From Actinomycetota bacterium (lineage in GTDB: Bacteria; Actinomycetota; Acidimicrobiia; Acidimicrobiales; AC-14), in assembly GCA_040754375.1 (NCBI GenBank), contig JBFMCT010000008.1, positions 1 through 64,000 of the forward strand: a stretch of 64,000 nt of DNA, written 5' to 3'. A model generated the notes under the pieces. It was not told the origin of the DNA. It did no database searches and worked only from the letters and a program-made list of their open reading frames with translations. Every line of letters begins with the position of its first letter. Positions within the stretch are counted from its first letter, which is position 1. The position numbers and the translations under genes were made by a program. Of the stretch, positions 1 to 64,000 are shown in pieces.

Positions 1-978
1 CCGACCACGACCACGACCACGACCGCACCGACCACGACCGCACCGACCACCACGACCACCACGACCACCACCACGCCGGCGGGTACGGAGCCGCCGGACG
101 CTCCTCGGGTGGCGGTCTCCAACACCCCCGATCCCGCGACCCTCCCCGAGGAGGGCGGGCTGTTCGTCCACACGGTGACGGTCACCAACACCGGGCCGAC
201 GCCGGTCCGTATCGTCTCGCTGCTCGACAGTGTCGCCGGCGACTTGACGACCCAGAGCGGATCCACCTGCGCCACGGCTGCCAGTACCGTCCTGGCGCCC
301 GGTGCGACCTATTCCTGCTCGTTCACGCTGGCCTTCAGCGGTGAGGGCGGGGCCACCCGTTCGAACACGGTGAGCGTGACTGCCGTCGACGGCCAGGGGC
401 GGCTGGCCACAGCCCAGTCCACGGCCACGGTCAGCCTCTTCGACGTACCCCCCGAGGTCGAGGTCACCGTGACGGTAACCCCCGAGGCACGACCCGAACC
501 GGGCGGCACCTTCACCTACGCGGTAGCGGTCACCAACACCAGCAATCCCGAGACGGTCACGATCGTCGAGCTGCGCAGCGACACCCACGGCGACCTGAGC
601 GGCCGAGGGACGTGCCGCACCGGTGTGGTCCTCATGCCGGGGCGAACATTCACCTGTTCGTTCACGGCCACCTTCACCGGCCGCGCCGGGAGCACCCTTG
701 TCACCCAGGTGGTCGTGACGGTGGAGGACAACGAGGGCACCCGGGCCACGGCGACGAGCCCGGCTGCGGGGGGCACGGTCAGGCTGACCGCCGCCTCACC
801 CTCGGCTGCCTCCCCCACCCCCCCGGCTGCCGCTGCCGAAGGACATCGGGCATCGGTCGCGTTGACCGGCCCGGACGTACAGGGGCCGGCGCGAATTGCG
901 ACCGCCCTGGTGCTGATGGGGACGGTGATGTTGGGGCTCAGTTGGCGACGTGCCCGCCCCCGGCCCGTGGAACGCTAG
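1..978 (+). CDS. Surface protein with DUF11-type repeats, C-terminal part (5' end outside window)
   Basis: The frame is open from base 1, so the N-terminus lies upstream. It starts with a Thr/Pro-rich linker (bases 1-100, runs of ACC/ACG codons). Two DUF11-like beta-sandwich repeats of about 110 residues follow, recognisable by PDPATLPEEGG / PEARPEPGG, the VTNT strand and a conserved Cys pair (STC ... YSCSF). The C-terminus is a low-complexity stretch, then TGPDVQGPAR, one hydrophobic helix and a basic tail RRARPRPVER. That is the architecture of a cell-surface stalk protein anchored at its C-terminus. It is a paralogue of the next gene: both end with TGxDxxGPAR before the membrane helix. Exact role unknown; adhesion or surface-layer function is inference. 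Confidence 0.8.
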   Translation, partial: PTTTTTTTAPTTTAPTTTTTTTTTTPAGTEPPDAPRVAVSNTPDPATLPEEGGLFVHTVTVTNTGPTPVRIVSLLDSVAGDLTTQSGSTCATAASTVLAPGATYSCSFTLAFSGEGGATRSNTVSVTAVDGQGRLATAQSTATVSLFDVPPEVEVTVTVTPEARPEPGGTFTYAVAVTNTSNPETVTIVELRSDTHGDLSGRGTCRTGVVLMPGRTFTCSFTATFTGRAGSTLVTQVVVTVEDNEGTRATATSPAAGGTVRLTAASPSAASPTPPAAAAEGHRASVALTGPDVQGPARIATALVLMGTVMLGLSWRRARPRPVER

Positions 979-1016
979 GGGTTCTCGGCGGCTCATTCGC
1001 CGTTGGGCCGACGTTG

Positions 1017-1035
1017 GAAGGGGGGCCCTCCCTTC
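1017..1035 (+). terminator. Possible hairpin terminator
   Basis: GAAGGG and CCCTTC form a 6-bp stem around a GC-rich loop 39 bases after the stop of the preceding gene. It has no clear U-run, so this is only a weak call. Confidence 0.3.
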
Positions 1036-4000
1036 GATTAACACGCAGGTGGCGAACGTGACCGTCGGCTCGCACCGGCAGTTGGGATCGTGTTGGACGG
1101 GTGGGGAAGATGTGGAAGGGGTGCAAAGGTCCTGGCAGTGGGCATGGGCCTGGGGTAGCCTGCTCTCACACACGGCGTGGGCTTGGTCACGTTGTGTTGT
1201 AACGGTGGGAGGCGACGTGGCTGGGTTCGTGAGCGGTTGGGTGAGCGTAGGCGGCTTTAGCCGACGCCGGCGGGAAGCGTTCCTCCGCCGCCTCGCCAGC
1301 GCGGTCGTCGTGCTCTTGGGGTTGTCGACCATCCTCGCCTCCAGTGCGTCCGGCGTCCTGCTGATCCAGGCCAACGCCGACTTCCCCGACTCGGTCGTGG
1401 GCCAGACGTTCCCCGCGGGTTACGCGGTCAGCAACTTCTCGACCCCCCCGCAGTCGGTCGACTTCCCCAACATCCACATCAGCCAGATCGACCTCTACCC
1501 CGCCTGCACCCAGCCGACCACCGACTGCATCGGCGGCACCCCCGAGGCGGGCGTCTACGCCCTGAGCGCCACCGGGGTGGGCCAGTCCATCCCCGCCGGT
1601 AACGCCACGTGCGAGGGCACCTGGACCATCACCCCCAACACCGGCAATACAGCCACGGCCACCAGCTACCGGCTCACCCCGCCCGGCGGGGAGGGCACCC
1701 TCGTCTTGTCAACCGGTAACACCTGCACCATCAACTTCACGGCTACCGCCCTGCGGGTGCCCACCACCGACGTCCAAGCGGCGCCCGGGGTGCAGACCTA
1801 CCACTCCACCGGTGTAACCCCGTCCTCCCAGCCACCGCAGGACCCCTTCACCTTCTCGAGGACCGGCCAGGCCGACTTCAGCACGGTGGGCCAGGGCCCC
1901 ACGGAGGTGACCACGGTGGCGGGCCAGGGGGCGGCCACGCCGGGCACCAACCTGGGCACGACCACCGACACCGCCACCCTCAGCCCGGTGCCACCCAACA
2001 CGGGAGCAGGCGCCACCCCCACCGGGACCATCACGTTCAACCTCTACGGCCCCAACGACCCGACCTGCGCAGGCGCGCCCTTCAACACCCAGCAGGTCGT
2101 GGTCACGGGGTTCGGCGACCACGTCACGCCCACACCCGTTCCCATCACCCAGGCCGGCACCTACATCTGGGTGGCCGCCTACAGCGGGGATGCGAACTAC
2201 GCGGCCGACGCCAACGCCTGCGGCGAGCCTCTCGAGACCGTCACCTTCGCCCCCGCCCAGCCCAACATCGTCACCCAAGCGGTCACCCCCGTCACGGTCG
2301 GCAGCCCCATCTCCGACACGGCCACGCTCTCCAACGGTGTGAACCCCACGGGCACCATCACCTTTACCTTGTTCGGCCCGGGCGACCCGACGTGCGCCAG
2401 CCCGGCGATCTTCACCGACACCGTCACAGTGAACGGCAACGGCAACTACACGTCCGATCCCTTCACGCCCACGCTCCCGGGTGAGTACCAGTGGGTCGCG
2501 GTCTACAGCGGCGACGCCAACAACCTCGAGGCCATCAGCCCGTGCGGCGCCCCGAACGAGACCTCGGTGGTCAACGCTCCGGTGGCCACAGTGGTCACCA
2601 ACGCCACTCCGACGGCCAACCTGGGCGAGCCCATAACCGACGTGGCCACCGTGAGCGGGCCGGGCGCCCCCGCCCCCAACCCCACCGGCACGGTCACCTT
2701 CACGGTGTACGGGCCCAACGACCCCACGTGCGCCGGGCCGGTGGTCTTCACCAGTGCCAACCGGCCCCTAGCCGGTGGCCCGCCGCCCACGGCTACATCG
2801 GAGCCGTTCACCCCGACACTCCCCGGCGACTACGAGTGGGTGGCGGTCTACAACGGCGATGCCGTCTACGCCCCGGTGACGAGCCCGTGCGGCGCCCCCA
2901 ACGAGACCTCGACCGTCCTGCGCCCGGTGGCCACGATCGTGACCAACGCCACCCCGACGGTGACGATCGGTGGCTCCATCACCGACGTGGCCACCGTGAG
3001 TGGCCCGGGCGCCCCCGCCCCCAACCCCACCGGCACGGTCACCTTCACCGTGTTCGGCCCCAACGACGCCGCCTGCACCGGTCCGGCCGTGTTCACCAGC
3101 GCCAACCGGCCCCTGGCCGGCGGCCCGCCGCCCACGGCCACCTCGGAGGCGTTCACGCCGACCGCCGTGGGCACCTATCGCTGGGTGGCGGTCTACAACG
3201 GCGACGCAGTCTATCTCCCGGCGACCAGCCCGTGCAACGCACCCAATGAGTCGAGCGTCGTGACCCAGGCCGAGCCCACCCTGGTGACCCTGGCCACTCA
3301 GGCCGGGACTGTCGGTAGTCCCATCTCGGACACCGCCACCCTCTCGGGTGGCGTCAACCCGACGGGCACGATCACCTTCACATTGTTCGGTCCCGACGAC
3401 GCCACCTGCGCGGGCCCGGCCGTGTTCACGTCGGTCGTGGCCGTCGACAGCGGCAACGGCGACTACGTCTCGGGTGACTACGTGCCGACGGCCCCCGGCA
3501 GCTACCGCTGGGTGGCCGACTACAGCGGCGACGCCAACAACGCGCCGGCCAACAGCCCCTGCAACGCCCCCGGCGAGATCACCGCCGTCGACCGGGCCTC
3601 GCCGCTGCTGACCACCGAGGCGGTCGAGCAGGTGACGCTGACCCAACCCATCAGCGACACCGCCACCCTGGCCGGGGGAGTGGCCACGCCACCGGCGGCC
3701 GGCCCCACGGGCACCATCACCTTCACCCTCTACGGCCCCAACGACGCGGCCTGCGCCGGGCCGGTGGCGTTCACCTCGACGGTGCCGGTCAACGGCAACG
3801 GCAACTACAACTCGGGCAACTTCACGCCCACCGCCGTGGGGTCCTACAACTGGGTGGCCGAGTACAGCGGCGACGCCAACAACGCGCCCGCGCTGTCGCC
3901 CTGCGGCGCTCCCAACGAGACCTCCATCGTGACCGCGCTGCCGACTGTCCAGGTCGTCAAGACGGCCAACCCCACGACCATGCCCGAGCCGGGTGGGCCG

Positions 4001-6405
4001 GTGACCTACAGCGTCGTCGTGACCAACACCAGCACCGATGACCTGACGATCACCTCGCTCACCGACGACATCTACGGAGACATCACCACTCGCCCGGGCT
4101 CCACGTGCACCGACGCCATCGGCACGGTGCTGGCTTCGGGGGCTAACTACCCGTGCCAGTTCACGGCCGACTTCACGGGCAACGCCGGCGACTCGCTCAC
4201 CGACGTGGTCACGGTGGTGGCCGAGAACCCCGATGGCGTCGAGGCCACCGACGACGACGACGCCACGGTCACCCTGACCGACGTGCTGCCCACTGTGCTG
4301 GTCGACAAGACGGCCAACCCCTTGACCCGCCCGGAGCCCGGGGGCACGTTCACGTTCACGGTCGTGGTCACCAACACCAGCGTGGAGGACGTGACCGTCC
4401 TCTCACTGACCGACAGCATCTACGGCGACCTCACCACCCTGCCCGGCTCGACCTGCGGCCCCGTCGTGGGGAGCGTCCTCGCTCCGGGGGCCAGCTCGCC
4501 GCCGTGCACGTTCACCGCCGACTTCACCGGTGGCGGTGGCGACACCGAGACCAACACGGTCACCGTGGTGGTGGAGGACGACGAAGGCAACGAGGCCTCT
4601 GACTCCGACGACGCCACGATCACCCTCACCGACGTTCTGCCCACCATCACCGTCGACAAGACCGCTGACCCGCTTGTCATGCCCGAGCCCGGGGGCACCT
4701 TCACGTTCACGGTAGTGGTGACCAACACCAGCATCGAGCCCGTCACCCTCACCACCCTGACCGACGACATCTACGGCAACCTCAACGGCCAGGGCACGTG
4801 CGCCACCGGGGGCGTGATCGCGGCCAACGGGGGCACGTACTCGTGCTCGTTCCCCGGCGACTTCTTCGGCGGTGCCGGCGACATCCAGACCGATGTCGTC
4901 ACGGCTGTGGCCGTGGACGACGAGGGCAACCAGGCCACCGACTCCGACGACGCCACCGTCTCGATCCTGAACGTGGTGCCCCAGATCGTGGTGACCAAGG
5001 ACGCCGATCCCAGCAGCCTCCCCGAGCCGGGCGGCACGTTCACGTTCAGCGTCCTGGTGGTCAACAACAGCATCGAGGACGTCACCATCACCTCGATCAC
5101 CGACGACATCTACGGCAACCTCAACGGGCAGGGCACATGTGCCACGGGTGCGGTGCTGGCCTCCGGGGAGAGCTACAGCTGCGAGTTCGAAGGGGACTTC
5201 TTCGGCAACGCGGGCGACAGCCAGACCGACGTTGTGACCGTGACGGCGGTCGACGACGACGGCTCGGAGGTCTCCGACTCCGACGACGCCACCGTGACGA
5301 TCACCGACGTCCTGCCCACGATCGACGTGGACAAGACGGCCAGCCCCATCAGCCGGCCCGAGCCGGGCGGCCCGTTCACCTACACCGTCGTGGTGACCAA
5401 TACCAGCATCGAGGCGGTGACCATCACCTCGCTGACCGACGACGTGTACGGCGACGTGACGACACGGAGCGATTCCACCTGTACGGATGCCATCGGCACC
5501 GTCTTGGCCCCCGGTGCGAGCTACACGTGCCAGTTCGTGGCCACGTTCACCGGTGACGCGGGCGCGTCGCTCACCGACACCGTCACAGCCGTGGCCGTCG
5601 ACGACGACGGGTCCAGCGTGACGGCATCCGACGACGCCACCGTCTTCATCACCGACGTCCCGCCGACGGTCACGGTCGACAAGACGGCCAGCCCGCCCAG
5701 CCGGCCCGAGCCCGGCGGCACCTTCACCTTCGGGGTGGTGGTCACCAATACGAGCATCGAGCCGGTGACGATCACTTCGCTGACCGACGACATCTACGGT
5801 GACCTCAACGGCCGCGGCACGTGTGCCATCGGGGCCGTCCTCCAGCCCGGGGCCAGCTATGCCTGCTCGTTCACGGGTGTCTTCACCGGCAACGCGGGCG
5901 ACACCCAGACCGACATCGTCACGGTGGTCGTGGTCGACAACGAGGGGACGTCGGCCACCGACAGTGACACGGCCACGGTCACCATCACCGACGTGCCGCC
6001 CACGGTGACGCTGACCAAGACGGCCAACCCGACCAGCCTGCCCGAGCCCGGGGGCACGTTCACCTTCACTGTCGTCGTGACCAACACGTCCAACGAGGCC
6101 GTGACGATCACCTCGCTGGTAGACGACATCTACGGCAACCTGAACGGCCGGGGTACCTGCGCCATCGGCGTGATAATCCCGGCGGGCAGTTCCTACACGT
6201 GCGCGTTCCAAGGCTCTTTCCTGGGCGGCGGAGGTGACACCCAGACCGACGTCGTGACGGTGGTGGTGACCGACGACGACGGGTCGACGGCCACCGCCAG
6301 CGACACGGCCACCGTGACCATCACCGACGTACTGCCGACGGTCTCGGTGACCAAGACCGCCGACCCCACCTCGCGGCCGGCGCCGGGCGGGCCGTTCACG
6401 TTCAC

Positions 6406-6411
6406 CGTCAG
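6406..6411 (+). repeat. Target-site duplication, left copy (CGTCAG)
   Basis: CGTCAG directly precedes the left inverted repeat and recurs directly after the right inverted repeat at 26511-26516. A 6-bp duplication makes both inverted repeats start GGGTCA. Because the ends are G/C runs, 5 bp (the usual Tn3-family size) cannot be excluded. Confidence 0.8.
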
Positions 6412-6469
6412 GGGTCAGCTGAGTAACGGCGTCAAAGTGGCCAACAATTCGTCTACTAACCCGTGTTAG
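6412..6469 (+). repeat. Left terminal inverted repeat (IRL)
   Basis: Starts GGGTCAGCTGAGTAAC and ends GTTAG. It aligns to the reverse complement of 26453-26510 with 8 mismatches in 58. It is longer than the 38 bp typical of Tn3 elements. The inner part contains TCTACTAAC, related to a motif in the recombination site of this element. Confidence 0.92.
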
Positions 6470-6724
6470 AGGCCGCGATGGGGGGGGTCCGCGCTGTCGT
6501 GGCGAAGATTGCCGCCACTGCGCCGGTGATGGCGTTGACCAAGGCCGGGAGAGGTAGCCGGGCGCCGCCGACGCCGAGGGCGAGCGCCACCGCAGTGAGG
6601 GAGACCGGAGGAGCGCTCCGCACAACACCTCCACCTGGCGTCCATGGCGGCGGAGCCAGGCGAGGGAGCGCTGGGCCCGCCTGAACCCAAGGGCCAGCAG
6701 CACGAAGAGGATGCCCAGGCCGAT
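6470..6724. other. Left subterminal region without a convincing gene
   Basis: 255 bp between the left inverted repeat and the phosphatase gene. The minus-strand frame 6728-6456 encodes a hydrophobic stretch (ALVNAITGAVAAIF) that could be the tail of a decayed membrane protein. It ends inside the inverted repeat and has no recognisable start or family, so I do not call a gene. Confidence 0.4.
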
Positions 6725-7558
6725 TCACTCAGCTCTCACCCAGGAGTCGTCGGGCGGTCCGGCTATGAGCCGCTTGACCGCCGCCACCGAGGCGAGTAGC
6801 TCCTCATTCGAGAAGCTTGGAGGTTCGATGCGGCGCCAATGGTCAGTCGAGCGCGCGGGATCCCACGGGCAGGCCGAACGTACCCATTCGAGTCTGTTCG
6901 AGCACTGGCCGGTAGCTGGGTCTTTGCGGGAGTAGTGGAGAACTTGTCCGTTGTGGATCTTGTCGCGTGGGTCGTCCGAGAGAAGCAGTCCGCACCACTG
7001 CTCTTGGGTCATGCCTTCGATCAAGAAGCGCGCCGCCCACCTCACGTCCTCGTGCGTGGAGACGATGCAACTGCCGCCGGGGCAGTCTCGCCGCAGCGTG
7101 TTGAGGACACGCTCCACCCGCAAGCAGACCTCGGCCAACGACTCGCCCTCAGGCGGGCGCCAATAGCACGGGTCCTCCTTACGTTCGGAGAGCTCGGCGG
7201 AGAAGCGCTCGAAGCGCTCGCTCTCGGGCATCACGAAATCCGCACGTCCCCAGGATCGTTCGCGCAACAGGATGTCCTGCACCCAACGCGCTTTGGGCAG
7301 CCGTAGGTGCGCAGCGGTCTCCCTCGCCCGCAGGTACTCGGAGGTGTAATACCGCGAGAAGGTCGGCGAGACGTGTTCGCGAATCCAGTGTCCTGCGGCC
7401 TCGGCCTGCGCTATTCCGAGGTCGGTGAGCCGCCAGTCGCGGTTGAGGCGGGCGCGGAACTCCCCGGTATAGCAACTGTTGTCTCCTTGCTTGGACTGCT
7501 CGCGCGCTTCGTTTCCCTCACTTCGACCATGGCGGACCAACACAAGATCGACAGGCAT
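6725..7558 (-). CDS. Histidine phosphatase superfamily protein (phosphoglycerate mutase-like)
   Basis: 277 aa from ATG 7558, preceded by GAGG five bases upstream. The N-terminus VDLVLVRHGRSEGN carries the RHG motif, whose His is the phospho-acceptor of the superfamily. The second catalytic His is in IVSTHEDVR. The protein is longer than simple PGM-like phosphatases, with a charged C-terminal extension. The substrate cannot be told from sequence. It is the first cargo gene from the left end of the transposon, transcribed toward that end, and stands apart from its neighbours. A plain metabolic phosphatase role is the default. Confidence 0.8.
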   Translation of the reverse strand: MPVDLVLVRHGRSEGNEAREQSKQGDNSCYTGEFRARLNRDWRLTDLGIAQAEAAGHWIREHVSPTFSRYYTSEYLRARETAAHLRLPKARWVQDILLRERSWGRADFVMPESERFERFSAELSERKEDPCYWRPPEGESLAEVCLRVERVLNTLRRDCPGGSCIVSTHEDVRWAARFLIEGMTQEQWCGLLLSDDPRDKIHNGQVLHYSRKDPATGQCSNRLEWVRSACPWDPARSTDHWRRIEPPSFSNEELLASVAAVKRLIAGPPDDSWVRAE

Positions 7559-7960
7559 GACCACCTCGGACTCTCGAAGATCGTCGGCCGGGTTCTTTGG
7601 GGTACCGGTCATTTTGGCGCAGTATCCAACGTTGGGCGTGGTGGGTGGGTGGGGAAGACCGTCGGGTCGGTGCTGCCCAACTGGGTGTGAAGGTCCGAGA
7701 GGGTCGGCGAGCTCCACGGTCTCGACTGCGCCCCTGCTGCTCCCGGTCCCGCCGGAGCGCGCCAGATCGTTCAGGCAGACCGCCAGCAAAAGCCGGGGCG
7801 AGGGCTGGGCGGGGTATCGAGGGCCTGGTCAGGGAGGTTGACGGGACTCAGTCAGCCAAGATCGCCGCGTCGGGAACGGTGCTCGAGACTCGCCCGACTC
7901 CCCGGATCAAGCCGCTGCACTGACGAGGACGCCCTCGGCACTCTCGCCCCGCCGCTGCGG
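7559..7960. other. Intergenic region, no gene seen
   Basis: 402 bp between the phosphatase start and the STAS remnant. Frames on both strands are short or compositionally poor, with no recognisable family. It presumably holds the phosphatase promoter. Confidence 0.4.
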
Positions 7961-8400
7961 TCACGCCGGCGGGTCGGTTTGCTCCTGTGGTGCGACGAGC
8001 GACCCGGGGTGCCCCTGGCAACGCCCTGCTTCGGCTGGGTGCTCCGCCATCGAGGCTCGCCGTGCTGCAGGGTATCCCTGACCGGGCGGAACCGACGCCA
8101 GTGCCCGCGGGCTGCAGTTCCTGTCCAGGGTGATGGCGTCGCCGAGGCCAACCGCCACCAGCGCCTTCATACTCGTCTCGTTGGGATCGGCGAAGGTCAG
8201 CTCGCCGCCCAGCTGCGCAGCCGCATCGACCGCACCTACCAAGGCCTGAAGGCTGGAGCCATCGATCCCAGAGACGTCGTGCACGTCCAAGACCACCTTC
8301 AGGTTGCCCTGGCCTTCGATCAGATCGGCCAGCACGGCCTGGAGCGCGTCGGCGTCGGAGGCACCCAGGTGCCCGTGGCGGTCACCACAACTACGCCCAT
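7961..8400 (-). pseudogene. STAS-domain (anti-sigma-factor antagonist-like) gene, apparently frameshifted
   Basis: The downstream frame (from 8335) encodes a clear STAS-like segment: LKVVLDVHDVSGIDGSSLQA, then GGELTFADPNETSMKALVAV. The upstream strand of the fold (MGVVVVTATG, from ATG 8400) lies in another frame. One base indel near 8370-8380 would join them as ...VTATG-HLGASDADALQAVL, the usual STAS pattern. Either the gene is broken, the base call is wrong, or translation starts at GTG 8335 without the first strand. STAS proteins act in partner-switching control of sigma factors or in anion transporters. The C-terminal 50 residues are low complexity. Confidence 0.6.
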
Positions 8401-8718
8401 GGCCCGACTGATGGCCAGAGCAATGGCCGTCTTCGCGACCCGAGCACTCGGAGGTCGTGGGGCACAGTCGCGAGGTGGGCGGCGAGGGAGGTGAAGCGCC
8501 TGAGGACGGCCGGCAACGCTGCTTGCGTTGCGCCCCGCCGGTGTATCACCGAGCGGCAGTAGTTCTGCGGGCATGGCTTCGCTCCGGAAGGTCGGGGGCG
8601 AGCGATCAGGGGCGCCCGCACGACATGGACCGTCACTCCTGATCGGCTGTCTGGTGCAACCGAGCAACGGGGCTTTCAACTGGTACGAGGCTGATGGTCC
8701 AACCCTTATGAAGAGCGG
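8401..8718. other. Region between TerC terminator and STAS remnant, no gene seen
   Basis: 318 bp. It contains a second copy of the GCCCCGCCGGTG string also found in the terC terminator hairpin. No frame looks like a protein. Confidence 0.35.
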
Positions 8719-8749
8719 AGGCCTCACCGGCGCCCCGCCGGTGTGGCCT
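8719..8749 (-). terminator. Strong hairpin at the end of terC
   Basis: CACCGGCG (8725-8732) and CGCCGGTG (8736-8743) pair perfectly around a 3-base loop. After one T/T mismatch the stem continues with AGGCC/GGCCT. It overlaps the terC stop codon. There is no U-run, so it may be a stability or pause structure instead of an intrinsic terminator. Confidence 0.45.
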
Positions 8750-9848
8750 GAGAATCGGAGGCGGGTGCAGGGTCTCGGTCCGGTTCGACGTCGGATTCTG
8801 GGATGTGGGCGGGGTCGGAGGCGGGATGGCGCGCTGGCGGCACGATGCCGGCGTTGCGGTCGCGCTTGTCCGCGTGGAGCGACGCCATTACCGCTGCGGC
8901 GATGACGATGGTGATGACGCTGAGGGACACGTAGGTGGGCATGTGCAGCTCGAACGGCTTGCCGATGAGGAGCATCTTGACGCCGACGAAGGCGAGGATG
9001 ACGCCGAGGCCGACGTTGAGGTAGCGGAACTTGCCCTGCATTCCACCGAGGAGGAAGTAGAGCGAGCGCAGGCCGAGGATGGCGAAGGCGTTTGCGGCGA
9101 ACACGATGAACGGCTCGCGGCTGACGGCGAGGATGGCCGGCACCGAGTCGACGGCGAAGACGACATCGGTCGCTTCGATGAGGACGAGGACGGCGAACAG
9201 CGGCGTCGCCACACGTTTGCCGTTCTCGCGCGTGAAGAGCTTTTGGCCGTCGAAGCGGCTGGTGGTCGGGACGAGGCGCCGTACGAGGCGCATGGCGACG
9301 TTGTTGTTGTAGTCGACTTTCTTCGACTCATCGTGGCGGGCGATCTTGAGCGCGGTGTAGAGCAGGAAGGCGCCGAAGATGTAGAGGACCCAATCGAAGC
9401 GCTCGATGAGCGATACGCCGGCGAAGATGAAGATGCCTCGCAGGACGAGTGCCCCGAAGATTCCCCAGAACAGCACCCGGAACTGGTACTCGCGGCGCAC
9501 TGCGAAGAACGAGAAGATGACGGCCCACACGAACACGTTGTCGATGGAGAGGCTCTTCTCGATGAGGAAGCCGGCGAAGTACTCGCCGCCAGCTTGCCCG
9601 CCCTGCCACATCAGCAGGATCAGGCCGAACGCGAGGCCAAGGGAGATCCACACCGCAGACTCGATGGCCGCCTCTTTGATGCTGATGACGTGGGCCGTGC
9701 GGTGCACGAGCAGCAGGTCGGCAACGAGCATGATGACGATGGCGCTCACGAGGGCGAACCACGCCCAGGCGGGTACGTCGAAGCTGGCGAAGCTCTCGTT
9801 CACGCCGGGTGCGGCGGCCACGAGCGGGGCGGTGATGACGCTAAGCAT
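8724..9848 (-). CDS. TerC/Alx family integral membrane protein
   Basis: 374 aa with about nine hydrophobic segments and a charged Asp/Pro-rich C-terminal tail. TerC-family signatures are present: LSIDNVFVWAVIF in the first half and DVVFAVDSVPAILA in the second, each with the acidic membrane residues expected to bind metal ions. Bacterial Alx/MntX relatives export Mn2+ and respond to alkaline pH; TerC proteins were first named for tellurite resistance. The start ATG 9848 overlaps the stop of the upstream small membrane protein, which in turn overlaps the carbonic-anhydrase-like gene, so the three form a coupled operon. Inference: ion or pH balance linked to bicarbonate/CO2 interconversion. A stand-alone metal resistance gene is the alternative. 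Confidence 0.85.
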   Translation of the reverse strand: MLSVITAPLVAAAPGVNESFASFDVPAWAWFALVSAIVIMLVADLLLVHRTAHVISIKEAAIESAVWISLGLAFGLILLMWQGGQAGGEYFAGFLIEKSLSIDNVFVWAVIFSFFAVRREYQFRVLFWGIFGALVLRGIFIFAGVSLIERFDWVLYIFGAFLLYTALKIARHDESKKVDYNNNVAMRLVRRLVPTTSRFDGQKLFTRENGKRVATPLFAVLVLIEATDVVFAVDSVPAILAVSREPFIVFAANAFAILGLRSLYFLLGGMQGKFRYLNVGLGVILAFVGVKMLLIGKPFELHMPTYVSLSVITIVIAAAVMASLHADKRDRNAGIVPPARHPASDPAHIPESDVEPDRDPAPASDSQATPAGRR

Positions 9849-10179
9849 GAGGGCTCCTGCGATCAGCGGACGCGAGGGTTGCGATCCGCTCCGCGGTGGA
9901 CGGATCGGCGGGGCGGGGCGCGGGCGGAACTGACTTCTCGGCCCTGCAGGCGGTTGGCGTTGTAGGTCGAGGGCTGGGCGGTCCGCCAGCTCGCGGCCCG
10001 GCCGTCGTCGCTTCAGGATCTGACGTGGATCCGCCTCGGCCCCGCGCGTCGGTGCGGCCTCTGCGCTCCCGCAACGGGCGGTAGATGATCTCGCGCCGGG
10101 CCCAGGAGCGCAGCCAATAGGCGGCGATCAGGAGCGCGATGGCGCCGGCGGCCGGCAGCCATGCAGCGGTGCCGCTCAT
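9841..10179 (-). CDS. Small membrane protein of the carbonic anhydrase-TerC operon
   Basis: 112 aa. It has one N-terminal membrane helix (AAGAIALLIAAYWL), then RSWARRE and a long Arg/Pro/Thr-rich, probably disordered tail. No known family recognised. ATG 10179 overlaps the TGA of the carbonic-anhydrase-like gene (ATGA), and its own stop overlaps the terC start, so it is very likely translated with both. A regulatory or tethering role for TerC would be speculation. Confidence 0.65.
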   Translation of the reverse strand: MSGTAAWLPAAGAIALLIAAYWLRSWARREIIYRPLRERRGRTDARGRGGSTSDPEATTAGPRAGGPPSPRPTTPTACRAEKSVPPAPRPADPSTAERIATLASADRRSPHA

Positions 10180-10664
10180 CTGCTGCCCGCGAGCACCGCT
10201 GGGACGTCGCGACGAGAACCCGCGATGACGGTACGCGGGCCGTTGGGGTCCAAGCGCACGAGCTGGAGGCGGAGGGACGGGAACTGCTCTGCGACCACCT
10301 CTCCGGCGATGGCCAACGCGGTCTCGAGCGTGGCGATTTCGGCTTGGGGCCCGGCGAAACAGGCGGAGCCGCCGAGCCGGTCGCAGTCGTGGTGGGCGAC
10401 GAGCACGATCTCGGCCGGACTGTCCAGCTCGCAGGCCATGCGGATGGTGTCGATGATGGCGTCACGGTCGGGGGTGGCGAGCGCGGCGGCGCCACCGGGC
10501 CAGGCGATGAGGTCGACGGTGCCGGTGAGTCCGCGCCGGGCGAGGAAGCGGCGCATCGGTTCGACGAAGCGGTAGTCGCTGCAGGACAGAACCACCGCCT
10601 GGCACTGGGCGGCGGGGAGGGCGGAGTCCTCCATTCGGGCGCCAGGTCGGTGGGTTGGTTGCAT
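10176..10664 (-). CDS. Beta-carbonic-anhydrase-like protein
   Basis: 162 aa from ATG 10664; ATG 10634 would give 152 aa. The zinc-site motifs of beta-carbonic anhydrases are visible: CSDYRF (first Cys ligand plus the Asp-Arg dyad) and VAHHDCDRLGG (His and second Cys ligand). The spacing is shorter than in the classical 200-220 aa enzymes, so activity should be tested. Expected reaction: CO2 + H2O to bicarbonate + H+, in the cytoplasm. It heads an operon with a small membrane protein and TerC through ATGA overlaps. Its first codons and promoter lie in a 360-bp block repeated upstream of sbtA, which ties it to the bicarbonate transporter. Confidence 0.75.
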   Translation of the reverse strand: MQPTHRPGARMEDSALPAAQCQAVVLSCSDYRFVEPMRRFLARRGLTGTVDLIAWPGGAAALATPDRDAIIDTIRMACELDSPAEIVLVAHHDCDRLGGSACFAGPQAEIATLETALAIAGEVVAEQFPSLRLQLVRLDPNGPRTVIAGSRRDVPAVLAGSR

Positions 10665-10962
10665 GAAGCCAATACTGCGCTGCGAGGACCTCGAAGACAA
10701 TGCGCGCTCCCGGACCAGCAGTGGCCCTCTATACTTCCGAACATCGGAGTGCCGGGATCGTCTTCGACCTAGACTCGGGTTCGAGATGACCGCCCAGGGT
10801 GCGGAGGGGAGGTTGGGCGCCGCCCGACCTACCCGCTCCAGGATCGAATCGTTGGTGGCGCCATCGCGCGACGGTGCGATCGGCCGGATCGCGGCCAAGG
10901 CTGCTCGCGAGGCGGGCGTCGACCGTGCCTTGCTCGGCGGTTACCTGGAGGCAGTGCTCGAG
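10603..10962 (+). repeat. 360-bp direct repeat, copy 1 (carbonic anhydrase 5' end, divergent promoter, pucR 5' end)
   Basis: Nearly identical to 16491-16854 apart from scattered substitutions and a few one-base indels. It covers the first codons of the carbonic-anhydrase-like gene, the intergenic promoter region and about 59 codons of the PucR-type regulator. It ends at the palindrome CTCGAG (10957-10962), where the sequence switches to an inverted piece of the regulator's 3' end. Confidence 0.9.
10730..10748 (+). promoter_or_regulatory. -10 element plus palindromic operator, copy 1
   Basis: TATACT (10730-10735) is a near-consensus -10 for the plus strand. It is followed at once by the perfect palindrome TCCGA-ACA-TCGGA (10736-10748), where the transcript start should lie. 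Both are conserved in the second copy. Autoregulation by the PucR-type protein is inferred. Confidence 0.5.
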
Positions 10963-11425
10963 GACGAAGCGCCCTTCGGGGTCGTCGGCGGCGTGACCGG
11001 TGAGCTGGGCGATGCGCTCGAGCCGGTAGACGACGGCGCGGGGACTGAGATGGAGGCGGCGTGCGGTCCCCCGACGCGTAGCCGGACTCGGCGAAGTACG
11101 CGTCGAGCGTGGCGATCAACGGTTCGGGGCCGCCACGGGCGCCATCGAGAGGGCCGAGCACGGCTCGGACCATCTCGGTGACCGTGATCGGGTCGAGGGC
11201 GAGCACTCGGTAGGGCAGTACCGACTCGAACCGGATGATCGGCTCGGCGAGGCCCAGGCGGCGGGCTAGCTCCAGCGCCTCGCAGGCCTCGTTGTAGGAG
11301 CGGACCAGGCCGCCCGGACCGGCACAGGGGCGGCCCACGCCGACCTCACACTGAAGCGGCCTGGGTTTGAGGGTCCGGGCCGTGCTCGGCCCGCTCGATG
11401 GCGCCCGTGGCGGCCCCCGAACCGC
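10786..11425 (+). pseudogene. Scrambled copy of the PucR/CdaR-type regulator
   Basis: The N-terminal 59 codons (ATG 10786, MTAQGAEGRLGAARPTRSR) run forward to CTCGAG at 10957-10962. From there to about 11347 the sequence is the reverse complement of the regulator's 3' region (matching 17461-17847 of the intact copy). It still carries the GVGRPCAGPGGLVRS-like and DAYFAESG segments on the minus strand. At about 11373-11425 a short forward piece (matching about 17636-17690) follows. The middle of the gene is missing. The switch point at CTCGAG occurs in the intact gene at both 16849-16854 and 17842-17847, so recombination between these short inverted sites explains the structure. No functional product is possible. 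Confidence 0.85.
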
Positions 11426-11579
11426 ATCCCTTCATCGCGCCGAATCGGCTGCCGGAACGCCCCCGCGCCGACTTCGAACTGCGCCGCCACGAAAGTGGCT
11501 GATCCACTCCTGATCACGGAAGCTGCAGCGCCTCTGAGTCGTCCGGTGTCTGCCGTTGTTTCCGGGACACCGCAGCCCC

Positions 11580-11732
11580 ATGATGGGTGCCATGACTCCT
11601 GTGACGACGCCGACACCCGGCTCGCCGGCCCCGCAGACCGCCGGCCGCACCGCCCACCGCGCCTTGCGGCAGACCTCGCCGGCGCCGAGCACCCCGCCCA
11701 CCGTGGTCCACACCCCCAGGAGCATCCCATGA
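11580..11732 (+). CDS. Possible 50-aa leader ORF overlapping the greA-like gene
   Basis: Starts ATG 11580 and is Thr/Pro/Ala-rich. Its TGA overlaps the ATG of the next gene (ATGA at 11729-11732). No family or strong ribosome site. It is listed because several cargo genes here are preceded by a small ORF ending in the same 4-bp overlap. Confidence 0.35.
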   Translation: MMGAMTPVTTPTPGSPAPQTAGRTAHRALRQTSPAPSTPPTVVHTPRSIP

Positions 11733-12220
11733 CAGTCGCCATTCCCCACACCGCTGGCGAGGTCCGCCTCACCCGTCAGGGTCGCCGCCACCTGGGCGCC
11801 CGCGCCCGGAACCTGCGAGACGAGATCATCCCCCGCCTGATCGAGCTGCGCGACGGCTCCGACCGCGACGACTCGGTCGTGGCCGACTACCAGAGGGCCA
11901 CTGCCGAGTTGGCTCGGATCTGCACGGTTCTCGCCACCGCTCGCCCCGTCGAGGCGCTCGCAGATTACCCCGACGTGGTCGAGCTCGGCGAAGCCGTCAC
12001 CATCCGCGTCGTTGGTGCGCCCCCCGAGCGCTACGTCATCGTCGACTCCTCCGAAGCGATCGTCGGCGCCGGACGGGCGTCGGCGCTCTCCCCGTTGGGC
12101 CGGGCGCTGCTGGGTCGCCGCGTCGGTGACGAGGTCGAAGTCGCCGCCCCTGGCGGCACCTACCGATGTGTCATCGAGAGCGCCACCAGAACCGAGACCG
12201 CCCGGCCACCAAGCCCCTAA
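11729..12220 (+). CDS. GreA/Rnk-like transcription elongation factor-domain protein
   Basis: 163 aa from ATG 11729, with AGGAG six bases upstream. The N-terminal half has the helical pattern of a GreA coiled coil (LTRQGRRHLGARARNLRDEI). The C-terminal half matches the FKBP-like GreA/GreB domain: VELGEAVTIRVVG, SALSPLGRALLGRRVGDEV and PGGTYRCVIE. GreA-family proteins bind the secondary channel of RNA polymerase and stimulate transcript cleavage, or modulate initiation. The coiled-coil tip acidic residues are not obviously conserved, so cleavage activity is uncertain. Its position beside a broken baeRF gene suggests a general stress or growth-arrest role for this part of the cargo (inference). 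Confidence 0.75.
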   Translation: MTVAIPHTAGEVRLTRQGRRHLGARARNLRDEIIPRLIELRDGSDRDDSVVADYQRATAELARICTVLATARPVEALADYPDVVELGEAVTIRVVGAPPERYVIVDSSEAIVGAGRASALSPLGRALLGRRVGDEVEVAAPGGTYRCVIESATRTETARPPSP

Positions 12221-12222
12221 CC

Positions 12223-12366
12223 ATGACTGCTTCCGCGCCGAACAAATCCGACCCGCACACGACGGGGGCGGCCCCCCGCCGGTGCACGAAGGACCACGCT
12301 GCGATGCCGTCGACCGCCGCCCCGACCGGCCCGTCGAGCCCCACCAACCCCGAGGCCACCCCGTGA
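12223..12366 (+). CDS. Small 47-aa ORF before the decayed baeRF gene
   Basis: ATG 12223 lies two bases after the greA-like stop, and its own TGA (12364-12366) overlaps a GTG that opens the baeRF remnant. Thr/Pro/Ala-rich, no family. It occupies the same position relative to baeRF as the 48-aa ORF at 18564. Confidence 0.4.
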   Translation: MTASAPNKSDPHTTGAAPRRCTKDHAAMPSTAAPTGPSSPTNPEATP

Positions 12367-12741
12367 GCGCTCGACTGGCACATCCCGCCACGCAGGACCT
12401 CCGCCGGGACGCGTCACCCCACCCGCTGCCCGCACCGTCCGTCGCCCCAACTCGTCCCGCGATCGCCGAGGTCCTGCTTCGGGTGGTCACCCCGGCCGAC
12501 CTGGCCCGCCTGCCATACCTGAGCGGCTACCCATGGTTTCGGTCCTCCTGCCGACCACACCAGGGGCGCGACTCGATCCCGAGGACCGGGGTAACCTCGC
12601 AGACCTTGTCGAACGGACACAACGGCGGCTCGCCGCCGCGCTGCCCGGCGCCCCATCGACGAGCTCATCGGACCGCTCCGGCGCCTCGCGGCCCTGGTCA
12701 TCGACTCCTACCGGCTCCTCTGGTTTACCGGACGTTCCTAG
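12363..12741 (+). pseudogene. Decayed and truncated baeRF (release-factor-like) gene
   Basis: Starting at GTG 12363 the peptide runs ...LLRVVTPADLARLPYLSGYP. After a frame change near 12530 it continues VSVLLPTTPGARLDPEDRG, and after another near 12650 IDELIGPLRRLAALVID, then stops at 12741. In order, these pieces resemble the N-terminus of the intact protein at 18707 (NVARIQQVRGYPAISILMS, DRARLARLVEIATARLL, LLDELVGLAADAEV). Two frameshifts plus loss of about 270 residues make it non-functional. It is a more distant paralogue than the promoter duplication, so it may be an older copy. Confidence 0.65.
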
Positions 12742-13004
12742 ATTGGCACGACACCGGGTCGACCCCCGGCGGGATCGCGCTCGCTACCGCTCACCATCGT
12801 GCAGCCCCACCACTGGAACGGATCACGACCGAGGACCGCAACGGCGCCCTCGGCCACTTCGACGGGGTTGGGTCGCCCTGGCACTCCGCGCGCCGATCCC
12901 ACCGAAGCCTGGTAGCTGCGGCGAGCATGGGAGCCGTGGCACACGGGAAACGATCGGCGGAATCACCCGGGGGTACCGGTATGAACCGAAGGGGTCTCCC
13001 CACG

Positions 13005-13151
13005 ATGGCCAAGATCAAGGTGTTCGGTGCCGCCGCCGACCTGCCCGTGATCAGTGGGGTGTTCACCATCGCCGAAGTGACCGCATGCGGATCGACCCGG
13101 GCCATTGTGGTCTCCAAGACCTTCGTGAGCAGTCCAGAGCCCCTCGGGTGA
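13005..13151 (+). CDS. Small 48-aa protein coupled to purK
   Basis: MAKIKVFGAAADLPVISG... from ATG 13005; ATG 12981 would add 8 residues. AAGGGG lies about ten bases upstream. The stop TGA (13149-13151) overlaps GTG 13148, a possible purK start, so the two may be translationally coupled. No family recognised. The composition looks more protein-like than other small frames nearby. Confidence 0.45.
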   Translation: MAKIKVFGAAADLPVISGVFTIAEVTACGSTRAIVVSKTFVSSPEPLG

Positions 13152-14323
13152 TCCCGGCAACCGTTCCGACCGTCACCCGCGAAGGTCCGGTGTCGGCTCG
13201 CGTCGGCATGGTGGGCGGGGGCCAGCTCGCCCGGATGACGCACCAGGCCGCCGTCGACCTCGGCATCTTTCTGGAGGTCCTGGCCCCGTCGGCGACCGAG
13301 CCAGCGGTGATGGCGGGAGCGCACCACCTGCGCGGCCCCCACGACTCGCTCCAGATGCTGCGCACCCTCGCCGAGCGGTGCGAGGTCGTCACGCTGGACC
13401 ACGAGCACGTCCCCACCGAGCACCTGCACACGCTGCAGGCGGCCGGGTACACACTGCGGCCCCGCGCCGAAGTAGTCGGGCTCGCCCAGGACAAGCTCCT
13501 GGCCCGCCGTACCCTCGAGCACCTCGGGTTCCGGGTGCCGCCCCATGCCCCCGCCGATCCCGGCGACACCGACGCGGTGGCCGCCTTCGCGGAGCGCTGG
13601 GGTTGGCCGGTGGTGGTGAAGTCCCGCCGCGGCGGGTACGACGGCCGCGGGGTGCACCTCGTCGAGGACCTCACCACCGCCCGGGCCGTGCTCCGCACCG
13701 ATACCCCCGGAGGCTGGCTGATCGAAGCCAACGTCGCCATGGTCACCGAGCTCGCTGTCCTCGTCGCCCGCAACCCCTCGGGCTTCACCGCCGTCTACCC
13801 GGTAGTGGAGACCCGCCAGGTCGATGGCATGTGCCGCGAGCTCGTCATGCCGGCCGCGATACCCCACTCTGTCGCTGACGCGGCGTCGCGCCTCGCGAAG
13901 TCGATCGCCGACGGCATCGACGCCACCGGCATCCTCGCCGTCGAGCTGTTCCTCACCCGCGAAGGCGACCTCGTCGTCAACGAGCTCGCCGCACGCCCCC
14001 ACAATTCCGGGCACGCCACCATCGAGGCGACGGTCACCTCCCAGTTCCACAACCACCTGCGAGGGATCCTCGACTGGCCTCTTGGATCCACCGCCATGGT
14101 CGCACCCGCGGCCGCGACCGTGAACGTCATCGGCAACACCGCCGGGACCGACCCGCTCCAGAACCTGCCCGCAGCCCTCGCCGTCCCTGGAGCCAACGTG
14201 CATCTCTACGCCAAAGCCCCCATCCCCGGGCGAAAGCTCGGCCACGTCACCGCCGTGGGCTCCGACCCCGACGAGGCCCTCGGCACCGCCCGAGCCGCCG
14301 CGGTGATCCTCGCCGAACCATGA
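13148..14323 (+). CDS. purK: N5-carboxyaminoimidazole ribonucleotide synthase
   Basis: 391 aa if started at GTG 13148 (overlapping the upstream stop), or 377 aa from GTG 13190 behind GAAGG; the latter is closer to usual PurK length. ATP-grasp architecture: [12 protein letters not shown] at the N-terminus, [14 protein letters not shown] for the ATP-binding loop, and [16 protein letters not shown] plus [14 protein letters not shown] in the C-terminal part. Reaction: AIR + ATP + bicarbonate to N5-CAIR in de novo purine synthesis. The stop overlaps the purE start (ATGA). Being cargo of a transposon that also carries bicarbonate transport genes is unusual; it may be a second genomic copy. Confidence 0.92.
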
Positions 14324-14829
14324 CCGGCATCGCACCCCTCGTCGGCATCGTCATGGGCAGCGCCTCGGACCTCGACACCATGGCGGCGGCATCCGACGTG
14401 CTCGACGGGCTTGGCCTCCCCAACGAGGTGCGGATCCTCTCGGCGCACCGCACTCCCTGGGACCTGCTCGACTACGGGACCACCGCCGCCGATCGGGGCC
14501 TACGGGTCCTCATCGGCGCGGCTGGAGGCGCCGCCCATCTGCCCGGCATGCTCGCCGCGGTCACCACCTTGCCGGTCATCGGCGTCCCCGTCCCGTCCCG
14601 GTACCTCGCCGGCCTCGACTCGCTCCTGTCGATCGTGCAGATGCCCACCGGCATACCCGTCGCCACCGTCGCCATCGGCGGCGCCGCCAACGCCGCCCTC
14701 CTCGCCGCCCGGATCATCGGAATCTCCGACCCTGCCATCTGCGCCGCCGTCCGAGCCCACCAGGCCGACATGGCCGATGCCTCACGGGACTCCGACGCCC
14801 ACCTCTATGGCGGGGCCACACCCTGCTGA
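14320..14829 (+). CDS. purE: N5-CAIR mutase (class I PurE)
   Basis: 169 aa. Class I PurE motifs are visible: [34 protein letters not shown] and [17 protein letters not shown]. Some positions differ from the common forms (for example SAHRTPWDL), but the substrate loop residues are kept. It converts N5-CAIR to CAIR directly after PurK. ATG 14320 overlaps the purK stop by 4 bp, so the pair is coupled. The next gene is on the opposite strand. Confidence 0.92.
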
Positions 14830-14959
14830 ACGGCAAGCGCGTCCTTATCGCCGGGGGAGGTTCGCCCCGGGGTCCTGCTGAAGTGAGGCGGCGCTTTTGG
14901 CCGTCGGACCCGGTCGAGAGGCCGAAGGTCGGCATACCGGCCGGTAGATCGTCCCGCAG

Positions 14960-15274
14960 CTACCCGGGAACGGCCGGCTTGCGCGGCATGATCGCAATGT
15001 CCGACACGAGCGCCTTCAAGCGGTGGCCTACGCTCATCAGAGCGTCGAGGTCCTCGAGAACTTTCAGCAGGCGTGATTCGGACATGATGATGTAGATCAC
15101 GACGTTCGAATCGCTGTTGAGCATTCCCGAGCGCAACCCCGACTCGCCAGCGCCCGTGGCGGGCACGATCGTGTAGCCGCCTACGCCACGGTGGCGTGCC
15201 GTCTTCACGACCAGGGCCTGCAGCTCACTCGGGGCGATGACCATCAGCAGTTTCTTGTGCTCAAGGGGTCTCAT
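14960..15274 (-). CDS. sbtB: SbtB-like PII signalling protein
   Basis: 104 aa from ATG 15274 with GGAGG eight bases upstream. PII fold pattern: LLMVIAPSELQALVV for strand 1 and helix 1, HRGVGGYTIVPATGAGE leading into the T-loop, and VVIYIIMSESRLLKVLEDL in the second half. It lies directly downstream of sbtA on the same strand, the arrangement known for cyanobacterial and other sbtA-sbtB pairs. There SbtB binds adenyl nucleotides (cAMP, AMP, ADP, ATP) and gates the transporter. It lacks a C-terminal Cys pair seen in some SbtB proteins. A GlnB/GlnK role is less likely from length and context. Confidence 0.82.
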   Translation of the reverse strand: MRPLEHKKLLMVIAPSELQALVVKTARHRGVGGYTIVPATGAGESGLRSGMLNSDSNVVIYIIMSESRLLKVLEDLDALMSVGHRLKALVSDIAIMPRKPAVPG

Positions 15275-15410
15275 GTTCACGGCCTCCGGCGGGTCGATGC
15301 AGTAGGGGTGCGCCATTCTGTCGTAACCCGTTCTTCATCCGCCGCTGGTGCCCGGAGGGTAGGCGGCAACGAGACTGAGATGACCCGTGGATGCGCGACA
15401 CCATCAATGT

Positions 15411-16448
15411 TCACCACGCGAGACCGCTCATCCAGAAGTACAGCGGGATGCCGACGAGAATGTTGAAGGGGAACGTCACCGCGAGAGCCATCGTGAAGTA
15501 CACGCCCGGCTGAGCCTCCGGAATCGCATAGCGGACTATGGCCGGTACCACTATGTAGGACGCGCTTGAAGCCAGCACCGCGACCAGCACGGCATCGCCC
15601 TGGCTCAGCCCAAGGAGCCGGCCGAGCCCCAGAGCGAGACTGGCGTTGACCACCGGCATTACGCCAGCGAACCCGATCAGGAAGCGCCCCACGAGCGCTT
15701 GCGACTCGAGCAGCTGGCGCGCGACCAGCAGACCCAGTTCGAGCAAGAAGAACGCGAGGATGCCCTTGAAGATGTCAGCCGTGAACGGCTGCATCATCTC
15801 CTTCCCCCGCTCGCCGGTGACGAAGCCGATGAGCAGGCTGCCGATCAGCAGGAGGTGGGCGCCGTCCGTGAAGGCTTCGTGCAACACTCTCTTCATGGAC
15901 AGCGAGGACGGCCGCGGTGGATCCTCAAGCTCCGGACCTGCGTTGACAGCTGCCGCACCGTGGGCAACCGCCTGCTGGGCCTGCCGGTTTCGCGCGAGTG
16001 TGGCGAGCAGCACCGCCATGACGATCGCTGGCGATTCCATCAGTACCAACGCCACCGCCATGTAGCCGCCGAACTCGATCTCGTTCCGACCGAGGAACTG
16101 CTGGGCGGTGATGAACGTCACGGCACTAACGGAGCCATAGGTGGCAGCGATGGCGGCCGCGTTGAAGGGGTCGCAACGGCGGAGGCGCAGGATCACGAAG
16201 CTGTAGCACGGGACCACGCAGGCCATCAGCATCGCTGCGAGCAGAGCCAGCGCTCCCGTCGCTGGGAGCCCGCCGATAGCCAGCTCGGCGCCGCCCTTGA
16301 GGCCCAGGGCGACTAGGAGGTAGAGCGAGAAGAACTTCGCGAGAGCCGGCGGGATCTCCAGATTGGAGCGGACTGCACCGATCAACACCCCGAGGACAAA
16401 GAACAGGATCGCCGGATCAAGCAGACCCTGGACGAGCTGGGTAGGCAT
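15411..16448 (-). CDS. sbtA: SbtA-family sodium-dependent bicarbonate transporter
   Basis: 345 aa, about ten membrane helices in two halves (Pfam Sbt_1 pattern). Recognisable segments: YGSVSAVTFITAQQFLGR and VLMESPAIVMAVLLATLA in the first half, and ASSASYIVVPAIVRYAIPEA in the second. The hydrophilic linker (PELEDPPRPSSLSMKRVL) sits where SbtA has its cytoplasmic loop. ATG 16448 has GGAG seven bases upstream. Family members import bicarbonate with Na+ at high affinity. Upstream lies the repeated promoter block and a chimeric leader ORF that stops 3 bases before this start. sbtB follows 136 nt downstream. Confidence 0.88.
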   Translation of the reverse strand: MPTQLVQGLLDPAILFFVLGVLIGAVRSNLEIPPALAKFFSLYLLVALGLKGGAELAIGGLPATGALALLAAMLMACVVPCYSFVILRLRRCDPFNAAAIAATYGSVSAVTFITAQQFLGRNEIEFGGYMAVALVLMESPAIVMAVLLATLARNRQAQQAVAHGAAAVNAGPELEDPPRPSSLSMKRVLHEAFTDGAHLLLIGSLLIGFVTGERGKEMMQPFTADIFKGILAFFLLELGLLVARQLLESQALVGRFLIGFAGVMPVVNASLALGLGRLLGLSQGDAVLVAVLASSASYIVVPAIVRYAIPEAQPGVYFTMALAVTFPFNILVGIPLYFWMSGLAW

Positions 16449-16451
16449 AGG

Positions 16452-16553
16452 CTAACTCCAGTCCGTCCCGCTCGACTGCGGTCGAACTGTCACTGGGCGG
16501 CGGGGAGGGTGGAGTCTCTCCATTCGGGCGCCAGGTCGGTGGGTTGGTTGCAT
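16452..16553 (-). CDS. 33-aa chimeric leader ORF before sbtA
   Basis: It begins with the same codons as the carbonic-anhydrase-like gene (MQPTHRPGARME), then leaves that frame by a one-base indel. TAG at 16452-16454 is 3 bases upstream of the sbtA ATG and in the same frame. It is a by-product of the promoter-block duplication and could couple translation into sbtA. Confidence 0.5.
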   Translation of the reverse strand: MQPTHRPGARMERLHPPRRPVTVRPQSSGTDWS

Positions 16554-16590
16554 GAAGCCAATACTCCGCTGCCGAGGACCTCGAAGACAA
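16552..16590 (-). promoter_or_regulatory. Candidate promoter firing toward sbtA (also in copy 1 toward carbonic anhydrase)
   Basis: On the minus strand TTGTCT (16590-16585) is followed 18 bases later by GAGTAT, then the leader ORF start. Copy 1 has TTGTCT with CAGTAT at 17-bp spacing. The match to sigma-70-type consensus is moderate. Confidence 0.35.
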
Positions 16591-16619
16591 TGAGCGCTCC
16601 CGGACCAGAATTGGCCCTC

Positions 16620-16638
16620 TATACTTCCGAACATCGGA
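16620..16638 (+). promoter_or_regulatory. -10 element plus palindromic operator, copy 2
   Basis: TATACT (16620-16625) followed directly by TCCGA-ACA-TCGGA (16626-16638), identical to copy 1 at 10730-10748. The regulator ATG is 40 bases further on. Its position over the expected transcript start suggests repression or autoregulation. Confidence 0.5.
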
Positions 16639-16677
16639 GTGCGGGGATCCGTCTCCGGGCCTAGACTCGGGTTCGAG

Positions 16678-17886
16678 ATGACCGCCCAGGCTGCGGACGG
16701 GAGGTTGGGTGCCGCCCGACCTACCCGCTCCAGGATCGAATCATTGGTGGCGCCATCGCGCGACGGTGCGATCGGGTTGATCGCGGCTAAGGCTGCTCGC
16801 GAGGCGGGCGTCGACCGTGCCTTCCTCGGCGGTTACCTGGAGGCAGTGCTCGAGGCCGCTGTTCTCGGACGCCGGTTGGGCCGGACCGATCTGGACGCCT
16901 GCCGCCAGATGGGAGAGTCCGCGGCCGACCAGGGGATCGCTCTCTCCGCGTTGCTCGACCTGTACTTGAGCGCGCTGTGGCGGCTGTGGGACGACATCAC
17001 CGGGCGAGCCGGCCGCGCCGACGCGGCGCTGGTGGCGGCGGTGGCCGGCGCGTTGTTCCGTACGGCCGATGACGCCGCCGAGGCCCTGGCCGAGGGGCAT
17101 GAGAGGGCGCAGCGCCAGAGCGTGCGTCGCGAGGAGACGATGCGGCGAGAATTTGTCGACGACCTGCTCAGCGGCGGCGGCGACCCGGACCTGGTGGGGG
17201 AGTGGGCCGCCCGCTTTGGCTTCAACCTGGCCGGCACGCACCTGGTGACCGTGGCCCGCACCCGCACCCATCGAGTCCTCGTCGACGCCGGCCCGGTACA
17301 CGCCCGAGTCGAGACCCACGTGCTGGTGAGCTTCGGTGGGCGCGACGTGGTGGTGGCCACCAGGGACGGCGCCCTCGTCTGCGTGCTCCCGGCCACCGCA
17401 ACCGACCCGGCCGCAGACTTGGCTCGCACCCTGCACGAGAGCGACGAGGGGCCCTGGCAGGTCGGCGTGGGCCGCCCCTATGCAGGTCCGGGCGGCCTGG
17501 TGCGCTCCTACAACGAGGCATGCGAGGCGCTGGAGCTGGCCCGCCGCCTGGGCCTGGCCGAGCCGATCGTCCGGTTCGAGTCGCTACTGCCCTACCGGGT
17601 GCTCGCCCTCGACCCGATCACCGTCGCCGAGATAGTCCACGCCGTGCTCGGCCCCCTCGATGGCGCCCGTGGCGGTCCCGAACCGTTGATCGCCACGCTC
17701 GACGCATACTTCGCCGAGTCCGGCAACGCGTCGGGGACCGCACGCCGCCTCCATCTCAGCCCCCGCGCCGTCGTCTACCGGCTCGAGCGCATCGCCCAGC
17801 TCACCGGTCACGCCGCCGACGACCCCGAAGGGCGCTTCGTCCTCGAGCTGGCCGTACGAGCGAGACGGATGATCAGCGACACCTGA
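16678..17886 (+). CDS. PucR/CdaR-type transcriptional regulator
   Basis: 402 aa from ATG 16678; GTG 16639 would extend it, but it lies inside the palindrome. The N-terminal half is helical, the middle resembles the GGDEF-like domain of CdaR regulators, and the C-terminus holds the PucR-type helix-turn-helix: LDAYFAESGNASGTARRLHL, then SPRAVVYRLERI. It is divergent from sbtA, with a shared promoter region containing a palindrome. A scrambled second copy lies divergent from the carbonic anhydrase operon in the same promoter context. The natural inference is that this protein now controls both promoters. The inducer is unknown (CO2, bicarbonate or a purine precursor are candidates). Confidence 0.82.
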   Translation: MTAQAADGRLGAARPTRSRIESLVAPSRDGAIGLIAAKAAREAGVDRAFLGGYLEAVLEAAVLGRRLGRTDLDACRQMGESAADQGIALSALLDLYLSALWRLWDDITGRAGRADAALVAAVAGALFRTADDAAEALAEGHERAQRQSVRREETMRREFVDDLLSGGGDPDLVGEWAARFGFNLAGTHLVTVARTRTHRVLVDAGPVHARVETHVLVSFGGRDVVVATRDGALVCVLPATATDPAADLARTLHESDEGPWQVGVGRPYAGPGGLVRSYNEACEALELARRLGLAEPIVRFESLLPYRVLALDPITVAEIVHAVLGPLDGARGGPEPLIATLDAYFAESGNASGTARRLHLSPRAVVYRLERIAQLTGHAADDPEGRFVLELAVRARRMISDT

Positions 17887-18108
17887 GCGCCCTCACCGGC
17901 CCAATCGCCGTTGGGCGCCGGTGGTCGATCGAAGGTCCCGGTGGGCGCCCCGACGAGGCCGTCTCAACGTTGGGGTTACCAATCCGTCGCAGTCCCGGCA
18001 ACAATCGGGGCGTCAACACCGTCTAGTCGCGCCCTTGTCTGCCACGAGCCGGCAGTAGATGATGGGATACATGCACCCTCACCTGCCCACAACTCCGAGG
18101 AAGGCGAG

Positions 18109-18237
18109 ATGCTCATAGCAACCGCGGCATTCGTCGCCTGCGCTGCCGGGCTCCTCGCCGCCGAATCCGCCCGACTGGCCCGGGTCGCCCGACTCTCGCT
18201 GGCGCCCCTCGTCGTGCGCACAAGGCGGCAGCGATGA
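18109..18237 (+). CDS. Small 42-aa single-helix membrane peptide
   Basis: ATG 18109 behind GAGGAAGG. One hydrophobic helix (ATAAFVACAAGLLAA) and a basic tail VRTRRQR. Its TGA overlaps the ATG of the zinc-finger gene (ATGA at 18234-18237). No family recognised. It is the first gene of a four-gene operon ending in baeRF. Confidence 0.6.
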   Translation: MLIATAAFVACAAGLLAAESARLARVARLSLAPLVVRTRRQR

Positions 18238-18515
18238 ACTGCCCAACGGACGGCACCACCCTCGTGCTCGCCGAACGCACCGGCATCGAGATCGACCACT
18301 GTCCGGTATGCCGGGGGGTGTGGCTTGACCGGGGCGAGCTCGACAAGCTGATCGACCGAGCTGCCGGCCTCGACACCGCCGGACCCGGTCGGGTCCGACG
18401 GCGTGACCACCACGATGATGACGATGACGACGACCGCTCTCAGTCTGACGGAAGCAGCCCATCCAAACGCAAGCGCAAGTCGTTCCTTGGCGACCTCTTC
18501 GAGTTCGGCGGCTGA
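18234..18515 (+). CDS. zf-TFIIB zinc-ribbon protein
   Basis: 93 aa. The N-terminus MNCPTDGTTLV and CPVCRGVWLDRGELDKLI form the zf-TFIIB (PF13453-like) zinc ribbon, with CP-x-D...CPVC ligands and the WLDRGEL signature. The C-terminal half is acidic (Asp run near residues 60-67), then basic KRKRK. These small proteins are widespread in bacteria and of unknown function. It is coupled by ATGA to the upstream membrane peptide. Confidence 0.8.
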   Translation: MNCPTDGTTLVLAERTGIEIDHCPVCRGVWLDRGELDKLIDRAAGLDTAGPGRVRRRDHHDDDDDDDRSQSDGSSPSKRKRKSFLGDLFEFGG

Positions 18516-18563
18516 GACGACCCGGCTAGCCGCCCAGGCCCCACCATTAAAAGGAGACCGAGC

Positions 18564-18710
18564 ATGACCATCCGCCACTGCCCGAGCCGCGACCTGTGCT
18601 TCGCGACCGGCTCCGAGCGAGATGACCACGTGGCTACCGACCACGAGACGCTACGGCAAGGCCCCGAACGGGCCGAGGCCGTCCCCGCCGGTGCGGTGGC
18701 CGCGCGATGA
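18564..18710 (+). CDS. Small 48-aa protein coupled to baeRF
   Basis: ATG 18564 with a strong AAGGAG about 8 bases upstream, so it is very probably translated. Sequence begins MTIRHCPSRDLCFATG (two Cys). The TGA overlaps the baeRF start (ATGA at 18707-18710). No family recognised. Confidence 0.6.
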   Translation: MTIRHCPSRDLCFATGSERDDHVATDHETLRQGPERAEAVPAGAVAAR

Positions 18711-19882
18711 CTGCTGCGACGACCCCTCGAGTTATCACCGCCATGGCAAGCGCCGGCGAGGACGCCGCCGTCACCCACCTGGCGCTGAACACCGCGAACG
18801 TGGCTCGCATCCAGCAGGTCCGCGGCTACCCGGCGATCTCGATCCTCATGTCCAGCGGACCGACCAGCGTTGGTGACCGGGCGCGGCTGGCCCGACTGGT
18901 CGAGATCGCCACAGCCCGGCTGCTGAACGAATTCTCCCGCCCAGCGGTACAGCCGCTCCTCGATGAGCTGGTGGGCCTGGCCGCCGACGCCGAAGTCGGG
19001 CCCGGTCGCCAAGGCATCGCCCTGTTCGCAAGCGCCGACCTTGTCGCCACCGTCGGGTTGCCGGTGGTCGTGCGCGAACGCACCGTCGTGGACGAGACCT
19101 TTGCCACCCGCGACCTAGTGCACGCCCTGCTCCGCAGTCCCCACTACCGGGTCCTCGTCCTCGCGAACGTGGCCCGCCTGTACGAAGGCGTCGGGGCCGA
19201 CCTGACCGAGATTGTGGACGGTGGATTCCCTTTTCGAGGCGACGAGACCTTTGCCGAGCCGGCCCGTTTCGGGGTCGACCGCTCGGACACCCGCGACGCC
19301 GGCCTACGCCGGCACCTCCGCGCCGTCGACACCGCCCTCGCCGGTCACCTCGATTCGGATCAGCCGCTGCTCGTAGTGGGCGCCAGTCGACGGCTGTCAC
19401 TGTTCCGGCAGCACTCCCGCCACCGCTCCCAAATCACAGAAGCACTCCCCGGCAACTTCGAGCAGCGCTCGGCCACGGAGCTCGCGCAAGCGATCTGGCC
19501 ATCGGTCACCAACATGTTCGACCGCCGCCACCAGGATGCCCTCGCCGAACTGGACCGGGCCGTCGGGGAACGCCGGTACGCTTTCGGCGTCCAGCAGGCC
19601 TGGACCCTGGCGAATCAAGGCAGCGGCGCGCTCATCGTCGTGGAAGAGAACTACGTCTACCCCGCCAGGATCGACCCCCACAGCAACGGCCTCGTCGCCG
19701 CCGCCGACGTAGCGCACCCCGAGGTCGTCGATGACGTCGTGGATGAGATTATCGAGATCGTCCTGGCCAAAGGAGGACGTGCCACCATCGTTCCCGACGG
19801 CACCCTCGCCACCAGGGGTCAAATCGCGATGGCCCTGCGGTATGGGGCGGAAGCGGCACCCGCCCGAGCGGGCCCGGTCTGA
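18707..19882 (+). CDS. Bacterial archaeo-eukaryotic release factor-like protein (baeRF superfamily)
   Basis: 391 aa. It has the three-domain plan of baeRF proteins: YPAISILMSSGPTS near the N-terminus, a middle region with HYRVLVLANVARLYEGVG, and a C-terminal eL30-like domain with ALIVVEENYVYPARID and GGRATIVPDGTLATRGQIA. The family is related to aeRF1; members such as Balon bind the ribosomal A site during hibernation, and others act in ribosome rescue. No GGQ motif is seen, which argues against peptide release. Last gene of an operon with a membrane peptide, a zf-TFIIB protein and a 48-aa ORF. The subfamily (possibly baeRF family 3) is my recollection of patterns and was not searched. Confidence 0.75.
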   Translation: MTAATTPRVITAMASAGEDAAVTHLALNTANVARIQQVRGYPAISILMSSGPTSVGDRARLARLVEIATARLLNEFSRPAVQPLLDELVGLAADAEVGPGRQGIALFASADLVATVGLPVVVRERTVVDETFATRDLVHALLRSPHYRVLVLANVARLYEGVGADLTEIVDGGFPFRGDETFAEPARFGVDRSDTRDAGLRRHLRAVDTALAGHLDSDQPLLVVGASRRLSLFRQHSRHRSQITEALPGNFEQRSATELAQAIWPSVTNMFDRRHQDALAELDRAVGERRYAFGVQQAWTLANQGSGALIVVEENYVYPARIDPHSNGLVAAADVAHPEVVDDVVDEIIEIVLAKGGRATIVPDGTLATRGQIAMALRYGAEAAPARAGPV

Positions 19883-19891
19883 TTCTTCTAA

Positions 19892-19980
19892 ATGACATTA
19901 GTGGAAGCACATTCCCATCAAGCTTCCACTAACGTGGGCTGCGGCCGGGTCGTAGCCCGGCGAATGTGGATCCACTAACA
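19892..19980 (+). other. Candidate TnpI recombination (resolution) site
   Basis: TTAGTGGAAGC (19898-19908) and GCTTCCACTAA (19922-19932) are a perfect 11-bp inverted repeat around a 13-bp spacer. A related direct copy ATCCACTAAC lies at 19970-19979, inside the palindrome GTGGATCCAC. Two inverted core sites plus accessory direct repeats just upstream of a tyrosine recombinase match the internal recombination site layout of Tn4430-type transposons. Confidence 0.65.
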
Positions 19981-19990
19981 GGGAGAGGCC

Positions 19991-20938
19991 ATGGCCGCTC
20001 GGGCGGGGAAGGCGGCACTGCGAGAGGCGGAGGGTGTCGAGGCCGAGGCGGCGCTGGCCACCTACGCCGGCTGGTTGAAGCGCCAGCCGCTGGCGACTCG
20101 ATCACGTGAGGCATACCTGGCCCAGGTCCGAGCTTTCCTCAACTGGCTCGCCGGCTCCGAGCACGGGCCCCAGGCCCTGGTCGACCCTCATGTGCGCGAC
20201 TGGGCGGTGCGGGACTACAAGCGCCACGTCAAGACGACCAAGCGCTGGGCGCCGGCGTCGGTGAACCAGGCTCTGGCCGCCATCGACAACTTCTACCGCT
20301 CGCTGGCCGCCGGCCGGCCGGAGGTCCTTCGCGAAGAGCTGGCCCAGGTGGCGCCCCGCTCCCTGGAGGAGGCCGACCAGCGGCGGTTCCTGCGCATCGT
20401 GGAGGCCAGCCCGTCGCCTCGGGACCGGGCCATGGTCACGGTCTTCTTCTACGCCGGCCTGCGCCTGTCGGAGTTGTCCGCCCTCGACATCGCTGACGTC
20501 GAGATGTCGGCCCGCCGTGGTCGCCTCAAGGTCCGCACCGGCAAGGGCGACGCCTACCGCGAGGTCCCCCTCAACAGCTCCACCCGCAAGGCCCTGGAGG
20601 AGTGGTTCGAGGCAAGGACCGACCAGCTGTCAGCCGTCGCCGACGCTGACGGAGGCGACGCCGAGGAGACGGCGCTGTGGCTGTCGCGCACCGGCAAGCC
20701 CATGAGCAGCCGGGCCGTCGACATGGTCGTGCGCCGCCTGGCCGCCGAGGCCAAGCTGGAGCTGTCGGCCCACGTCCTGCGCCACACCTTCGTCACCAAC
20801 CTGATCCGCTCCGGTGCCGACGTGGTGCTGGTGGCAGAGCTCGCCGGCCACCGCCGCCTGGACACCACCCGGCGCTACAGCCTGCCCTCACAGGCCGACA
20901 AGGACGCGGCCGTCGAAGCCGTTCTGGTCGAGATCTGA
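19991..20938 (+). CDS. tnpI: Tyrosine recombinase, cointegrate resolvase of the transposon (TnpI type)
   Basis: 315 aa, preceded by GGGAGAGG. SAM-like N-terminal domain (TYAGWLKRQPLATRSREAYL), then the catalytic domain with all residues visible: Arg in YAGLRLSELSAL, Lys in RTGKGDAYREV, His-x-x-Arg in HVLRHTF, His in LAGHRRLDTT and the Tyr nucleophile in RRYSLPS. It sits directly upstream of tnpA on the same strand and just downstream of an inverted-repeat site, as expected for resolution of Tn3-family cointegrates. XerC/D-type chromosomal function is excluded by position. Confidence 0.88.
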   Translation: MAARAGKAALREAEGVEAEAALATYAGWLKRQPLATRSREAYLAQVRAFLNWLAGSEHGPQALVDPHVRDWAVRDYKRHVKTTKRWAPASVNQALAAIDNFYRSLAAGRPEVLREELAQVAPRSLEEADQRRFLRIVEASPSPRDRAMVTVFFYAGLRLSELSALDIADVEMSARRGRLKVRTGKGDAYREVPLNSSTRKALEEWFEARTDQLSAVADADGGDAEETALWLSRTGKPMSSRAVDMVVRRLAAEAKLELSAHVLRHTFVTNLIRSGADVVLVAELAGHRRLDTTRRYSLPSQADKDAAVEAVLVEI

Positions 20939-20952
20939 GGGGATCGGCGACC

Positions 20953-23943
20953 ATGGCCGGCAAGGTCTTCTCCGACGAGGAGGCGGAGCAGCTCTCCAGC
21001 TGGCCGCCCGAAGTGGCCCGCAGTGACGTGGTCGCCCACTTCACGCTGTCGGTCGAGGACCGGCGCTGGGTCCGATCACACCGGGGCGCCGCCGAGCGCA
21101 TCGGCCTGGCCGTGCAGCTGTGCGGCCTGGGCTACCTGGGCTTCGTTCCCGCCGACCTGGCCAGCACACCCCGGGAGGTCGTGGACTTCGTGGCCAGACA
21201 GATCGGCGTGGCCATGGCAACCTTCACTCGCTACGCCCGGGAGGTCGACGGCCGCACCCGGCGCCGGCACGTGGCAGCGGTGGTGGAGCAGGCTGGCTGG
21301 CGGGTGTGCGGACCGGGCGACTGGAAGGCCCTCGGTGACTCGCTAACTGCCCGGGCGCTGGAGCACGACACCCCCTCGGTGCTGTTCCGCCAGGCCCTCG
21401 GCCAGCTCCGCACCGACCGAGTGGTCCGTCCCGGCCTGGACCGGCTCATGCGGGCGGTGTCGACGGCAAGGGTCACGGCCCAGGAGGAGATCCGTCGGTG
21501 CCTGGACCCGGAGCTGACCTCCGAGCGCTGCGCCCAGCTCGACGCCCTGGTGGCCACCGATGCCGAGCTGGGCGTGGCCCGCCTGGTGTGGCTGAACGAC
21601 GGCGCCACCTCGGCATCGTCGGAGTGGGTGAAGCTGGAGGTGGCCAAGCTGGCCTACCTGGAGGGCCTGGGAGCGCACCGGCTGGACCTCAGCGCCATTC
21701 CGCCCGAGCGCCTTCGCCAGCTGGCCATGCTGGCCCGGCGCTCGACGCCCCAGGCGCTGCGCCAGATGGCCCCCGAGCGTCGCCACCCCATCCTGCTCGC
21801 CGCCCTGGCTGCGGCTCACACCGAGATCGTCGACGAGATCGTGCGTCTGTTCGACATGGTCCTGGCCAACACCGACGGCAGTGCCCGGGACCAGGTGGCC
21901 GTGCGCCAGGCCGAGGCCGTCCGCTCCGACGTCGGGCGCCTGGCCTTGCTCGACGACATCCTCGACGTGGTGCTCGACACCGAACTTGACGACGCCGCGG
22001 TGGGCGCAGGGGTGAGGGGATTGGGTTCCGAGCGTCTGGCCGGGGCAGCAAGGAGCGAGGACGATCGCCTTCCCCGCGACGGCGGCCACTTGGAGCTCAT
22101 GGAGGCCCGCTTCTCCCACGTCCGCTCCTTCGCCCCCCAGGTGCTGGGCGCCCTGACCTTCGCCGCCAGCGTGTCGCCCAGCGAGGTGCTCGACGCCGTC
22201 GTCCTGCTCCAGGCCATGAATGCTGGGGGGCGCCGCCACGTCCCCGACGACGCTCCGGAGGACTTCGTCCCCGCCCGCTGCCGCCCCTATCTCGACGCGG
22301 CCCGTGCCGCCGGTGACGCGAACCTCTACAAGCACTACTGGGAGCTGTGCGTCCTCTTCGCCCTCCAGGGCGGCCTGCGCTCGGGTGAGATCTGGGTGAA
22401 GGGCTCCCGCCGCTACGCCGACCCCGCCTCCTACCTCATCACCGTCGAGGCGTGGCCGGCCCGGCGAGGCGAGGTCATGGAGCTCACCAAGATGCCGGCC
22501 ACCTTCGCCGAACGGCTCACGGCCGTCGACGCCGAGATGAGCCGCTACCTCGACGACCTCGAAGCCCTGCTCGCCGATCCCGACAGCCCAGTGAGTATCG
22601 ACGCCAGCGGCCAGCTGCACCTGAAGGCCCTGACCGCCGAGGTCATCGACCCCGAGGTCCTGGCCCAGCGCGACGCCGTGGTGGCCCGGCTCCCGAGGGT
22701 GCCCCTGACCGAGCTGCTCATCGAGGTGGACCGGGAGAGTGGCTTCTCCGCCTACCTGACCCACGCCGGCGGGGCGAGTCCCCGCCACCCCGATCTGGAG
22801 CACCGCCGCAACCTCTATGCCGCCATCTTGTCGCTGGCCTGCAACTTCGGCTCCACCCGCATGGCCGAGCTCACCGGCATCTCGGCCGACACCATCGATT
22901 GGACCATCCGGTGGTACCTCCGGGAGGACACGCTGCGGGCGGCCAACGCCGCCATCGTCAACGCCCACCACCGCCATCCCCTCGCTGCGTCCCAGGGCGG
23001 CGGCACCCTGTCGTCCTCGGACGGCCTGCGCATGCCCATGCGGGGCAAGTCCCTTACCGGCAGGGCCCTGTCGCGCTACTTCATACACGAGGGGCTCACC
23101 AGCTACACCCACATCTCCGATCAGTACTCAACGTTCGGCACCCAGATCGTGGTCACGACCGAACGCGACGCCACCTTCACTCTGGACGAGATCCTCGGCA
23201 ACACGACCGAGCTGCCGATCGTCGAGCACACGACCGACAGCCATGGCCAGACCTTGGCCACTTTCGCCCTCTTCGACCTGACCGGCTACCGCCTGTCGCC
23301 GCGGATCGCCAAGCTCCCCGAGGCGCCGCTGTGGCGGCCCCACCCACCCAGCTACTACCAGCGGTGGCCACTGGCCGGCCCGCTGCTGGAGCACCACGCC
23401 CAGACCGACGTCATCGCCGAGCACTGGGACGACCTGGTCCGCATCGGCGGCTCCCTCAAGCTCGGCTATGTATCGGCGGCGCTGCTCATCGCCAAGCTCC
23501 AGGCCGGCTCCCGCCAGCACCCCCTGGCGAAGGCCATGCTGGAGTACGGAAAACTCCTGCGCACCCTCCACGCCCTGCGCTGGTTCACCGACGAGGCGTT
23601 TCGTCGCCGGATCGGCCGCCAGCTCAACCGGGGCGAGGCCACCAACGACCTCCGCCGCTTCATCTTCTTCGCCAACCGGGGCGCGGTCCGCTACCCCCAC
23701 CACGACGACCAGACCACCCAGGCCCACTGCCACACCCTCGTCGTCAACGCCTGCGTCCTGTCCACCACCGGCTACCTCGAGGACGCCGTCGACGCCGAGG
23801 AGGCCGACGGGCATCAGGTCACCGACGAGGCCAAGGCCCACCTGAGCTTCGCCCACTTCGAGACCATCAACCCCTACGGGACGATGGTCTTCGACATCAC
23901 CGGTGTCCTCAACCGGTCCCGACGGCCCCTCCGCCGCCCATGA
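20953..23943 (+). CDS. tnpA: Tn3-family transposase TnpA
   Basis: 996 aa, the normal length for the family. N-terminal DUF4158-like DNA-binding region (WPPEVARSDVVAHFTLSVED). The DDE catalytic core is visible: SSSDGLRMPMRGKS, then EHTTDSHGQTLATF, and the Glu in QLNRGEATNDLRRF followed by IFFANRG. It binds the 58-bp ends and carries out replicative transposition. Start ATG 20953 is 14 bases after tnpI, with GAGGGG upstream. Its stop overlaps the next gene (ATGA), so transposase and the toxin-antitoxin-like pair are coupled. No disrupting mutation seen; the element could still be active. Confidence 0.93.
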   Translation: MAGKVFSDEEAEQLSSWPPEVARSDVVAHFTLSVEDRRWVRSHRGAAERIGLAVQLCGLGYLGFVPADLASTPREVVDFVARQIGVAMATFTRYAREVDGRTRRRHVAAVVEQAGWRVCGPGDWKALGDSLTARALEHDTPSVLFRQALGQLRTDRVVRPGLDRLMRAVSTARVTAQEEIRRCLDPELTSERCAQLDALVATDAELGVARLVWLNDGATSASSEWVKLEVAKLAYLEGLGAHRLDLSAIPPERLRQLAMLARRSTPQALRQMAPERRHPILLAALAAAHTEIVDEIVRLFDMVLANTDGSARDQVAVRQAEAVRSDVGRLALLDDILDVVLDTELDDAAVGAGVRGLGSERLAGAARSEDDRLPRDGGHLELMEARFSHVRSFAPQVLGALTFAASVSPSEVLDAVVLLQAMNAGGRRHVPDDAPEDFVPARCRPYLDAARAAGDANLYKHYWELCVLFALQGGLRSGEIWVKGSRRYADPASYLITVEAWPARRGEVMELTKMPATFAERLTAVDAEMSRYLDDLEALLADPDSPVSIDASGQLHLKALTAEVIDPEVLAQRDAVVARLPRVPLTELLIEVDRESGFSAYLTHAGGASPRHPDLEHRRNLYAAILSLACNFGSTRMAELTGISADTIDWTIRWYLREDTLRAANAAIVNAHHRHPLAASQGGGTLSSSDGLRMPMRGKSLTGRALSRYFIHEGLTSYTHISDQYSTFGTQIVVTTERDATFTLDEILGNTTELPIVEHTTDSHGQTLATFALFDLTGYRLSPRIAKLPEAPLWRPHPPSYYQRWPLAGPLLEHHAQTDVIAEHWDDLVRIGGSLKLGYVSAALLIAKLQAGSRQHPLAKAMLEYGKLLRTLHALRWFTDEAFRRRIGRQLNRGEATNDLRRFIFFANRGAVRYPHHDDQTTQAHCHTLVVNACVLSTTGYLEDAVDAEEADGHQVTDEAKAHLSFAHFETINPYGTMVFDITGVLNRSRRPLRRP

Positions 23944-24329
23944 CGACCTTCATCGCCATGACCATCGAGCGACTGGCCGCCCATGTGGCCGACGAGGCCG
24001 ACGCCGACCGCCGCTGGTCCCTGCTGCTCGAGTTCATGGAGGAGTACGAGCACGAACCAGCGACCGGTCGCCCATCCCTCGTCGAGGTGGAGCCCGGGGG
24101 GACCAACGATGCACACTGGGACGCGCTCCTGGCCGGCATCGCCGAGTGGCTCGCGGCTCGCGACGGCTTTCCCGCACCGCCCTGGGTGGGAACGCCTGAA
24201 CGCACGCTCAGCGACCCGTGGAGCCCGCACGAGCTCGCCTCACTGCGACGTCTGGCTGCCGACCATGTGCCCCCGGAGATCCGCCGGCACGGGGTGCTGC
24301 TCGACCCCTACGACCTGGCCCGGGCGTGA
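23940..24329 (+). CDS. Putative antitoxin-like partner of the nucleotidyltransferase
   Basis: 129 aa. ATG 23940 overlaps the tnpA stop and its TGA overlaps the GTG start of the nucleotidyltransferase (GTGA). Acidic N-terminus (IERLAAHVADEADADRRW), Trp-rich middle, and a C-terminus EIRRHGVLLDPYDLARA that resembles small proteins paired with DUF6036 nucleotidyltransferases. No DNA-binding motif is clear. Toxin-antitoxin pairs fused to tnpA transcription are known in Tn3 elements, where they are thought to help maintenance. Function here is by analogy. Confidence 0.55.
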   Translation: MTTFIAMTIERLAAHVADEADADRRWSLLLEFMEEYEHEPATGRPSLVEVEPGGTNDAHWDALLAGIAEWLAARDGFPAPPWVGTPERTLSDPWSPHELASLRRLAADHVPPEIRRHGVLLDPYDLARA

Positions 24330-24727
24330 ACGGTCCGCTTCTCAGCCGACGCCAGCTCAATGCCGCACTCGAACGTCTGGCCCATCACCTCCAGCGCCGG
24401 GGAGTTCATGGCGAGCTCTACGTCTTCGGCGGCGGGGCCATGGTCCTGGCCCACAGCGCCCGGGAGGCCACCATGGACCTGGACACGGCCATCAGGCGAC
24501 ATCACGGACCCGTCCTGGCCGAGGCCCGGACCGTTGCCGAGGAGCTCGGTCTTCCGTACTGGTGGCTCAACGAACAGGCGACCTCCTACCTGCCCGCCGG
24601 GCAGGACGTCCAGGCCACCGTGGTGCTGGAGCGCCCCGGCCTCACGGTTCCCCTGTCTGTCAGGCTGACGTGAGACACCTGCTGCACCTGACCATCCCTA
24701 CAGGGCGAGACAGGAACACCTAGACCG

Positions 24728-25162
24728 ATGACCATGACGACTGCATCCTTGATGGCGCGCGCCCATGATGAGGAGGTGGACGAGCCCGACCCGGCTGCCC
24801 GGCCCCGACGGCGTTCGTTCACGGCCGAGTACAAGGCACGCATCCTCGACGAGTACGACGCCCTGCCGACCGGCTCCGACGGACGAGGGGCGCTGTTGCG
24901 CCGGGAGGGCCTGTACACATCGCACCTCGCCGAATGGCGCAAGGCCCGCAACGCCGGCGCCATCGGCTCCCTCGCCCCCAGAGGGCGCCCGGCCAAGCGC
25001 TCGGCCGAGCAGATCGAACTCGACCGGGTCCGTCGCCGCAACCAGCGGCTCGAGGCGGAGCTGGCCCGCACCAAGCTCGCGTTAGAGATCACGGGAAAAG
25101 CGCACGCGCTCTTGGAGCTGCTCTCCGAGAGCGCGGACACCGATCCGAAGTCGAAGCCGTGA
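24728..25162 (+). CDS. IS3-family transposase OrfA
   Basis: 144 aa. Helix-turn-helix domain RRSFTAEYKARILDEYDALP ... LLRREGLYTSHLAEWRKAR, followed by a leucine-zipper-like helix (EQIELDRVRRRNQRLEAELA). It binds the IS ends. The frame ends at TGA 25160-25162; most of OrfB is in the -1 frame and is reached by frameshifting at 25093-25099. Confidence 0.85.
   Translation: MTMTTASLMARAHDEEVDEPDPAARPRRRSFTAEYKARILDEYDALPTGSDGRGALLRREGLYTSHLAEWRKARNAGAIGSLAPRGRPAKRSAEQIELDRVRRRNQRLEAELARTKLALEITGKAHALLELLSESADTDPKSKP
25093..25135 (+). promoter_or_regulatory. Programmed -1 ribosomal frameshift signal
   Basis: Slippery heptamer G GGA AAA at 25093-25099, correctly phased to the OrfA codons (ACG GGA AAA GCG). 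Five bases later a perfect 8-bp stem CGCGCTCT (25105-25112) / AGAGCGCG (25128-25135) with a 15-base loop follows. Shifting here joins OrfA to OrfB as ...EITGK-SARALGAALRE. Confidence 0.75.
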
Positions 25163-26169
25163 TCGGCCCGGCCTTCACCGAGCTGGTGGAGGTGGTGGCG
25201 GCCAAGCGGGCGTGCGAGTTGTTGGGCAAGGCCCGCTCCACCCACTACCGCCGCCAGCGACCGCCGCTGGCCGGCCCGCCAAGGCCTCGGCCCGCCCCGC
25301 CCAACGCCCTGAGCGAGGCGGAGCGACAGCAGATCCTGGCCGTGCTGCGCTCGGAGGAGTACTGCGACCTGGCGCCGGCCCAGGTGTGGGCCCGCCTGCT
25401 CGACGACGGCCAGTACCTGTGCTCGATCTCGACCATGTACCGGCTGTTGGCCGTCGCCGGCGAGAACCGCGAACGACGTCGCCAACGCACCCATCCGGCC
25501 AAGAAGAAGCCCGAGCTGATCGCCCGGCAGCCGAATCAGGTGTGGTCATGGGATATAACGAAGCTCCAGGGCCCCACCCGGGGCACCTACTACGAGTTGT
25601 TCGTCATCATCGACATCTTCTCCCGCTACGTGGTGGGGTGGATGGTCTCGCCGGCCGAGACCGGTGAGCTGGCCGAGGCATTCATCGCCGACTCGCTGGA
25701 GCGCCACGGCATCGCCCGGGATCAGCTCACCCTGCACGCCGACCGGGGCACGTCGATGACCTCCAAGCCGGTGGCCCAGCTGCTGGTCGACCTCGGCGTC
25801 GCCCGCAGCCACAGCCGGCCTCATGTCAGCAACGACAACCCCTATTCGGAAGCGAATTTCAAGACCCTCAAGTACTGCCCGGCGTTCCCCGGCCGGTTCG
25901 GCTCCATCGAGGACGCCCGGGCGTTCTGCGTGGCCTTCTTCGATCACTACAACCATGTCCATCGTCACGCCGGCATCGGACTGCACACTGCCGCCTCGGT
26001 CCATTACGGCACCGCCACCGAGATCCGCGCCCAGCGGGCCGAAACCCTCGACGCTGCCTATGCCGCCAACCCGTCCCGGTTCCGCCACCGCCGTCCCACG
26101 CCGCCGAAGCTGCCCACCATCGCCTGGATCAACGAACCCACCCCCGAAGCACTCATCAGATCCGCATGA
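25159..26169 (+). CDS. IS3-family transposase OrfB (DDE integrase core)
   Basis: 336 aa if read from GTG 25159, which overlaps the OrfA stop (GTGA). The same frame is open further upstream, as needed for an OrfAB fusion. Catalytic triad: Asp in QVWSWDITKLQG, Asp in TLHADRGTSM, Glu in NDNPYSEANFKTLK, followed by FDHYNHVHRHAGIG. Apparently intact. Confidence 0.88.
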   Translation: MIGPAFTELVEVVAAKRACELLGKARSTHYRRQRPPLAGPPRPRPAPPNALSEAERQQILAVLRSEEYCDLAPAQVWARLLDDGQYLCSISTMYRLLAVAGENRERRRQRTHPAKKKPELIARQPNQVWSWDITKLQGPTRGTYYELFVIIDIFSRYVVGWMVSPAETGELAEAFIADSLERHGIARDQLTLHADRGTSMTSKPVAQLLVDLGVARSHSRPHVSNDNPYSEANFKTLKYCPAFPGRFGSIEDARAFCVAFFDHYNHVHRHAGIGLHTAASVHYGTATEIRAQRAETLDAAYAANPSRFRHRRPTPPKLPTIAWINEPTPEALIRSA

Positions 26170-26452
26170 GAAGTTGTCTCACGGGGCTTGACACGTACCG
26201 TTCTCGCGGCGTCCCCGCGCCACCTGTTGGCGCTGAAGATCAGGGCCGCCCGCCCGAGCGACGTCGCGGACATAGTCGTCCTCGCCCGTCTCGTCCGAGC
26301 GACCAGTGCCGGGGAGGCCGAGCGCATCGCGACGGAGGTCTTCGGAGGCGAGCCCGTCAGTGAACGAAGTCGAGCTGTCCTGGCCGATCTCGACGACGTT
26401 CTGCGCGAGTCCTGAGTTGATTGCCGACCGCCAATCTGGGCCGAGCGTGCGC

Positions 26453-26510
26453 CTAACGCGAGTTAGTGGATGAATTGTTGGCCACTTTGGCACGGTTACT
26501 CAGATGACCC
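26453..26510 (-). repeat. Right terminal inverted repeat (IRR)
   Basis: Reverse complement starts GGGTCATCTGAGTAAC. 50 of 58 positions match the left repeat. It contains GTTAGTGGAT (26462-26471), the exact inverted form of the accessory motif ATCCACTAAC in the recombination site. Confidence 0.92.
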
Positions 26511-26516
26511 CGTCAG
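26511..26516 (+). repeat. Target-site duplication, right copy (CGTCAG)
   Basis: Same hexamer as at 6406-6411, abutting the right inverted repeat. Confidence 0.8.
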
Positions 26517-27300
26517 GGTGACCAACACGTCGAACGAGCCGGTGACGGTCACGTCGCTCGCCGACGACATCCACGGCAACCTCCAGGGCCAGGGCACGTG
26601 TGCCGTGGGGGCACTGCTGCAGCCCGGCCAGACCTACACGTGTTCGTTCACCGCAACGTTCACCGGTAACGCGGGGGCCAGCGAGACCAACACCGTCACG
26701 GCCGTGGTCGTCGACGACGAGGGTTCGACGGCCATCGGTACGGCCCAGGCCACGGTCAGCCTGACGGTGGTGGCAGCCGTGGCCGCACAGCCCCTGGTCC
26801 GCACCGGTGGAGACCTGACCGGCCCGGCCCGGGTGGCCGCTGTCCTGGTCGTGGGGGGCATGCTCATGGTGGCCGCCACCTGGCGCTCCCAGCAGCTCGC
26901 GCCTGTCTTCGCCGGTGGGGGCCGCCCGCCTCGAGGACCGGACGGACCGGGCGGGTTGGCGGCCCGGTTCGCCAAGAGCCCACCCCGGGGTGGGGGCGGG
27001 GCGGCCGCCTGGGAGGGGGGCGCAGCCGGCGGTGCCGCAGGGCCGCCTGGCGCCCGCCTGGCCCCGGACGCACTGGCCGCCGGGTTGGGCCTTGGGCTGG
27101 CTCGTGACCTCGGGGTGCCGACGCGGGCCGCGACCAGCTCCGGAGCGGACCGTTGCGCGGCGACCCTGGGTATGGTGGTGAGGCCCGTGGCCCCCGGCCC
27201 GCCCGCCCCCGCCAGCGGGGCCCGGCGGCTGTGGGCGTCGGTGGGGGGCCTGGCCAGCCGGGCCGGTGCTTACCTCGCGGCCTACCGCCCGCGTGATTGA
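26517..27300 (+). pseudogene. 3' part of the interrupted Ig-like/DUF11 surface protein
   Basis: Continues the eighth DUF11-type repeat exactly where 6411 stops (VTNTSNEPVTVTSLADDIHG, then the Cys pair GTC ... YTCSF). It is followed by LVRTGGDLTGPARVAAVLVV, a membrane helix, and an unusually long Gly/Pro/Arg-rich cytoplasmic tail of about 150 residues ending YLAAYRPRD. The frame differs from the 5' part only because of the insertion. LVRTGG before a hydrophobic helix and basic residues resembles a non-canonical sortase signal (inference). It has no start of its own. Confidence 0.85.
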
Positions 27301-27459
27301 GCCCCATGGCCTCCACGGTCGAGCATCCCTGATGAGGCCCTAGGAGGCCGGTGTCTCTCGCGTTCGGCGCGGCGCGCCGGGGCGACCGACCTGCCGCTGA
27401 CCAGCACCCTGGCCATTCAGCCGAGCCGCGAACGGGGCGGTCGGCCGCCTGGTGAGGGT

Positions 27460-28956
27460 TCAGACACCAGCCTCGTAGCCGGCCTGTCGGGTCTGGCGGG
27501 CCAGGGTGAGAAGGGCCCCGGCCGCGAAGAGCAGGGCGGCGCCCACGACGACCGCGGCCCAGCGGCGGCCCCCGCCGGCCTCGATGTCGACGACGGCCAG
27601 GGCCAGGTCCTGGAACGGCGATACCAGCGTTCCCCGCCCGGTGTCGGCCCAGAAGACGACCATGCCCCCAGCCCGGGAGAGCACCGCCAGGTTGTCGCCC
27701 TGGACGGCCACCCCCTGCTGAGCGCCCAGACCGATGCGGCTGTCGGTCCCGCCGTCGGACACCGCGGCCCAGCGGAACGTCCGCCCCCCGTCGGCCGACG
27801 TGGCCGCCACGACTTCCTGCACTAAGTCGTCGGGGTCCCGGCTGCGGTCGTAGAAGACCACGTCGACCCGGCCGTCGGGAGCCACTCCGACGGCCGGGAG
27901 CAGCTGGGACCCGGCGGTGGGGCCGACCCGGACGGGGGCCGACCAGGTACGGCCGCCGTCGTCCGAGGCCGCCACCCAGCAGTCCCGTTCGTCGCCCCGG
28001 CCCGCGTCCCAGGCGGCGTAGACACGGCCGTTGCGGGCGTCGATGGCCAGCCCGGGTGTGGGGCCGAGGTCGGCCAGGATCAACTGGGGCACGACCAGGT
28101 CACCGGCCACGACCACCGTAGGGCCGAAGGTGGTACCGCCGTCGCCGGACGTCCACGAGACCACCTGCCAGCGCAGGCTGAGGTCGGGCGGGGTCTGGCC
28201 GTCGTGGATGACCTGGTAGTTGTCCACGTCCTCGCCCAGGTCGAGGGCCACGATCGTCACCTGCCGGCCGTCGGAGCTCACCACCACCGAGGGCTGGATG
28301 ACCCGGCGGTCGGGCTCGCTCACCTGCACGGGTGCCGAGAAGGTCCGCCCGCCGTCGGACGAGCGGGCGGCCACCACCGGGTTGTCACCCGGCTCGAAGC
28401 CCAGTTGGTTCTCGACGGTGTCGGGGCCGGCCTGTACCCAGGTGAGCCACACGCCCTCGCCCACCACGGCCATGCGGGCGTGAAAGGCGAGGTCGCCGGC
28501 CACTTCCACGGGCGGCCCGGAGGGTCGGCCGTCCACGTAGCGCTGCAGCCAGACCGACAGGGGCAGCAGGTTGGGGCCGCCCAGGGTGGTGTACATTACG
28601 AGCAGCGTGCCGTCGGGCAGGTAGGCCACGCGCGGCCAGAAGCAGTTCTCGGCGGCGAGGCCCGGGCTCAGCTCGGCCCGCTCCCACGACGTCCCGCCCG
28701 TGGACGAGAAGGACAGCGCGCAGCCGAGCTCGGGCACGTCGAGCCGGTTGGCCACCGCCAGCGTCGCCGGCTGGCGGGGGTCTACGGCCACCGACGGCGT
28801 GTTGTGGGCCTCCGAGGCCGCCCCGGTGCGGTCGTTGACGAACTGGTCGGCCGACGCCCGTAGCTCCCCGGGTTGCTCGACAAGCCCGATCCCGACGGCC
28901 GCCATCCCTGTGACGCCGACGGTGACGGCCAGGGCCGCGAACTGGGCTGTCCTCAT
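27460..28956 (-). CDS. Sialidase/BNR-repeat exported protein with C-terminal membrane anchor
   Basis: 498 aa from ATG 28956. Signal-like N-terminus (FAALAVTVGVTGMAAVGIG). The body is a beta-propeller with repeated Asp-box motifs: SSDGGRTFSAPV, SDDGGRTWSAPV, TSADGGRTFRWA, SGDGGTTFGPT. C-terminal helix WAAVVVGAALLFAAGALLTL with a short basic end. Substrate is unclear: the catalytic Arg triad of true sialidases cannot be assigned by eye, and many BNR propellers are not glycosidases. Convergent with the broken surface-protein gene. Confidence 0.75.
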   Translation of the reverse strand: MRTAQFAALAVTVGVTGMAAVGIGLVEQPGELRASADQFVNDRTGAASEAHNTPSVAVDPRQPATLAVANRLDVPELGCALSFSSTGGTSWERAELSPGLAAENCFWPRVAYLPDGTLLVMYTTLGGPNLLPLSVWLQRYVDGRPSGPPVEVAGDLAFHARMAVVGEGVWLTWVQAGPDTVENQLGFEPGDNPVVAARSSDGGRTFSAPVQVSEPDRRVIQPSVVVSSDGRQVTIVALDLGEDVDNYQVIHDGQTPPDLSLRWQVVSWTSGDGGTTFGPTVVVAGDLVVPQLILADLGPTPGLAIDARNGRVYAAWDAGRGDERDCWVAASDDGGRTWSAPVRVGPTAGSQLLPAVGVAPDGRVDVVFYDRSRDPDDLVQEVVAATSADGGRTFRWAAVSDGGTDSRIGLGAQQGVAVQGDNLAVLSRAGGMVVFWADTGRGTLVSPFQDLALAVVDIEAGGGRRWAAVVVGAALLFAAGALLTLARQTRQAGYEAGV

Positions 28957-29045
28957 CCCGAGATGCTGCACCACGGCGGCCTCGCGCTCCAGCGCGCCGC
29001 GCCGACCATCGCGTTTCAGTCCGCGTTCGAGCTGGCCCGCCGGCC

Positions 29046-30527
29046 CTAGGGCCCGCCGGTGGGAACGGCGCCCGTGACACCCCCGAGCGGCTCGTCCCCC
29101 GAGGTCGTGGCGCGCCGCGGCGTACCCCCGGCCCCGTTGGCCGCCGGTCCCGCCGGTCCCGCCGAGGTCGCGGAGGTCGCGGAGGTCGCGGAGGTCGCCG
29201 AGGTCGTGGGAGCGAGAGGGGCGACGGGGGCCAGACCGGGGCCGGCGGCTGCCGGGGCACCGTTCAGGGCGGGTGCCGCGGCTGCGGCGGCCCGGGCGGC
29301 CGCCCGGCGGGCGACTAAGGCGTCACGGCGGCGGGCGATCAGGGGGTAGCCGATCACCAAGGCGGCCACCAGGCTCGACAGCCCGCCGATGGCCAGGCCG
29401 GCCCGGGGGCCGAGGTGGTCGGAAACGAACCCGATGATCGGTCCGCCGACGGGCGTGCTCCCCAGGAACACCAGCCCGTAGAGGGCCATGACCCGGCCCC
29501 GCATCGACGGTTGGGCCGCCAGTTGGAGCGTCGAGTTGGCCGTGGCCAGGAACACCATCATGGTGGCCCCCATCACGACCAGCAGGACGCCGGCGACGGC
29601 CGCATTAGGCGACAGGGACACTAAGGTGGCCGACAGCCCGAACGAGGCGGCCCCGCCGATCAGGAACGTGCGGGTCGGTTCCGCCCGGCGGGCGGCGGTG
29701 AGCGCGCCGAGCATGGCCCCGAGCCCCATCAGCGACGTGAGCACGCCGTAGAGGCGGGCACCCCCCCCGAACACCTCCCGGGCCAGCAGGGGCAGCACGA
29801 CGATGAAGTTGAACCCGAAGGTCCCGACCACCGTGACCAGCAGGAGGGTGGGGCGCAGGACTGGGTCCCGCCAGGCGTAGCGCATGCCCGCCCTGACTTG
29901 GCCCCTCTCCCGGGGCGTCGGGGGCTGGCGGTACAGCTTGGTGGTGTCCATGGCCCGGAGGGCGACGATGGTGGCGATGTAAGAGAGCCCGTTGATGAGA
30001 AAGCACAGGCCGACCCCGACCGAGGCGATGATCAGCCCGCCCACGGCCGGGCCGAGCAGCCGCCCGCTGTTGAACACCGCGCTGTTGAGGGCCACGGCGT
30101 TGGTGACGTACTCCGGCCCGACCATCTCGATGGTGAACGACTGGCGGGTGGGCATGTCCACGCAGGTGGCCAGTCCCAGCAGCAGGGCCATCACGTAGAC
30201 CATCCACAGGTTGACCACGTCGGTCACCACCAAGGCGAACAGGGCGATGGCCAGCACCCCCTGGGCCACCTGGGTGGCCACCAGGAGCGTGCGCTTGTCG
30301 CGCCGGTCGGCCAGCAGCCCGCCCCACACCCCGAACAGCAGCATGGGAAGGAACTGCAGGGCCACCGTGATGCCCAGGGCGGTGCCGCTGTCGGTGAGGC
30401 TCAGGACCAGCCAGGCCTGGGCCACCTGCTGCATCCCGGTGCCGGTGACCGACACGAGCTGGCCGGAGGTGAACAGCTTGAAGTTACGGTTCTGGAGGGA
30501 CCGGAACGTGCCCGAGCGGCTCGTCAC
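29046..30527 (-). CDS. MFS transporter (EntS-like drug/siderophore exporter family)
   Basis: 493 aa; GTG 30527 overlaps the stop of the MarR gene (GTGA). Twelve membrane helices in MFS_3 style: FRSLQNRNFKLFTSGQLVSV at the N-terminus, GGLLADRRDKRTLLVATQ after helix 2 (the RDKR signature), and MRGRVMALYGLVFLGSTPVG in the second half. The last 80 residues are a low-complexity Ala/Pro/Thr tail with a TSA-type tandem. Likely exports a toxic compound sensed by the adjacent MarR; the substrate cannot be predicted. Confidence 0.85.
   Translation of the reverse strand: MTSRSGTFRSLQNRNFKLFTSGQLVSVTGTGMQQVAQAWLVLSLTDSGTALGITVALQFLPMLLFGVWGGLLADRRDKRTLLVATQVAQGVLAIALFALVVTDVVNLWMVYVMALLLGLATCVDMPTRQSFTIEMVGPEYVTNAVALNSAVFNSGRLLGPAVGGLIIASVGVGLCFLINGLSYIATIVALRAMDTTKLYRQPPTPRERGQVRAGMRYAWRDPVLRPTLLLVTVVGTFGFNFIVVLPLLAREVFGGGARLYGVLTSLMGLGAMLGALTAARRAEPTRTFLIGGAASFGLSATLVSLSPNAAVAGVLLVVMGATMMVFLATANSTLQLAAQPSMRGRVMALYGLVFLGSTPVGGPIIGFVSDHLGPRAGLAIGGLSSLVAALVIGYPLIARRRDALVARRAAARAAAAAAPALNGAPAAAGPGLAPVAPLAPTTSATSATSATSATSAGPAGPAANGAGGTPRRATTSGDEPLGGVTGAVPTGGP
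29164..29208 (+). repeat. Five 9-bp tandem units (GAGGTCGCG) in the MFS tail
   Basis: Three perfect GAGGTCGCG units (29164-29190) and two variants (29191-29208). On the coding strand they encode the Thr-Ser-Ala repeats of the MFS C-terminus. Being a multiple of three, copy-number change keeps frame. Confidence 0.8.
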
Positions 30528-30979
30528 TCGTCGCCCTCGGCCAGGCGCTCGAGCACCTCGATGGCCCGCTCCAGGGCGGCCCGCTCGGTGGGGGAGAGGC
30601 TCCGGAGGCGGGCCTCCAGGTAGGCGTCGGTGCGCAGCCGGCTGGTGGCCAGTAGGGCCGAACCCTGGGGCGTGGCCTCCACCCGGCACACTCGCCGGTC
30701 GTTGGGGTCGATTAGCCGGGCCACCAGGCCCTGGTCCTCCAGAGCGGCCACGACCTTGGTCATGGTCGGCGGGCGGACGCTCTCCACGGCCGAGAGCTCG
30801 CCCAGGGTCAGGGGGCCGAGGCGCTCGACGCTGGCCAGAGCCGACGCCTGCGACGGGGTCAGGTCGCCCTGCACCTGGCGGTGCAGCACCCGGCGCAGGC
30901 GGAAGACGCAGTGGCGGAGCCGGGCGGCGACGTCGGAGCTGAGGTCCGTGGGCAGGGTCCTGGTCATTTCGTTCGTCAT
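30524..30979 (-). CDS. MarR-family transcriptional regulator
   Basis: 151 aa from ATG 30979. Winged helix: LTPSQASALASVERLGPLTL, ESVRPPTMTKVVAALEDQGL, the wing RLIDPNDRRVCRVEATPQG. It forms an operon with the MFS exporter through a GTGA overlap, the usual arrangement for a MarR repressor of an efflux pump. The region just upstream (ATAGTTAGTAT) contains short repeats that could serve as operator and -10. Confidence 0.88.
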   Translation of the reverse strand: MTNEMTRTLPTDLSSDVAARLRHCVFRLRRVLHRQVQGDLTPSQASALASVERLGPLTLGELSAVESVRPPTMTKVVAALEDQGLVARLIDPNDRRVCRVEATPQGSALLATSRLRTDAYLEARLRSLSPTERAALERAIEVLERLAEGDE

Positions 30980-31011
30980 ACTAACTATCTCGGAGGACCT
31001 GCACGAGCGAA

Positions 31012-31017
31012 TAGCGT
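31012..31017 (+). promoter_or_regulatory. TAGCGT -10 element, leaderless phhB
   Basis: TAGCGT ends 6 bases before ATG 31024, so the transcript should begin at or next to the start codon. No Shine-Dalgarno. Confidence 0.5.
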
Positions 31018-31023
31018 GCGGGG

Positions 31024-31305
31024 ATGGCCCTGCTGGAAGACGACGAAGTGCGGGCCGCCTTGGGCGGGCTCGACGGGTGGGAGATGGAGGGCGGCGAGAT
31101 CGTCCGCGAGGTCCGGTTCGAGGGCTTCCGGGCGGCCATCGCCTTCGTGGTGCGGGTGGCCTTCGAAGCCGAGGCCGCCGACCATCATCCCGACATCGAC
31201 ATCCGCTGGGCACGGGTCCGGCTGGCCCTGTCCACCCACAGCCAGGGGGGCATCACCATGGGCGACATCGAGATGGCCCGCACCATCGACGCGCTGGTGC
31301 CCTGA
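31024..31305 (+). CDS. phhB: Pterin-4a-carbinolamine dehydratase
   Basis: 93 aa. Signature residues FEAEAADHHPDIDIRW and LALSTHSQGGITMGDIE carry the His-His-Pro and second His of the family active site. It recycles pterin cofactor after aromatic hydroxylation; in many actinomycetes there is no partner hydroxylase and the role is unclear. A -10 hexamer lies 6 bases before the ATG. The stop overlaps the next start (TGATG). Confidence 0.88.
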   Translation: MALLEDDEVRAALGGLDGWEMEGGEIVREVRFEGFRAAIAFVVRVAFEAEAADHHPDIDIRWARVRLALSTHSQGGITMGDIEMARTIDALVP

Positions 31306-31847
31306 TGCCGCTGATCAGCGGGATCGTCGGGCCGGTACCCGAGGGCCGTGACCCCGAGGACTACGACAAGCTGCGCCGGCGGGTGCTGTGGGCTCTGCCT
31401 TACGGTCTCTACGTGGTCGGCAGCCGAGACGGCGACCGGCGCAACGGCATGACCCTCAACTGGGCCACGCAGGTCAGCTTCGACCCCAAGCTGGTGGCCA
31501 TCAGCGTGGAGGCCGGTGCGTACACCCACGAGCTCGTCACCGCCGGCCGGGTCTTCAGCCTCAACGTCATCGACCGCGAGGACCGGGCCATCGTGCGCAA
31601 GTTCACCAAGCCCGTCGAGGTCGACCTCGAAGCCCGCACCCTCAACGGCTTCGCCTTCCACGACGGCCTCTCGGGGGCGCCCGTGCTCGACCAGGCGGTG
31701 GCTTGGGTCGACTGCACCCTGTGGCAGACGGTCGAAGTGGGCGGGCACACGCTGTTCATCGGCGAGGTCGTCGACGCCGGTTTCGCCAAGGCCGAGGACA
31801 CGCCCGTCCTGCGCATGGAGGACACCCGCATGAACTACGGCGGTTGA
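31305..31847 (+). CDS. Flavin reductase-like FMN-binding protein
   Basis: 180 aa. The split-barrel flavin reductase pattern is present: ALPYGLYVVGSRDGDRRNGM, TLNWATQVSFDPKLVAISVE, and TAGRVFSLNVIDREDRAIVR. It likely binds FMN and uses NAD(P)H to supply reduced flavin. The start overlaps phhB by one base and its stop overlaps the TTG of the next gene. Confidence 0.85.
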   Translation: MPLISGIVGPVPEGRDPEDYDKLRRRVLWALPYGLYVVGSRDGDRRNGMTLNWATQVSFDPKLVAISVEAGAYTHELVTAGRVFSLNVIDREDRAIVRKFTKPVEVDLEARTLNGFAFHDGLSGAPVLDQAVAWVDCTLWQTVEVGGHTLFIGEVVDAGFAKAEDTPVLRMEDTRMNYGG

Positions 31848-32716
31848 GGCTCGCCACCTTCAACATCCTCCACGGCCGGTCTCTGGCCGACGGGGTGGTG
31901 TCCGTGGAGAGGCTGGCGGCCGCCTGCCGGTCGCTGGAGGTCGACGTGCTGTGCCTGCAGGAGGTTGACCGCGGCCAGGACCGTTCGGGCGGCGCCGACC
32001 AGACGGCCGAGGTGGCCGCCGCCTTGGGTTCCGCCTCCTGGCGCTTCGAGCCGGCCATAGTGGGCGTCCCCGGCGGGCTGTGGCGTCCGGCCGCCGACGA
32101 AGATACCGCTGGGACGGGGCCCGGCGGCGAAGAGACCGCTGGGACGGGGCCCGGCAGCGGGGCCGGCCCGGGGGCCGATGAACCGAGGCCGTCCGGTGAG
32201 GGCCAGCGCCGGTCGGGCACCGGCGGCGGGGCGGCGTACGGGGTCGCCATCGTGTCGCGGCTGCCGGTCGAGCGCTGGCACGTACTGCGCCTGGCGGCTG
32301 CTCCCGTCCGGTCGCCGGTGATGGTGCCCGGCGGCCGGGGGCGGTTCCTCCTGCTGCGCGACGAGCCTCGGGTAGTCCTGGCCGCCGAGGTCGATGCGAT
32401 GGTGGTCGCCACCACCCACCTGTCGTTCGTCCCGGGGTACAACCTGGTCCAGTTGCGCCGGGCGGTCCGGTGGCTGGAGGGCCTCGGGCCATCGGCCGTG
32501 TTGGCCGGCGACCTCAACGCCCCTGGCCCCCTGCCCCGCTGGACGTCGGGTTGGCGCTCCCTGGCCGAGGCCCGCACCTATCCGGCCGACCGGCCCCGCT
32601 TGCAGGTCGATCACGTCCTCGGCCGGGGCGACCTCCCGCCCGTCACCGCCGTCGAGGTCAGGCGCTTGGCCCTGTCGGACCATCGTGCCTTGGTGGTCGC
32701 GTTGGTGCCCTCATGA
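31844..32716 (+). CDS. Endonuclease/exonuclease/phosphatase family protein
   Basis: 290 aa from TTG 31844 (TTGA overlap with the preceding stop): RLATFNILHGRSLADG. EEP-fold motifs: VDVLCLQEVDRG (metal Glu), VVATTHLSFVPGYN, VLAGDLNAPG (Asp-x-Asn) and the final LALSDHRALVV (catalytic Asp-His). Between residues about 85 and 130 there is a low-complexity insert with a duplicated TAGTGPG unit. It could act on DNA, phosphoinositides or sphingomyelin-like substrates. Confidence 0.82.
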   Translation: MRLATFNILHGRSLADGVVSVERLAAACRSLEVDVLCLQEVDRGQDRSGGADQTAEVAAALGSASWRFEPAIVGVPGGLWRPAADEDTAGTGPGGEETAGTGPGSGAGPGADEPRPSGEGQRRSGTGGGAAYGVAIVSRLPVERWHVLRLAAAPVRSPVMVPGGRGRFLLLRDEPRVVLAAEVDAMVVATTHLSFVPGYNLVQLRRAVRWLEGLGPSAVLAGDLNAPGPLPRWTSGWRSLAEARTYPADRPRLQVDHVLGRGDLPPVTAVEVRRLALSDHRALVVALVPS

Positions 32717-32722
32717 GGAAGA

Positions 32723-32817
32723 GGTTCGCCTCGTTCCTCGCCTGACCACAAGGGGTGTTCGACCGCAGGCGAGTTGGCCAGGGCCAACCGAAGGTAGGGC
32801 GAGAAACGAGGCAAGCC
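32723..32817. repeat. 95-bp imperfect palindrome with a nested inverted repeat
   Basis: The outer arms, about 21 bp (32723-32743 and 32796-32817, core CTCGTTCCTCGCC / GGCGAGAAACGAG), pair with few mismatches. Inside is TTGGCC-AG-GGCCAA (32774-32787). It lies directly after the stop of the EEP gene and could be a terminator or a REP/MITE-like element. Confidence 0.6.
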
Positions 32818-32833
32818 TTGACCGTGGAGGCAC

Positions 32834-32839
32834 TAGGTT
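32834..32839 (+). promoter_or_regulatory. TAGGTT -10 element, leaderless thioesterase
   Basis: TAGGTT ends 7 bases before ATG 32847. Confidence 0.45.
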
Positions 32840-32846
32840 CGCGCCG

Positions 32847-33344
32847 ATGACGCGGACGCGGCTCGACCCCGGGGCCTACGGTTTCCCGACGCGATGCTTC
32901 GTGTGTGAGCCCGCCAACCCTGCGGGGCTGCAGGTCGCCTACAGCTACGACGATTCGTCCGGACTGGTGGAGGCCGAGTTCACGCTGGGCCCGCAGTACT
33001 CGGGGGCGCCCAACTACGTCCACGGCGGGGTGGTGATGGCCCTGCTGGACGAGGCCATGGCCTGGACGGCCATCGCGGCGGCCGGCAGGTTCGCGGTCGT
33101 GCGGGAGAACACCACCAACTTCGAACACGGCGTGATGGTCGGCCGGCCCCACCGGATCGAGGCTCGGCTGGAGCGGACGGGCTCCATCCGCATGGAGGCT
33201 TCTGCCGTCCTGTTGAACGGAGACGGCAAGCGGTGTGCCCGGGCAAGGTCGCGGCTCGTCGTGCTGTCCCGGGAGGCGGCCAAGTCGGCGATCGGAGAGG
33301 TCGACGGCGAAGCCCTGAGGTTCCTGCGCGAGGAGAGTTCGTGA
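32847..33344 (+). CDS. PaaI-like hotdog thioesterase
   Basis: 165 aa. Hotdog-fold pattern PQYSGAPNYVHGGVVMALLD with the HGG-x8-D active-site helix (HGGVVMALLDEAM), followed by GRPHRIEARLERTGSI. Acts on acyl-CoA or acyl-ACP thioesters. N-terminal CFVCEP is typical of the actinobacterial subgroup. Its stop overlaps the rhodanese start (GTGA). Confidence 0.85.
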   Translation: MTRTRLDPGAYGFPTRCFVCEPANPAGLQVAYSYDDSSGLVEAEFTLGPQYSGAPNYVHGGVVMALLDEAMAWTAIAAAGRFAVVRENTTNFEHGVMVGRPHRIEARLERTGSIRMEASAVLLNGDGKRCARARSRLVVLSREAAKSAIGEVDGEALRFLREESS

Positions 33345-33688
33345 GCTACGGCATGGGCACCCCACCCGGTGTACCGGAGGTGACCCCCGAGCAGTTGGAG
33401 GCAGCATTGGTCGGCGGGGCCCCGGTGGTCGACGTGCGAGAACACGACGAGTACGAGGGTGGGCACCTCTCCGGTGCCACCCTGGTCCCGATGGGCGAGG
33501 TCGTGGCCCGGGTGGCCGAACTTCCCCGTACGGGCCCGGTCTACATCGTGTGCGCCACCGGGGCCCGCAGCGGCCGGGCGGCCCAGTGGTACCGGGCCCA
33601 GGGCATCGACGCCCGTAACCTGGCCGGGGGAATGAAGGCGTGGGTCGCCGGCGGCCGGCCGGTCGTGTTCGGGCCCCTGCCCGGCTGA
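33341..33688 (+). CDS. Single-domain rhodanese
   Basis: 115 aa from GTG 33341; ATG 33353 is possible. VVDVREHDEYEGGHLSGA is the CH2A-like first motif; the active-site loop is VCATGARSGRAAQWY with the catalytic Cys. Transfers sulfane sulfur, thiosulfate to cyanide in vitro. It is coupled to the thioesterase gene. Confidence 0.88.
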   Translation: MSYGMGTPPGVPEVTPEQLEAALVGGAPVVDVREHDEYEGGHLSGATLVPMGEVVARVAELPRTGPVYIVCATGARSGRAAQWYRAQGIDARNLAGGMKAWVAGGRPVVFGPLPG

Positions 33689-33754
33689 GGGCCCGCCGTG
33701 GGAGGCACCGCCCTCGTCAGGACACCCGCCCGCCGCCCCTCGCCTTCGCGGGCG

Positions 33755-35308
33755 CTAAGCGGGGCGGAGCAGGACTGCCGCCGCCGGCCCGAGCTGGCCG
33801 TCGTAAGGCCGGTCCTCCCCGCCGGGGCCGCCCTCGGTCGAGACCTCCACCAGCCAGTCGCCCGGCACTGCCGCCTCGGTCGGGGCCGCCTCGAAGTTCA
33901 CGAGGACCACCCGGCGGTCGGGGCCGGCCAGCCGTTCGTAGGCCAGCACACCGGGCGCCGAAGCCAGCACGGCCAGCGATCCCCGGCGCAGGGCGGGGCT
34001 GGCCCGCCGGGCCGCTAGGAGGCGGCGGTAGAGGTGGAGCACCGATGACCGGTCGGCCCGCTGGGACTCGACGTTGCGGGTGGCGGCGTCGGGCGGCCAC
34101 GGCAACCAGGCGCCGCCGGGGCCGGCTCCGGGCCAACCGTGGGACTCGGTGGCGTCCCAAGGCAGCGGGGCGCGGCAGCCGTCGCGCCCACCGGGGTCCA
34201 CGGTCCGGTGGGACGGCACGACCGCGTCCTCCAAGCCCAGTTCCTCGCCGGCGTAGAGGAAGGGAGTCCCCCGCAGGGTGAGCAGCAAGACGGCCGCGGC
34301 CCGGGCCTGGGCCTCCCCGCGGTAGCGGGTGGCGTGGCGGGGGTTGTCGTGGTTGGACAGGGCCCACGTGGGCCAGCCCCCGATGGGGCCCAACTCGGCC
34401 GCCACGCGATCGATGGCCGCTCGCCAGGCGTCGGCCGTCCACGGTGCGTACAGCGATGTGAAGTCGAAGGCCAGGTGCAGCTCGTCGCCGTCGCCCAGGT
34501 AGCGGGCCACCTGCTCGGTGGACAGCAGGTAGACCTCGCCCACGAGCACCGGCTCCTGGGGATAGGCGTCGACCAGGCGCCGGATGAAGCGCAGGATGGG
34601 GTGGGCGTTGGGGTGGTCGTTGGTCGTCGAACGGGGCAGGACCGACCCGGGTGGGTCGTCGGCCAACTCGTCGTCCTTGCCCAGGCCTTGGACGACGTCG
34701 ATGCGGAACCCGTCCGCTCCCCGGTCGAGCCAGAAGCGCAGGACGCCCTCCATGGCCTCGGCCACCTCGGGGTTGCGCCAGTTGAGGTCGGGCTGCTCGG
34801 GCAGGAACAGGTGGAGGTACCACTGGGCCGTCCGGTCGTCCCATGTCCAGGCGTGGCCCCCGAAGGCCGCCCGCCAGTTGTTGGGCCGTCCCCCCGGCCC
34901 GTCGCCACCGTCGCGCCACACGTACCACCCACGCTTCGGGCTGTCGCGCGACGACCGGCTCTCGACGAACCACGGGTGGCGGTCGGACGTGTGGTTGGGC
35001 ACCCAGTCCACGATCACCCGGATCCCCCGGGAGTGGGCGTCGGCCACCAGGCGGTCGAAGTCCTCCAGGGTGCCGAAGAGCGGGTCGACGTCGCAGTAGT
35101 CGGCCACGTCGTAGCCGAAGTCGGCCATGGGGGAGGGGTAGAACGGGCAGACCCATATGGCGTCGACGCCCAGCCACTGCAGGTGGTCGAGGCGCTGGCG
35201 CAGGCCTTCGAGGTCGCCCACCCCGTCGCCCCCCGAGTCGGCGAACGACCGGGGATAGACCTGGTAGAAGACCGCCTCCTGCCACCACCGGGGCCCCGTG
35301 CCGTCCAT
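33755..35308 (-). CDS. GH13 family alpha-glucosidase/oligo-glucosidase
   Basis: 517 aa. (beta/alpha)8 barrel start WWQEAVFYQVYPRSFADSGG. The four GH13 regions are DWVPNHTSD, GFRIDVVQG (nucleophile Asp), VLVGEVYLL (acid/base Glu) and LSNHDNPRHA (stabilising Asp). The C-terminal beta domain follows. No signal peptide, so cytoplasmic. Probable alpha-1,4 or 1,6-glucosidase on maltodextrins; trehalose-related activity cannot be excluded. A TAGCAT hexamer lies 9 bases before the ATG on the minus strand. Confidence 0.88.
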   Translation of the reverse strand: MDGTGPRWWQEAVFYQVYPRSFADSGGDGVGDLEGLRQRLDHLQWLGVDAIWVCPFYPSPMADFGYDVADYCDVDPLFGTLEDFDRLVADAHSRGIRVIVDWVPNHTSDRHPWFVESRSSRDSPKRGWYVWRDGGDGPGGRPNNWRAAFGGHAWTWDDRTAQWYLHLFLPEQPDLNWRNPEVAEAMEGVLRFWLDRGADGFRIDVVQGLGKDDELADDPPGSVLPRSTTNDHPNAHPILRFIRRLVDAYPQEPVLVGEVYLLSTEQVARYLGDGDELHLAFDFTSLYAPWTADAWRAAIDRVAAELGPIGGWPTWALSNHDNPRHATRYRGEAQARAAAVLLLTLRGTPFLYAGEELGLEDAVVPSHRTVDPGGRDGCRAPLPWDATESHGWPGAGPGGAWLPWPPDAATRNVESQRADRSSVLHLYRRLLAARRASPALRRGSLAVLASAPGVLAYERLAGPDRRVVLVNFEAAPTEAAVPGDWLVEVSTEGGPGGEDRPYDGQLGPAAAVLLRPA

Positions 35309-35350
35309 TGGTGCCCGATGCTACGGGTGGCGCGTTACGCTCGGCGCCCG

Positions 35351-35545
35351 ATGCCTGGACAGCGCCCATATTACGAGTTCGAGCACGACGGCGAGAAGAA
35401 GACGATCGAGGCCGACACCTGGAGCATGACCGGCGACGAGGTCGTGTTCTCCAAGTGGGTCATCGACGGCCCCAAGCGCCGTGAGGAGGAGATCGCCCGG
35501 TTCGCGGGCGTCGACTACCGGTCGATCAACCGGGTCATCCCGTAG
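35351..35545 (+). CDS. Small conserved-looking 64-aa protein
   Basis: MPGQRPYYEFEHDGEKKTIE ... with a compact beta-rich, charged sequence ending YRSINRVIP. No family recognised. TACGCT lies 9 bases upstream. It overlaps the end of the convergent next gene by 11 bp. Confidence 0.6.
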   Translation: MPGQRPYYEFEHDGEKKTIEADTWSMTGDEVVFSKWVIDGPKRREEEIARFAGVDYRSINRVIP

Positions 35546-35765
35546 ACCCCTTCGGCCGGAGGTCGACCCGCAGCACGAGGACCCCGTCCTCCAGCGCGCC
35601 GGTGGCGTCGCCCATCATGGCGAAGTCCATGTAGTCGAGCTGCATCTGCTCGAGGATGCGGCGCCGGTCGGCTCCCTCTACGGGCGGCATGCCCCGGGTC
35701 TTGACCGCCCGGGCCCGGTCCCGGAAGCGCTCGATCATGGCGTTCACGTCGAAGTCCTCGGCCAT
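35535..35765 (-). CDS. Small 76-aa helical protein
   Basis: MAEDFDVNAMIERFRDRARA ... ILEQMQLDYMDFAMMGDATG, ending in a short beta stretch VLVLRVDLRPKG. ATG 35765 is chosen because TAGCGT lies 7 bases upstream on this strand. No family recognised. Confidence 0.6.
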   Translation of the reverse strand: MAEDFDVNAMIERFRDRARAVKTRGMPPVEGADRRRILEQMQLDYMDFAMMGDATGALEDGVLVLRVDLRPKGSTG

Positions 35766-35981
35766 GGCCGCCACGCTACCCGCCGGCCCGCGGTGCCCGC
35801 GAAGTGCCTCGGTCCCACGCGGGTGCCCACTTCCGGCGCAAGCGCAAGTCGGCGAGGCCGCTGGGCGTGGGGACGGCACCGTGGTGTTGGCGGAGGCCTC
35901 AGCGGCCTGGCGCCGGGCCTGGCCCCCTCCCGGGGTACACTGGCGCCCGTCGTCGCAGGAGCTCGAGTCGGGAGCACGGAC

Positions 35982-36215
35982 GTGAAAAAGGGTCGCCATC
36001 GTCGCTTCGAGGAAGCGCGTGCCCTGAAGCGCAGCAATGAGGTCGCCGTCGAGCGGTGCCCGGAGTGTGGCGCCCACCCTGACGACGACCACGCCTCGTG
36101 GTGCCTGTTCGAAGAAGAGGACGACTTCGACGGCCTGCCCGGCGACCTCGGCTCCCCCTCCACGGGCACCGACGGCCCCACCGGCACCGACGGTCCCGGC
36201 GACCGCACCGACTAG
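35982..36215 (+). CDS. Small protein with a Cys/His knuckle
   Basis: 77 aa from GTG 35982. Basic N-terminus VKKGRHRRFEEARALK, then ERCPECGAHPDDDHASWCLF, a likely single zinc knuckle (CPEC ... H ... C). Acidic Gly/Thr tail with a GTDGP repeat. No function known. Confidence 0.6.
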   Translation: MKKGRHRRFEEARALKRSNEVAVERCPECGAHPDDDHASWCLFEEEDDFDGLPGDLGSPSTGTDGPTGTDGPGDRTD

Positions 36216-36949
36216 CCGGCCCCTGTCCTGACGGCCGGGTGGGGGAGGAACTCGCCTCCTCCGGCGCGAAAGTCCAGGTAGGCGGCAATGCGGGTGTACA
36301 CGGCCTCGCCCACCAGGGCGGCCAGCTCGGCGGCCATGGCCCGGTAGACGGGCTCCCCGCCGCCGAACGCCTCGGGGGCCTCGGTGCACCACCAGTGGAA
36401 CTCGGCCCCGCCCGCCCCCCACTGGGCACGGCCCCACTCCGAGATCGTGGAGGTGACCCGGCCGGCTCCCTCCTCGCGGTCCTCCCGCCGCAGAGGTAGC
36501 TGCCAGCACACGTCGGGCTTGAGGTCCATGGGCGACAGACCCCGGTCCAAGGCGGCCCTGTGCAGGGCGCAGCCCGGGCCCCCGGGGAAGTCGGGCCCGT
36601 TCAGGAAGATGCAGGCCCCGCCCACCATGCGGGTGACGGTCTCGCCGCCGCGGTCGACCTTGGTGACCCCCCGGCGGCGGCCCTGGGCCCGGTGCTGCCA
36701 GTCGGCCGCCTCCAAGGCGGCGGCCGCGGCCTCGACCCGGGCCACGTCCTCGGGCCCGGTGAAGTGTGCGCCGTACGAGCAGCAGCCCTGGACCAGTTCG
36801 GGGGCCGGTCCGGTCAGCACCCCCTGGCAGCCCCGCCCGAAGATGCACGTCCACCGGCTGAGCAGGAACGTGACGTCGAACACCCACGTCCGGTGCTCGT
36901 GGTCGTCCTCGAACGAGGCCCACTCCCGCTCGGGAGGGGCGGCGGTCAC
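36212..36949 (-). CDS. Cysteine-rich protein of unknown function, coupled to the M20 peptidase
   Basis: 245 aa; GTG 36949 overlaps the peptidase stop (GTGA). It contains about ten Cys in pairs: RWTCIFGRGCQGV, VQGCCSYGAHF, GGACIFLNG ... GPGCALH, PDVCWQLPL. The pattern suggests a metal site; DUF3109-like metal-chelating proteins are similar in spirit, but I cannot assign it. Conserved HHEH-type and Trp residues lie near both ends. Confidence 0.65.
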   Translation of the reverse strand: MTAAPPEREWASFEDDHEHRTWVFDVTFLLSRWTCIFGRGCQGVLTGPAPELVQGCCSYGAHFTGPEDVARVEAAAAALEAADWQHRAQGRRRGVTKVDRGGETVTRMVGGACIFLNGPDFPGGPGCALHRAALDRGLSPMDLKPDVCWQLPLRREDREEGAGRVTSTISEWGRAQWGAGGAEFHWWCTEAPEAFGGGEPVYRAMAAELAALVGEAVYTRIAAYLDFRAGGGEFLPHPAVRTGAG

Positions 36950-38358
36950 TGGGTCTCCCCGGGGGCGAGGGCGGCCGCCAGTTCGCCCCACAGCTCCCCG
37001 GCGGCCAGCAGGCCCTTCCAGAACTGGTCCATGACCAGGCGCTCGTTGGGGGCATGGAAGCGGTCGCCGGGCAGGGCCACCCCGAGGTAGAGGACGGGGG
37101 CGCCGAGCACCCGGCCCAGGGCCTCCTCGGGACCGCTGCCCCCGATGCGGGTGAACAGCGGGTCGCGGCCCCACACCCGGGCGATGGCCCGGCACAGGGC
37201 GGCCATGGCCGGGTGGTCGACGGGGGTAAGTGCGGGGGCCACGCCGCCCTGGGGCGCCACCTCGACCTCGACGCCCTCGGGCACGGCCGCCGCCAGCCAG
37301 GCCCCGAACAGCTCGGCCACCCGCTCGGGCCTCTGGTCGGGCACCAGGCGGAACGTCACCTTGAACCCGGCCCGGGCGGGCACCACCGTCTTGATGCCCT
37401 CGCCCTGGTAGCCGGCCGAGATGCCGACCACGTCGCAGGTCGGGCGCGTCCAGATGCGCTCCAGCAGCGAACGGCCGGCCTCGCCCTCCAGCCGGGCCAC
37501 ACCGGCCATGGCCCGCCACGCCTCCTCGTCTACCGGGATGGCGGCCAGCGAGGCCTCCTCGGCGGCCGTCAGGGGGCGTACGTCGTCGTAGAAGCCGGGC
37601 ACGGCCACCCGCCGGTCGCCGTCGTGGAGGGCGGCCACTAGGCGGGCCACGACGTGGGCCGGGTTGGGCACGGCCCCGCCGAACAGGCCCGAGTGCAGGT
37701 CGGAGGGGGCGGTGCGCACGGCCACGTCGAAGGCCACCAGGCCCCGCATGCCCACGCACGTGGTGGGCACGTCGGGCGCCCACATGTCGGTGTCCGAGAC
37801 GACCACCACGTCGCACGCCAGCCCGTCCCGATGGGTACGGAGCAGCTCCCCGAAGTGGGGGCTGCCCACCTCCTCCTCGCCTTCGATCAGGAACTTCATG
37901 TTCACCGGCAGGCGCCCGGCCGTGGCCAGCAGGCCCCGCACGGCCTCCACCTGGTAGAGGACCTGGCCCTTGTCGTCGACCGCGCCCCGCGCCCGGACCT
38001 CGCCGTCCACGGGCCCGCCCACGACGGTGGGCTCGAACGGCGGCGAGGTCCACTCGTCGAGGGGGTCGACGGGTTGCACGTCGTGGTGGCCGTAGACCAG
38101 GGCCGTGGGCGCGCCGGGGCCGGCGTGGAGGTGATCGCCGTACACCGACGGCGCCCCAGCCGTCTCGATCAGCTCGACGTTCTCCAGCCCGGCACCCTCG
38201 AGCAGGCCGGCCGTCCACTCGGCCGACCGCCGGACGTCGGGGGCGTGAGCCGGCTGGGCCGAGATCGAAGGGATGCGCAGCCACTCCAGCAGGGTCGAGA
38301 CGATCCGGCCGCGCTCGGCCTCGACGTAGCCGGCCAGGGCGGGCGGTGGGGCGGCCAT
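36946..38358 (-). CDS. M20 family metallopeptidase (dipeptidase/CNDP-like)
   Basis: 470 aa from ATG 38358 (TAGCCT 7 bases upstream). Zinc-site motifs: VYGHHDVQPV (His-x-Asp), VDDKGQ, FLIEGEEEVGSP (catalytic Glu-Glu), DTDMW, and the C-terminal RFHAPNERL with the last His. The dimerisation domain is in the middle (LVAFDVAVRTAPSDLHSG). Cytoplasmic; hydrolyses dipeptides or acyl-amino acids. Downstream partner is a Cys-rich protein in a GTGA overlap. Confidence 0.9.
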   Translation of the reverse strand: MAAPPPALAGYVEAERGRIVSTLLEWLRIPSISAQPAHAPDVRRSAEWTAGLLEGAGLENVELIETAGAPSVYGDHLHAGPGAPTALVYGHHDVQPVDPLDEWTSPPFEPTVVGGPVDGEVRARGAVDDKGQVLYQVEAVRGLLATAGRLPVNMKFLIEGEEEVGSPHFGELLRTHRDGLACDVVVVSDTDMWAPDVPTTCVGMRGLVAFDVAVRTAPSDLHSGLFGGAVPNPAHVVARLVAALHDGDRRVAVPGFYDDVRPLTAAEEASLAAIPVDEEAWRAMAGVARLEGEAGRSLLERIWTRPTCDVVGISAGYQGEGIKTVVPARAGFKVTFRLVPDQRPERVAELFGAWLAAAVPEGVEVEVAPQGGVAPALTPVDHPAMAALCRAIARVWGRDPLFTRIGGSGPEEALGRVLGAPVLYLGVALPGDRFHAPNERLVMDQFWKGLLAAGELWGELAAALAPGETQ

Positions 38359-38424
38359 CGCCGGCAGGCTACCCACCCCCACCACTACGGTGCCTCCGGG
38401 CGACAACCGACGGGGAGGTGCCCG

Positions 38425-38634
38425 ATCGACGACGAGACGACGCGCCAGCTGGAGGCCATCGCCGAACGTCTGGCCGACCTCGCACTCGACCGGCTGCGGG
38501 AGGCGACGGCCGCCGGTCCCGACGAGCGCGACCGGCTGGTGGCCGAGGAGAAGCGGCTGACCAGGGCCCGGCGGGCCGTCGAGAAGGCGGCCGCCCTGCT
38601 GAAGGGCCCGGAGGCAGCTACCTTCGACCCGTGA
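38425..38634 (+). CDS. Small coiled-coil protein, start codon unclear (possible ATC start)
   Basis: The frame encodes DDETTRQLEAIAERLADLAL ... KRLTRARRAVEKAAALL, a clean helical protein of about 69 aa ending 4 bp into the next gene (GTGA). No ATG, GTG or TTG exists at a sensible place. GGGGAGG (38412-38418) lies 6 bases before ATC 38425, an ideal ribosome-site spacing for a non-canonical ATC start. CTG further in is the alternative. Confidence 0.5.
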   Translation: MDDETTRQLEAIAERLADLALDRLREATAAGPDERDRLVAEEKRLTRARRAVEKAAALLKGPEAATFDP

Positions 38635-39461
38635 GCGACCTCGGCACCCGCGCCCCCGACTGGTACCCCGACCCCTTCGGCCGCCATGAGCTGCGCTACT
38701 GGGACGGCAGCCAGTGGACCGAGCACGTGGCCACCAGGGGCCGCCAAGCCCAAGACCCCCCGACCGGCCAGCCCCACGTGCCCACCGTCAACCGGGAGAA
38801 GGGCAAGATCATCCGCGACGTCGAGAAGGCGGTTGCCGCCGGAGAGGCCCGGCCCGGGGGCGGCACGTTGTTCACCGAGCCCGTGCTGGTCGTCAACCAG
38901 AAGGCCAAGCTCATCGAGGTCAACAACGAGTACGCCATCTACGACCGCGAGGGCCGCCAGATCGGGGCCGTACGCCAGGTGGGCCAGAGCACGCTCAAGA
39001 AGGTCATGAGGGTGGTCACTTCCTTCGACCAGTTCATGACCCACAAGCTCCAGGTGGTCGACGCCACCGGCACCCCGGTCCTTGTCCTGACCAGGCCGGC
39101 CAAGCTGGTCAAGTCGCGCGTCGTGGTGGAGGACGGTGCCGGTCGGCCGGTGGGCGAGATCGTCCAGGAGAACATGATCGGCAAGATCCACTTCGGCCTC
39201 ATGGCCGGCGGCCACCGGCTGGGGTCGATCAACGGGGAGAACTGGCGGGCGTGGAACTTCAACATCGCCGACGCCAACGGCACCGAGGTGGCCCGTATCA
39301 CCAAGACGTGGGAGGGCCTGGCCAAGACCATGTTCACGACCGCCGACAACTACGTCGTGCAGGTCCACCGGGCACTCGACGAACCGCTGCGCAGCCTGGT
39401 GCTGGCCGCCGCCCTGGCGGTGGACACCGCCCTCAAGCAGGACAGCCGGGGCTTCGGCTGA
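38631..39461 (+). CDS. DUF2510-LURP/scramblase domain protein
   Basis: 276 aa from GTG 38631. N-terminal DUF2510 motif PDWYPDPFGRHELRYWDGSQ. Then a tubby-like scramblase/LURP-one fold: LFTEPVLVVNQKAKLIEVNN, EYAIYDREGRQIGAVRQVG, and FNIADANGTEVARITKTWEG. The family is membrane-associated and of unsettled function in bacteria. It overlaps the convergent vsr gene by 29 bp. Confidence 0.82.
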   Translation: MSDLGTRAPDWYPDPFGRHELRYWDGSQWTEHVATRGRQAQDPPTGQPHVPTVNREKGKIIRDVEKAVAAGEARPGGGTLFTEPVLVVNQKAKLIEVNNEYAIYDREGRQIGAVRQVGQSTLKKVMRVVTSFDQFMTHKLQVVDATGTPVLVLTRPAKLVKSRVVVEDGAGRPVGEIVQENMIGKIHFGLMAGGHRLGSINGENWRAWNFNIADANGTEVARITKTWEGLAKTMFTTADNYVVQVHRALDEPLRSLVLAAALAVDTALKQDSRGFG

Positions 39462-39903
39462 CCCGGGCCCCGCCGGCGGCGGCAGTCACCGCCTCCCGCA
39501 CCCGGGCGGCGGCCGCTTCTGGCCTCTCGTGCTCCCACACCCGCACGACGGTCCAGCCTGCGGCCGCCAGCCGGGCGTCGGTGTCGGCGTCACGCCGGCG
39601 GTTGCGCTCGATCTTCTCGGGCCAGTACCACCCGTTGACCCGGTGCTGGCGCCGCCCGTGCTCGGGGCAGCCGTGCCAGAAGCAGCCGTCGACGAACACC
39701 GCCACCCGGGCCCGGGTGAACACCACGTCGGCTTGGCGGCGAAGCCCAGCCAGCGGCGCCACGTGCACCCGGTAGCGCAGGCCCGAGGCGTGCAGTGCCC
39801 GGCGCACGGCCAGTTCGGGCCCGGTGTCCTGGCGGCGCTGAGCCGACATCCGGCTCCGGAGGGCCTCCGACGAGGCGAACGGCTCCCTCCACCTCTCGGC
39901 CAC
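39433..39903 (-). CDS. vsr: Very short patch repair endonuclease
   Basis: 156 aa from GTG 39903. SAQRRQDTGPELAVRRALHA at the N-terminus, then RRQADVVFTRARVAVFVDG with the catalytic Asp, and CFWHGCPEHGRRQHRVN with zinc ligands. WVVRVWEHE-like end (TVVRVWEHERP). Nicks 5' of the T in T:G mismatches made by deamination of 5-methylcytosine. It lies directly downstream of the Dcm-type methylase, as in E. coli. Confidence 0.88.
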   Translation of the reverse strand: MAERWREPFASSEALRSRMSAQRRQDTGPELAVRRALHASGLRYRVHVAPLAGLRRQADVVFTRARVAVFVDGCFWHGCPEHGRRQHRVNGWYWPEKIERNRRRDADTDARLAAAGWTVVRVWEHERPEAAAARVREAVTAAAGGARVSRSPGCPA

Positions 39904-39920
39904 CGCCCCCGTCCCGGCCG

Positions 39921-43138
<3,218 letters not shown>

Positions 43139-43245
43139 GGCACTACCGGCGGGTGGCCGGTCCTCCCCCCGGGACATAGTCGGCATGGATGGTGGCCACG
43201 CGGCGATTCTCGGCCTCCTCCGGGGCCATGTCAACGGCCGCCCGC

Positions 43246-43251
43246 TACGGT
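43246..43251 (+). promoter_or_regulatory. TACGGT -10 element, leaderless ald
   Basis: TACGGT ends 8 bases before ATG 43260. Confidence 0.45.
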
Positions 43252-43259
43252 GACGGGCC

Positions 43260-44372
43260 ATGATCGTCGGCGCACCGGCCGAGACCAAGAAGGGCGAGCA
43301 CCGCGTCGCCCTCACCCCCGACGGCGTACGCGAGCTGGTGGCCAACGGCCACCGGGTGTGCGTCGAGGCTGGCGCGGGGTCGGCCTCGTCGGTGACCGAC
43401 GACGAGTACGTGGCCGCCGGGGCCGAGATCGTGGGCACCGACGAGGCGTGGGCGTCAGACATCGTGGTCAAGGTCAAGGAGCCCCAGCCCGGCGAGCTCG
43501 GCTACCTGCGGCCCGGCCTCGTGCTGTTCACCTACCTCCACCTGGCCGCCTACCCCGACGTAGCCGAGGCCCTGCTGGTGTCGGGGACCACCTCCCTGGC
43601 CTACGAGACCGTCCAGGCGGCCGACAACAGCCTGCCCCTGCTGGCGCCCATGAGCGAGGTGGCCGGGCGCATGGCCCCCCAGATCGGCGCCCACTTCCTC
43701 GAGCGCGAGCACGGTGGCCGGGGGGTCCTGCTGGGCGGGGCCCCGGGGGTGCGCCCGGCCCGGGTGGTGGTCATCGGGGCCGGCAACGTGGGGTGGAACG
43801 CGGCGTGGATAGCCCAGGGCATGGAGGCCGAGGTCATCCTGCTCGACCGCAACCTCGACCGGCTGCGGTGGGTCGACCAGATCCACAAGGGCCGGATCAT
43901 GACATTGGCCTCCAACCGGGGGGCGGTGGAGCGGGCCGTGGCCAAGGCCGACCTGGTCATCGGGGCCGTGCTCGTGCCCGGCGGGCGGGCACCGGTGGTG
44001 GTGACCGAGGCCATGGTCATGGGCATGAGGGACCGGGCGGTGATCGTCGACGTGGCCGTCGACCAGGGCGGCTGTGTGGCCACGACCAGGGAGACCTCGC
44101 ACGCCGACCCCGTCTACCGCGTCCACGGAGTGCTGCACTACGCCGTGGGCAACGTTCCCGGGGCCGTCCCCCACACCTCGACCTACGCCCTGACCAACGC
44201 CACCCTCGCCTATGTCGTGGAGCTGGCCAACCTGGGTGTGAGGGACGCGGCGGCCGCCGATCCCGCCCTGCGGCGGGGCGTGAACACGGTGGGCGGCCGG
44301 GTCACCAACCCGGCGGTGGCCGAGGCCCTCGGCCGTGAACCCGCCGACCCCCTGGCGTGCCTGGGCGCCTGA
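43260..44372 (+). CDS. ald: Alanine dehydrogenase
   Basis: 370 aa. MIVGAPAETKKGEHRVALTP at the N-terminus (substrate-binding Arg), KVKEPQPGE with the catalytic Lys, FTYLHLAAYP with the catalytic His, Rossmann motif VVVIGAGNVGWNAA, and VDVAVDQGGCVATTRETSHA. Interconverts L-alanine and pyruvate/ammonium with NAD(H). The 3' end overlaps xerD by 16 bp. In actinomycetes it is often induced by alanine or low oxygen; no regulator is adjacent. Confidence 0.95.
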   Translation: MIVGAPAETKKGEHRVALTPDGVRELVANGHRVCVEAGAGSASSVTDDEYVAAGAEIVGTDEAWASDIVVKVKEPQPGELGYLRPGLVLFTYLHLAAYPDVAEALLVSGTTSLAYETVQAADNSLPLLAPMSEVAGRMAPQIGAHFLEREHGGRGVLLGGAPGVRPARVVVIGAGNVGWNAAWIAQGMEAEVILLDRNLDRLRWVDQIHKGRIMTLASNRGAVERAVAKADLVIGAVLVPGGRAPVVVTEAMVMGMRDRAVIVDVAVDQGGCVATTRETSHADPVYRVHGVLHYAVGNVPGAVPHTSTYALTNATLAYVVELANLGVRDAAAADPALRRGVNTVGGRVTNPAVAEALGREPADPLACLGA

Positions 44373-45304
44373 ACGACACGCCCCGGGAGGTCGAGGAGCT
44401 CCTGTCGTGGCTGGCCGTGGAGAAGGGCCGGTCCCGCAACACCCTGGCCGCCTACCGCCGCGACCTGGCCGCCTACACCGAGTTCCTGGCCGCCCGGAAG
44501 TTGGCCGTGGGCGAGGTGACCGAGGCGGTGGTCGAGGACTACCTGGCCTTCCTGCGGGCCGCGGGCCGGGCGCCCGCTTCGGTGGCCCGCGCCCTGGTGT
44601 CGGTGCGGGCTCTGCACCGGTTCTGCGAGGACGAGGGCCTGGCCCCCACCAACCCGGCCGAGGACGTGGAGCGCCCGCCGGTGCCGGCCGGGCTGCCCAA
44701 GGCGTTGTCCGAGGACGAGGTGGCCTCCCTGCTGGCGGCCGTCACCGGAGAGGACGCCCTGGCCCGGCGCGACCGCGCCATCTTGGAGGTCCTTTACGGC
44801 TGCGGCCTGCGGGTGTCCGAGCTGGTGGGGCTGTCACTGGGGGACATCGACCTCGACGCCGGCTTCGTCAGGGCCTTCGGCAAGGGGGCCAAGGAGCGCC
44901 TCGTGCCCGTGGGCCGGATGGCGGCCGACGCCTTGCGGGACTGGCTCACGCCCTCGGGCCGGGGTGCGCTGGTCCCCGCCCGCTGGGCCCGGCGGACCGA
45001 CTCGGAGGCCGTCTTGCTCAACGCCCGGGGAGGACGGCTGTCCCGCCAGGGGGCCTGGGGAGTCGTGCGCCATTACGGCGACCGCGTGGGCCTGTCCGAC
45101 CGCCTCACGCCCCACGTGCTGCGCCACTCGTGCGCCACCCACATGCTCGACCACGGGGCCGACATCCGGGTCGTGCAGGAACTGCTGGGGCACGCCTCGA
45201 TCTCGACAACCCAGGTCTACACCCGGGTCTCGACCGAGCGGCTGCGCCAGGTCTACGAGGCCGCCCACCCCCGCGCCCGCGCTCACAAGCGTACGAACGA
45301 CTAG
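44357..45304 (+). CDS. xerD: Tyrosine recombinase XerD
   Basis: 315 aa. Core-binding domain LLSWLAVEKGRSRNTLAAYR. Catalytic residues: Arg in GCGLRVSELVGL, Lys in FGKGAKERLVPV, His-Arg in HVLRHSCATHML, His in LLGHASISTTQVY and Tyr in that last motif. Resolves chromosome dimers at dif with XerC. Size and context (housekeeping genes) favour XerD over a phage integrase. Confidence 0.9.
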   Translation: MPGRLNDTPREVEELLSWLAVEKGRSRNTLAAYRRDLAAYTEFLAARKLAVGEVTEAVVEDYLAFLRAAGRAPASVARALVSVRALHRFCEDEGLAPTNPAEDVERPPVPAGLPKALSEDEVASLLAAVTGEDALARRDRAILEVLYGCGLRVSELVGLSLGDIDLDAGFVRAFGKGAKERLVPVGRMAADALRDWLTPSGRGALVPARWARRTDSEAVLLNARGGRLSRQGAWGVVRHYGDRVGLSDRLTPHVLRHSCATHMLDHGADIRVVQELLGHASISTTQVYTRVSTERLRQVYEAAHPRARAHKRTND

Positions 45305-45307
45305 GGT
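45302..45307 (+). promoter_or_regulatory. TAGGGT -10 element, leaderless traR/dksA-type gene
   Basis: TAGGGT ends 7 bases before GTG 45315. Confidence 0.5.
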
Positions 45308-45314
45308 GTGGCCC

Positions 45315-45653
45315 GTGAGCGACGCGACCCTCGCGGATATTCGCGCGTCCTTGGAGCAGGAGCGGTCCAACCTGCTCCAGCGCCTCAACGACCTCGGCGA
45401 AGGGCCTGACTCCGCCGGCCTCGACTTCGATAGCAACTTCGCCGACTCCAGCCAGGTGACGGCCGAACGGGCCAACGTCGAAGCTGTGGTCGGCGCCATC
45501 CGCGACAGCCTGGCCGACGTGGAGAACGCGCTGGGCAAGTTCGACGCCGGCACTTTCGGCCTGTGCGAGACCTGCGGCCAGCCGATCTCCCCGGCCCGCC
45601 TCGAGGCCATGCCCGAGGCCCGCTACTGCATCGAGCACGCCACCCGGCGCTAA
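45315..45653 (+). CDS. TraR/DksA-family zinc finger protein
   Basis: 112 aa. Helical N-terminus (LADIRASLEQERSNLLQRL), the acidic DFDSNFADSSQVTAE region, and zinc finger CETCGQPISPARLEAMPEAR-YC-IEH. The fourth ligand is His (CIEH) where most members have Cys. DksA-like proteins bind RNA polymerase near the secondary channel; actinomycete short forms are poorly studied. Confidence 0.85.
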   Translation: MSDATLADIRASLEQERSNLLQRLNDLGEGPDSAGLDFDSNFADSSQVTAERANVEAVVGAIRDSLADVENALGKFDAGTFGLCETCGQPISPARLEAMPEARYCIEHATRR

Positions 45654-45687
45654 CCCCACATCCCGCACACGGGTAGTCGGGGCGGAC

Positions 45688-45957
45688 GTGGGAGGCAAGC
45701 GCAGGGCGGTGCTCGTACTAACACGGTCCGAGGTGATCGATGCTCGCGCCCTTGTCACCGTCGCCGAGGTGACGACGTCGGTTCGTGGCCTCGCGGCGGA
45801 GGTCAGCCTCGATCATGCCGCCGGCGGCCTCGACCGCCCCTCGGTCGTCAATTGCGACGGCCTCCACACTGTGGCGCAGTCGTCGCTGACCCGCGCCGTC
45901 GGCACCGCCACGATCCGCACCACGTGTTCCGCTATCAAGTACGCGCTCGGGTGCTGA
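45688..45957 (+). CDS. MazF/PemK-like toxin, probably N-terminally truncated
   Basis: 89 aa from GTG 45688. GGKRRAVLVLTRSEVIDARA, VTTSVRGLAAEVSL, SVVNCDGLHTVAQSSLTRAV and IKYALGC follow the MazF family from strand 2 to the end. The usual first strand (xxRGEIWWA) is missing: upstream in frame there is only SRTRVVGAD, with no start. No antitoxin gene is adjacent, since the TraR/DksA-type gene ends 34 bp upstream. Probably a relic; mRNA interferase activity is doubtful. Confidence 0.6.
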   Translation: MGGKRRAVLVLTRSEVIDARALVTVAEVTTSVRGLAAEVSLDHAAGGLDRPSVVNCDGLHTVAQSSLTRAVGTATIRTTCSAIKYALGC

Positions 45958-46013
45958 CGACCACCCCCACCTGGCACCAAGGGTCTACGGCACCAGGGGT
46001 CGGCGGCCCCGGC

Positions 46014-46790
46014 CTATGCGGCTTCCGCCAGGAGCAGGGCGAGGAGGCGCTCCTGCACCCGGCGGAAGTGGGGGTCGTCGATGACCGTCACCCGGTCGCG
46101 GGGGCGGGGCAGTTCGGTGGGGATGACGTCCATCACCGACGGGTGGGGTGGGTTGGCCATGACCACGATCCGGTCCGACAGCAGGATGGCCTCGTCGATG
46201 CCGTGGGTCACCATGACGACGATCTCGGTGTCGCTCTCGCTCTTCCACAGCTCGACGAGCTGGGCCTGGAGGCGGGCACGGGTGAGGGCGTCGACGGCCG
46301 CGAACGGCTCGTCGAGCAGCAGCACCCGCGGTTCGACGGCGAACGCCCGGGCCACCGCCGCCCGTTGTTGCATGCCGCCTGACACCTGGCCGGGGCGCTT
46401 GTCCTTGTGGGGCCACAGGCCCACGGCTGTCAAGTAGCGCTCGGCCAGTTCCGCGCACCGGGCCGCCGACCGGCCGGGGCGGGCGGCCCGCACCGCCACC
46501 CGCACGTTGTCGACCAGCGACAGGCGGGGCAGCAGGGAGTAGTTCTGGAAGACCATGGCCCGGTCGGGGCCCGGGCCGGTCACCGCCACGCCGTCGAGGC
46601 TCACGGTGCCCGAGTCGGCCGGGAGCAGGCCGCCGGCGATGTTGAGCAGGGTGGACTTGCCGCACCCGGAGTGGCCGATGAGCGATACGAACTCGCCCGG
46701 TTCGACGCACAGGTCGACCCCCCGCAGCACGTCCTGGCGGCCCGTGCGGCCCACGAACGCCTTGCGTACCCCCACGACGTCGAGGCTCAC
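46014..46790 (-). CDS. nrtD: Nitrate/nitrite ABC transporter ATP-binding protein
   Basis: 258 aa; GTG 46790 overlaps the permease stop. Walker A GHSGCGKSTLLN, signature VSGGMQQRAAVARA, Walker B RVLLLDEPFAAVD, H-loop VVMVTHGIDEA. Of the NrtD/SsuB/TauB type. The gene order solute-binding protein, permease, ATPase and the adjacent nitrate reductase point to nitrate. Confidence 0.85.
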   Translation of the reverse strand: MSLDVVGVRKAFVGRTGRQDVLRGVDLCVEPGEFVSLIGHSGCGKSTLLNIAGGLLPADSGTVSLDGVAVTGPGPDRAMVFQNYSLLPRLSLVDNVRVAVRAARPGRSAARCAELAERYLTAVGLWPHKDKRPGQVSGGMQQRAAVARAFAVEPRVLLLDEPFAAVDALTRARLQAQLVELWKSESDTEIVVMVTHGIDEAILLSDRIVVMANPPHPSVMDVIPTELPRPRDRVTVIDDPHFRRVQERLLALLLAEAA

Positions 46791-47686
46791 GCCTGCACCC
46801 CCTCGACGGCGACGGCCTTGCCCAGGCGCAGGAAGAGGAGATCGAGCACCAGGCCCACGGCGCCGACCACCAGCAGGGCGGAGATGACCTTGGACAGGTT
46901 GAGGGCGTTGTAGGAGTCCCAGATGAAGAACCCGATCCCCGTGCCGCCCGAGAGCATCTCCACGGCCACGATCACCATCCAGGCCACACCCATCGACTGG
47001 CGCAGCCCGGTGACGATGGACGGCAGCGAGTCGGGCAGCAGCACGTGGCGCACGTAGGCGACCCTGCCGAAGCGGAACACCCGGGCCACGTTGCGGTGGT
47101 CCCTGGGCACCGCGCCGGCGCCGGCCGCGGTGTTGAGCACGATGGGCCACAAGGCGGTGATGACGATCACCCAGACGGCCGCCTTGGGCGCGTCTTTGAG
47201 GATGACCAGCCAGATGGGGAACCAGGCCAGGGGCGACACCGGGCGCAGCAGCTGGACGACGGGGTTGGCCGCCTTCCAGGCCCACTTGCTGGCCCCCAGG
47301 AGCAGGCCGAAAGGGACACCCACCAGGGCGGCTGCCGCGAACCCCTTGAACACCCGGCCCAGCGACGCCCCGAGCTGCACGGCGATGCCCTTGTCGTTGG
47401 GCCCGTTGTCGTAGAACGGTCTCGACAGAAGGTCCCACAGGGTCGCGAAGGTCGTCGCCGGCGAGGGCAGCTCCCGCACGTAGGTCGAGGCCCAGGCCCA
47501 GATCAGCACCAGGACACCCAGGCCCACGGCCGCGGCCAACGCCGTCGAGACCGCTCGCCGGGCGGTCTCCAGCACCCCGGTCCGCTCGGGCCCCGGCTCA
47601 CCGCCGAGCGCGGCACCGGTGGGTGACGGGGGTGCGGGCCCGGTGGCAGCCCGCCCCGTCGTGTCGTGGGTCTTGAGGTCGGTCAT
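46787..47686 (-). CDS. nrtB: Nitrate/nitrite ABC transporter permease
   Basis: 299 aa, about six membrane helices after a 45-residue polar N-terminus. EAA-loop region FRFGRVAYVRHVLLPDSLPS is typical of the NrtB/SsuC/TauC class. Coupled by overlaps (ATGA/GTGA) to the binding protein and ATPase. Confidence 0.85.
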   Translation of the reverse strand: MTDLKTHDTTGRAATGPAPPSPTGAALGGEPGPERTGVLETARRAVSTALAAAVGLGVLVLIWAWASTYVRELPSPATTFATLWDLLSRPFYDNGPNDKGIAVQLGASLGRVFKGFAAAALVGVPFGLLLGASKWAWKAANPVVQLLRPVSPLAWFPIWLVILKDAPKAAVWVIVITALWPIVLNTAAGAGAVPRDHRNVARVFRFGRVAYVRHVLLPDSLPSIVTGLRQSMGVAWMVIVAVEMLSGGTGIGFFIWDSYNALNLSKVISALLVVGAVGLVLDLLFLRLGKAVAVEGVQA

Positions 47687-48936
47687 GGCCGCTTCGCCTC
47701 CTGTTCGGGACTACGGGGGTCGAACACCGCCCCGTCGAGGCGCACCTCGAACGGGGCCATGTCGTCATCGGGGACCGCGATCCCCTCGGCCTGGGCCACC
47801 TCGGCGTAGAGGTCGCCCATCACGAGCTGGTCGGCGATCTGCTGGTAGGGGGGCGGGTCCTTCAGGTACCCCATGCGCACGTACTGGGCCATGGCCCACA
47901 CGGCGTGTGACCGCCGGGGGAAGTTGACCAGTCCGCCCCGGAAGAACTGCATCTGCTCGCCCCTGAAGTCCTTGGTGCCCAGACCGCCGCCCAGGTCGTA
48001 GACGCCGGTGAGCCGGCCCCGGATCTCGGCCGCGGGGGCGTTGATGTAGTTCTCGGGGGCCACCGTCCCGGCCGCCTGGGCCCGGTTGGCCGCGTCGTCC
48101 AGCCACCGGCTGGCCTTGAGGACGGCCGCCATCACGTCCTTGAGCACGTCGCGGCGCTCGGTGGCGAACCTCTCGGTGACCACCAGGGCCTTCTCGGGGT
48201 GGTTGAGCCAGATGTCCTGGGTGGCGATGTGGGTGAAGCCGATGCCCTGCTGCACGGCCACTGCGTTCCACGGCTCACCCACGCAGTAGCCGTCGACGTT
48301 GCCGACGCTCATGTTCTGCACCATCTGGGGCGGGGGGACGGGGCTGATCTTGACGTTGGCCAGGTTGGCCTTGGTGGCCAGCAGCCAGTAGCGCAGCCAC
48401 AGGTCGTGGGTGCCCCCCGGGAAGGTCATGGCCATGGCCGGGGCGTTGCGGCCCTCCAGGGCCTCCTTGGCCTTGGACGGGTCGCCGTAGCCGATGGCCG
48501 CGTAGTCCTTGGACAACGTGATGGCCTGGCCGTTGTTGTTGAGCATCATGGCGATGCGCAGGTCCCGGGTCCCGGCCCCGCCCACGCCCGTGGCCACCGA
48601 AAGCGGCAGGCTGTAGAGGCCGTGGCAGCCGTCGATCTGGTTGTTGAGAAGGGCGTCGCGTGTGGCCGGCCACGACGCCTGCTTGAGCACCTCCACGTCG
48701 AGGTCGCGCTCGGCGAAGTAGCCCAGCTCCTTGGCCATGATGATCGAGGTGGCGTCGGTCAGGGCGATGAAGCCGAGCTTGACCTTGCGGGCACCAGCCC
48801 GGCCCGAGGCGCCGGCCGCGGCCGCCGCCCCGCTCGTCGAGGCCACCTTCTTGGCATCGCCGCACGCCGCCAGCAGGCTGCCGAGGGCGGTCGCTCCGGC
48901 GGCGGCCAGGAACTGCCGGCGGTCGATCTGTGTCAT
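47683..48936 (-). CDS. nrtA: Nitrate-binding lipoprotein of the ABC transporter
   Basis: 417 aa. N-terminus DRRQFLAAAGATALGSLLAACG combines a Tat-like RRxF and a lipobox LAAC. NrtA/SsuA-type body: KLGFIALTDATSIIMAKELG, YFAERDLDVEVLKQASW, VGNVDGYCVGEPWNA. Binds nitrate (or nitrite) outside the membrane. First gene of the transporter operon; TTAACT lies 6 bases before the ATG, possibly a -10 of a leaderless message. Confidence 0.85.
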   Translation of the reverse strand: MTQIDRRQFLAAAGATALGSLLAACGDAKKVASTSGAAAAAGASGRAGARKVKLGFIALTDATSIIMAKELGYFAERDLDVEVLKQASWPATRDALLNNQIDGCHGLYSLPLSVATGVGGAGTRDLRIAMMLNNNGQAITLSKDYAAIGYGDPSKAKEALEGRNAPAMAMTFPGGTHDLWLRYWLLATKANLANVKISPVPPPQMVQNMSVGNVDGYCVGEPWNAVAVQQGIGFTHIATQDIWLNHPEKALVVTERFATERRDVLKDVMAAVLKASRWLDDAANRAQAAGTVAPENYINAPAAEIRGRLTGVYDLGGGLGTKDFRGEQMQFFRGGLVNFPRRSHAVWAMAQYVRMGYLKDPPPYQQIADQLVMGDLYAEVAQAEGIAVPDDDMAPFEVRLDGAVFDPRSPEQEAKRP

Positions 48937-49039
48937 GCCGGCAGTTAACCGGGCCCTTGTTCCCGGGCCGTTGCCTGCGGGTGAACGGGCCGGGTCGAGG
49001 CCCGCACAGGTCCGGGCCCGCCACTGTGAGGCCCTACGG

Positions 49040-51151
49040 TCACGCCATCGGCTCGATGTGGACAGCCGACTGCTTGTAGTTGGGCTCGCGCGAGATCGGG
49101 TCGAACTCGTCGACGGTCAGGCGGTTGACGCACAGCTCGTCGTAGTGGAAGGGCATGAACACCTCACCGGGCCTCACCGTGGCCGTGACCCGCACGGGTA
49201 CGTTCTCGACGAGGCCGCGCCGCGACGCCAATCGCACGAGGGCGCCCGGCCCGACGCCCAGGCGGGCGGCGTCGGCGGGGTTGACTTCGACCCAGCCCTC
49301 AGGCGCCAGGTGCTCGAGCACGGCCACCCGGCCCGTCTTGGTGCGGGTGTGCCAGTGCTCCACGGTCCGGCCCGTGTTGAGCAGGAACGGGAAGCGCTCG
49401 TCGGGGGCGTCGGCGATGGGCTCGGGGGAGACGCACCACAGCCGGGCCCGGCCCGACGGCGTGTTGAAGTGCCCGTCGGCGTAGAGCCGAGGGGTCCCCG
49501 CCGAGCCCGGGGGGCAGGGCCACTGGAGCCCGCCGGCGGCCTCGATGGCGGCCCACGTCATGCCGCTGTAGTCGCACGGTCGCCCCGCTGATACCCGGGC
49601 CCACTCGTCGAAGGCGTCCTCGGGCCCCGACCAGCGGGCGAACAACTCGTCGCCCACCCCTGCCGCCTGGGCCACGGCCATGAATATGTCGAAGTCGGGG
49701 CGGGCGTGGCCGGGCGGCTCGACGGCCGGGCGCACGATCGACACCCGGCGCTCGCTGTTGGTGTACGTACCACTCTTCTCGCCCCAGATGGCCGCCGGGA
49801 GGACCACGTCGGCCAGGGCGGTGGTCGGGGTCTCGAACCCGTCCTGGACGACCAGCAGTTCGAGGCTGGCCAGTGCCCGTTCGAGGCGGCGCCGGTTGGG
49901 GAACGACACCGGCGGGTTGGTGGCGATCACCCACAGGCCCCGCACGGTTCCCTCGAGGATGCCGTCGATGATGTCGGGGTAGGCCCGGCCCCGGGCGTCG
50001 GGGATGCGGTCGACGGGCAGCCCCCACAGGGCGGCCAGCTCGGCCCGATGGGCGGGGTCGTCGTAGGCCCGGTAGCCAGGCAGCGAAGCCGTCCCCCCGG
50101 CCTCGCGCACCCCCATGGCGTTGCACTGACCGGTGATCGACAGGGGAGCGGCCCCGGGCCGGCCCACGTTGCCCGTGACCAGGCAAAGGCTGTTGAGCAG
50201 GGTGACCGTCTCGGTGCCCTGCACCGAGTGGTTCACGCCCATGGTCCAGGCCGCCATGGCCCGATCGGCCCGCCCGAAGGCCAGAGTGGCCTCCCGCACC
50301 AAGCCGGCGTCAACGCCGCACTCGGCTGCCACCCGGTCGAGGCCGTAGCCGGCCACGTGGGCCGCCAGTTCCTCGAAGCCCTCGGTGTGGGCGCCGAGGT
50401 ACTCGCGGTCGACGAGGCCCTCGTCGATCAGCAGCTTGAGCATGCCGTTGAGCAGGACGATGTCGGTGCGGGGGCGCACGGCCAGGTGGATGTCGGCCAT
50501 GGCCGCCGTCTTGGTGACCCGCGGGTCGACCACGATCACGGTGGCATCGCGGTTGTCGAGCACTCGAGGTGCCAGCAGGGGGTGGTTGTCGGCGATGTTG
50601 GCCCCCACCAGCAAGATGGCGTCCGCCTGGTCGAAGTCCTCGTAGGCCCCCGGGGGGCCGTCGGTCCCGAAGCTGCGCTTGTAGCCGGCCACCGCGCTGG
50701 CCATGCACAGGGTGGTGTTGCCGTCGTGGTGGGCGATGCCCAGGCCCAGACGCACCAACTTGCCCAGGGCGTAGAACTCCTCGGTCACGAGCTGGCCGGT
50801 GGAGATCACCGCCACCGAGCCCGGGCCGTGCTCGGCGTGCAGGCGCCGGAACCCTCCGACCACCGCCTCAACGGCCTCGTCCCAGGTCACCGGTGAGCCC
50901 CCGACGGTAGGGACCACGAGGCGGCCCTCGGCGGCGAGGGTGTGGTGCTCGGACAGGCCCTTGGGGCACAGGCGCCCTCGGTTGACAGGGTGTTCGGGGT
51001 CGCCCATGACGGCTACCGCCTCGTTGCCCCGGGCCCCGAGCAGCATCCCGCACCCGACCGAGCAGTAGCCGCACGTCGTGCGGGCCCACCGGTCGGGGCG
51101 CCGAGCCTCGTTCATGACCCCGCCGAGGGGGTCGAGGGCGTAGGTGGTCAC
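49040..51151 (-). CDS. nasC: Assimilatory nitrate reductase catalytic subunit (molybdopterin)
   Basis: 703 aa from GTG 51151 (GTGA with the upstream gene). N-terminal [4Fe-4S] motif CGYCSVGCGMLL ... GRLCPKG. bis-MGD binding regions: GNTTLCMASAVAGYKRSFGT, ILLVGANIADNHPLLAPR and NVGRPGAAPLSITGQCNAMG. The C-terminal domain includes LLNTGRTVEHWHTRTKTGRV and MPFHYDELCVNRLT. NasC/NarB class; reduces nitrate to nitrite. The usual C-terminal Fe-S or flavin partner is absent; instead an Fe-S/membrane-anchor fusion is encoded just upstream. Confidence 0.88.
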   Translation of the reverse strand: MTTYALDPLGGVMNEARRPDRWARTTCGYCSVGCGMLLGARGNEAVAVMGDPEHPVNRGRLCPKGLSEHHTLAAEGRLVVPTVGGSPVTWDEAVEAVVGGFRRLHAEHGPGSVAVISTGQLVTEEFYALGKLVRLGLGIAHHDGNTTLCMASAVAGYKRSFGTDGPPGAYEDFDQADAILLVGANIADNHPLLAPRVLDNRDATVIVVDPRVTKTAAMADIHLAVRPRTDIVLLNGMLKLLIDEGLVDREYLGAHTEGFEELAAHVAGYGLDRVAAECGVDAGLVREATLAFGRADRAMAAWTMGVNHSVQGTETVTLLNSLCLVTGNVGRPGAAPLSITGQCNAMGVREAGGTASLPGYRAYDDPAHRAELAALWGLPVDRIPDARGRAYPDIIDGILEGTVRGLWVIATNPPVSFPNRRRLERALASLELLVVQDGFETPTTALADVVLPAAIWGEKSGTYTNSERRVSIVRPAVEPPGHARPDFDIFMAVAQAAGVGDELFARWSGPEDAFDEWARVSAGRPCDYSGMTWAAIEAAGGLQWPCPPGSAGTPRLYADGHFNTPSGRARLWCVSPEPIADAPDERFPFLLNTGRTVEHWHTRTKTGRVAVLEHLAPEGWVEVNPADAARLGVGPGALVRLASRRGLVENVPVRVTATVRPGEVFMPFHYDELCVNRLTVDEFDPISREPNYKQSAVHIEPMA

Positions 51152-52620
51152 CGCGGCCCGAAGAAGCCGCCGGCGACCCGGTAGGGCACCACCGAGACGT
51201 AGAACAGGTAGCGGCCCACCAGCTCGCCGGCGGCCGCCACCACGAGTGCTCCGGCCATGCGCCCCCCGGCGGCTGGGCCCGCGAAGGGGACGGCCAGGGC
51301 GCTGGCCAGCAGGGCCAAGGTGACCCCCGCGGCCACGGCCCGCCACAGCACGAGATGGCGCAGCGGGCCGGCTAGCAGCCAGCCCGTGCCCGCGTACTGG
51401 CGGCTGGCCGACCGCCTGACGGAGCGCCGCAGGAGGAGGCCGTTGACCACCTGGCAGGCGGTAGCCGCCATGGCCACCACCACCAGGGCCCGCACCGGCC
51501 CGGCGGCCAGCGCGGCCCGGTCGATGCACAGCAGGGTGGCCACCGGCCCCACCGCGCCGGTGGTGGCGAAGAAGGCGGCCGGGGTGCGGGGCGAGTCCCA
51601 CACGGGCCGGGCCGGGACCAGGTAGAGGCGCGCGCTGGCCCAGACTCCGGCCGCGCCCGCGACCACCGCCGCGCCCCCCAGGGCCGTCCCGGGCACGCCG
51701 GGGAGCAACCAGGACGCGGAGTACGCCCCGCACAGGGCGGAGAACAGCCCGAACAGCGCGACCTCGCGGCTGAGCCAAGACGTCCGCAGGTTGCGTACCG
51801 CCTTGAGGGCGCGGGCAGGCCGGCCCAGGTGGAACAGCGACGCCCCCAGGGCGATGACCCCGGCGGCCAGGGCGGCCACGGCCGCGCCCCCCAGGCGCCC
51901 GCGCTCACCGCCTCCCAGCTCGAGCAGCCACGTGGCCGTGACCATCCCCAGCGAGAGCTGGGTGAGCAGGGTGAGCACGACCAGCGGCCAGTGTGGGTGC
52001 TCGGGGGACGGGGGCCGTTCATTGGCCGCCGCCATGTCTTCGGGCAGGCCGGCGGGCAGGACAACCCGGGTGGTCGACAGAGTGATGGAGGCCGGCGGCA
52101 GCCCGGGGGCATCCGCCTCGTGGTGGTCGGCCCGCCACCGGGCCACGTCGACGGGCTCCACCCCGATGGCCTGTGTCGGGCACGCCCCCACGCACGCGGG
52201 TGCCTGGCCGGCGTCGATACGGGGCCGGCACATGTCGCACTTGGACACCACCTTGCGGACCGGGCTGAACACCGGCACCTCGTAGGGGCAGTTCCACATG
52301 CAGTACTGGCAGCCCACGCACTCGGCCTCGTGGTGCACGACGATCCCGTTGGCCAGCTTCTCGTAGGCGTTGGTCGGGCACCCCGACAGGCACGTCGGCT
52401 CCACGCAGTGGTTGCAGGCGATCGACAGGCTGAACCTCCGGGTGTGCGGGTAGGTGCCGCCCTCCAGCTCTCCGACCCGGCGCCACGCTCCCTCCACGGG
52501 CGTGCCGTTCTGCTCGGCGCACGCCACCTCGCACGAGTGGCAGCCCACGCACGCCTCCACGGCAAAGGTGAACCGGTACTGCTCGCCCGCCTGCAGCGGC
52601 AGCAGGGAGGGGCCGCTCAC
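51148..52620 (-). CDS. Fused DmsB-like ferredoxin and DmsC-like membrane anchor
   Basis: 490 aa from GTG 52620. N-terminal 200 residues hold four [4Fe-4S] motifs of the DmsB type: CVGCHSCEVACAEQNG, CNHCVEPTCLSGCP, CVGCQYCMWNCPYEVP and KCDMCRPRIDAGQAPACVGA. The C-terminal 290 residues have about eight helices with the DmsC pattern (GASLFHLGRPARALKAVRNL, SWLSREVALFGLF). In DMSO reductase these are two subunits passing electrons from quinol. Here they are one protein inside a nitrate assimilation cluster, suggesting quinol-fed nitrate reduction. Confidence 0.85.
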   Translation of the reverse strand: MSGPSLLPLQAGEQYRFTFAVEACVGCHSCEVACAEQNGTPVEGAWRRVGELEGGTYPHTRRFSLSIACNHCVEPTCLSGCPTNAYEKLANGIVVHHEAECVGCQYCMWNCPYEVPVFSPVRKVVSKCDMCRPRIDAGQAPACVGACPTQAIGVEPVDVARWRADHHEADAPGLPPASITLSTTRVVLPAGLPEDMAAANERPPSPEHPHWPLVVLTLLTQLSLGMVTATWLLELGGGERGRLGGAAVAALAAGVIALGASLFHLGRPARALKAVRNLRTSWLSREVALFGLFSALCGAYSASWLLPGVPGTALGGAAVVAGAAGVWASARLYLVPARPVWDSPRTPAAFFATTGAVGPVATLLCIDRAALAAGPVRALVVVAMAATACQVVNGLLLRRSVRRSASRQYAGTGWLLAGPLRHLVLWRAVAAGVTLALLASALAVPFAGPAAGGRMAGALVVAAAGELVGRYLFYVSVVPYRVAGGFFGPR

Positions 52621-52961
52621 CCGGCCACGGCGACCTGGACGAGCCCTTGCACGACCCGCACGGCGTGGGTCGCCAGGGCCACGCCGGGGTCGTCGAGGCA
52701 CTTCCCGGTCCGCAGGTCGAAGCTCTGCTTGTAGACGGGCGAGGCCACCTTCAAGACCTCGCCCCGGCTGCCGACCAGGCCGCGCGACATCACGTACGCC
52801 CCGCTGAAAGGGTCGAGGTTGGACACCGCGAAGAGCTCGCCGTCGACCCGGAAGACGGCCACCTGGTACCCGCCGACGAGCGCGCAGACGCCCCGCCCGG
52901 GGACGATCGCATCCAGGGGGCAGACATCGGCCCATGTGACAGGGGGGGCCACGGCCGTCAC
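52617..52961 (-). CDS. nirD: Nitrite reductase small subunit
   Basis: 114 aa, Rieske-like fold without Rieske ligands, as usual for NirD: VCALVGGYQVAVFRVDGELF, AVSNLDPFSGAYVMSRGLVG, VASPVYKQSFDLRTGKCLDD. GTG 52961 overlaps the nirB stop and its own stop overlaps the DmsBC-fusion start. Confidence 0.92.
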   Translation of the reverse strand: MTAVAPPVTWADVCPLDAIVPGRGVCALVGGYQVAVFRVDGELFAVSNLDPFSGAYVMSRGLVGSRGEVLKVASPVYKQSFDLRTGKCLDDPGVALATHAVRVVQGLVQVAVAG

Positions 52962-55546
52962 CCCTGGGCCATCGGCCCAGCCCCGGTCCCGGCCCTCTCG
53001 TGGGGCAGGGCGGGGCGGGGCTGGCTCCGCTGGGTCACGTACACGAGGCTGGGGTCGGGTTCCTCGCAGTTCACGAACGAGCGGAACCGAGCCAGGCGTT
53101 CGGGGTCCTCGACCGTGGCCTTCCACTCGCACCGGTAGGTGGCCACGTGGCGCTCCATGTCGGCCTCCAGCTCGGCGCAGATGCCCAGGACGTCGTCGAT
53201 CACGACCCGCCGCAGGTGGTCGATCCCGCCCTCGAGGTTGTTGAACCATGTGGCCGTGCGCTCCAGGCGGCCGGCCGTGCGGATGTAGAACATGAGGAAG
53301 CGGTCGAGGTAGCGGAACAGCGTGGCCCGGTCGAGGTCGGCGGCCAGCAGGACGGCGTGTTGGGGGCGCATGCCCCCGTTGCCGCACACATAGAGGTTCC
53401 AGCCCTTCTCGGTGGCGATGACGCCGAAGTCCTTGCCCTGGGCCTCGGCGCACTCCCGGCTGCAGCCCGAGACGGCCGACTTGAGCTTGTGGGGCGCCCG
53501 CAGGCCGCGGTAGCGCAGCTCGATGTCGATGGCCAGGGTCGTCGAGTCCTGCACGCCGAACCGGCACCAGGTCGTGCCCACGCACGACTTGACCGTGCGC
53601 AGGGCCTTGCCGTAGGCGTGGCCCGACTCCATGCCCACGGCGATGAGCCGGCGCCAGATCTCGGGGAGCTGGTCGACGCTGGCCCCGAAGAGGTCAATGC
53701 GCTGGCCACCGGTGACCTTGGTGTAGAGGCCGAACTCCTTGGCCACCTGGCCCAGGGCGATGAGCTGGTCGGGGGTGATCTCCCCGCCCGGCACCCGGGG
53801 CACGACCGAGTAGCTGCCGTCGCGCTGGAGGTTGGCCAGGAAGTGGTCGTTGGTGTCCTGGATGGACGAGTGCTCACCGTCGAGGATGTAGCCGTTCCCC
53901 AGGGAGGCCAGCATGGAGGCCACCGCCGGCTTGCAGATCTCGCAGCCCCGGCCCCGGCCGTGGCCGCTGAGCACCTCGGAGAACGTCGACAGCCGCTGCA
54001 CCCGGACGAGGTCGAACAGCTCCTGGCGGGAGTGGTCGAAGTGCTCGCACAAAGCGTTGCCGACCTCCACCCCCGCCCGCCGCAGCTCGTCGCGCAGGAT
54101 CTCGGTCACCAGGGGCAGGCATCCGCCGCACCCCGTGCCCGCCCCGGTGCACGCCTTCACCGCGGTTGCGTCGGTCGACCCGGAGGCCACCGCTGCGCAC
54201 ACCTGGGCCTTGGTCACGTTGTTGCACGAGCACACGGTGGCCTCGGGCGAGAGGCCGGCTACGCCCGCGGCCACCGGCCCGCCCTGGCCGGCCCCGGCCG
54301 CCGTGGGCAGGACGAGGAGCTCGGGGCGTTCGGGTGTGGGCACGTCGCCCCGGGCCATCTGCACGAGGGTGTGGTAGGCCGACGAGTCGCCCACCAGGAC
54401 GCCGCCGATCACCGATCGGCGCCCGGCCCGGCCCTGCGGCGGGCCGACGACCAGCTTCTTGTACACGTCCGAGACGGGGTCGGACCAGACGATGGCCTCT
54501 GCCCCCTGGGTGGAGGCCATGGAGTCGCCGAAACTGGCCACCTCGACGCCCAGCAGCTTCAGCTTGGTCGACAGGTCGGCCCCGGCGAACACGGCGTCGC
54601 CGCCCAGGAGACGGTCAGCCGCCACCCGGGCCATCTGGTAGCCGGGGGCCACCAGGCCCCACACCCGGCCGGCGGCCAGGGCACACTCGCCCACGGCGTA
54701 GATGTGGGGGTCGGACGTAAGGCACCCGCCGTCCACGACCACCCCGCCCCGTTCGCCGACGTCCAGCCCGCAGTCGCGCGCCAACTGGTCGCGAGGGCGG
54801 ACGCCGGCCGAGAACACGACTATGTCCGCCTCGAGGTCGTCGCCTGCGCTGAACCGCAGGCCGGCGGCCGCCCCGCCGGGGCCGAGAGCGACCTCGCGAG
54901 CCGCCCTGGAGGTGTGGACCCGTACGCCCAGGGCCTCGATCCGCCGGCGCAGGGCGGCTCCGCCCCCGTCGTCGACCTGCAGGCCCATGAGCCGGGGAAG
55001 GAACTCGACGACGTGGGTCTCGAGACCGAGGTTGAGCAGGGCGTTGGCCGCCTCCAGGCCCAGGAGGCCGCCGCCAACCACCGCACCGACCCTGCAGCGC
55101 CGGGCGTAGTCGCCGATGGCGGCCAGGTCGTCGAGGGTCCGGTAGGCGAAGGTGCCCGGAGCGGAGGCACCGGGGATGGGCGGCACGAACGGGTAGGACC
55201 CGGTGGCCAGCACGAGGGCGTCGTAGCGTACGGGCAGGCCGGCGGTGGGGAACACCAGGCGGTGTTCCCGGTCGACGCGCTCGGCCCGCTGGCCCAGGTG
55301 CAGCGCCAACCCGGCCCGGTCGTAGAACCCGGGGGCCACCAGCGACAAGTCGTCGTCGGTGGCACCCGAGAACCACGAGCTGAGCCCCACGCGGTCGTAG
55401 GCAGGGCGGGTCTCCTCGCCGAACACCACGATGTCCCACTCGGCCGTGGCGCCCCGCTCGACGAGGATCTCGACCAGCTTCTGGCCGACCATGCCGTTGC
55501 CGGCCACCACGAGGGTGCGCCGAGGGCCGGCGCCCGAGCCGTTCAT
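52958..55546 (-). CDS. nirB: NADH-dependent nitrite reductase large subunit
   Basis: 862 aa from ATG 55546; ATG 55618 would add 24 residues. FAD/NAD domains: LVVAGNGMVGQKLVEILVER and VGAVVGGGLLGLEAANALL. BFD-like [2Fe-2S] domain: VCSCNNVTKAQVCAAV ... CTGAGTGCGGCLP. Siroheme/[4Fe-4S] C-terminal domain: KSCVGTTWCRFGVQDS and SAVSGCSRECAEAQGKD with the Cys ligands. Reduces nitrite to ammonium. First gene of the nirB-nirD-DmsBC-nasC run, divergent from the NnaR-like regulator. Confidence 0.95.
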   Translation of the reverse strand: MNGSGAGPRRTLVVAGNGMVGQKLVEILVERGATAEWDIVVFGEETRPAYDRVGLSSWFSGATDDDLSLVAPGFYDRAGLALHLGQRAERVDREHRLVFPTAGLPVRYDALVLATGSYPFVPPIPGASAPGTFAYRTLDDLAAIGDYARRCRVGAVVGGGLLGLEAANALLNLGLETHVVEFLPRLMGLQVDDGGGAALRRRIEALGVRVHTSRAAREVALGPGGAAAGLRFSAGDDLEADIVVFSAGVRPRDQLARDCGLDVGERGGVVVDGGCLTSDPHIYAVGECALAAGRVWGLVAPGYQMARVAADRLLGGDAVFAGADLSTKLKLLGVEVASFGDSMASTQGAEAIVWSDPVSDVYKKLVVGPPQGRAGRRSVIGGVLVGDSSAYHTLVQMARGDVPTPERPELLVLPTAAGAGQGGPVAAGVAGLSPEATVCSCNNVTKAQVCAAVASGSTDATAVKACTGAGTGCGGCLPLVTEILRDELRRAGVEVGNALCEHFDHSRQELFDLVRVQRLSTFSEVLSGHGRGRGCEICKPAVASMLASLGNGYILDGEHSSIQDTNDHFLANLQRDGSYSVVPRVPGGEITPDQLIALGQVAKEFGLYTKVTGGQRIDLFGASVDQLPEIWRRLIAVGMESGHAYGKALRTVKSCVGTTWCRFGVQDSTTLAIDIELRYRGLRAPHKLKSAVSGCSRECAEAQGKDFGVIATEKGWNLYVCGNGGMRPQHAVLLAADLDRATLFRYLDRFLMFYIRTAGRLERTATWFNNLEGGIDHLRRVVIDDVLGICAELEADMERHVATYRCEWKATVEDPERLARFRSFVNCEEPDPSLVYVTQRSQPRPALPHERAGTGAGPMAQG

Positions 55547-55737
55547 CGCCCCAACAGTGGTGCCCGGGTGTGTTGCGGCGGTTGCCGGCCGGTTAACGGC
55601 GTGATACCGGTCGCTCACGGCGCTTGGCGGGCGCTGTGAGGGCCGAGGCCCTCTTCAGGTTGGGTTCAGGCGGGTTTACCGGTGGCGACACACGGGCCAC
55701 ACGGGTCGTTCACGGTCGAGGGCGAAGATGTAGGGCG

Positions 55738-56850
55738 ATGGCTCTACGACCACTCGACGGGTTCGTGGTCGGGATCACCGCCGATCGCCGCTGGGAGGAG
55801 CAGGCCGAGCTCCTCGTGCGCAGGGGCGCGGCCGTCCTGCACGGCCCCACGATGACCACCCAGTACCTGGCCTCGGACGACGACCTGCGCCAGGCCACCG
55901 AGGCCGTCATCGCCCGCCGGCCCGACTACCTGGTGGCCACCACGGGCATCGGCGTGCGGGCGTGGACGGAGGCGGCCGCCGTCTGGGGCCTGGGCGAGCA
56001 ACTGGCCGCCGTCCTGGGAGGCGCCCGCATCGTGGCCCGGGGGCCGAAGGCGGCGGCCGCCGTGCAGGCCGCCGGCCTCGAGGTCTGGGGCCGGTCGGCC
56101 ACCGAGCAGATGGGCGCGCTCGTCGACATGCTGTTGGACGAACCGCTGGCCGGGCGCACGGTCGCCGTCCAGGAGTACGGCATGGTGAACCCCGAACCCT
56201 CGTCGGCCCTGCGGGCCGCGGGGGCCGACGTGCTGGAGGTACCGGTATACCGCTGGCGGGCCCCCGAGGACCGGGGCCCGGTGTTGCGCCTGGTGGAGGC
56301 CGTCTGCGATGGCCGGGTGGACGCCATCACCTTCACCAGCGCGCCGGCCGTCCACAACCTGTTCGCCATCGCCCGCGAGCACGGGGCCGATGCCGGTCTT
56401 CGGGACGCCTGCAACCGGGGGGTGGTCGTGGCCTGTGTGGGACCGGTGTGCGCCGAGGGGGCACGGGCCGAGGGGGTCAGTGCCCCCTTGGCCCCGTCCG
56501 TCGGGCGGCTCGGTCTGCTGGTGCGGGCGCTCAGCGACCACCTGGCCGGGCGCCGGCGCACCCTGACCCTGGCCGGTGCCCAGGTCGCGTTGCAGGGGTC
56601 GGTGGTCGAGATAGACGGTGAACGGGCCGAGCTCGCCCCCCGGGAGCGGGCCGTGCTCGACGCCTTGGTGGCGGCCGGTGGTGCGGTCGTGCCGAGGCCT
56701 GCCCTGATGGAGCAGGTGTGGGGCCCGGGTGGGACCGACCCCCACGTGCTGGAGGTGACCGTCGGGCGCCTGCGCCGCCGCCTGGGACCGGCGGGCGGGG
56801 CGCTGGTCGCCTCCCCGGGCCGCGGCTACCGCCTCGACCTCTCCGGGTAG
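55738..56850 (+). CDS. nnaR: HemD-like/winged-helix regulator of nitrate assimilation (NnaR type)
   Basis: 370 aa. Residues 1 to about 255 have the uroporphyrinogen-III synthase fold (GFVVGITADRRWEEQAELLV, DYLVATTGIGVRAWTEAA, VDAITFTSAPAVHNLF). Residues 270-370 are an OmpR-type DNA-binding domain (LAPRERAVLDALVAAGGAVV ... HVLEVTVGRLRRRLGP). This architecture is that of NnaR of Streptomyces and mycobacteria, an activator of nitrate/nitrite assimilation. It is divergent from nirB with a 191-bp intergenic region. Whether the HemD half keeps enzyme activity is unknown. Confidence 0.85.
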   Translation: MALRPLDGFVVGITADRRWEEQAELLVRRGAAVLHGPTMTTQYLASDDDLRQATEAVIARRPDYLVATTGIGVRAWTEAAAVWGLGEQLAAVLGGARIVARGPKAAAAVQAAGLEVWGRSATEQMGALVDMLLDEPLAGRTVAVQEYGMVNPEPSSALRAAGADVLEVPVYRWRAPEDRGPVLRLVEAVCDGRVDAITFTSAPAVHNLFAIAREHGADAGLRDACNRGVVVACVGPVCAEGARAEGVSAPLAPSVGRLGLLVRALSDHLAGRRRTLTLAGAQVALQGSVVEIDGERAELAPRERAVLDALVAAGGAVVPRPALMEQVWGPGGTDPHVLEVTVGRLRRRLGPAGGALVASPGRGYRLDLSG

Positions 56851-56867
56851 CCGTCCCCCCGGGCCAC

Positions 56868-56873
56868 TACAGT
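56868..56873 (+). promoter_or_regulatory. TACAGT -10 element, leaderless small gene
   Basis: TACAGT ends 6 bases before GTG 56880. Confidence 0.45.
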
Positions 56874-56879
56874 CGGGGC

Positions 56880-57185
56880 GTGCTGCAACGGGTCGCCGAG
56901 TGCCAGATGCGGGCGCGGCGCTTCGGCCCCAAGGTGATCTACCGGGTCGACCTGCACGGCATCAGCACCTTCGGCCCCGGGGACCAGCGGGTGGCCATCC
57001 GCTGGGAGTGGGTCGAGGACATCTCCGTGGAGCCCGGCGGGGTCGACGTCCGTTCGGCCACCGACCGGGTCCTGCTGCCCCCGGGGTCGTTCGGCTTCGC
57101 GCCCGAGGCGCTGGCCGGCCGCCTGCGAGAAGCGCAGTCGATCACCCGCCGGCCCGAGGTCATCGGAGAACTGGCCGCTGGCTGA
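56880..57185 (+). CDS. Conserved-looking 101-aa protein of unknown function
   Basis: GTG 56880. The sequence reads like a small PH-like or beta-sheet domain: KVIYRVDLHGISTFGPGDQR, VAIRWEWVEDISVEPGGVDV, then a helix EALAGRLREAQSITRRPEVI. No family assigned. Between nnaR and a membrane protein. Confidence 0.65.
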   Translation: MLQRVAECQMRARRFGPKVIYRVDLHGISTFGPGDQRVAIRWEWVEDISVEPGGVDVRSATDRVLLPPGSFGFAPEALAGRLREAQSITRRPEVIGELAAG

Positions 57186-57219
57186 GAAGGCGCGGCCTGC
57201 GCCCCCGCCCGACCAGGCC

Positions 57220-57654
57220 ATGGTCGCGACCGCCGGGGCTCGTCCGGTGAGACGTTCCGGTGTGCCGCCTCGTCTGTGGGCCGGGCTGTGCCTGTTCGGG
57301 GTGTTCGTGGCCGTCACGTTCGCCGTCCTCCCCGTGGGAGTGCGCTTCGACGGCGACCCCCTGCTCCGCCTACGCGACCTCGACCCCCAGCTCTCGCCCC
57401 CCGAAGCCACGGCCGTGTGCGGGCCGGCGGTGCGCAACCTCGACGTCTCGCCCCGCAGCACCGAGCTCTTCGAGGTGGCCCGTGCCCGGGCCTGCGAGGA
57501 CGCCGCCCGCCGGCGGGTGGCCGTCTCGATGGCCGTGGGGGCCCTGCTGGTAGTGGCCGGGCTCGTGGGCCGAGCCGGCGGGCCCTCTCGGCTCCGGCCC
57601 GGCGACGCGGTGGCGCCCGGGCCGAACCCCCCGACCTCCGCCGGGAGCCCTTGA
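57220..57654 (+). CDS. Membrane protein of unknown function
   Basis: 144 aa with two helices (LWAGLCLFGVFVAVTFAVL and VAVSMAVGALLVVAGLV) and an extracytoplasmic loop of about 60 residues containing two Cys (ATAVCGPAV, RARACEDAAR). Typical small actinomycete membrane protein. Confidence 0.6.
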   Translation: MVATAGARPVRRSGVPPRLWAGLCLFGVFVAVTFAVLPVGVRFDGDPLLRLRDLDPQLSPPEATAVCGPAVRNLDVSPRSTELFEVARARACEDAARRRVAVSMAVGALLVVAGLVGRAGGPSRLRPGDAVAPGPNPPTSAGSP

Positions 57655-57746
57655 TGCACAATCGCGCCGATCGCGCCTTCGGGTACGTGGCCCCCGCGTC
57701 CCTGGCACCATGAACGGATGCGCCAACCGGCCGTAGCCCCGGCGGG

Positions 57747-60116
57747 ATGAGCAACCTGGCGGACCTCCTGGCGCGCCTGTGGGAGCAGTCCCAGCCCGTC
57801 ATCACCGAGCGCATCGAAACGATCGAGGCGGCCGTGCTGGCCGCCCTGGCTGGCGATCTGGGTGGGGAACAGCGGCGGGAGGCAGAACGGGAGGCCCACA
57901 AGCTGGCGGGCTCGCTCGGGACGTTCGGGCGTCACGAGGGTACCCGCGTGGCTCGGGAGATCGAGCTGCTCATGCAGGGGAGCGCGCCGCCCCGGGGGGA
58001 GGCCCTCCTGCGCCTCAGTGAGCTGGCGGTCGAGCTGAGGACGCAGGCCCAGGCGCCGGCCGCCCCGGCCGGAGCCGAGCCCGAGGGCCCGGGTGCCGAG
58101 GACAGCCAAGGGCCGGGTGCCGCGGAGCCTCCCGCTGGCCCGCCCGCGGTCCTGGTCGTGGACGGCGACGCCGAGCATGCCCTGCGCCTGGTCGAGGCGG
58201 CCGTGGCTCACGGGATGCGGGCGTGGTCCGCCGCTGATGTGGCGACCGCTCAGTCGGCATCGTCGCGGCGCCCTGACCTGGTGGTGATGGACCCAGCCAC
58301 CGCCGGCGACCCCGACCTGTCCTACTTGGCCCATATGGCCGCCGGCCCCGACCCCCGGCCGGTGATCATCGTCACCGACCCGGCCGCCGGGGTCGACCGG
58401 GCGGCGGTCGTGCGGGCCGGTGCCCGCGCTTATCTGGAGAAGTCGATGGCCCCCCGGGCGGTCATGCACATAGCTCGCCGGACGGTCGAACGGGGGGCGC
58501 AGGGGGCGGCCGTGCTGGTGGTGGACGACGACCCGACCGTGACCGAGCTGCTGGCCGACCTGCTGGGGACCAGGGGGCTGAGGGTGGTGGGCCTCGACGA
58601 CCCCCGGCTGCTCTGGTCAGAGCTCCAAAGGGTACGTCCCGACATCCTGGTGCTCGACTTCGACATGCCCCACCTCGACGGGCTCCAGCTTTGCCGGATG
58701 GTCCGCGGTGACGAGGCGTGGGCCCGGCTTCCCATCGTGTTCCTGAGCGGCTCGGCCAGCCCCTCGGTGGTCCGGGCGCTCTACGCAGCCGGGGCCGACG
58801 ACCACGTGGCGAAGCCTTTCGACCCTGAGGACCTCGTGACCCGGGTCCTCAACCGGCTCGACCGAAGCCGCCACCTGGCCGAGCTGTGGGACACCGACGC
58901 GGCCACAGGGCTGGCCAACCGGCGGGGGTTCACCACCCAGTGCCAGCGCCTGATCGAACTGGCCCGCCGGGAGGCCAAGCCGTTCACCCTGGCGCTGGTC
59001 GCACCCGACGAGGGCCCCTCGGCCGACCACCCTGCGGGGCCGAGCGGGCCCGGCCTGGGCCCGTTGGTGCGGCGCTCGGTCGCCCCCGGGGACGCAGTGG
59101 GCGTGCTGAGCCAGCACCGCATAGGCGTGGGCCTGTTCGGGAGCAGCCTGGCTGAGGCCAGCGACCGTCTCGGGGGCGTGCTGGAGGCGGCCCGGGGGGC
59201 AGCCACGGTGAGCGCCGGGCTGGCCCGGTTCCCGGCCGACGGGGGCGACGTGGCCACCCTGGTCGATGCCGCGTCCCGCGCCCTCGACCTGGCCCGGGCG
59301 AGCGGGGGTGACCAGGTGCGGGCCGTGCGCGACGGGGCCGACGACTCGGCGCCGACGGCTGTCGACGTACTGGTCGTCGACGACGACGAGGCTCTGGCCA
59401 CCGTGCTCCTGCACGCCCTCACCACCCGGGGCTACCGGGCCCAGTGGGTGACCGACGGAGCCGAGGCGGCCGCCCTGCTCGGCGGTGAGGCCAGCGGGGG
59501 GCTACGGGCCAGGGTGGTCCTGCTCGATGTCGGGCTCCCCGGTCTCGACGGCCTCTCCCTCCTGCGGGACATGGCGAGCCGGGGCCTCCTCGATCACACC
59601 CGGGTCATCATGGTGACGCTGCGCTCGACGGAGACCGAAGTGCTCACCGCCCTGGACCTGGGGGCCTTCGACCACGTGGCCAAGCCCTTCAGCCTCCCCG
59701 TGCTCCTGCACCGGGTGAGGCGGGCCATCGAGTCACTGCTCGCCGACCCTTCCCCGCTGTGCCGCAACCAGGCCCGAGACGCCCTTCTGAGGTGTGGGCC
59801 GGCGGCTACCGTCCCGGTGGCCCGCCATCTCGGCGTGACCGACGGGCCCTACCGACCTCTGCTCCTGGAACTGGCGGCCTGGCGCCCCGATCCGATGTAC
59901 GAACCGGCGGCGCTGGTGGCGGCCGGGTCACCCGACGCCCACACCCGCGCCCGGGCCGCCACCCTGCTGGGGGCCCTGGGCGGCGAGCGGGCCCCGGCTG
60001 CCCTGGTCGAGCTGGCGACCGACGACGAGCCCGACGTGAGGGCGGTGGCCTGCATGGCCCTAGGCCGGCTGTCGTACCGGCCGGCCGCCACCCCTCATGG
60101 GAAGCCTCCTGGGTGA
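57747..60116 (+). CDS. Multi-domain signalling protein: Hpt, three receivers, degenerate GGDEF, HEAT
   Basis: 789 aa. Residues 1-110: Hpt domain with the phospho-His in REAHKLAGSLG (His about 51). About 130-250: receiver 1 (VVDGDAEH ... LVVMDPA). About 253-372: receiver 2 (VVDDDPTV ... VLDFDMPHLDG ... AKPF). About 380-535: GGDEF-like domain with the signature replaced (DTDAATGLANRRGF kept, but SQHRIGVG in place of GGDEF), so no cyclase activity is expected. About 540-665: receiver 3 (VVDDDEAL ... LLDVGLPGLDG ... AKPF). The rest is HEAT-like. The reading frame ends at 60116 in the middle of a HEAT repeat that continues in the next frame. Confidence 0.82.
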   Translation: MSNLADLLARLWEQSQPVITERIETIEAAVLAALAGDLGGEQRREAEREAHKLAGSLGTFGRHEGTRVAREIELLMQGSAPPRGEALLRLSELAVELRTQAQAPAAPAGAEPEGPGAEDSQGPGAAEPPAGPPAVLVVDGDAEHALRLVEAAVAHGMRAWSAADVATAQSASSRRPDLVVMDPATAGDPDLSYLAHMAAGPDPRPVIIVTDPAAGVDRAAVVRAGARAYLEKSMAPRAVMHIARRTVERGAQGAAVLVVDDDPTVTELLADLLGTRGLRVVGLDDPRLLWSELQRVRPDILVLDFDMPHLDGLQLCRMVRGDEAWARLPIVFLSGSASPSVVRALYAAGADDHVAKPFDPEDLVTRVLNRLDRSRHLAELWDTDAATGLANRRGFTTQCQRLIELARREAKPFTLALVAPDEGPSADHPAGPSGPGLGPLVRRSVAPGDAVGVLSQHRIGVGLFGSSLAEASDRLGGVLEAARGAATVSAGLARFPADGGDVATLVDAASRALDLARASGGDQVRAVRDGADDSAPTAVDVLVVDDDEALATVLLHALTTRGYRAQWVTDGAEAAALLGGEASGGLRARVVLLDVGLPGLDGLSLLRDMASRGLLDHTRVIMVTLRSTETEVLTALDLGAFDHVAKPFSLPVLLHRVRRAIESLLADPSPLCRNQARDALLRCGPAATVPVARHLGVTDGPYRPLLLELAAWRPDPMYEPAALVAAGSPDAHTRARAATLLGALGGERAPAALVELATDDEPDVRAVACMALGRLSYRPAATPHGKPPG

Positions 60117-60291
60117 CCCGGCGTGGGACGTCCGCAAGGCGGCCGGGGAGGCGCTGGCCGCCATGGGCGCCCCGGGGACGCTGGTGCTGCGCCGGTGGGC
60201 GGCGGGCACCGGCGGGGACGAGTACGCGGCCGACATGGCCCGCCAGGTCCTCGAGCTCGTCGCCCTACGTTCGGCCGGGAGAGAGCGGTGA
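60097..60291 (+). CDS. HEAT-repeat continuation in a shifted frame
   Basis: 64 aa from ATG 60097: MGSLLGDPAWDVRKAAGEAL, then LRRWAAGTGGDEYAADM. It continues the HEAT repeats of the preceding protein. Removing one C from the CCCC run at 60091-60094 would fuse the two as ...YRPAATLMGSLLGDPAWDVR. Its stop overlaps the start of the glycosyltransferase (GTGA). Either a frameshift error or mutation, or a separate coupled small gene. Confidence 0.6.
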   Translation: MGSLLGDPAWDVRKAAGEALAAMGAPGTLVLRRWAAGTGGDEYAADMARQVLELVALRSAGRER

Positions 60292-61754
60292 CCGCCGGGG
60301 GGTTCGTCGAGACCGTGCTCGTGCGCCTCGACTGGGCGATCCTGCTCTATTTCCTGGTGGTCAACACGCTCTACGCCCTGTTGCTCGTCAGCGCCGGTCT
60401 GGAGATGCGCGCTCACCTCCTGCGCCAGCGGTCCGAGAGCCGGTGGCGGGTACTCCAGTCCGACATCGCCCCCTCCATCTCCCTGCTGGCCCCGGCCCAC
60501 AACGAGGAAGCCACGATCACCGACAGTGTCCAGGCCATGCTGGGCCTGTCCTACCCCAGCCTCGAGGTGGTGGTCATCAACGACGGGTCGACCGACGGGA
60601 CCATCCAGGCCTTGTCCAACCGTTTCGAGCTCGTGGCCGTCCGGCCCATCTACCGTCGCCAGGTGGCGGCCGCCGAGGTGGTCGGTCTGTGGCGGTCGCG
60701 GCGCCACCCCAACCTGGTGGTCGTCGACAAGGTCAACGGCGGCAAGGCGGACGCCCTCAACGCCGGCCTGAACATCGCCACCGGGCGGCTCATCTGTGCC
60801 ATCGACGCCGACACCCTCATCGAGCCCGACGCCCTCCAGCGTATGGTCAGGCCCTTCGTGTCCTCCGACGACGTGGTGGCCGCGGGGGGCACGATCCGGG
60901 TGGCCAACGGGTCAACCGTGCGCGGTGGGCGGGTCTCGCTCGTCCGGGCACCGCGGCGGGGCCTAGGCGGCTTCCAGGTGGTGGAGTACCTGCGGGCCTT
61001 CCTCTTCGGTCGCCTCGGCTGGAACCGCCTGGGCGGCAACCTAATCATCTCCGGTGCGTTCGGCCTGTTCGAGCGGGAGGCCGTGGTGGCCGTCGGTGGC
61101 TACGCCCACGACACCGTGGGCGAGGACATGGAACTGGTGGTGAGGCTCCGGCGGCGGTCCTACGAGGTGGGCGACCGCCGGCGGGTGGCCTTCATCCCCG
61201 ACCCGGTGGCCTGGACGGAGGCTCCCGAGACCCTGCGGGTACTGGGTCGCCAGCGCGACCGCTGGCACCGAGGGCTGGCCGACTCGCTGTGGCGCAACCG
61301 GCGGGTCTTCCTCAACCCCCGCTATCGCGCCCTGGGCCTGGTCGTTTACCCGTATTTCGTGATCGTCGAGCTCTTGGCGCCCGTGATCGAGCTGGTGGGG
61401 CTGCTCGGCCTGGGCCTCGGCCTGTGGATGGGCGCCGTCGACTGGTCCTTCGCCGTGCTGTTCTTCCTGGTGGCCTACGGCTACGGCATATGCCTGACAG
61501 CCGCCACCCTCGTGCTTGAGGAGGTCAGCTTCCATCGCTACGACGGCAAGGGCGACCGGGCCTGGCTCCTGTGGTGGGGGATGGCCGAGAGCCTCGGCTA
61601 CCGCCAACTGACGGTGGCGTGGCGGGCCCGGGGCCTGGTCCGCTACATGCGCCGCAAACGGGACTGGGGGAAGATGGACCGCGCTGGTTTCAGCGGGGGC
61701 GCTACGGCGGGTCAGCCCGGCCCCGAAGGGCCCTCCCGGCCCGCCTCCAAGTAG
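60288..61754 (+). CDS. Processive family 2 glycosyltransferase (PgaC/BcsA-like)
   Basis: 488 aa. An N-terminal helix ([19 protein letters not shown]), then the GT-A domain: [51 protein letters not shown] (DxD), GEDMEL (base) and [12 protein letters not shown] (Q-x-x-RW acceptor motif of processive enzymes). Three C-terminal helices follow. It polymerises a beta-linked hexose or GlcNAc for exopolysaccharide. Coupled to the HEAT/receiver gene, suggesting phosphorelay control of synthesis. It overlaps the convergent kinase gene by 43 bp. Confidence 0.88.
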
Positions 61755-64000
61755 CGCTCGAGGGCCGTCAGGAACCGCTCGTGCTCGGCCACCACCTCGG
61801 CCACCAGGACGGTCGTGGGGCTCCCCGGCCCCTCCTCCACGGCCTGGCAGCGCCCGGGCAGTGCCACCGCCCCCAGTGACGAGCTGCTGCCCCTGAGCGT
61901 GTGTGCCGCACGGCGGGCCTTGTCGGCCTGTCCATGGGCGGCCGCGGTGGCCAGCTCCTCCACCAGCGACCTGGCCTGGGCGTCGTAGGTCTCGACGATG
62001 GCAGCCAGGGCCGGCCCGCCCATGATCATCGAGAGCTGGTCGATCACTTGGCGGTCGAGGGCCGGCGCCTCCGCAGGCGCAGCCGCGGGCCGAAGCGACG
62101 GCCCGTCGGCGGCCGGGCGGCGGTGGTGGGACGCCCCCGGTCGGGGCACTTGAGCCAGCGCCCTCTCCAGGTCCCGCAGGCGCATCGGCTTGGTCAGGAA
62201 CCCATCCATTCCCGCGGCGATGCAGCGGGCGCGGTCGTCCTCGAGGATGCTGGCGGTGACGGCGATTATGTGGGGCTGTTCCTCCTCGGCCAGCTCGGCC
62301 CGGATCCGCCGGGTGGCGTCGGGGCCGTCGAGCCCGGGCATGTACATGTCCATCAACACCACGTCATAGCGCCGCCGGTGAACGGCGGCCACCGCCTCGG
62401 TCCCGTCGGAGGCGAGGTCGACCTCGTGGCCCAGCTTCTCCAGCAGCCTGGCCCCGACCTTGAGGTTGACCGGCGAGTCGTCGACGAGCAGGGCCCACAG
62501 CGGGGGGGCTGTTGGTCGGGGACGGCTGGCCAAGCCGGTGGCGTCGGCCGGTGCCGTGGAGCCGAAGATGTCGCCCAAGGCGTCGAAGAGCACGGAGGGC
62601 TTGATGGGCTTTCGAAGCCAAGTGGTGACGTCCAGCCCGGTCATGTCGTCGGGCCTGCCCGCCGAGGACAGGAGGATGACAGGGCAGGCCAGCCCGGCCG
62701 AGCGCAGGGCGGCTATGAGGTCGAGGCCCCAGAGCTCGGGCATGTGGAGGTCGCTGAGGACGACGTCGAAGGACTGGCCGGCCCGGACCCAGGCCAGGGC
62801 CTGGGCCGGTGAGCCCGTGACGGCCGGGTTCATGCCCCACGCCTGGGTGTGCCTTTCGAGGATGAGCCGGTTGGTGGCGCTGTCGTCCACCACCAGCACG
62901 GAGTGGCCCTCGAGATGGTCGGTGGGCGGCGGGCCGGGAGCCGGGGAAGGGGACACCCCGAGGTCCAAGGAGACGTGGAACGTGGACCCTTCCCCGACGC
63001 GGCTTTCCACTGACATGTCCCCGCCCATGGCCCTGGCCAGACGGAGGCTGATGGCCAGGCCCAGCCCTGTCCCCCCGTACTCTCGGGTGGTGGAGGTGTC
63101 GACCTGGGTAAAGGAGCGGAACAAGCGGTCGAGGCGCTCGGCCGGGATCCCGATGCCTGTGTCCGAGACGTCGATCCTCAGGTCGACGCGGCCCTCGTGG
63201 CGGCCCGGCTGGGCCCACGCCTTGACCACGACCTCTCCCGAGGGGGTGAACTTGACGGCGTTGGCCACCAGGTTGAGCACGATCTGCCGGGCCCGCGTGG
63301 GGTCGCCGACCAGATGGGTGGGGGTTCCCTCGTCGATGAGGTAGGCCAGGTCGAGGCCCTTGTCGGACGCGACCGTGGCCACGAGGTCGAGAGCCCCCTC
63401 GATGCACTCCCGTAGGTCGAAGGTAGTCTCCTCGAGCTCGACCTGGCCGGCTTCGATCTTGGAGAAGTCGAGGACGTCGTTGATGACGGTGAGGAGCAAC
63501 TCGCCACTGCTGCGGATGGTCTCGACGTAGTCGCGCTGCTCGTCGTCCAGGGGCGTCTCGAGCATCAGGCCCGTCAGGCCGATGACGGCGTTCAGCGGCG
63601 TGCGGATCTCATGGCTCATGGTGGCCAGGAAGGCACCCTTGGCCGCGCTCGCCTTCTCCGCTTCGTCACGGGCAGTCTCCAGCTCGGCCTGCTGGCGGGA
63701 GACGACCTCCCTTTGGTTCTCCAGGCTCTCGGCCAACGTGGTCAGGCCCGCGCTGATCCGCCGGAACTCGTCCGTACGGCCCCCGTCGGCCCGGGCGCGC
63801 AGGTCGCCGCCCTCCATGCGCCCCAGTGCTTCCACCAGCTCGTTGACGGGCTTGGCCAAGGCGTCGACGAGCAAGTCCCGTCGGTATATGACGATACCCA
63901 GGGTCACCCCCAGCAGCACCAGCCGGAGCACCACGCCGGCCACCAGGGCGGCGGACTGGCGGGAGTCGAGGGTTGCCTGCCGGTCGTCCAGGAGGTTCTG
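61712..64000 (-). CDS. Hybrid histidine kinase with two receivers and Hpt (5' end outside window)
   Basis: The frame is open to the right edge, so the sensor domain is missing. Visible order: a membrane helix ([17 protein letters not shown]), HAMP-like linker, H-box [19 protein letters not shown], ATPase motifs [24 protein letters not shown] and [13 protein letters not shown], receiver 1 ([10 protein letters not shown]), receiver 2 ([13 protein letters not shown]), then an Hpt domain with [13 protein letters not shown] BarA/ArcB-like phosphorelay kinase. The neighbouring Hpt/receiver protein is a plausible partner for control of the glycosyltransferase. Confidence 0.92.

Follow-up and report, generated by a model that had tools for sequence, protein, structure and literature searches.

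Transposons of the Tn3 family usually carry resistance, degradation or toxin-antitoxin genes as passengers, and those with a tyrosine recombinase combine it with TnpA, repeats at the two ends and a target duplication of 5 bp. SbtA, the sodium/bicarbonate transporter, has been described in other settings. The dissolved inorganic carbon toolkits of autotrophs bring SbtA, DAB and a carboxysome together in one genome, and the part of that account available to us makes no mention of horizontal transfer or transposition (PMC10880623). By function, the closest described system is Sbt-CS of Thiomicrospira pelophila; SbtA-family proteins of this bacterium, one of them encoded beside carboxysome genes, rescue anhydrase-minus E. 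coli (PMC12628692). An SbtA-like protein from Labrenzia was reportedly inactive in E. coli (PMC4275256). Here, we analysed a 64,000-nucleotide stretch of an actinobacterial genome (the window), in which all four features of the recombinase-bearing Tn3-family transposons are found in one element. Its host, like the autotrophs with toolkits, has SbtA, DAB and carboxysome genes in one genome, but here sbtA lies on the transposon.

The transposon and its insertion site

A Tn3-family transposon spans positions 6411-26511 of the window. The terminal inverted repeats of 59 nt (6411..6469 on the plus strand and 26453..26511 on the minus strand) are 86% complementary, and the 5-bp target duplication GTCAG stands next to both, one of its bases being common to the left run of G. 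The element is inserted inside one host gene, and removal of the element together with one copy of the duplication restores a single open frame of 2081 codons. A Tn3-type transposase, terminal inverted repeats and a 5-bp duplication, the hallmarks of the family, are all present; TnpA (20941..23943, plus strand) reached 772.6 bits with NCBIfam NF033527 (cut-off 500), and the candidate cointegrate-resolution protein is the tyrosine recombinase (19991..20938, plus strand; PF00589, 114 bits). Nested insertion-sequence genes with an rve integrase core lie at 24728..26169 on the plus strand (PF00665, 76 bits for 25159-26169), and the PF01527 match of the gene at 24728-25162 was below its cut-off. 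We rejected a binning artefact because the element sits within one contig and one host gene; tetranucleotide use was also alike in the host flank, the carboxysome contig and the purine contig (r 0.91 each to the flank). The original prediction of inorganic-carbon cargo on a Tn3-family element holds, as the genes for SbtA, PII, the carbonic-anhydrase-like protein, TerC, PurK-PurE and PucR all lie between the paired repeats, and the coordinates 10176-17886 given with it were too narrow for the element.

For about half of the cargo, a connection with carbon is not obvious. Genes with no evident carbon role encode a histidine phosphatase family protein (6725..7558, minus strand; PF00300, 89.3 bits), a short STAS-domain protein (7961..8335, minus strand; PF01740, 32.8 bits), a GreA/GreB C-terminal-domain protein (11729..12220, plus strand; PF01272, 58.4 bits, below the NCBIfam greA cut-offs) and a TFIIB-type zinc-ribbon protein (18234..18515, plus strand; PF13453, 62.8 bits). 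A baeRF family 3 protein, kin to a ribosome-hibernation family, is encoded at 18707..19882 on the plus strand (PF18845, 112 bits); with NF052287 it scored 258.6 bits and fell short of the cut-off of 330.

Bicarbonate-related genes of the element and the host

The SbtA-family sodium/bicarbonate transporter (15411..16448, minus strand; PF05982 Sbt_1, 360.5 bits) aligned over residues 4-340 with the solved SbtA Slr1512 (7cye). Two of the four residues around docked bicarbonate in Slr1512 are kept (Ser114 and Ser324) and two are changed (Tyr140 and Ser327). Both changed sites vary within the family, and Ser108, Ser297 and Tyr298 are invariant across 106 aligned SbtA-like proteins. Directly beside sbtA, in the position of SbtB, a PII protein is encoded at 14960..15316 on the minus strand (PF00543 P-II, 36.1 bits, cut-off 25); with both profiles above the Pfam cut-offs and the genes adjoining on the same strand, the noted pairing of SbtA with a PII protein is borne out. 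Among solved chains, the PII protein matched TTHA0516 best (E 6e-7) and SbtB chains weakly (E 0.13-0.14), and it is 46-69% identical to the PII proteins encoded beside nine related SbtAs. The closest SbtA relatives among the matches listed are proteobacterial, with up to 69% identity, and in the SbtA tree the window protein falls inside a group of six rows that also holds L053, L054, L055 and a pair of Elioraea sequences (support 100/91). In the named SbtA loci, which are the best 80 of 564 relatives, carboxysome genes were found near four of the nine PII-linked loci vs none of the 71 others (Fisher p 8e-5). Judged by sequence, SbtA and PII have proteobacterial kinship that is partly carboxysome-linked. 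The element carries the single SbtA copy found in the host genome.

The host had been taken for a probable heterotroph, which its genes contradict. The RuBisCO large subunit gene is clustered with the genes for CsoS2, CsoSCA and a shell protein of the BMC type, on another contig of the 105-contig genome than the transposon. The genome also has a phosphoribulokinase-family gene, DabA and a DabB-like gene, so that core genes of a carboxysome-based CO2-concentrating mechanism occur together with an uptake system for dissolved inorganic carbon. CO2 fixation is therefore the obvious main user of bicarbonate.

Purine synthesis could be a second user. The element encodes the bicarbonate-using N5-CAIR synthase PurK (13148..14323, plus strand; TIGR01161, 356.8 bits, cut-off 318.4), which matches solved PurKs over the full length with its domains above the Pfam cut-offs, and the N5-CAIR mutase PurE (14320..14829, plus strand; TIGR01162, 197.1 bits; Pfam AIRC, 198.7), which is nearer to class I than to class II structures. 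Both TIGRFAM matches exceed their cut-offs. This PurK is the only one found in the host genome, and among ten genomes of the host's family it is the only one above cut-off. We found purEK adjoining sbtA in three of 27 other actinobacterial SbtA loci, where about 0.02 would be expected assuming 2500 genes per genome (the host and the weak matches G073, G413, G494 and G613 set aside, G215 counted twice), which agrees with the earlier proposal that the bicarbonate is used, among other things, to carboxylate purine precursors. We rejected the idea that carboxysome hosts generally need PurK: of the ten carboxysome genomes sampled in the order, four have no PurK at E 1e-40. Apart from the host, none of these ten yielded an SbtA, and neither gene is thus needed there. 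Cyanobacterial purK mutants require high CO2 (PMC10880623).

The carbonic-anhydrase-like gene (10176..10664, minus strand), a small open reading frame with no Pfam family match (9841..10179, minus strand) and the gene for a TerC/Alx family membrane protein (8724..9848, minus strand; TIGR03718, 402 bits; Pfam TerC, 176.4) overlap one another, in agreement with the predicted operon of the first with TerC. Beta-carbonic anhydrases bind zinc and form their dyad with the motif CxDxR ... HxxC. The element's protein keeps CSDYR (CxDYR) and HHDC (HxDC), motifs common to two Azospirillum relatives. Its sole Pfam match is Pro_CA_2 (PF20393, 33.6 bits, cut-off 30), with no match to the classical Pro_CA PF00484 at E 0.1; a model built from the single sequence was of low quality (pLDDT 55.7), and beta-carbonic anhydrase chains are among its weak structure matches, none of which reached E 0.001 or better. 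A weak anhydrase match in G066 was discarded because the motifs are absent there.

A PucR-type regulator (HTH_30 and GGDEF_2 in Pfam) is encoded at 16639..17886 on the plus strand, and about 370 bp of control DNA upstream of sbtA (16487..16858) is repeated upstream of the anhydrase-like gene (10599..10966), with 93-98% identity per block. The left copy covers roughly the first 20 codons of the anhydrase-like frame as well. It also includes the 5' part of a truncated pucR, after which come fragments of pucR in inverted orientation, leaving a single intact pucR. A scan of both copies for sigma-70-like promoters found none. Of the claim that PucR shares duplicated promoters with both operons, the duplication of upstream DNA stands, and it is in this sense that the promoters are to be understood. 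PucR probably controls sbtA and, via the copied region, the anhydrase-like/TerC operon.

Possible functions of the cargo

We consider it fairly probable that the central cargo is a mobile set of genes, with proteobacterial kinship, that supplies bicarbonate at low CO2 to the carboxysome and to purine synthesis. SbtA would import bicarbonate coupled to sodium, gated by its PII partner, and the imported bicarbonate might feed both the alpha-carboxysome that the host encodes itself and the step of purine synthesis that PurK drives with ATP. PurK could then let AIR be carboxylated from bicarbonate where a working carboxysome system keeps the cytosol poor in CO2, which would be the presumed benefit to the host. 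Several observations stand against this function. The anhydrase-like gene fits poorly because a free cytosolic anhydrase should undercut the carboxysome by endangering the pool of bicarbonate, a recognized hazard (PMC10880623), and it nevertheless shares the control region of sbtA. The host already has DabA, the other nine carboxysome genomes of the order sample do without SbtA and four of the ten without PurK, and half of the docked residues differ. The weak match of the PII protein to SbtB chains, the inactive Labrenzia protein and the cargo genes of no obvious carbon role also count against it. The reading draws on one element, and its closest relative carries different cargo.

The cargo might instead be an island against alkalinity, sodium or stress in general, in which SbtA serves pH or bicarbonate balance and the carboxysome is incidental, an explanation that we regard as rather unlikely. 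TerC/Alx, the hibernation-type factor and the GreA-like protein would suit it as partners. TerC occurs near SbtA in seven of the named loci (best 80 of 564 relatives) and in three of the 11 plasmid records viewed (16 in total; H2, H3, H5, H6 and H8 left out). Plasmid pSDM007 groups SbtA and TerC with NhaR, RaiA, PyrC and Tn3 tnpC-tnpA, an Arthrobacter plasmid has SbtA near NhaA and a calcium/sodium antiporter, and many SbtA-bearing genomes come from genera that we take to be heterotrophs. However, the window SbtA and PII group with the carboxysome-linked pairs rather than with the TerC-linked Burkholderiales set, the purEK linkage points to bicarbonate use, and the host, as read from its genes, fixes CO2.

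It is improbable that the cargo is a loose pile of passenger genes with no joint function. The unrelated cargo of the related element in G041, the broken gene pieces that show repeated rearrangement, and the histidine phosphatase, STAS, GreA-like and zinc-ribbon genes with no evident role in carbon metabolism would accord with such a pile, but other genomes likewise have SbtA in the neighbourhood of PII, of PurEK or of TerC, and the same control DNA precedes sbtA and the anhydrase-like gene. Finally, we think it very improbable that an anion other than bicarbonate is the substrate of the SbtA-like protein and that the anhydrase-like protein is inactive, as the two altered docked residues, the missing PF00484 match and poor model of the anhydrase-like protein, and the Labrenzia precedent might imply, given the invariant family residues, the variability of the altered sites, the carboxysome-linked SbtA relatives and the conserved CxDYR and HxDC motifs.

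If the low-CO2 reading is right, part of a CO2-concentrating mechanism travels across phyla as transposon cargo, and mobile elements can build up such mechanisms one step at a time. The element suggests that low-CO2 help can move between bacteria by transposon, and it offers two testable gene links, SbtA-PurEK (bicarbonate for purines) and SbtA-TerC. More tentatively, and with some doubt on our part, there might be a transposable low-CO2 kit: Tn3-family elements would gather SbtA-PII, TerC, a factor of the ribosome-hibernation type and an extra gene for nucleotide synthesis, and carry them across phyla. In the present case, an actinobacterium with carboxysome genes would have gained from it a bicarbonate pump whose kin are proteobacterial, as well as the only PurK that it has.

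Comparison with known elements and SbtA loci

The claim that such an island is not described agrees, for the transposon, with the literature searched, but SbtA as such occurs in public records on plasmids, in one case beside a Tn3 tnpA. Searches of a literature collection with bioRxiv and most subscription journals outside its coverage found nothing pairing "Tn3 family transposon" with "bicarbonate transporter" and nothing joining TerC, SbtA and bicarbonate. SbtA, "bicarbonate transporter" and PurK co-occur in PMC10880623, where the available text treats SbtA and PurK separately, and the terms also appear together in PMC3610870.

The closest relative of the element, in G041, has a TnpA 81% identical to that of the window, related repeats at both ends and the duplication GATAG, one base of which lies in the repeat; its cargo differs. 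Plasmid pSDM007 of Pseudomonas hygromyciniae resembles the element in content, with SbtA, a PII gene (there a weak match), TerC, a hibernation gene (RaiA) and a nucleotide-synthesis gene (PyrC) beside Tn3 tnpC-tnpA. Its SbtA is 41% identical to that of the window, it gave no PurEK or anhydrase match at E 1e-4, and a search around its SbtA island found no pair of terminal repeats. The carboxysome-linked SbtA-PII pairs of Elioraea (L061, L059) and Hydrogenophaga (L077, L070) are among the closest known counterparts of the window pair, with SbtA 52-61% and PII 52-69% identical and PII directly after sbtA. In these proteobacteria, carboxysome genes lie beside sbtA, within the available DNA of the locus or at its edge, whereas here sbtA is on a transposon and the carboxysome on another contig. 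LysR-type genes are usual near SbtA elsewhere, whereas the window sbtA is accompanied by PucR, with the PurEK and anhydrase-like genes as further additions.

The element and its insertion site

We consider that the Tn3-family element is best read as a transposon carrying a bicarbonate-supply cargo, which gives a carboxysome-bearing host an SbtA pump from a partly carboxysome-linked clade together with a bicarbonate-using purine step. Its terminal inverted repeats of 59 nt (6411–6469 and 26453–26511, 86% complementary) are flanked on both sides by GTCAG, one base being shared with the left G run. Deleting the element in silico, together with one of the two GTCAG copies, re-opened a single frame of 2081 codons, which indicates a clean insertion into a repeat-rich host gene. 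The interrupted gene (950–6469 and 26512–27300) is built of repeats of about 336 nt and appears, by eye, surface adhesin-like. A tyrosine recombinase gene stands before tnpA (20941–23943), whose product scored above the NCBIfam Tn3 cut-off. A relative in another genome, G041, has a fragmented TnpA with an in-frame stop (81% identical), related terminal repeats, and its own target duplication, GATAG; these repeats and the duplication support the assigned ends. The recombinase, TnpA, and ends are common to both elements, whereas blast found nothing else shared in the cargo. The G041 element (L154:5953 to L155:2980), on the same backbone, carries what appear by eye to be GAF, STAS, and other signalling-like genes. 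In the window, an insertion sequence seemingly splits a small gene that looks nucleotidyltransferase-like by eye (24326–24673, 24728–26169, and 26190–26414); the profile search gave no Pfam match for 24326–24673.

From the left end, the cargo encodes a histidine phosphatase, a short STAS protein, and TerC/Alx, which lies in overlapping frames with a small ORF and the carbonic-anhydrase-like (CA-like) Pro_CA_2 protein. A broken pucR copy, a GreA-C-domain protein, purK-purE, and the PII gene with sbtA follow, and right of sbtA are an intact pucR, a zinc-ribbon protein, and a baeRF family 3 protein, which is related to a ribosome-hibernation family yet scores under that family's NCBIfam cut-off. 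A degenerate stretch before purK (12506–12750) resembles, by eye, the start of a baeRF3 gene. The original observation of a PucR-type regulator sharing duplicated promoters with the transporter and anhydrase operons held in part: the sbtA-pucR intergenic DNA and the 5' part of pucR recur before the CA-like gene (93–98% per block), the left copy reaching about 20 codons into the CA-like frame, but the pucR copy there is broken.

Carbon fixation in the host

The host had been supposed to be a heterotroph, which its genome (3.5 Mb in 105 contigs, 97.5% complete, the window being positions 1–64000 of contig C8) does not bear out; the suggested search for RuBisCO revealed a large subunit on contig C6 (E 6e-139) among carboxysome genes. 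It is adjoined by CsoS2, CsoSCA, a BMC shell protein, a pterin-dehydratase-like gene, a LysR regulator, a class I aldolase, a phosphoribulokinase/uridine-kinase-family protein, a DabB-like protein, and DabA. Because of this gene context and the 91% identity of its large subunit to that of an Elioraea carboxysome locus (L061:2072–8432), we called this RuBisCO a putative form I enzyme. The BMC protein is 93% identical to that of the same locus, and the two identities hint that the carboxysome itself may have moved between phyla. C27 holds another RuBisCO-like match, a partial one (L037:9840–10889; 349 aa, PF00016 92 bits), which lies away from carboxysome genes and is perhaps form IV-type. No PF00484 anhydrase was found across the host genome.

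Kinship and substrate of SbtA

The only SbtA copy in the host genome is that on the element. SbtA matched in 15 of the 298 genomes of the order sample, host included, and in none of the other nine genomes of the host family. The closest among the best 80 of 564 relatives kept from named genomes are proteobacterial and reach 69% identity. The tree, built from 106 proteins, placed the window SbtA with L053, L054, L055, and two Elioraea sequences in a group of six rows (support 100/91), with L052 next outside (98/92) and the other actinobacterial SbtAs apart. Nine of these best 80 of 564 loci had a PII gene match at E 1e-5 (46–69% identity), and more divergent PII-like genes were visible by eye at others among them. 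Carboxysome genes lay on the examined DNA of four of the nine PII-linked loci versus none of the remaining 71 (Fisher p 8e-5, a guide only because the loci are of unequal length and related to each other). Several cso genes matched at L061 (Elioraea) and L077 (Hydrogenophaga), while at L070 (Hydrogenophaga) and L059 (Elioraea) the match is limited to a BMC fragment where the contig ends (84 and 26 residues, respectively). The contigs of the three closest PII-linked loci measure only 4–7 kb. DUF6671 proteins were seen beside or near SbtA (L057:7405–8262, L223:4787–5662, and L228:14848–15702), and a similar gene cluster at 16 of the best 80 of 564 loci.

The window SbtA aligned to Slr1512 over residues 4 to 340. 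Of the four Slr1512 residues docked to bicarbonate (PMC8352866), the window SbtA keeps Ser114 and Ser324 but not Tyr140 or Ser327; the alignment of 106 sequences shows no variation at Ser108, Ser297, and Tyr298. Published work reports rescue of anhydrase-minus E. coli by T. pelophila SbtA-family proteins (PMC12628692) but no activity for a Labrenzia SbtA-like protein (PMC4275256). The CA-like protein retains CxDYR and HxDC, and its family is present in one of 100 phylum genomes, namely the host. Its model is poor (pLDDT 55.7), and a fold search with it gave no match at E 0.001 or better, beta-carbonic-anhydrase chains being among the weak matches. An anhydrase in the cytosol should be detrimental to a host with carboxysomes, and the CA-like gene therefore does not yet fit the bicarbonate-supply reading.

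The purine step and the stress-island alternative

The transposon PurK is the only PurK match in the host genome at E 0.001, and this copy makes the host the one genome of ten in its family with PurK above the cut-off; in the order sample, 125 of 298 genomes matched at E 1e-40 and 108 were above the cut-off. A further chromosomal purE on C16 encodes a protein closer to class I than to class II structures, and C51 holds a third AIRC match, which is weak and interrupted by an in-frame stop. Bicarbonate is the PurK substrate, and purK absence in archaea has been linked to CO2-rich habitats (PMC3261824); cyanobacterial purK mutants require high CO2 (PMC10880623). Three of 27 other actinobacterial SbtA loci (14 from the order and 13 from the phylum sample) have purE and purK adjoining sbtA, against about 0.02 expected at an assumed 2500 genes per genome: as purK-purE-sbtA in overlapping frames (L041), divergently (L038, of the same family as L041), and as sbtA-purK-purE (L189). 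In four of the 27 (L039, L042, L047, and L187), sbtA adjoins a gene that we named FabI-like by eye. As counter-evidence to a link of PurK and SbtA with carboxysomes, PurK at E 1e-40 is missing in four of the ten carboxysome genomes of the order sample, and SbtA occurs in the host alone of these ten.

In a serious rival reading, the cargo might be a stress or pH island. Seven of the 80 named loci (best 80 of 564) have TerC close to SbtA, four of these seven with a zinc-ribbon gene as well; TerC is likewise close to SbtA in 3 of 11 plasmid records examined out of 16 matched: Arthrobacter sp. U41, pSDM007 of Pseudomonas hygromyciniae, and Aureimonas, the last with overlapping TerC and SbtA genes. 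On pSDM007, TerC lies about 7 kb from SbtA in an island (L228:12870–27715) that adjoins Tn3 tnpC-tnpA and includes NhaR, RaiA, DUF6671, and PyrC. These neighbourhoods and the pSDM007 gene set keep the stress or pH island a serious contender. RuBisCO genes adjoin SbtA in a Cereibacter plasmid record. At three Burkholderiales-type loci (L107:2214–3489, L090, and L131), sbtA is immediately preceded by a zinc-ribbon gene on the same strand, and TerC is close by.

For the preferred reading as a bicarbonate-supply cargo, this gene combination with its transposon vehicle was not found in the literature searched; the transposon type and the gene families are themselves already known.
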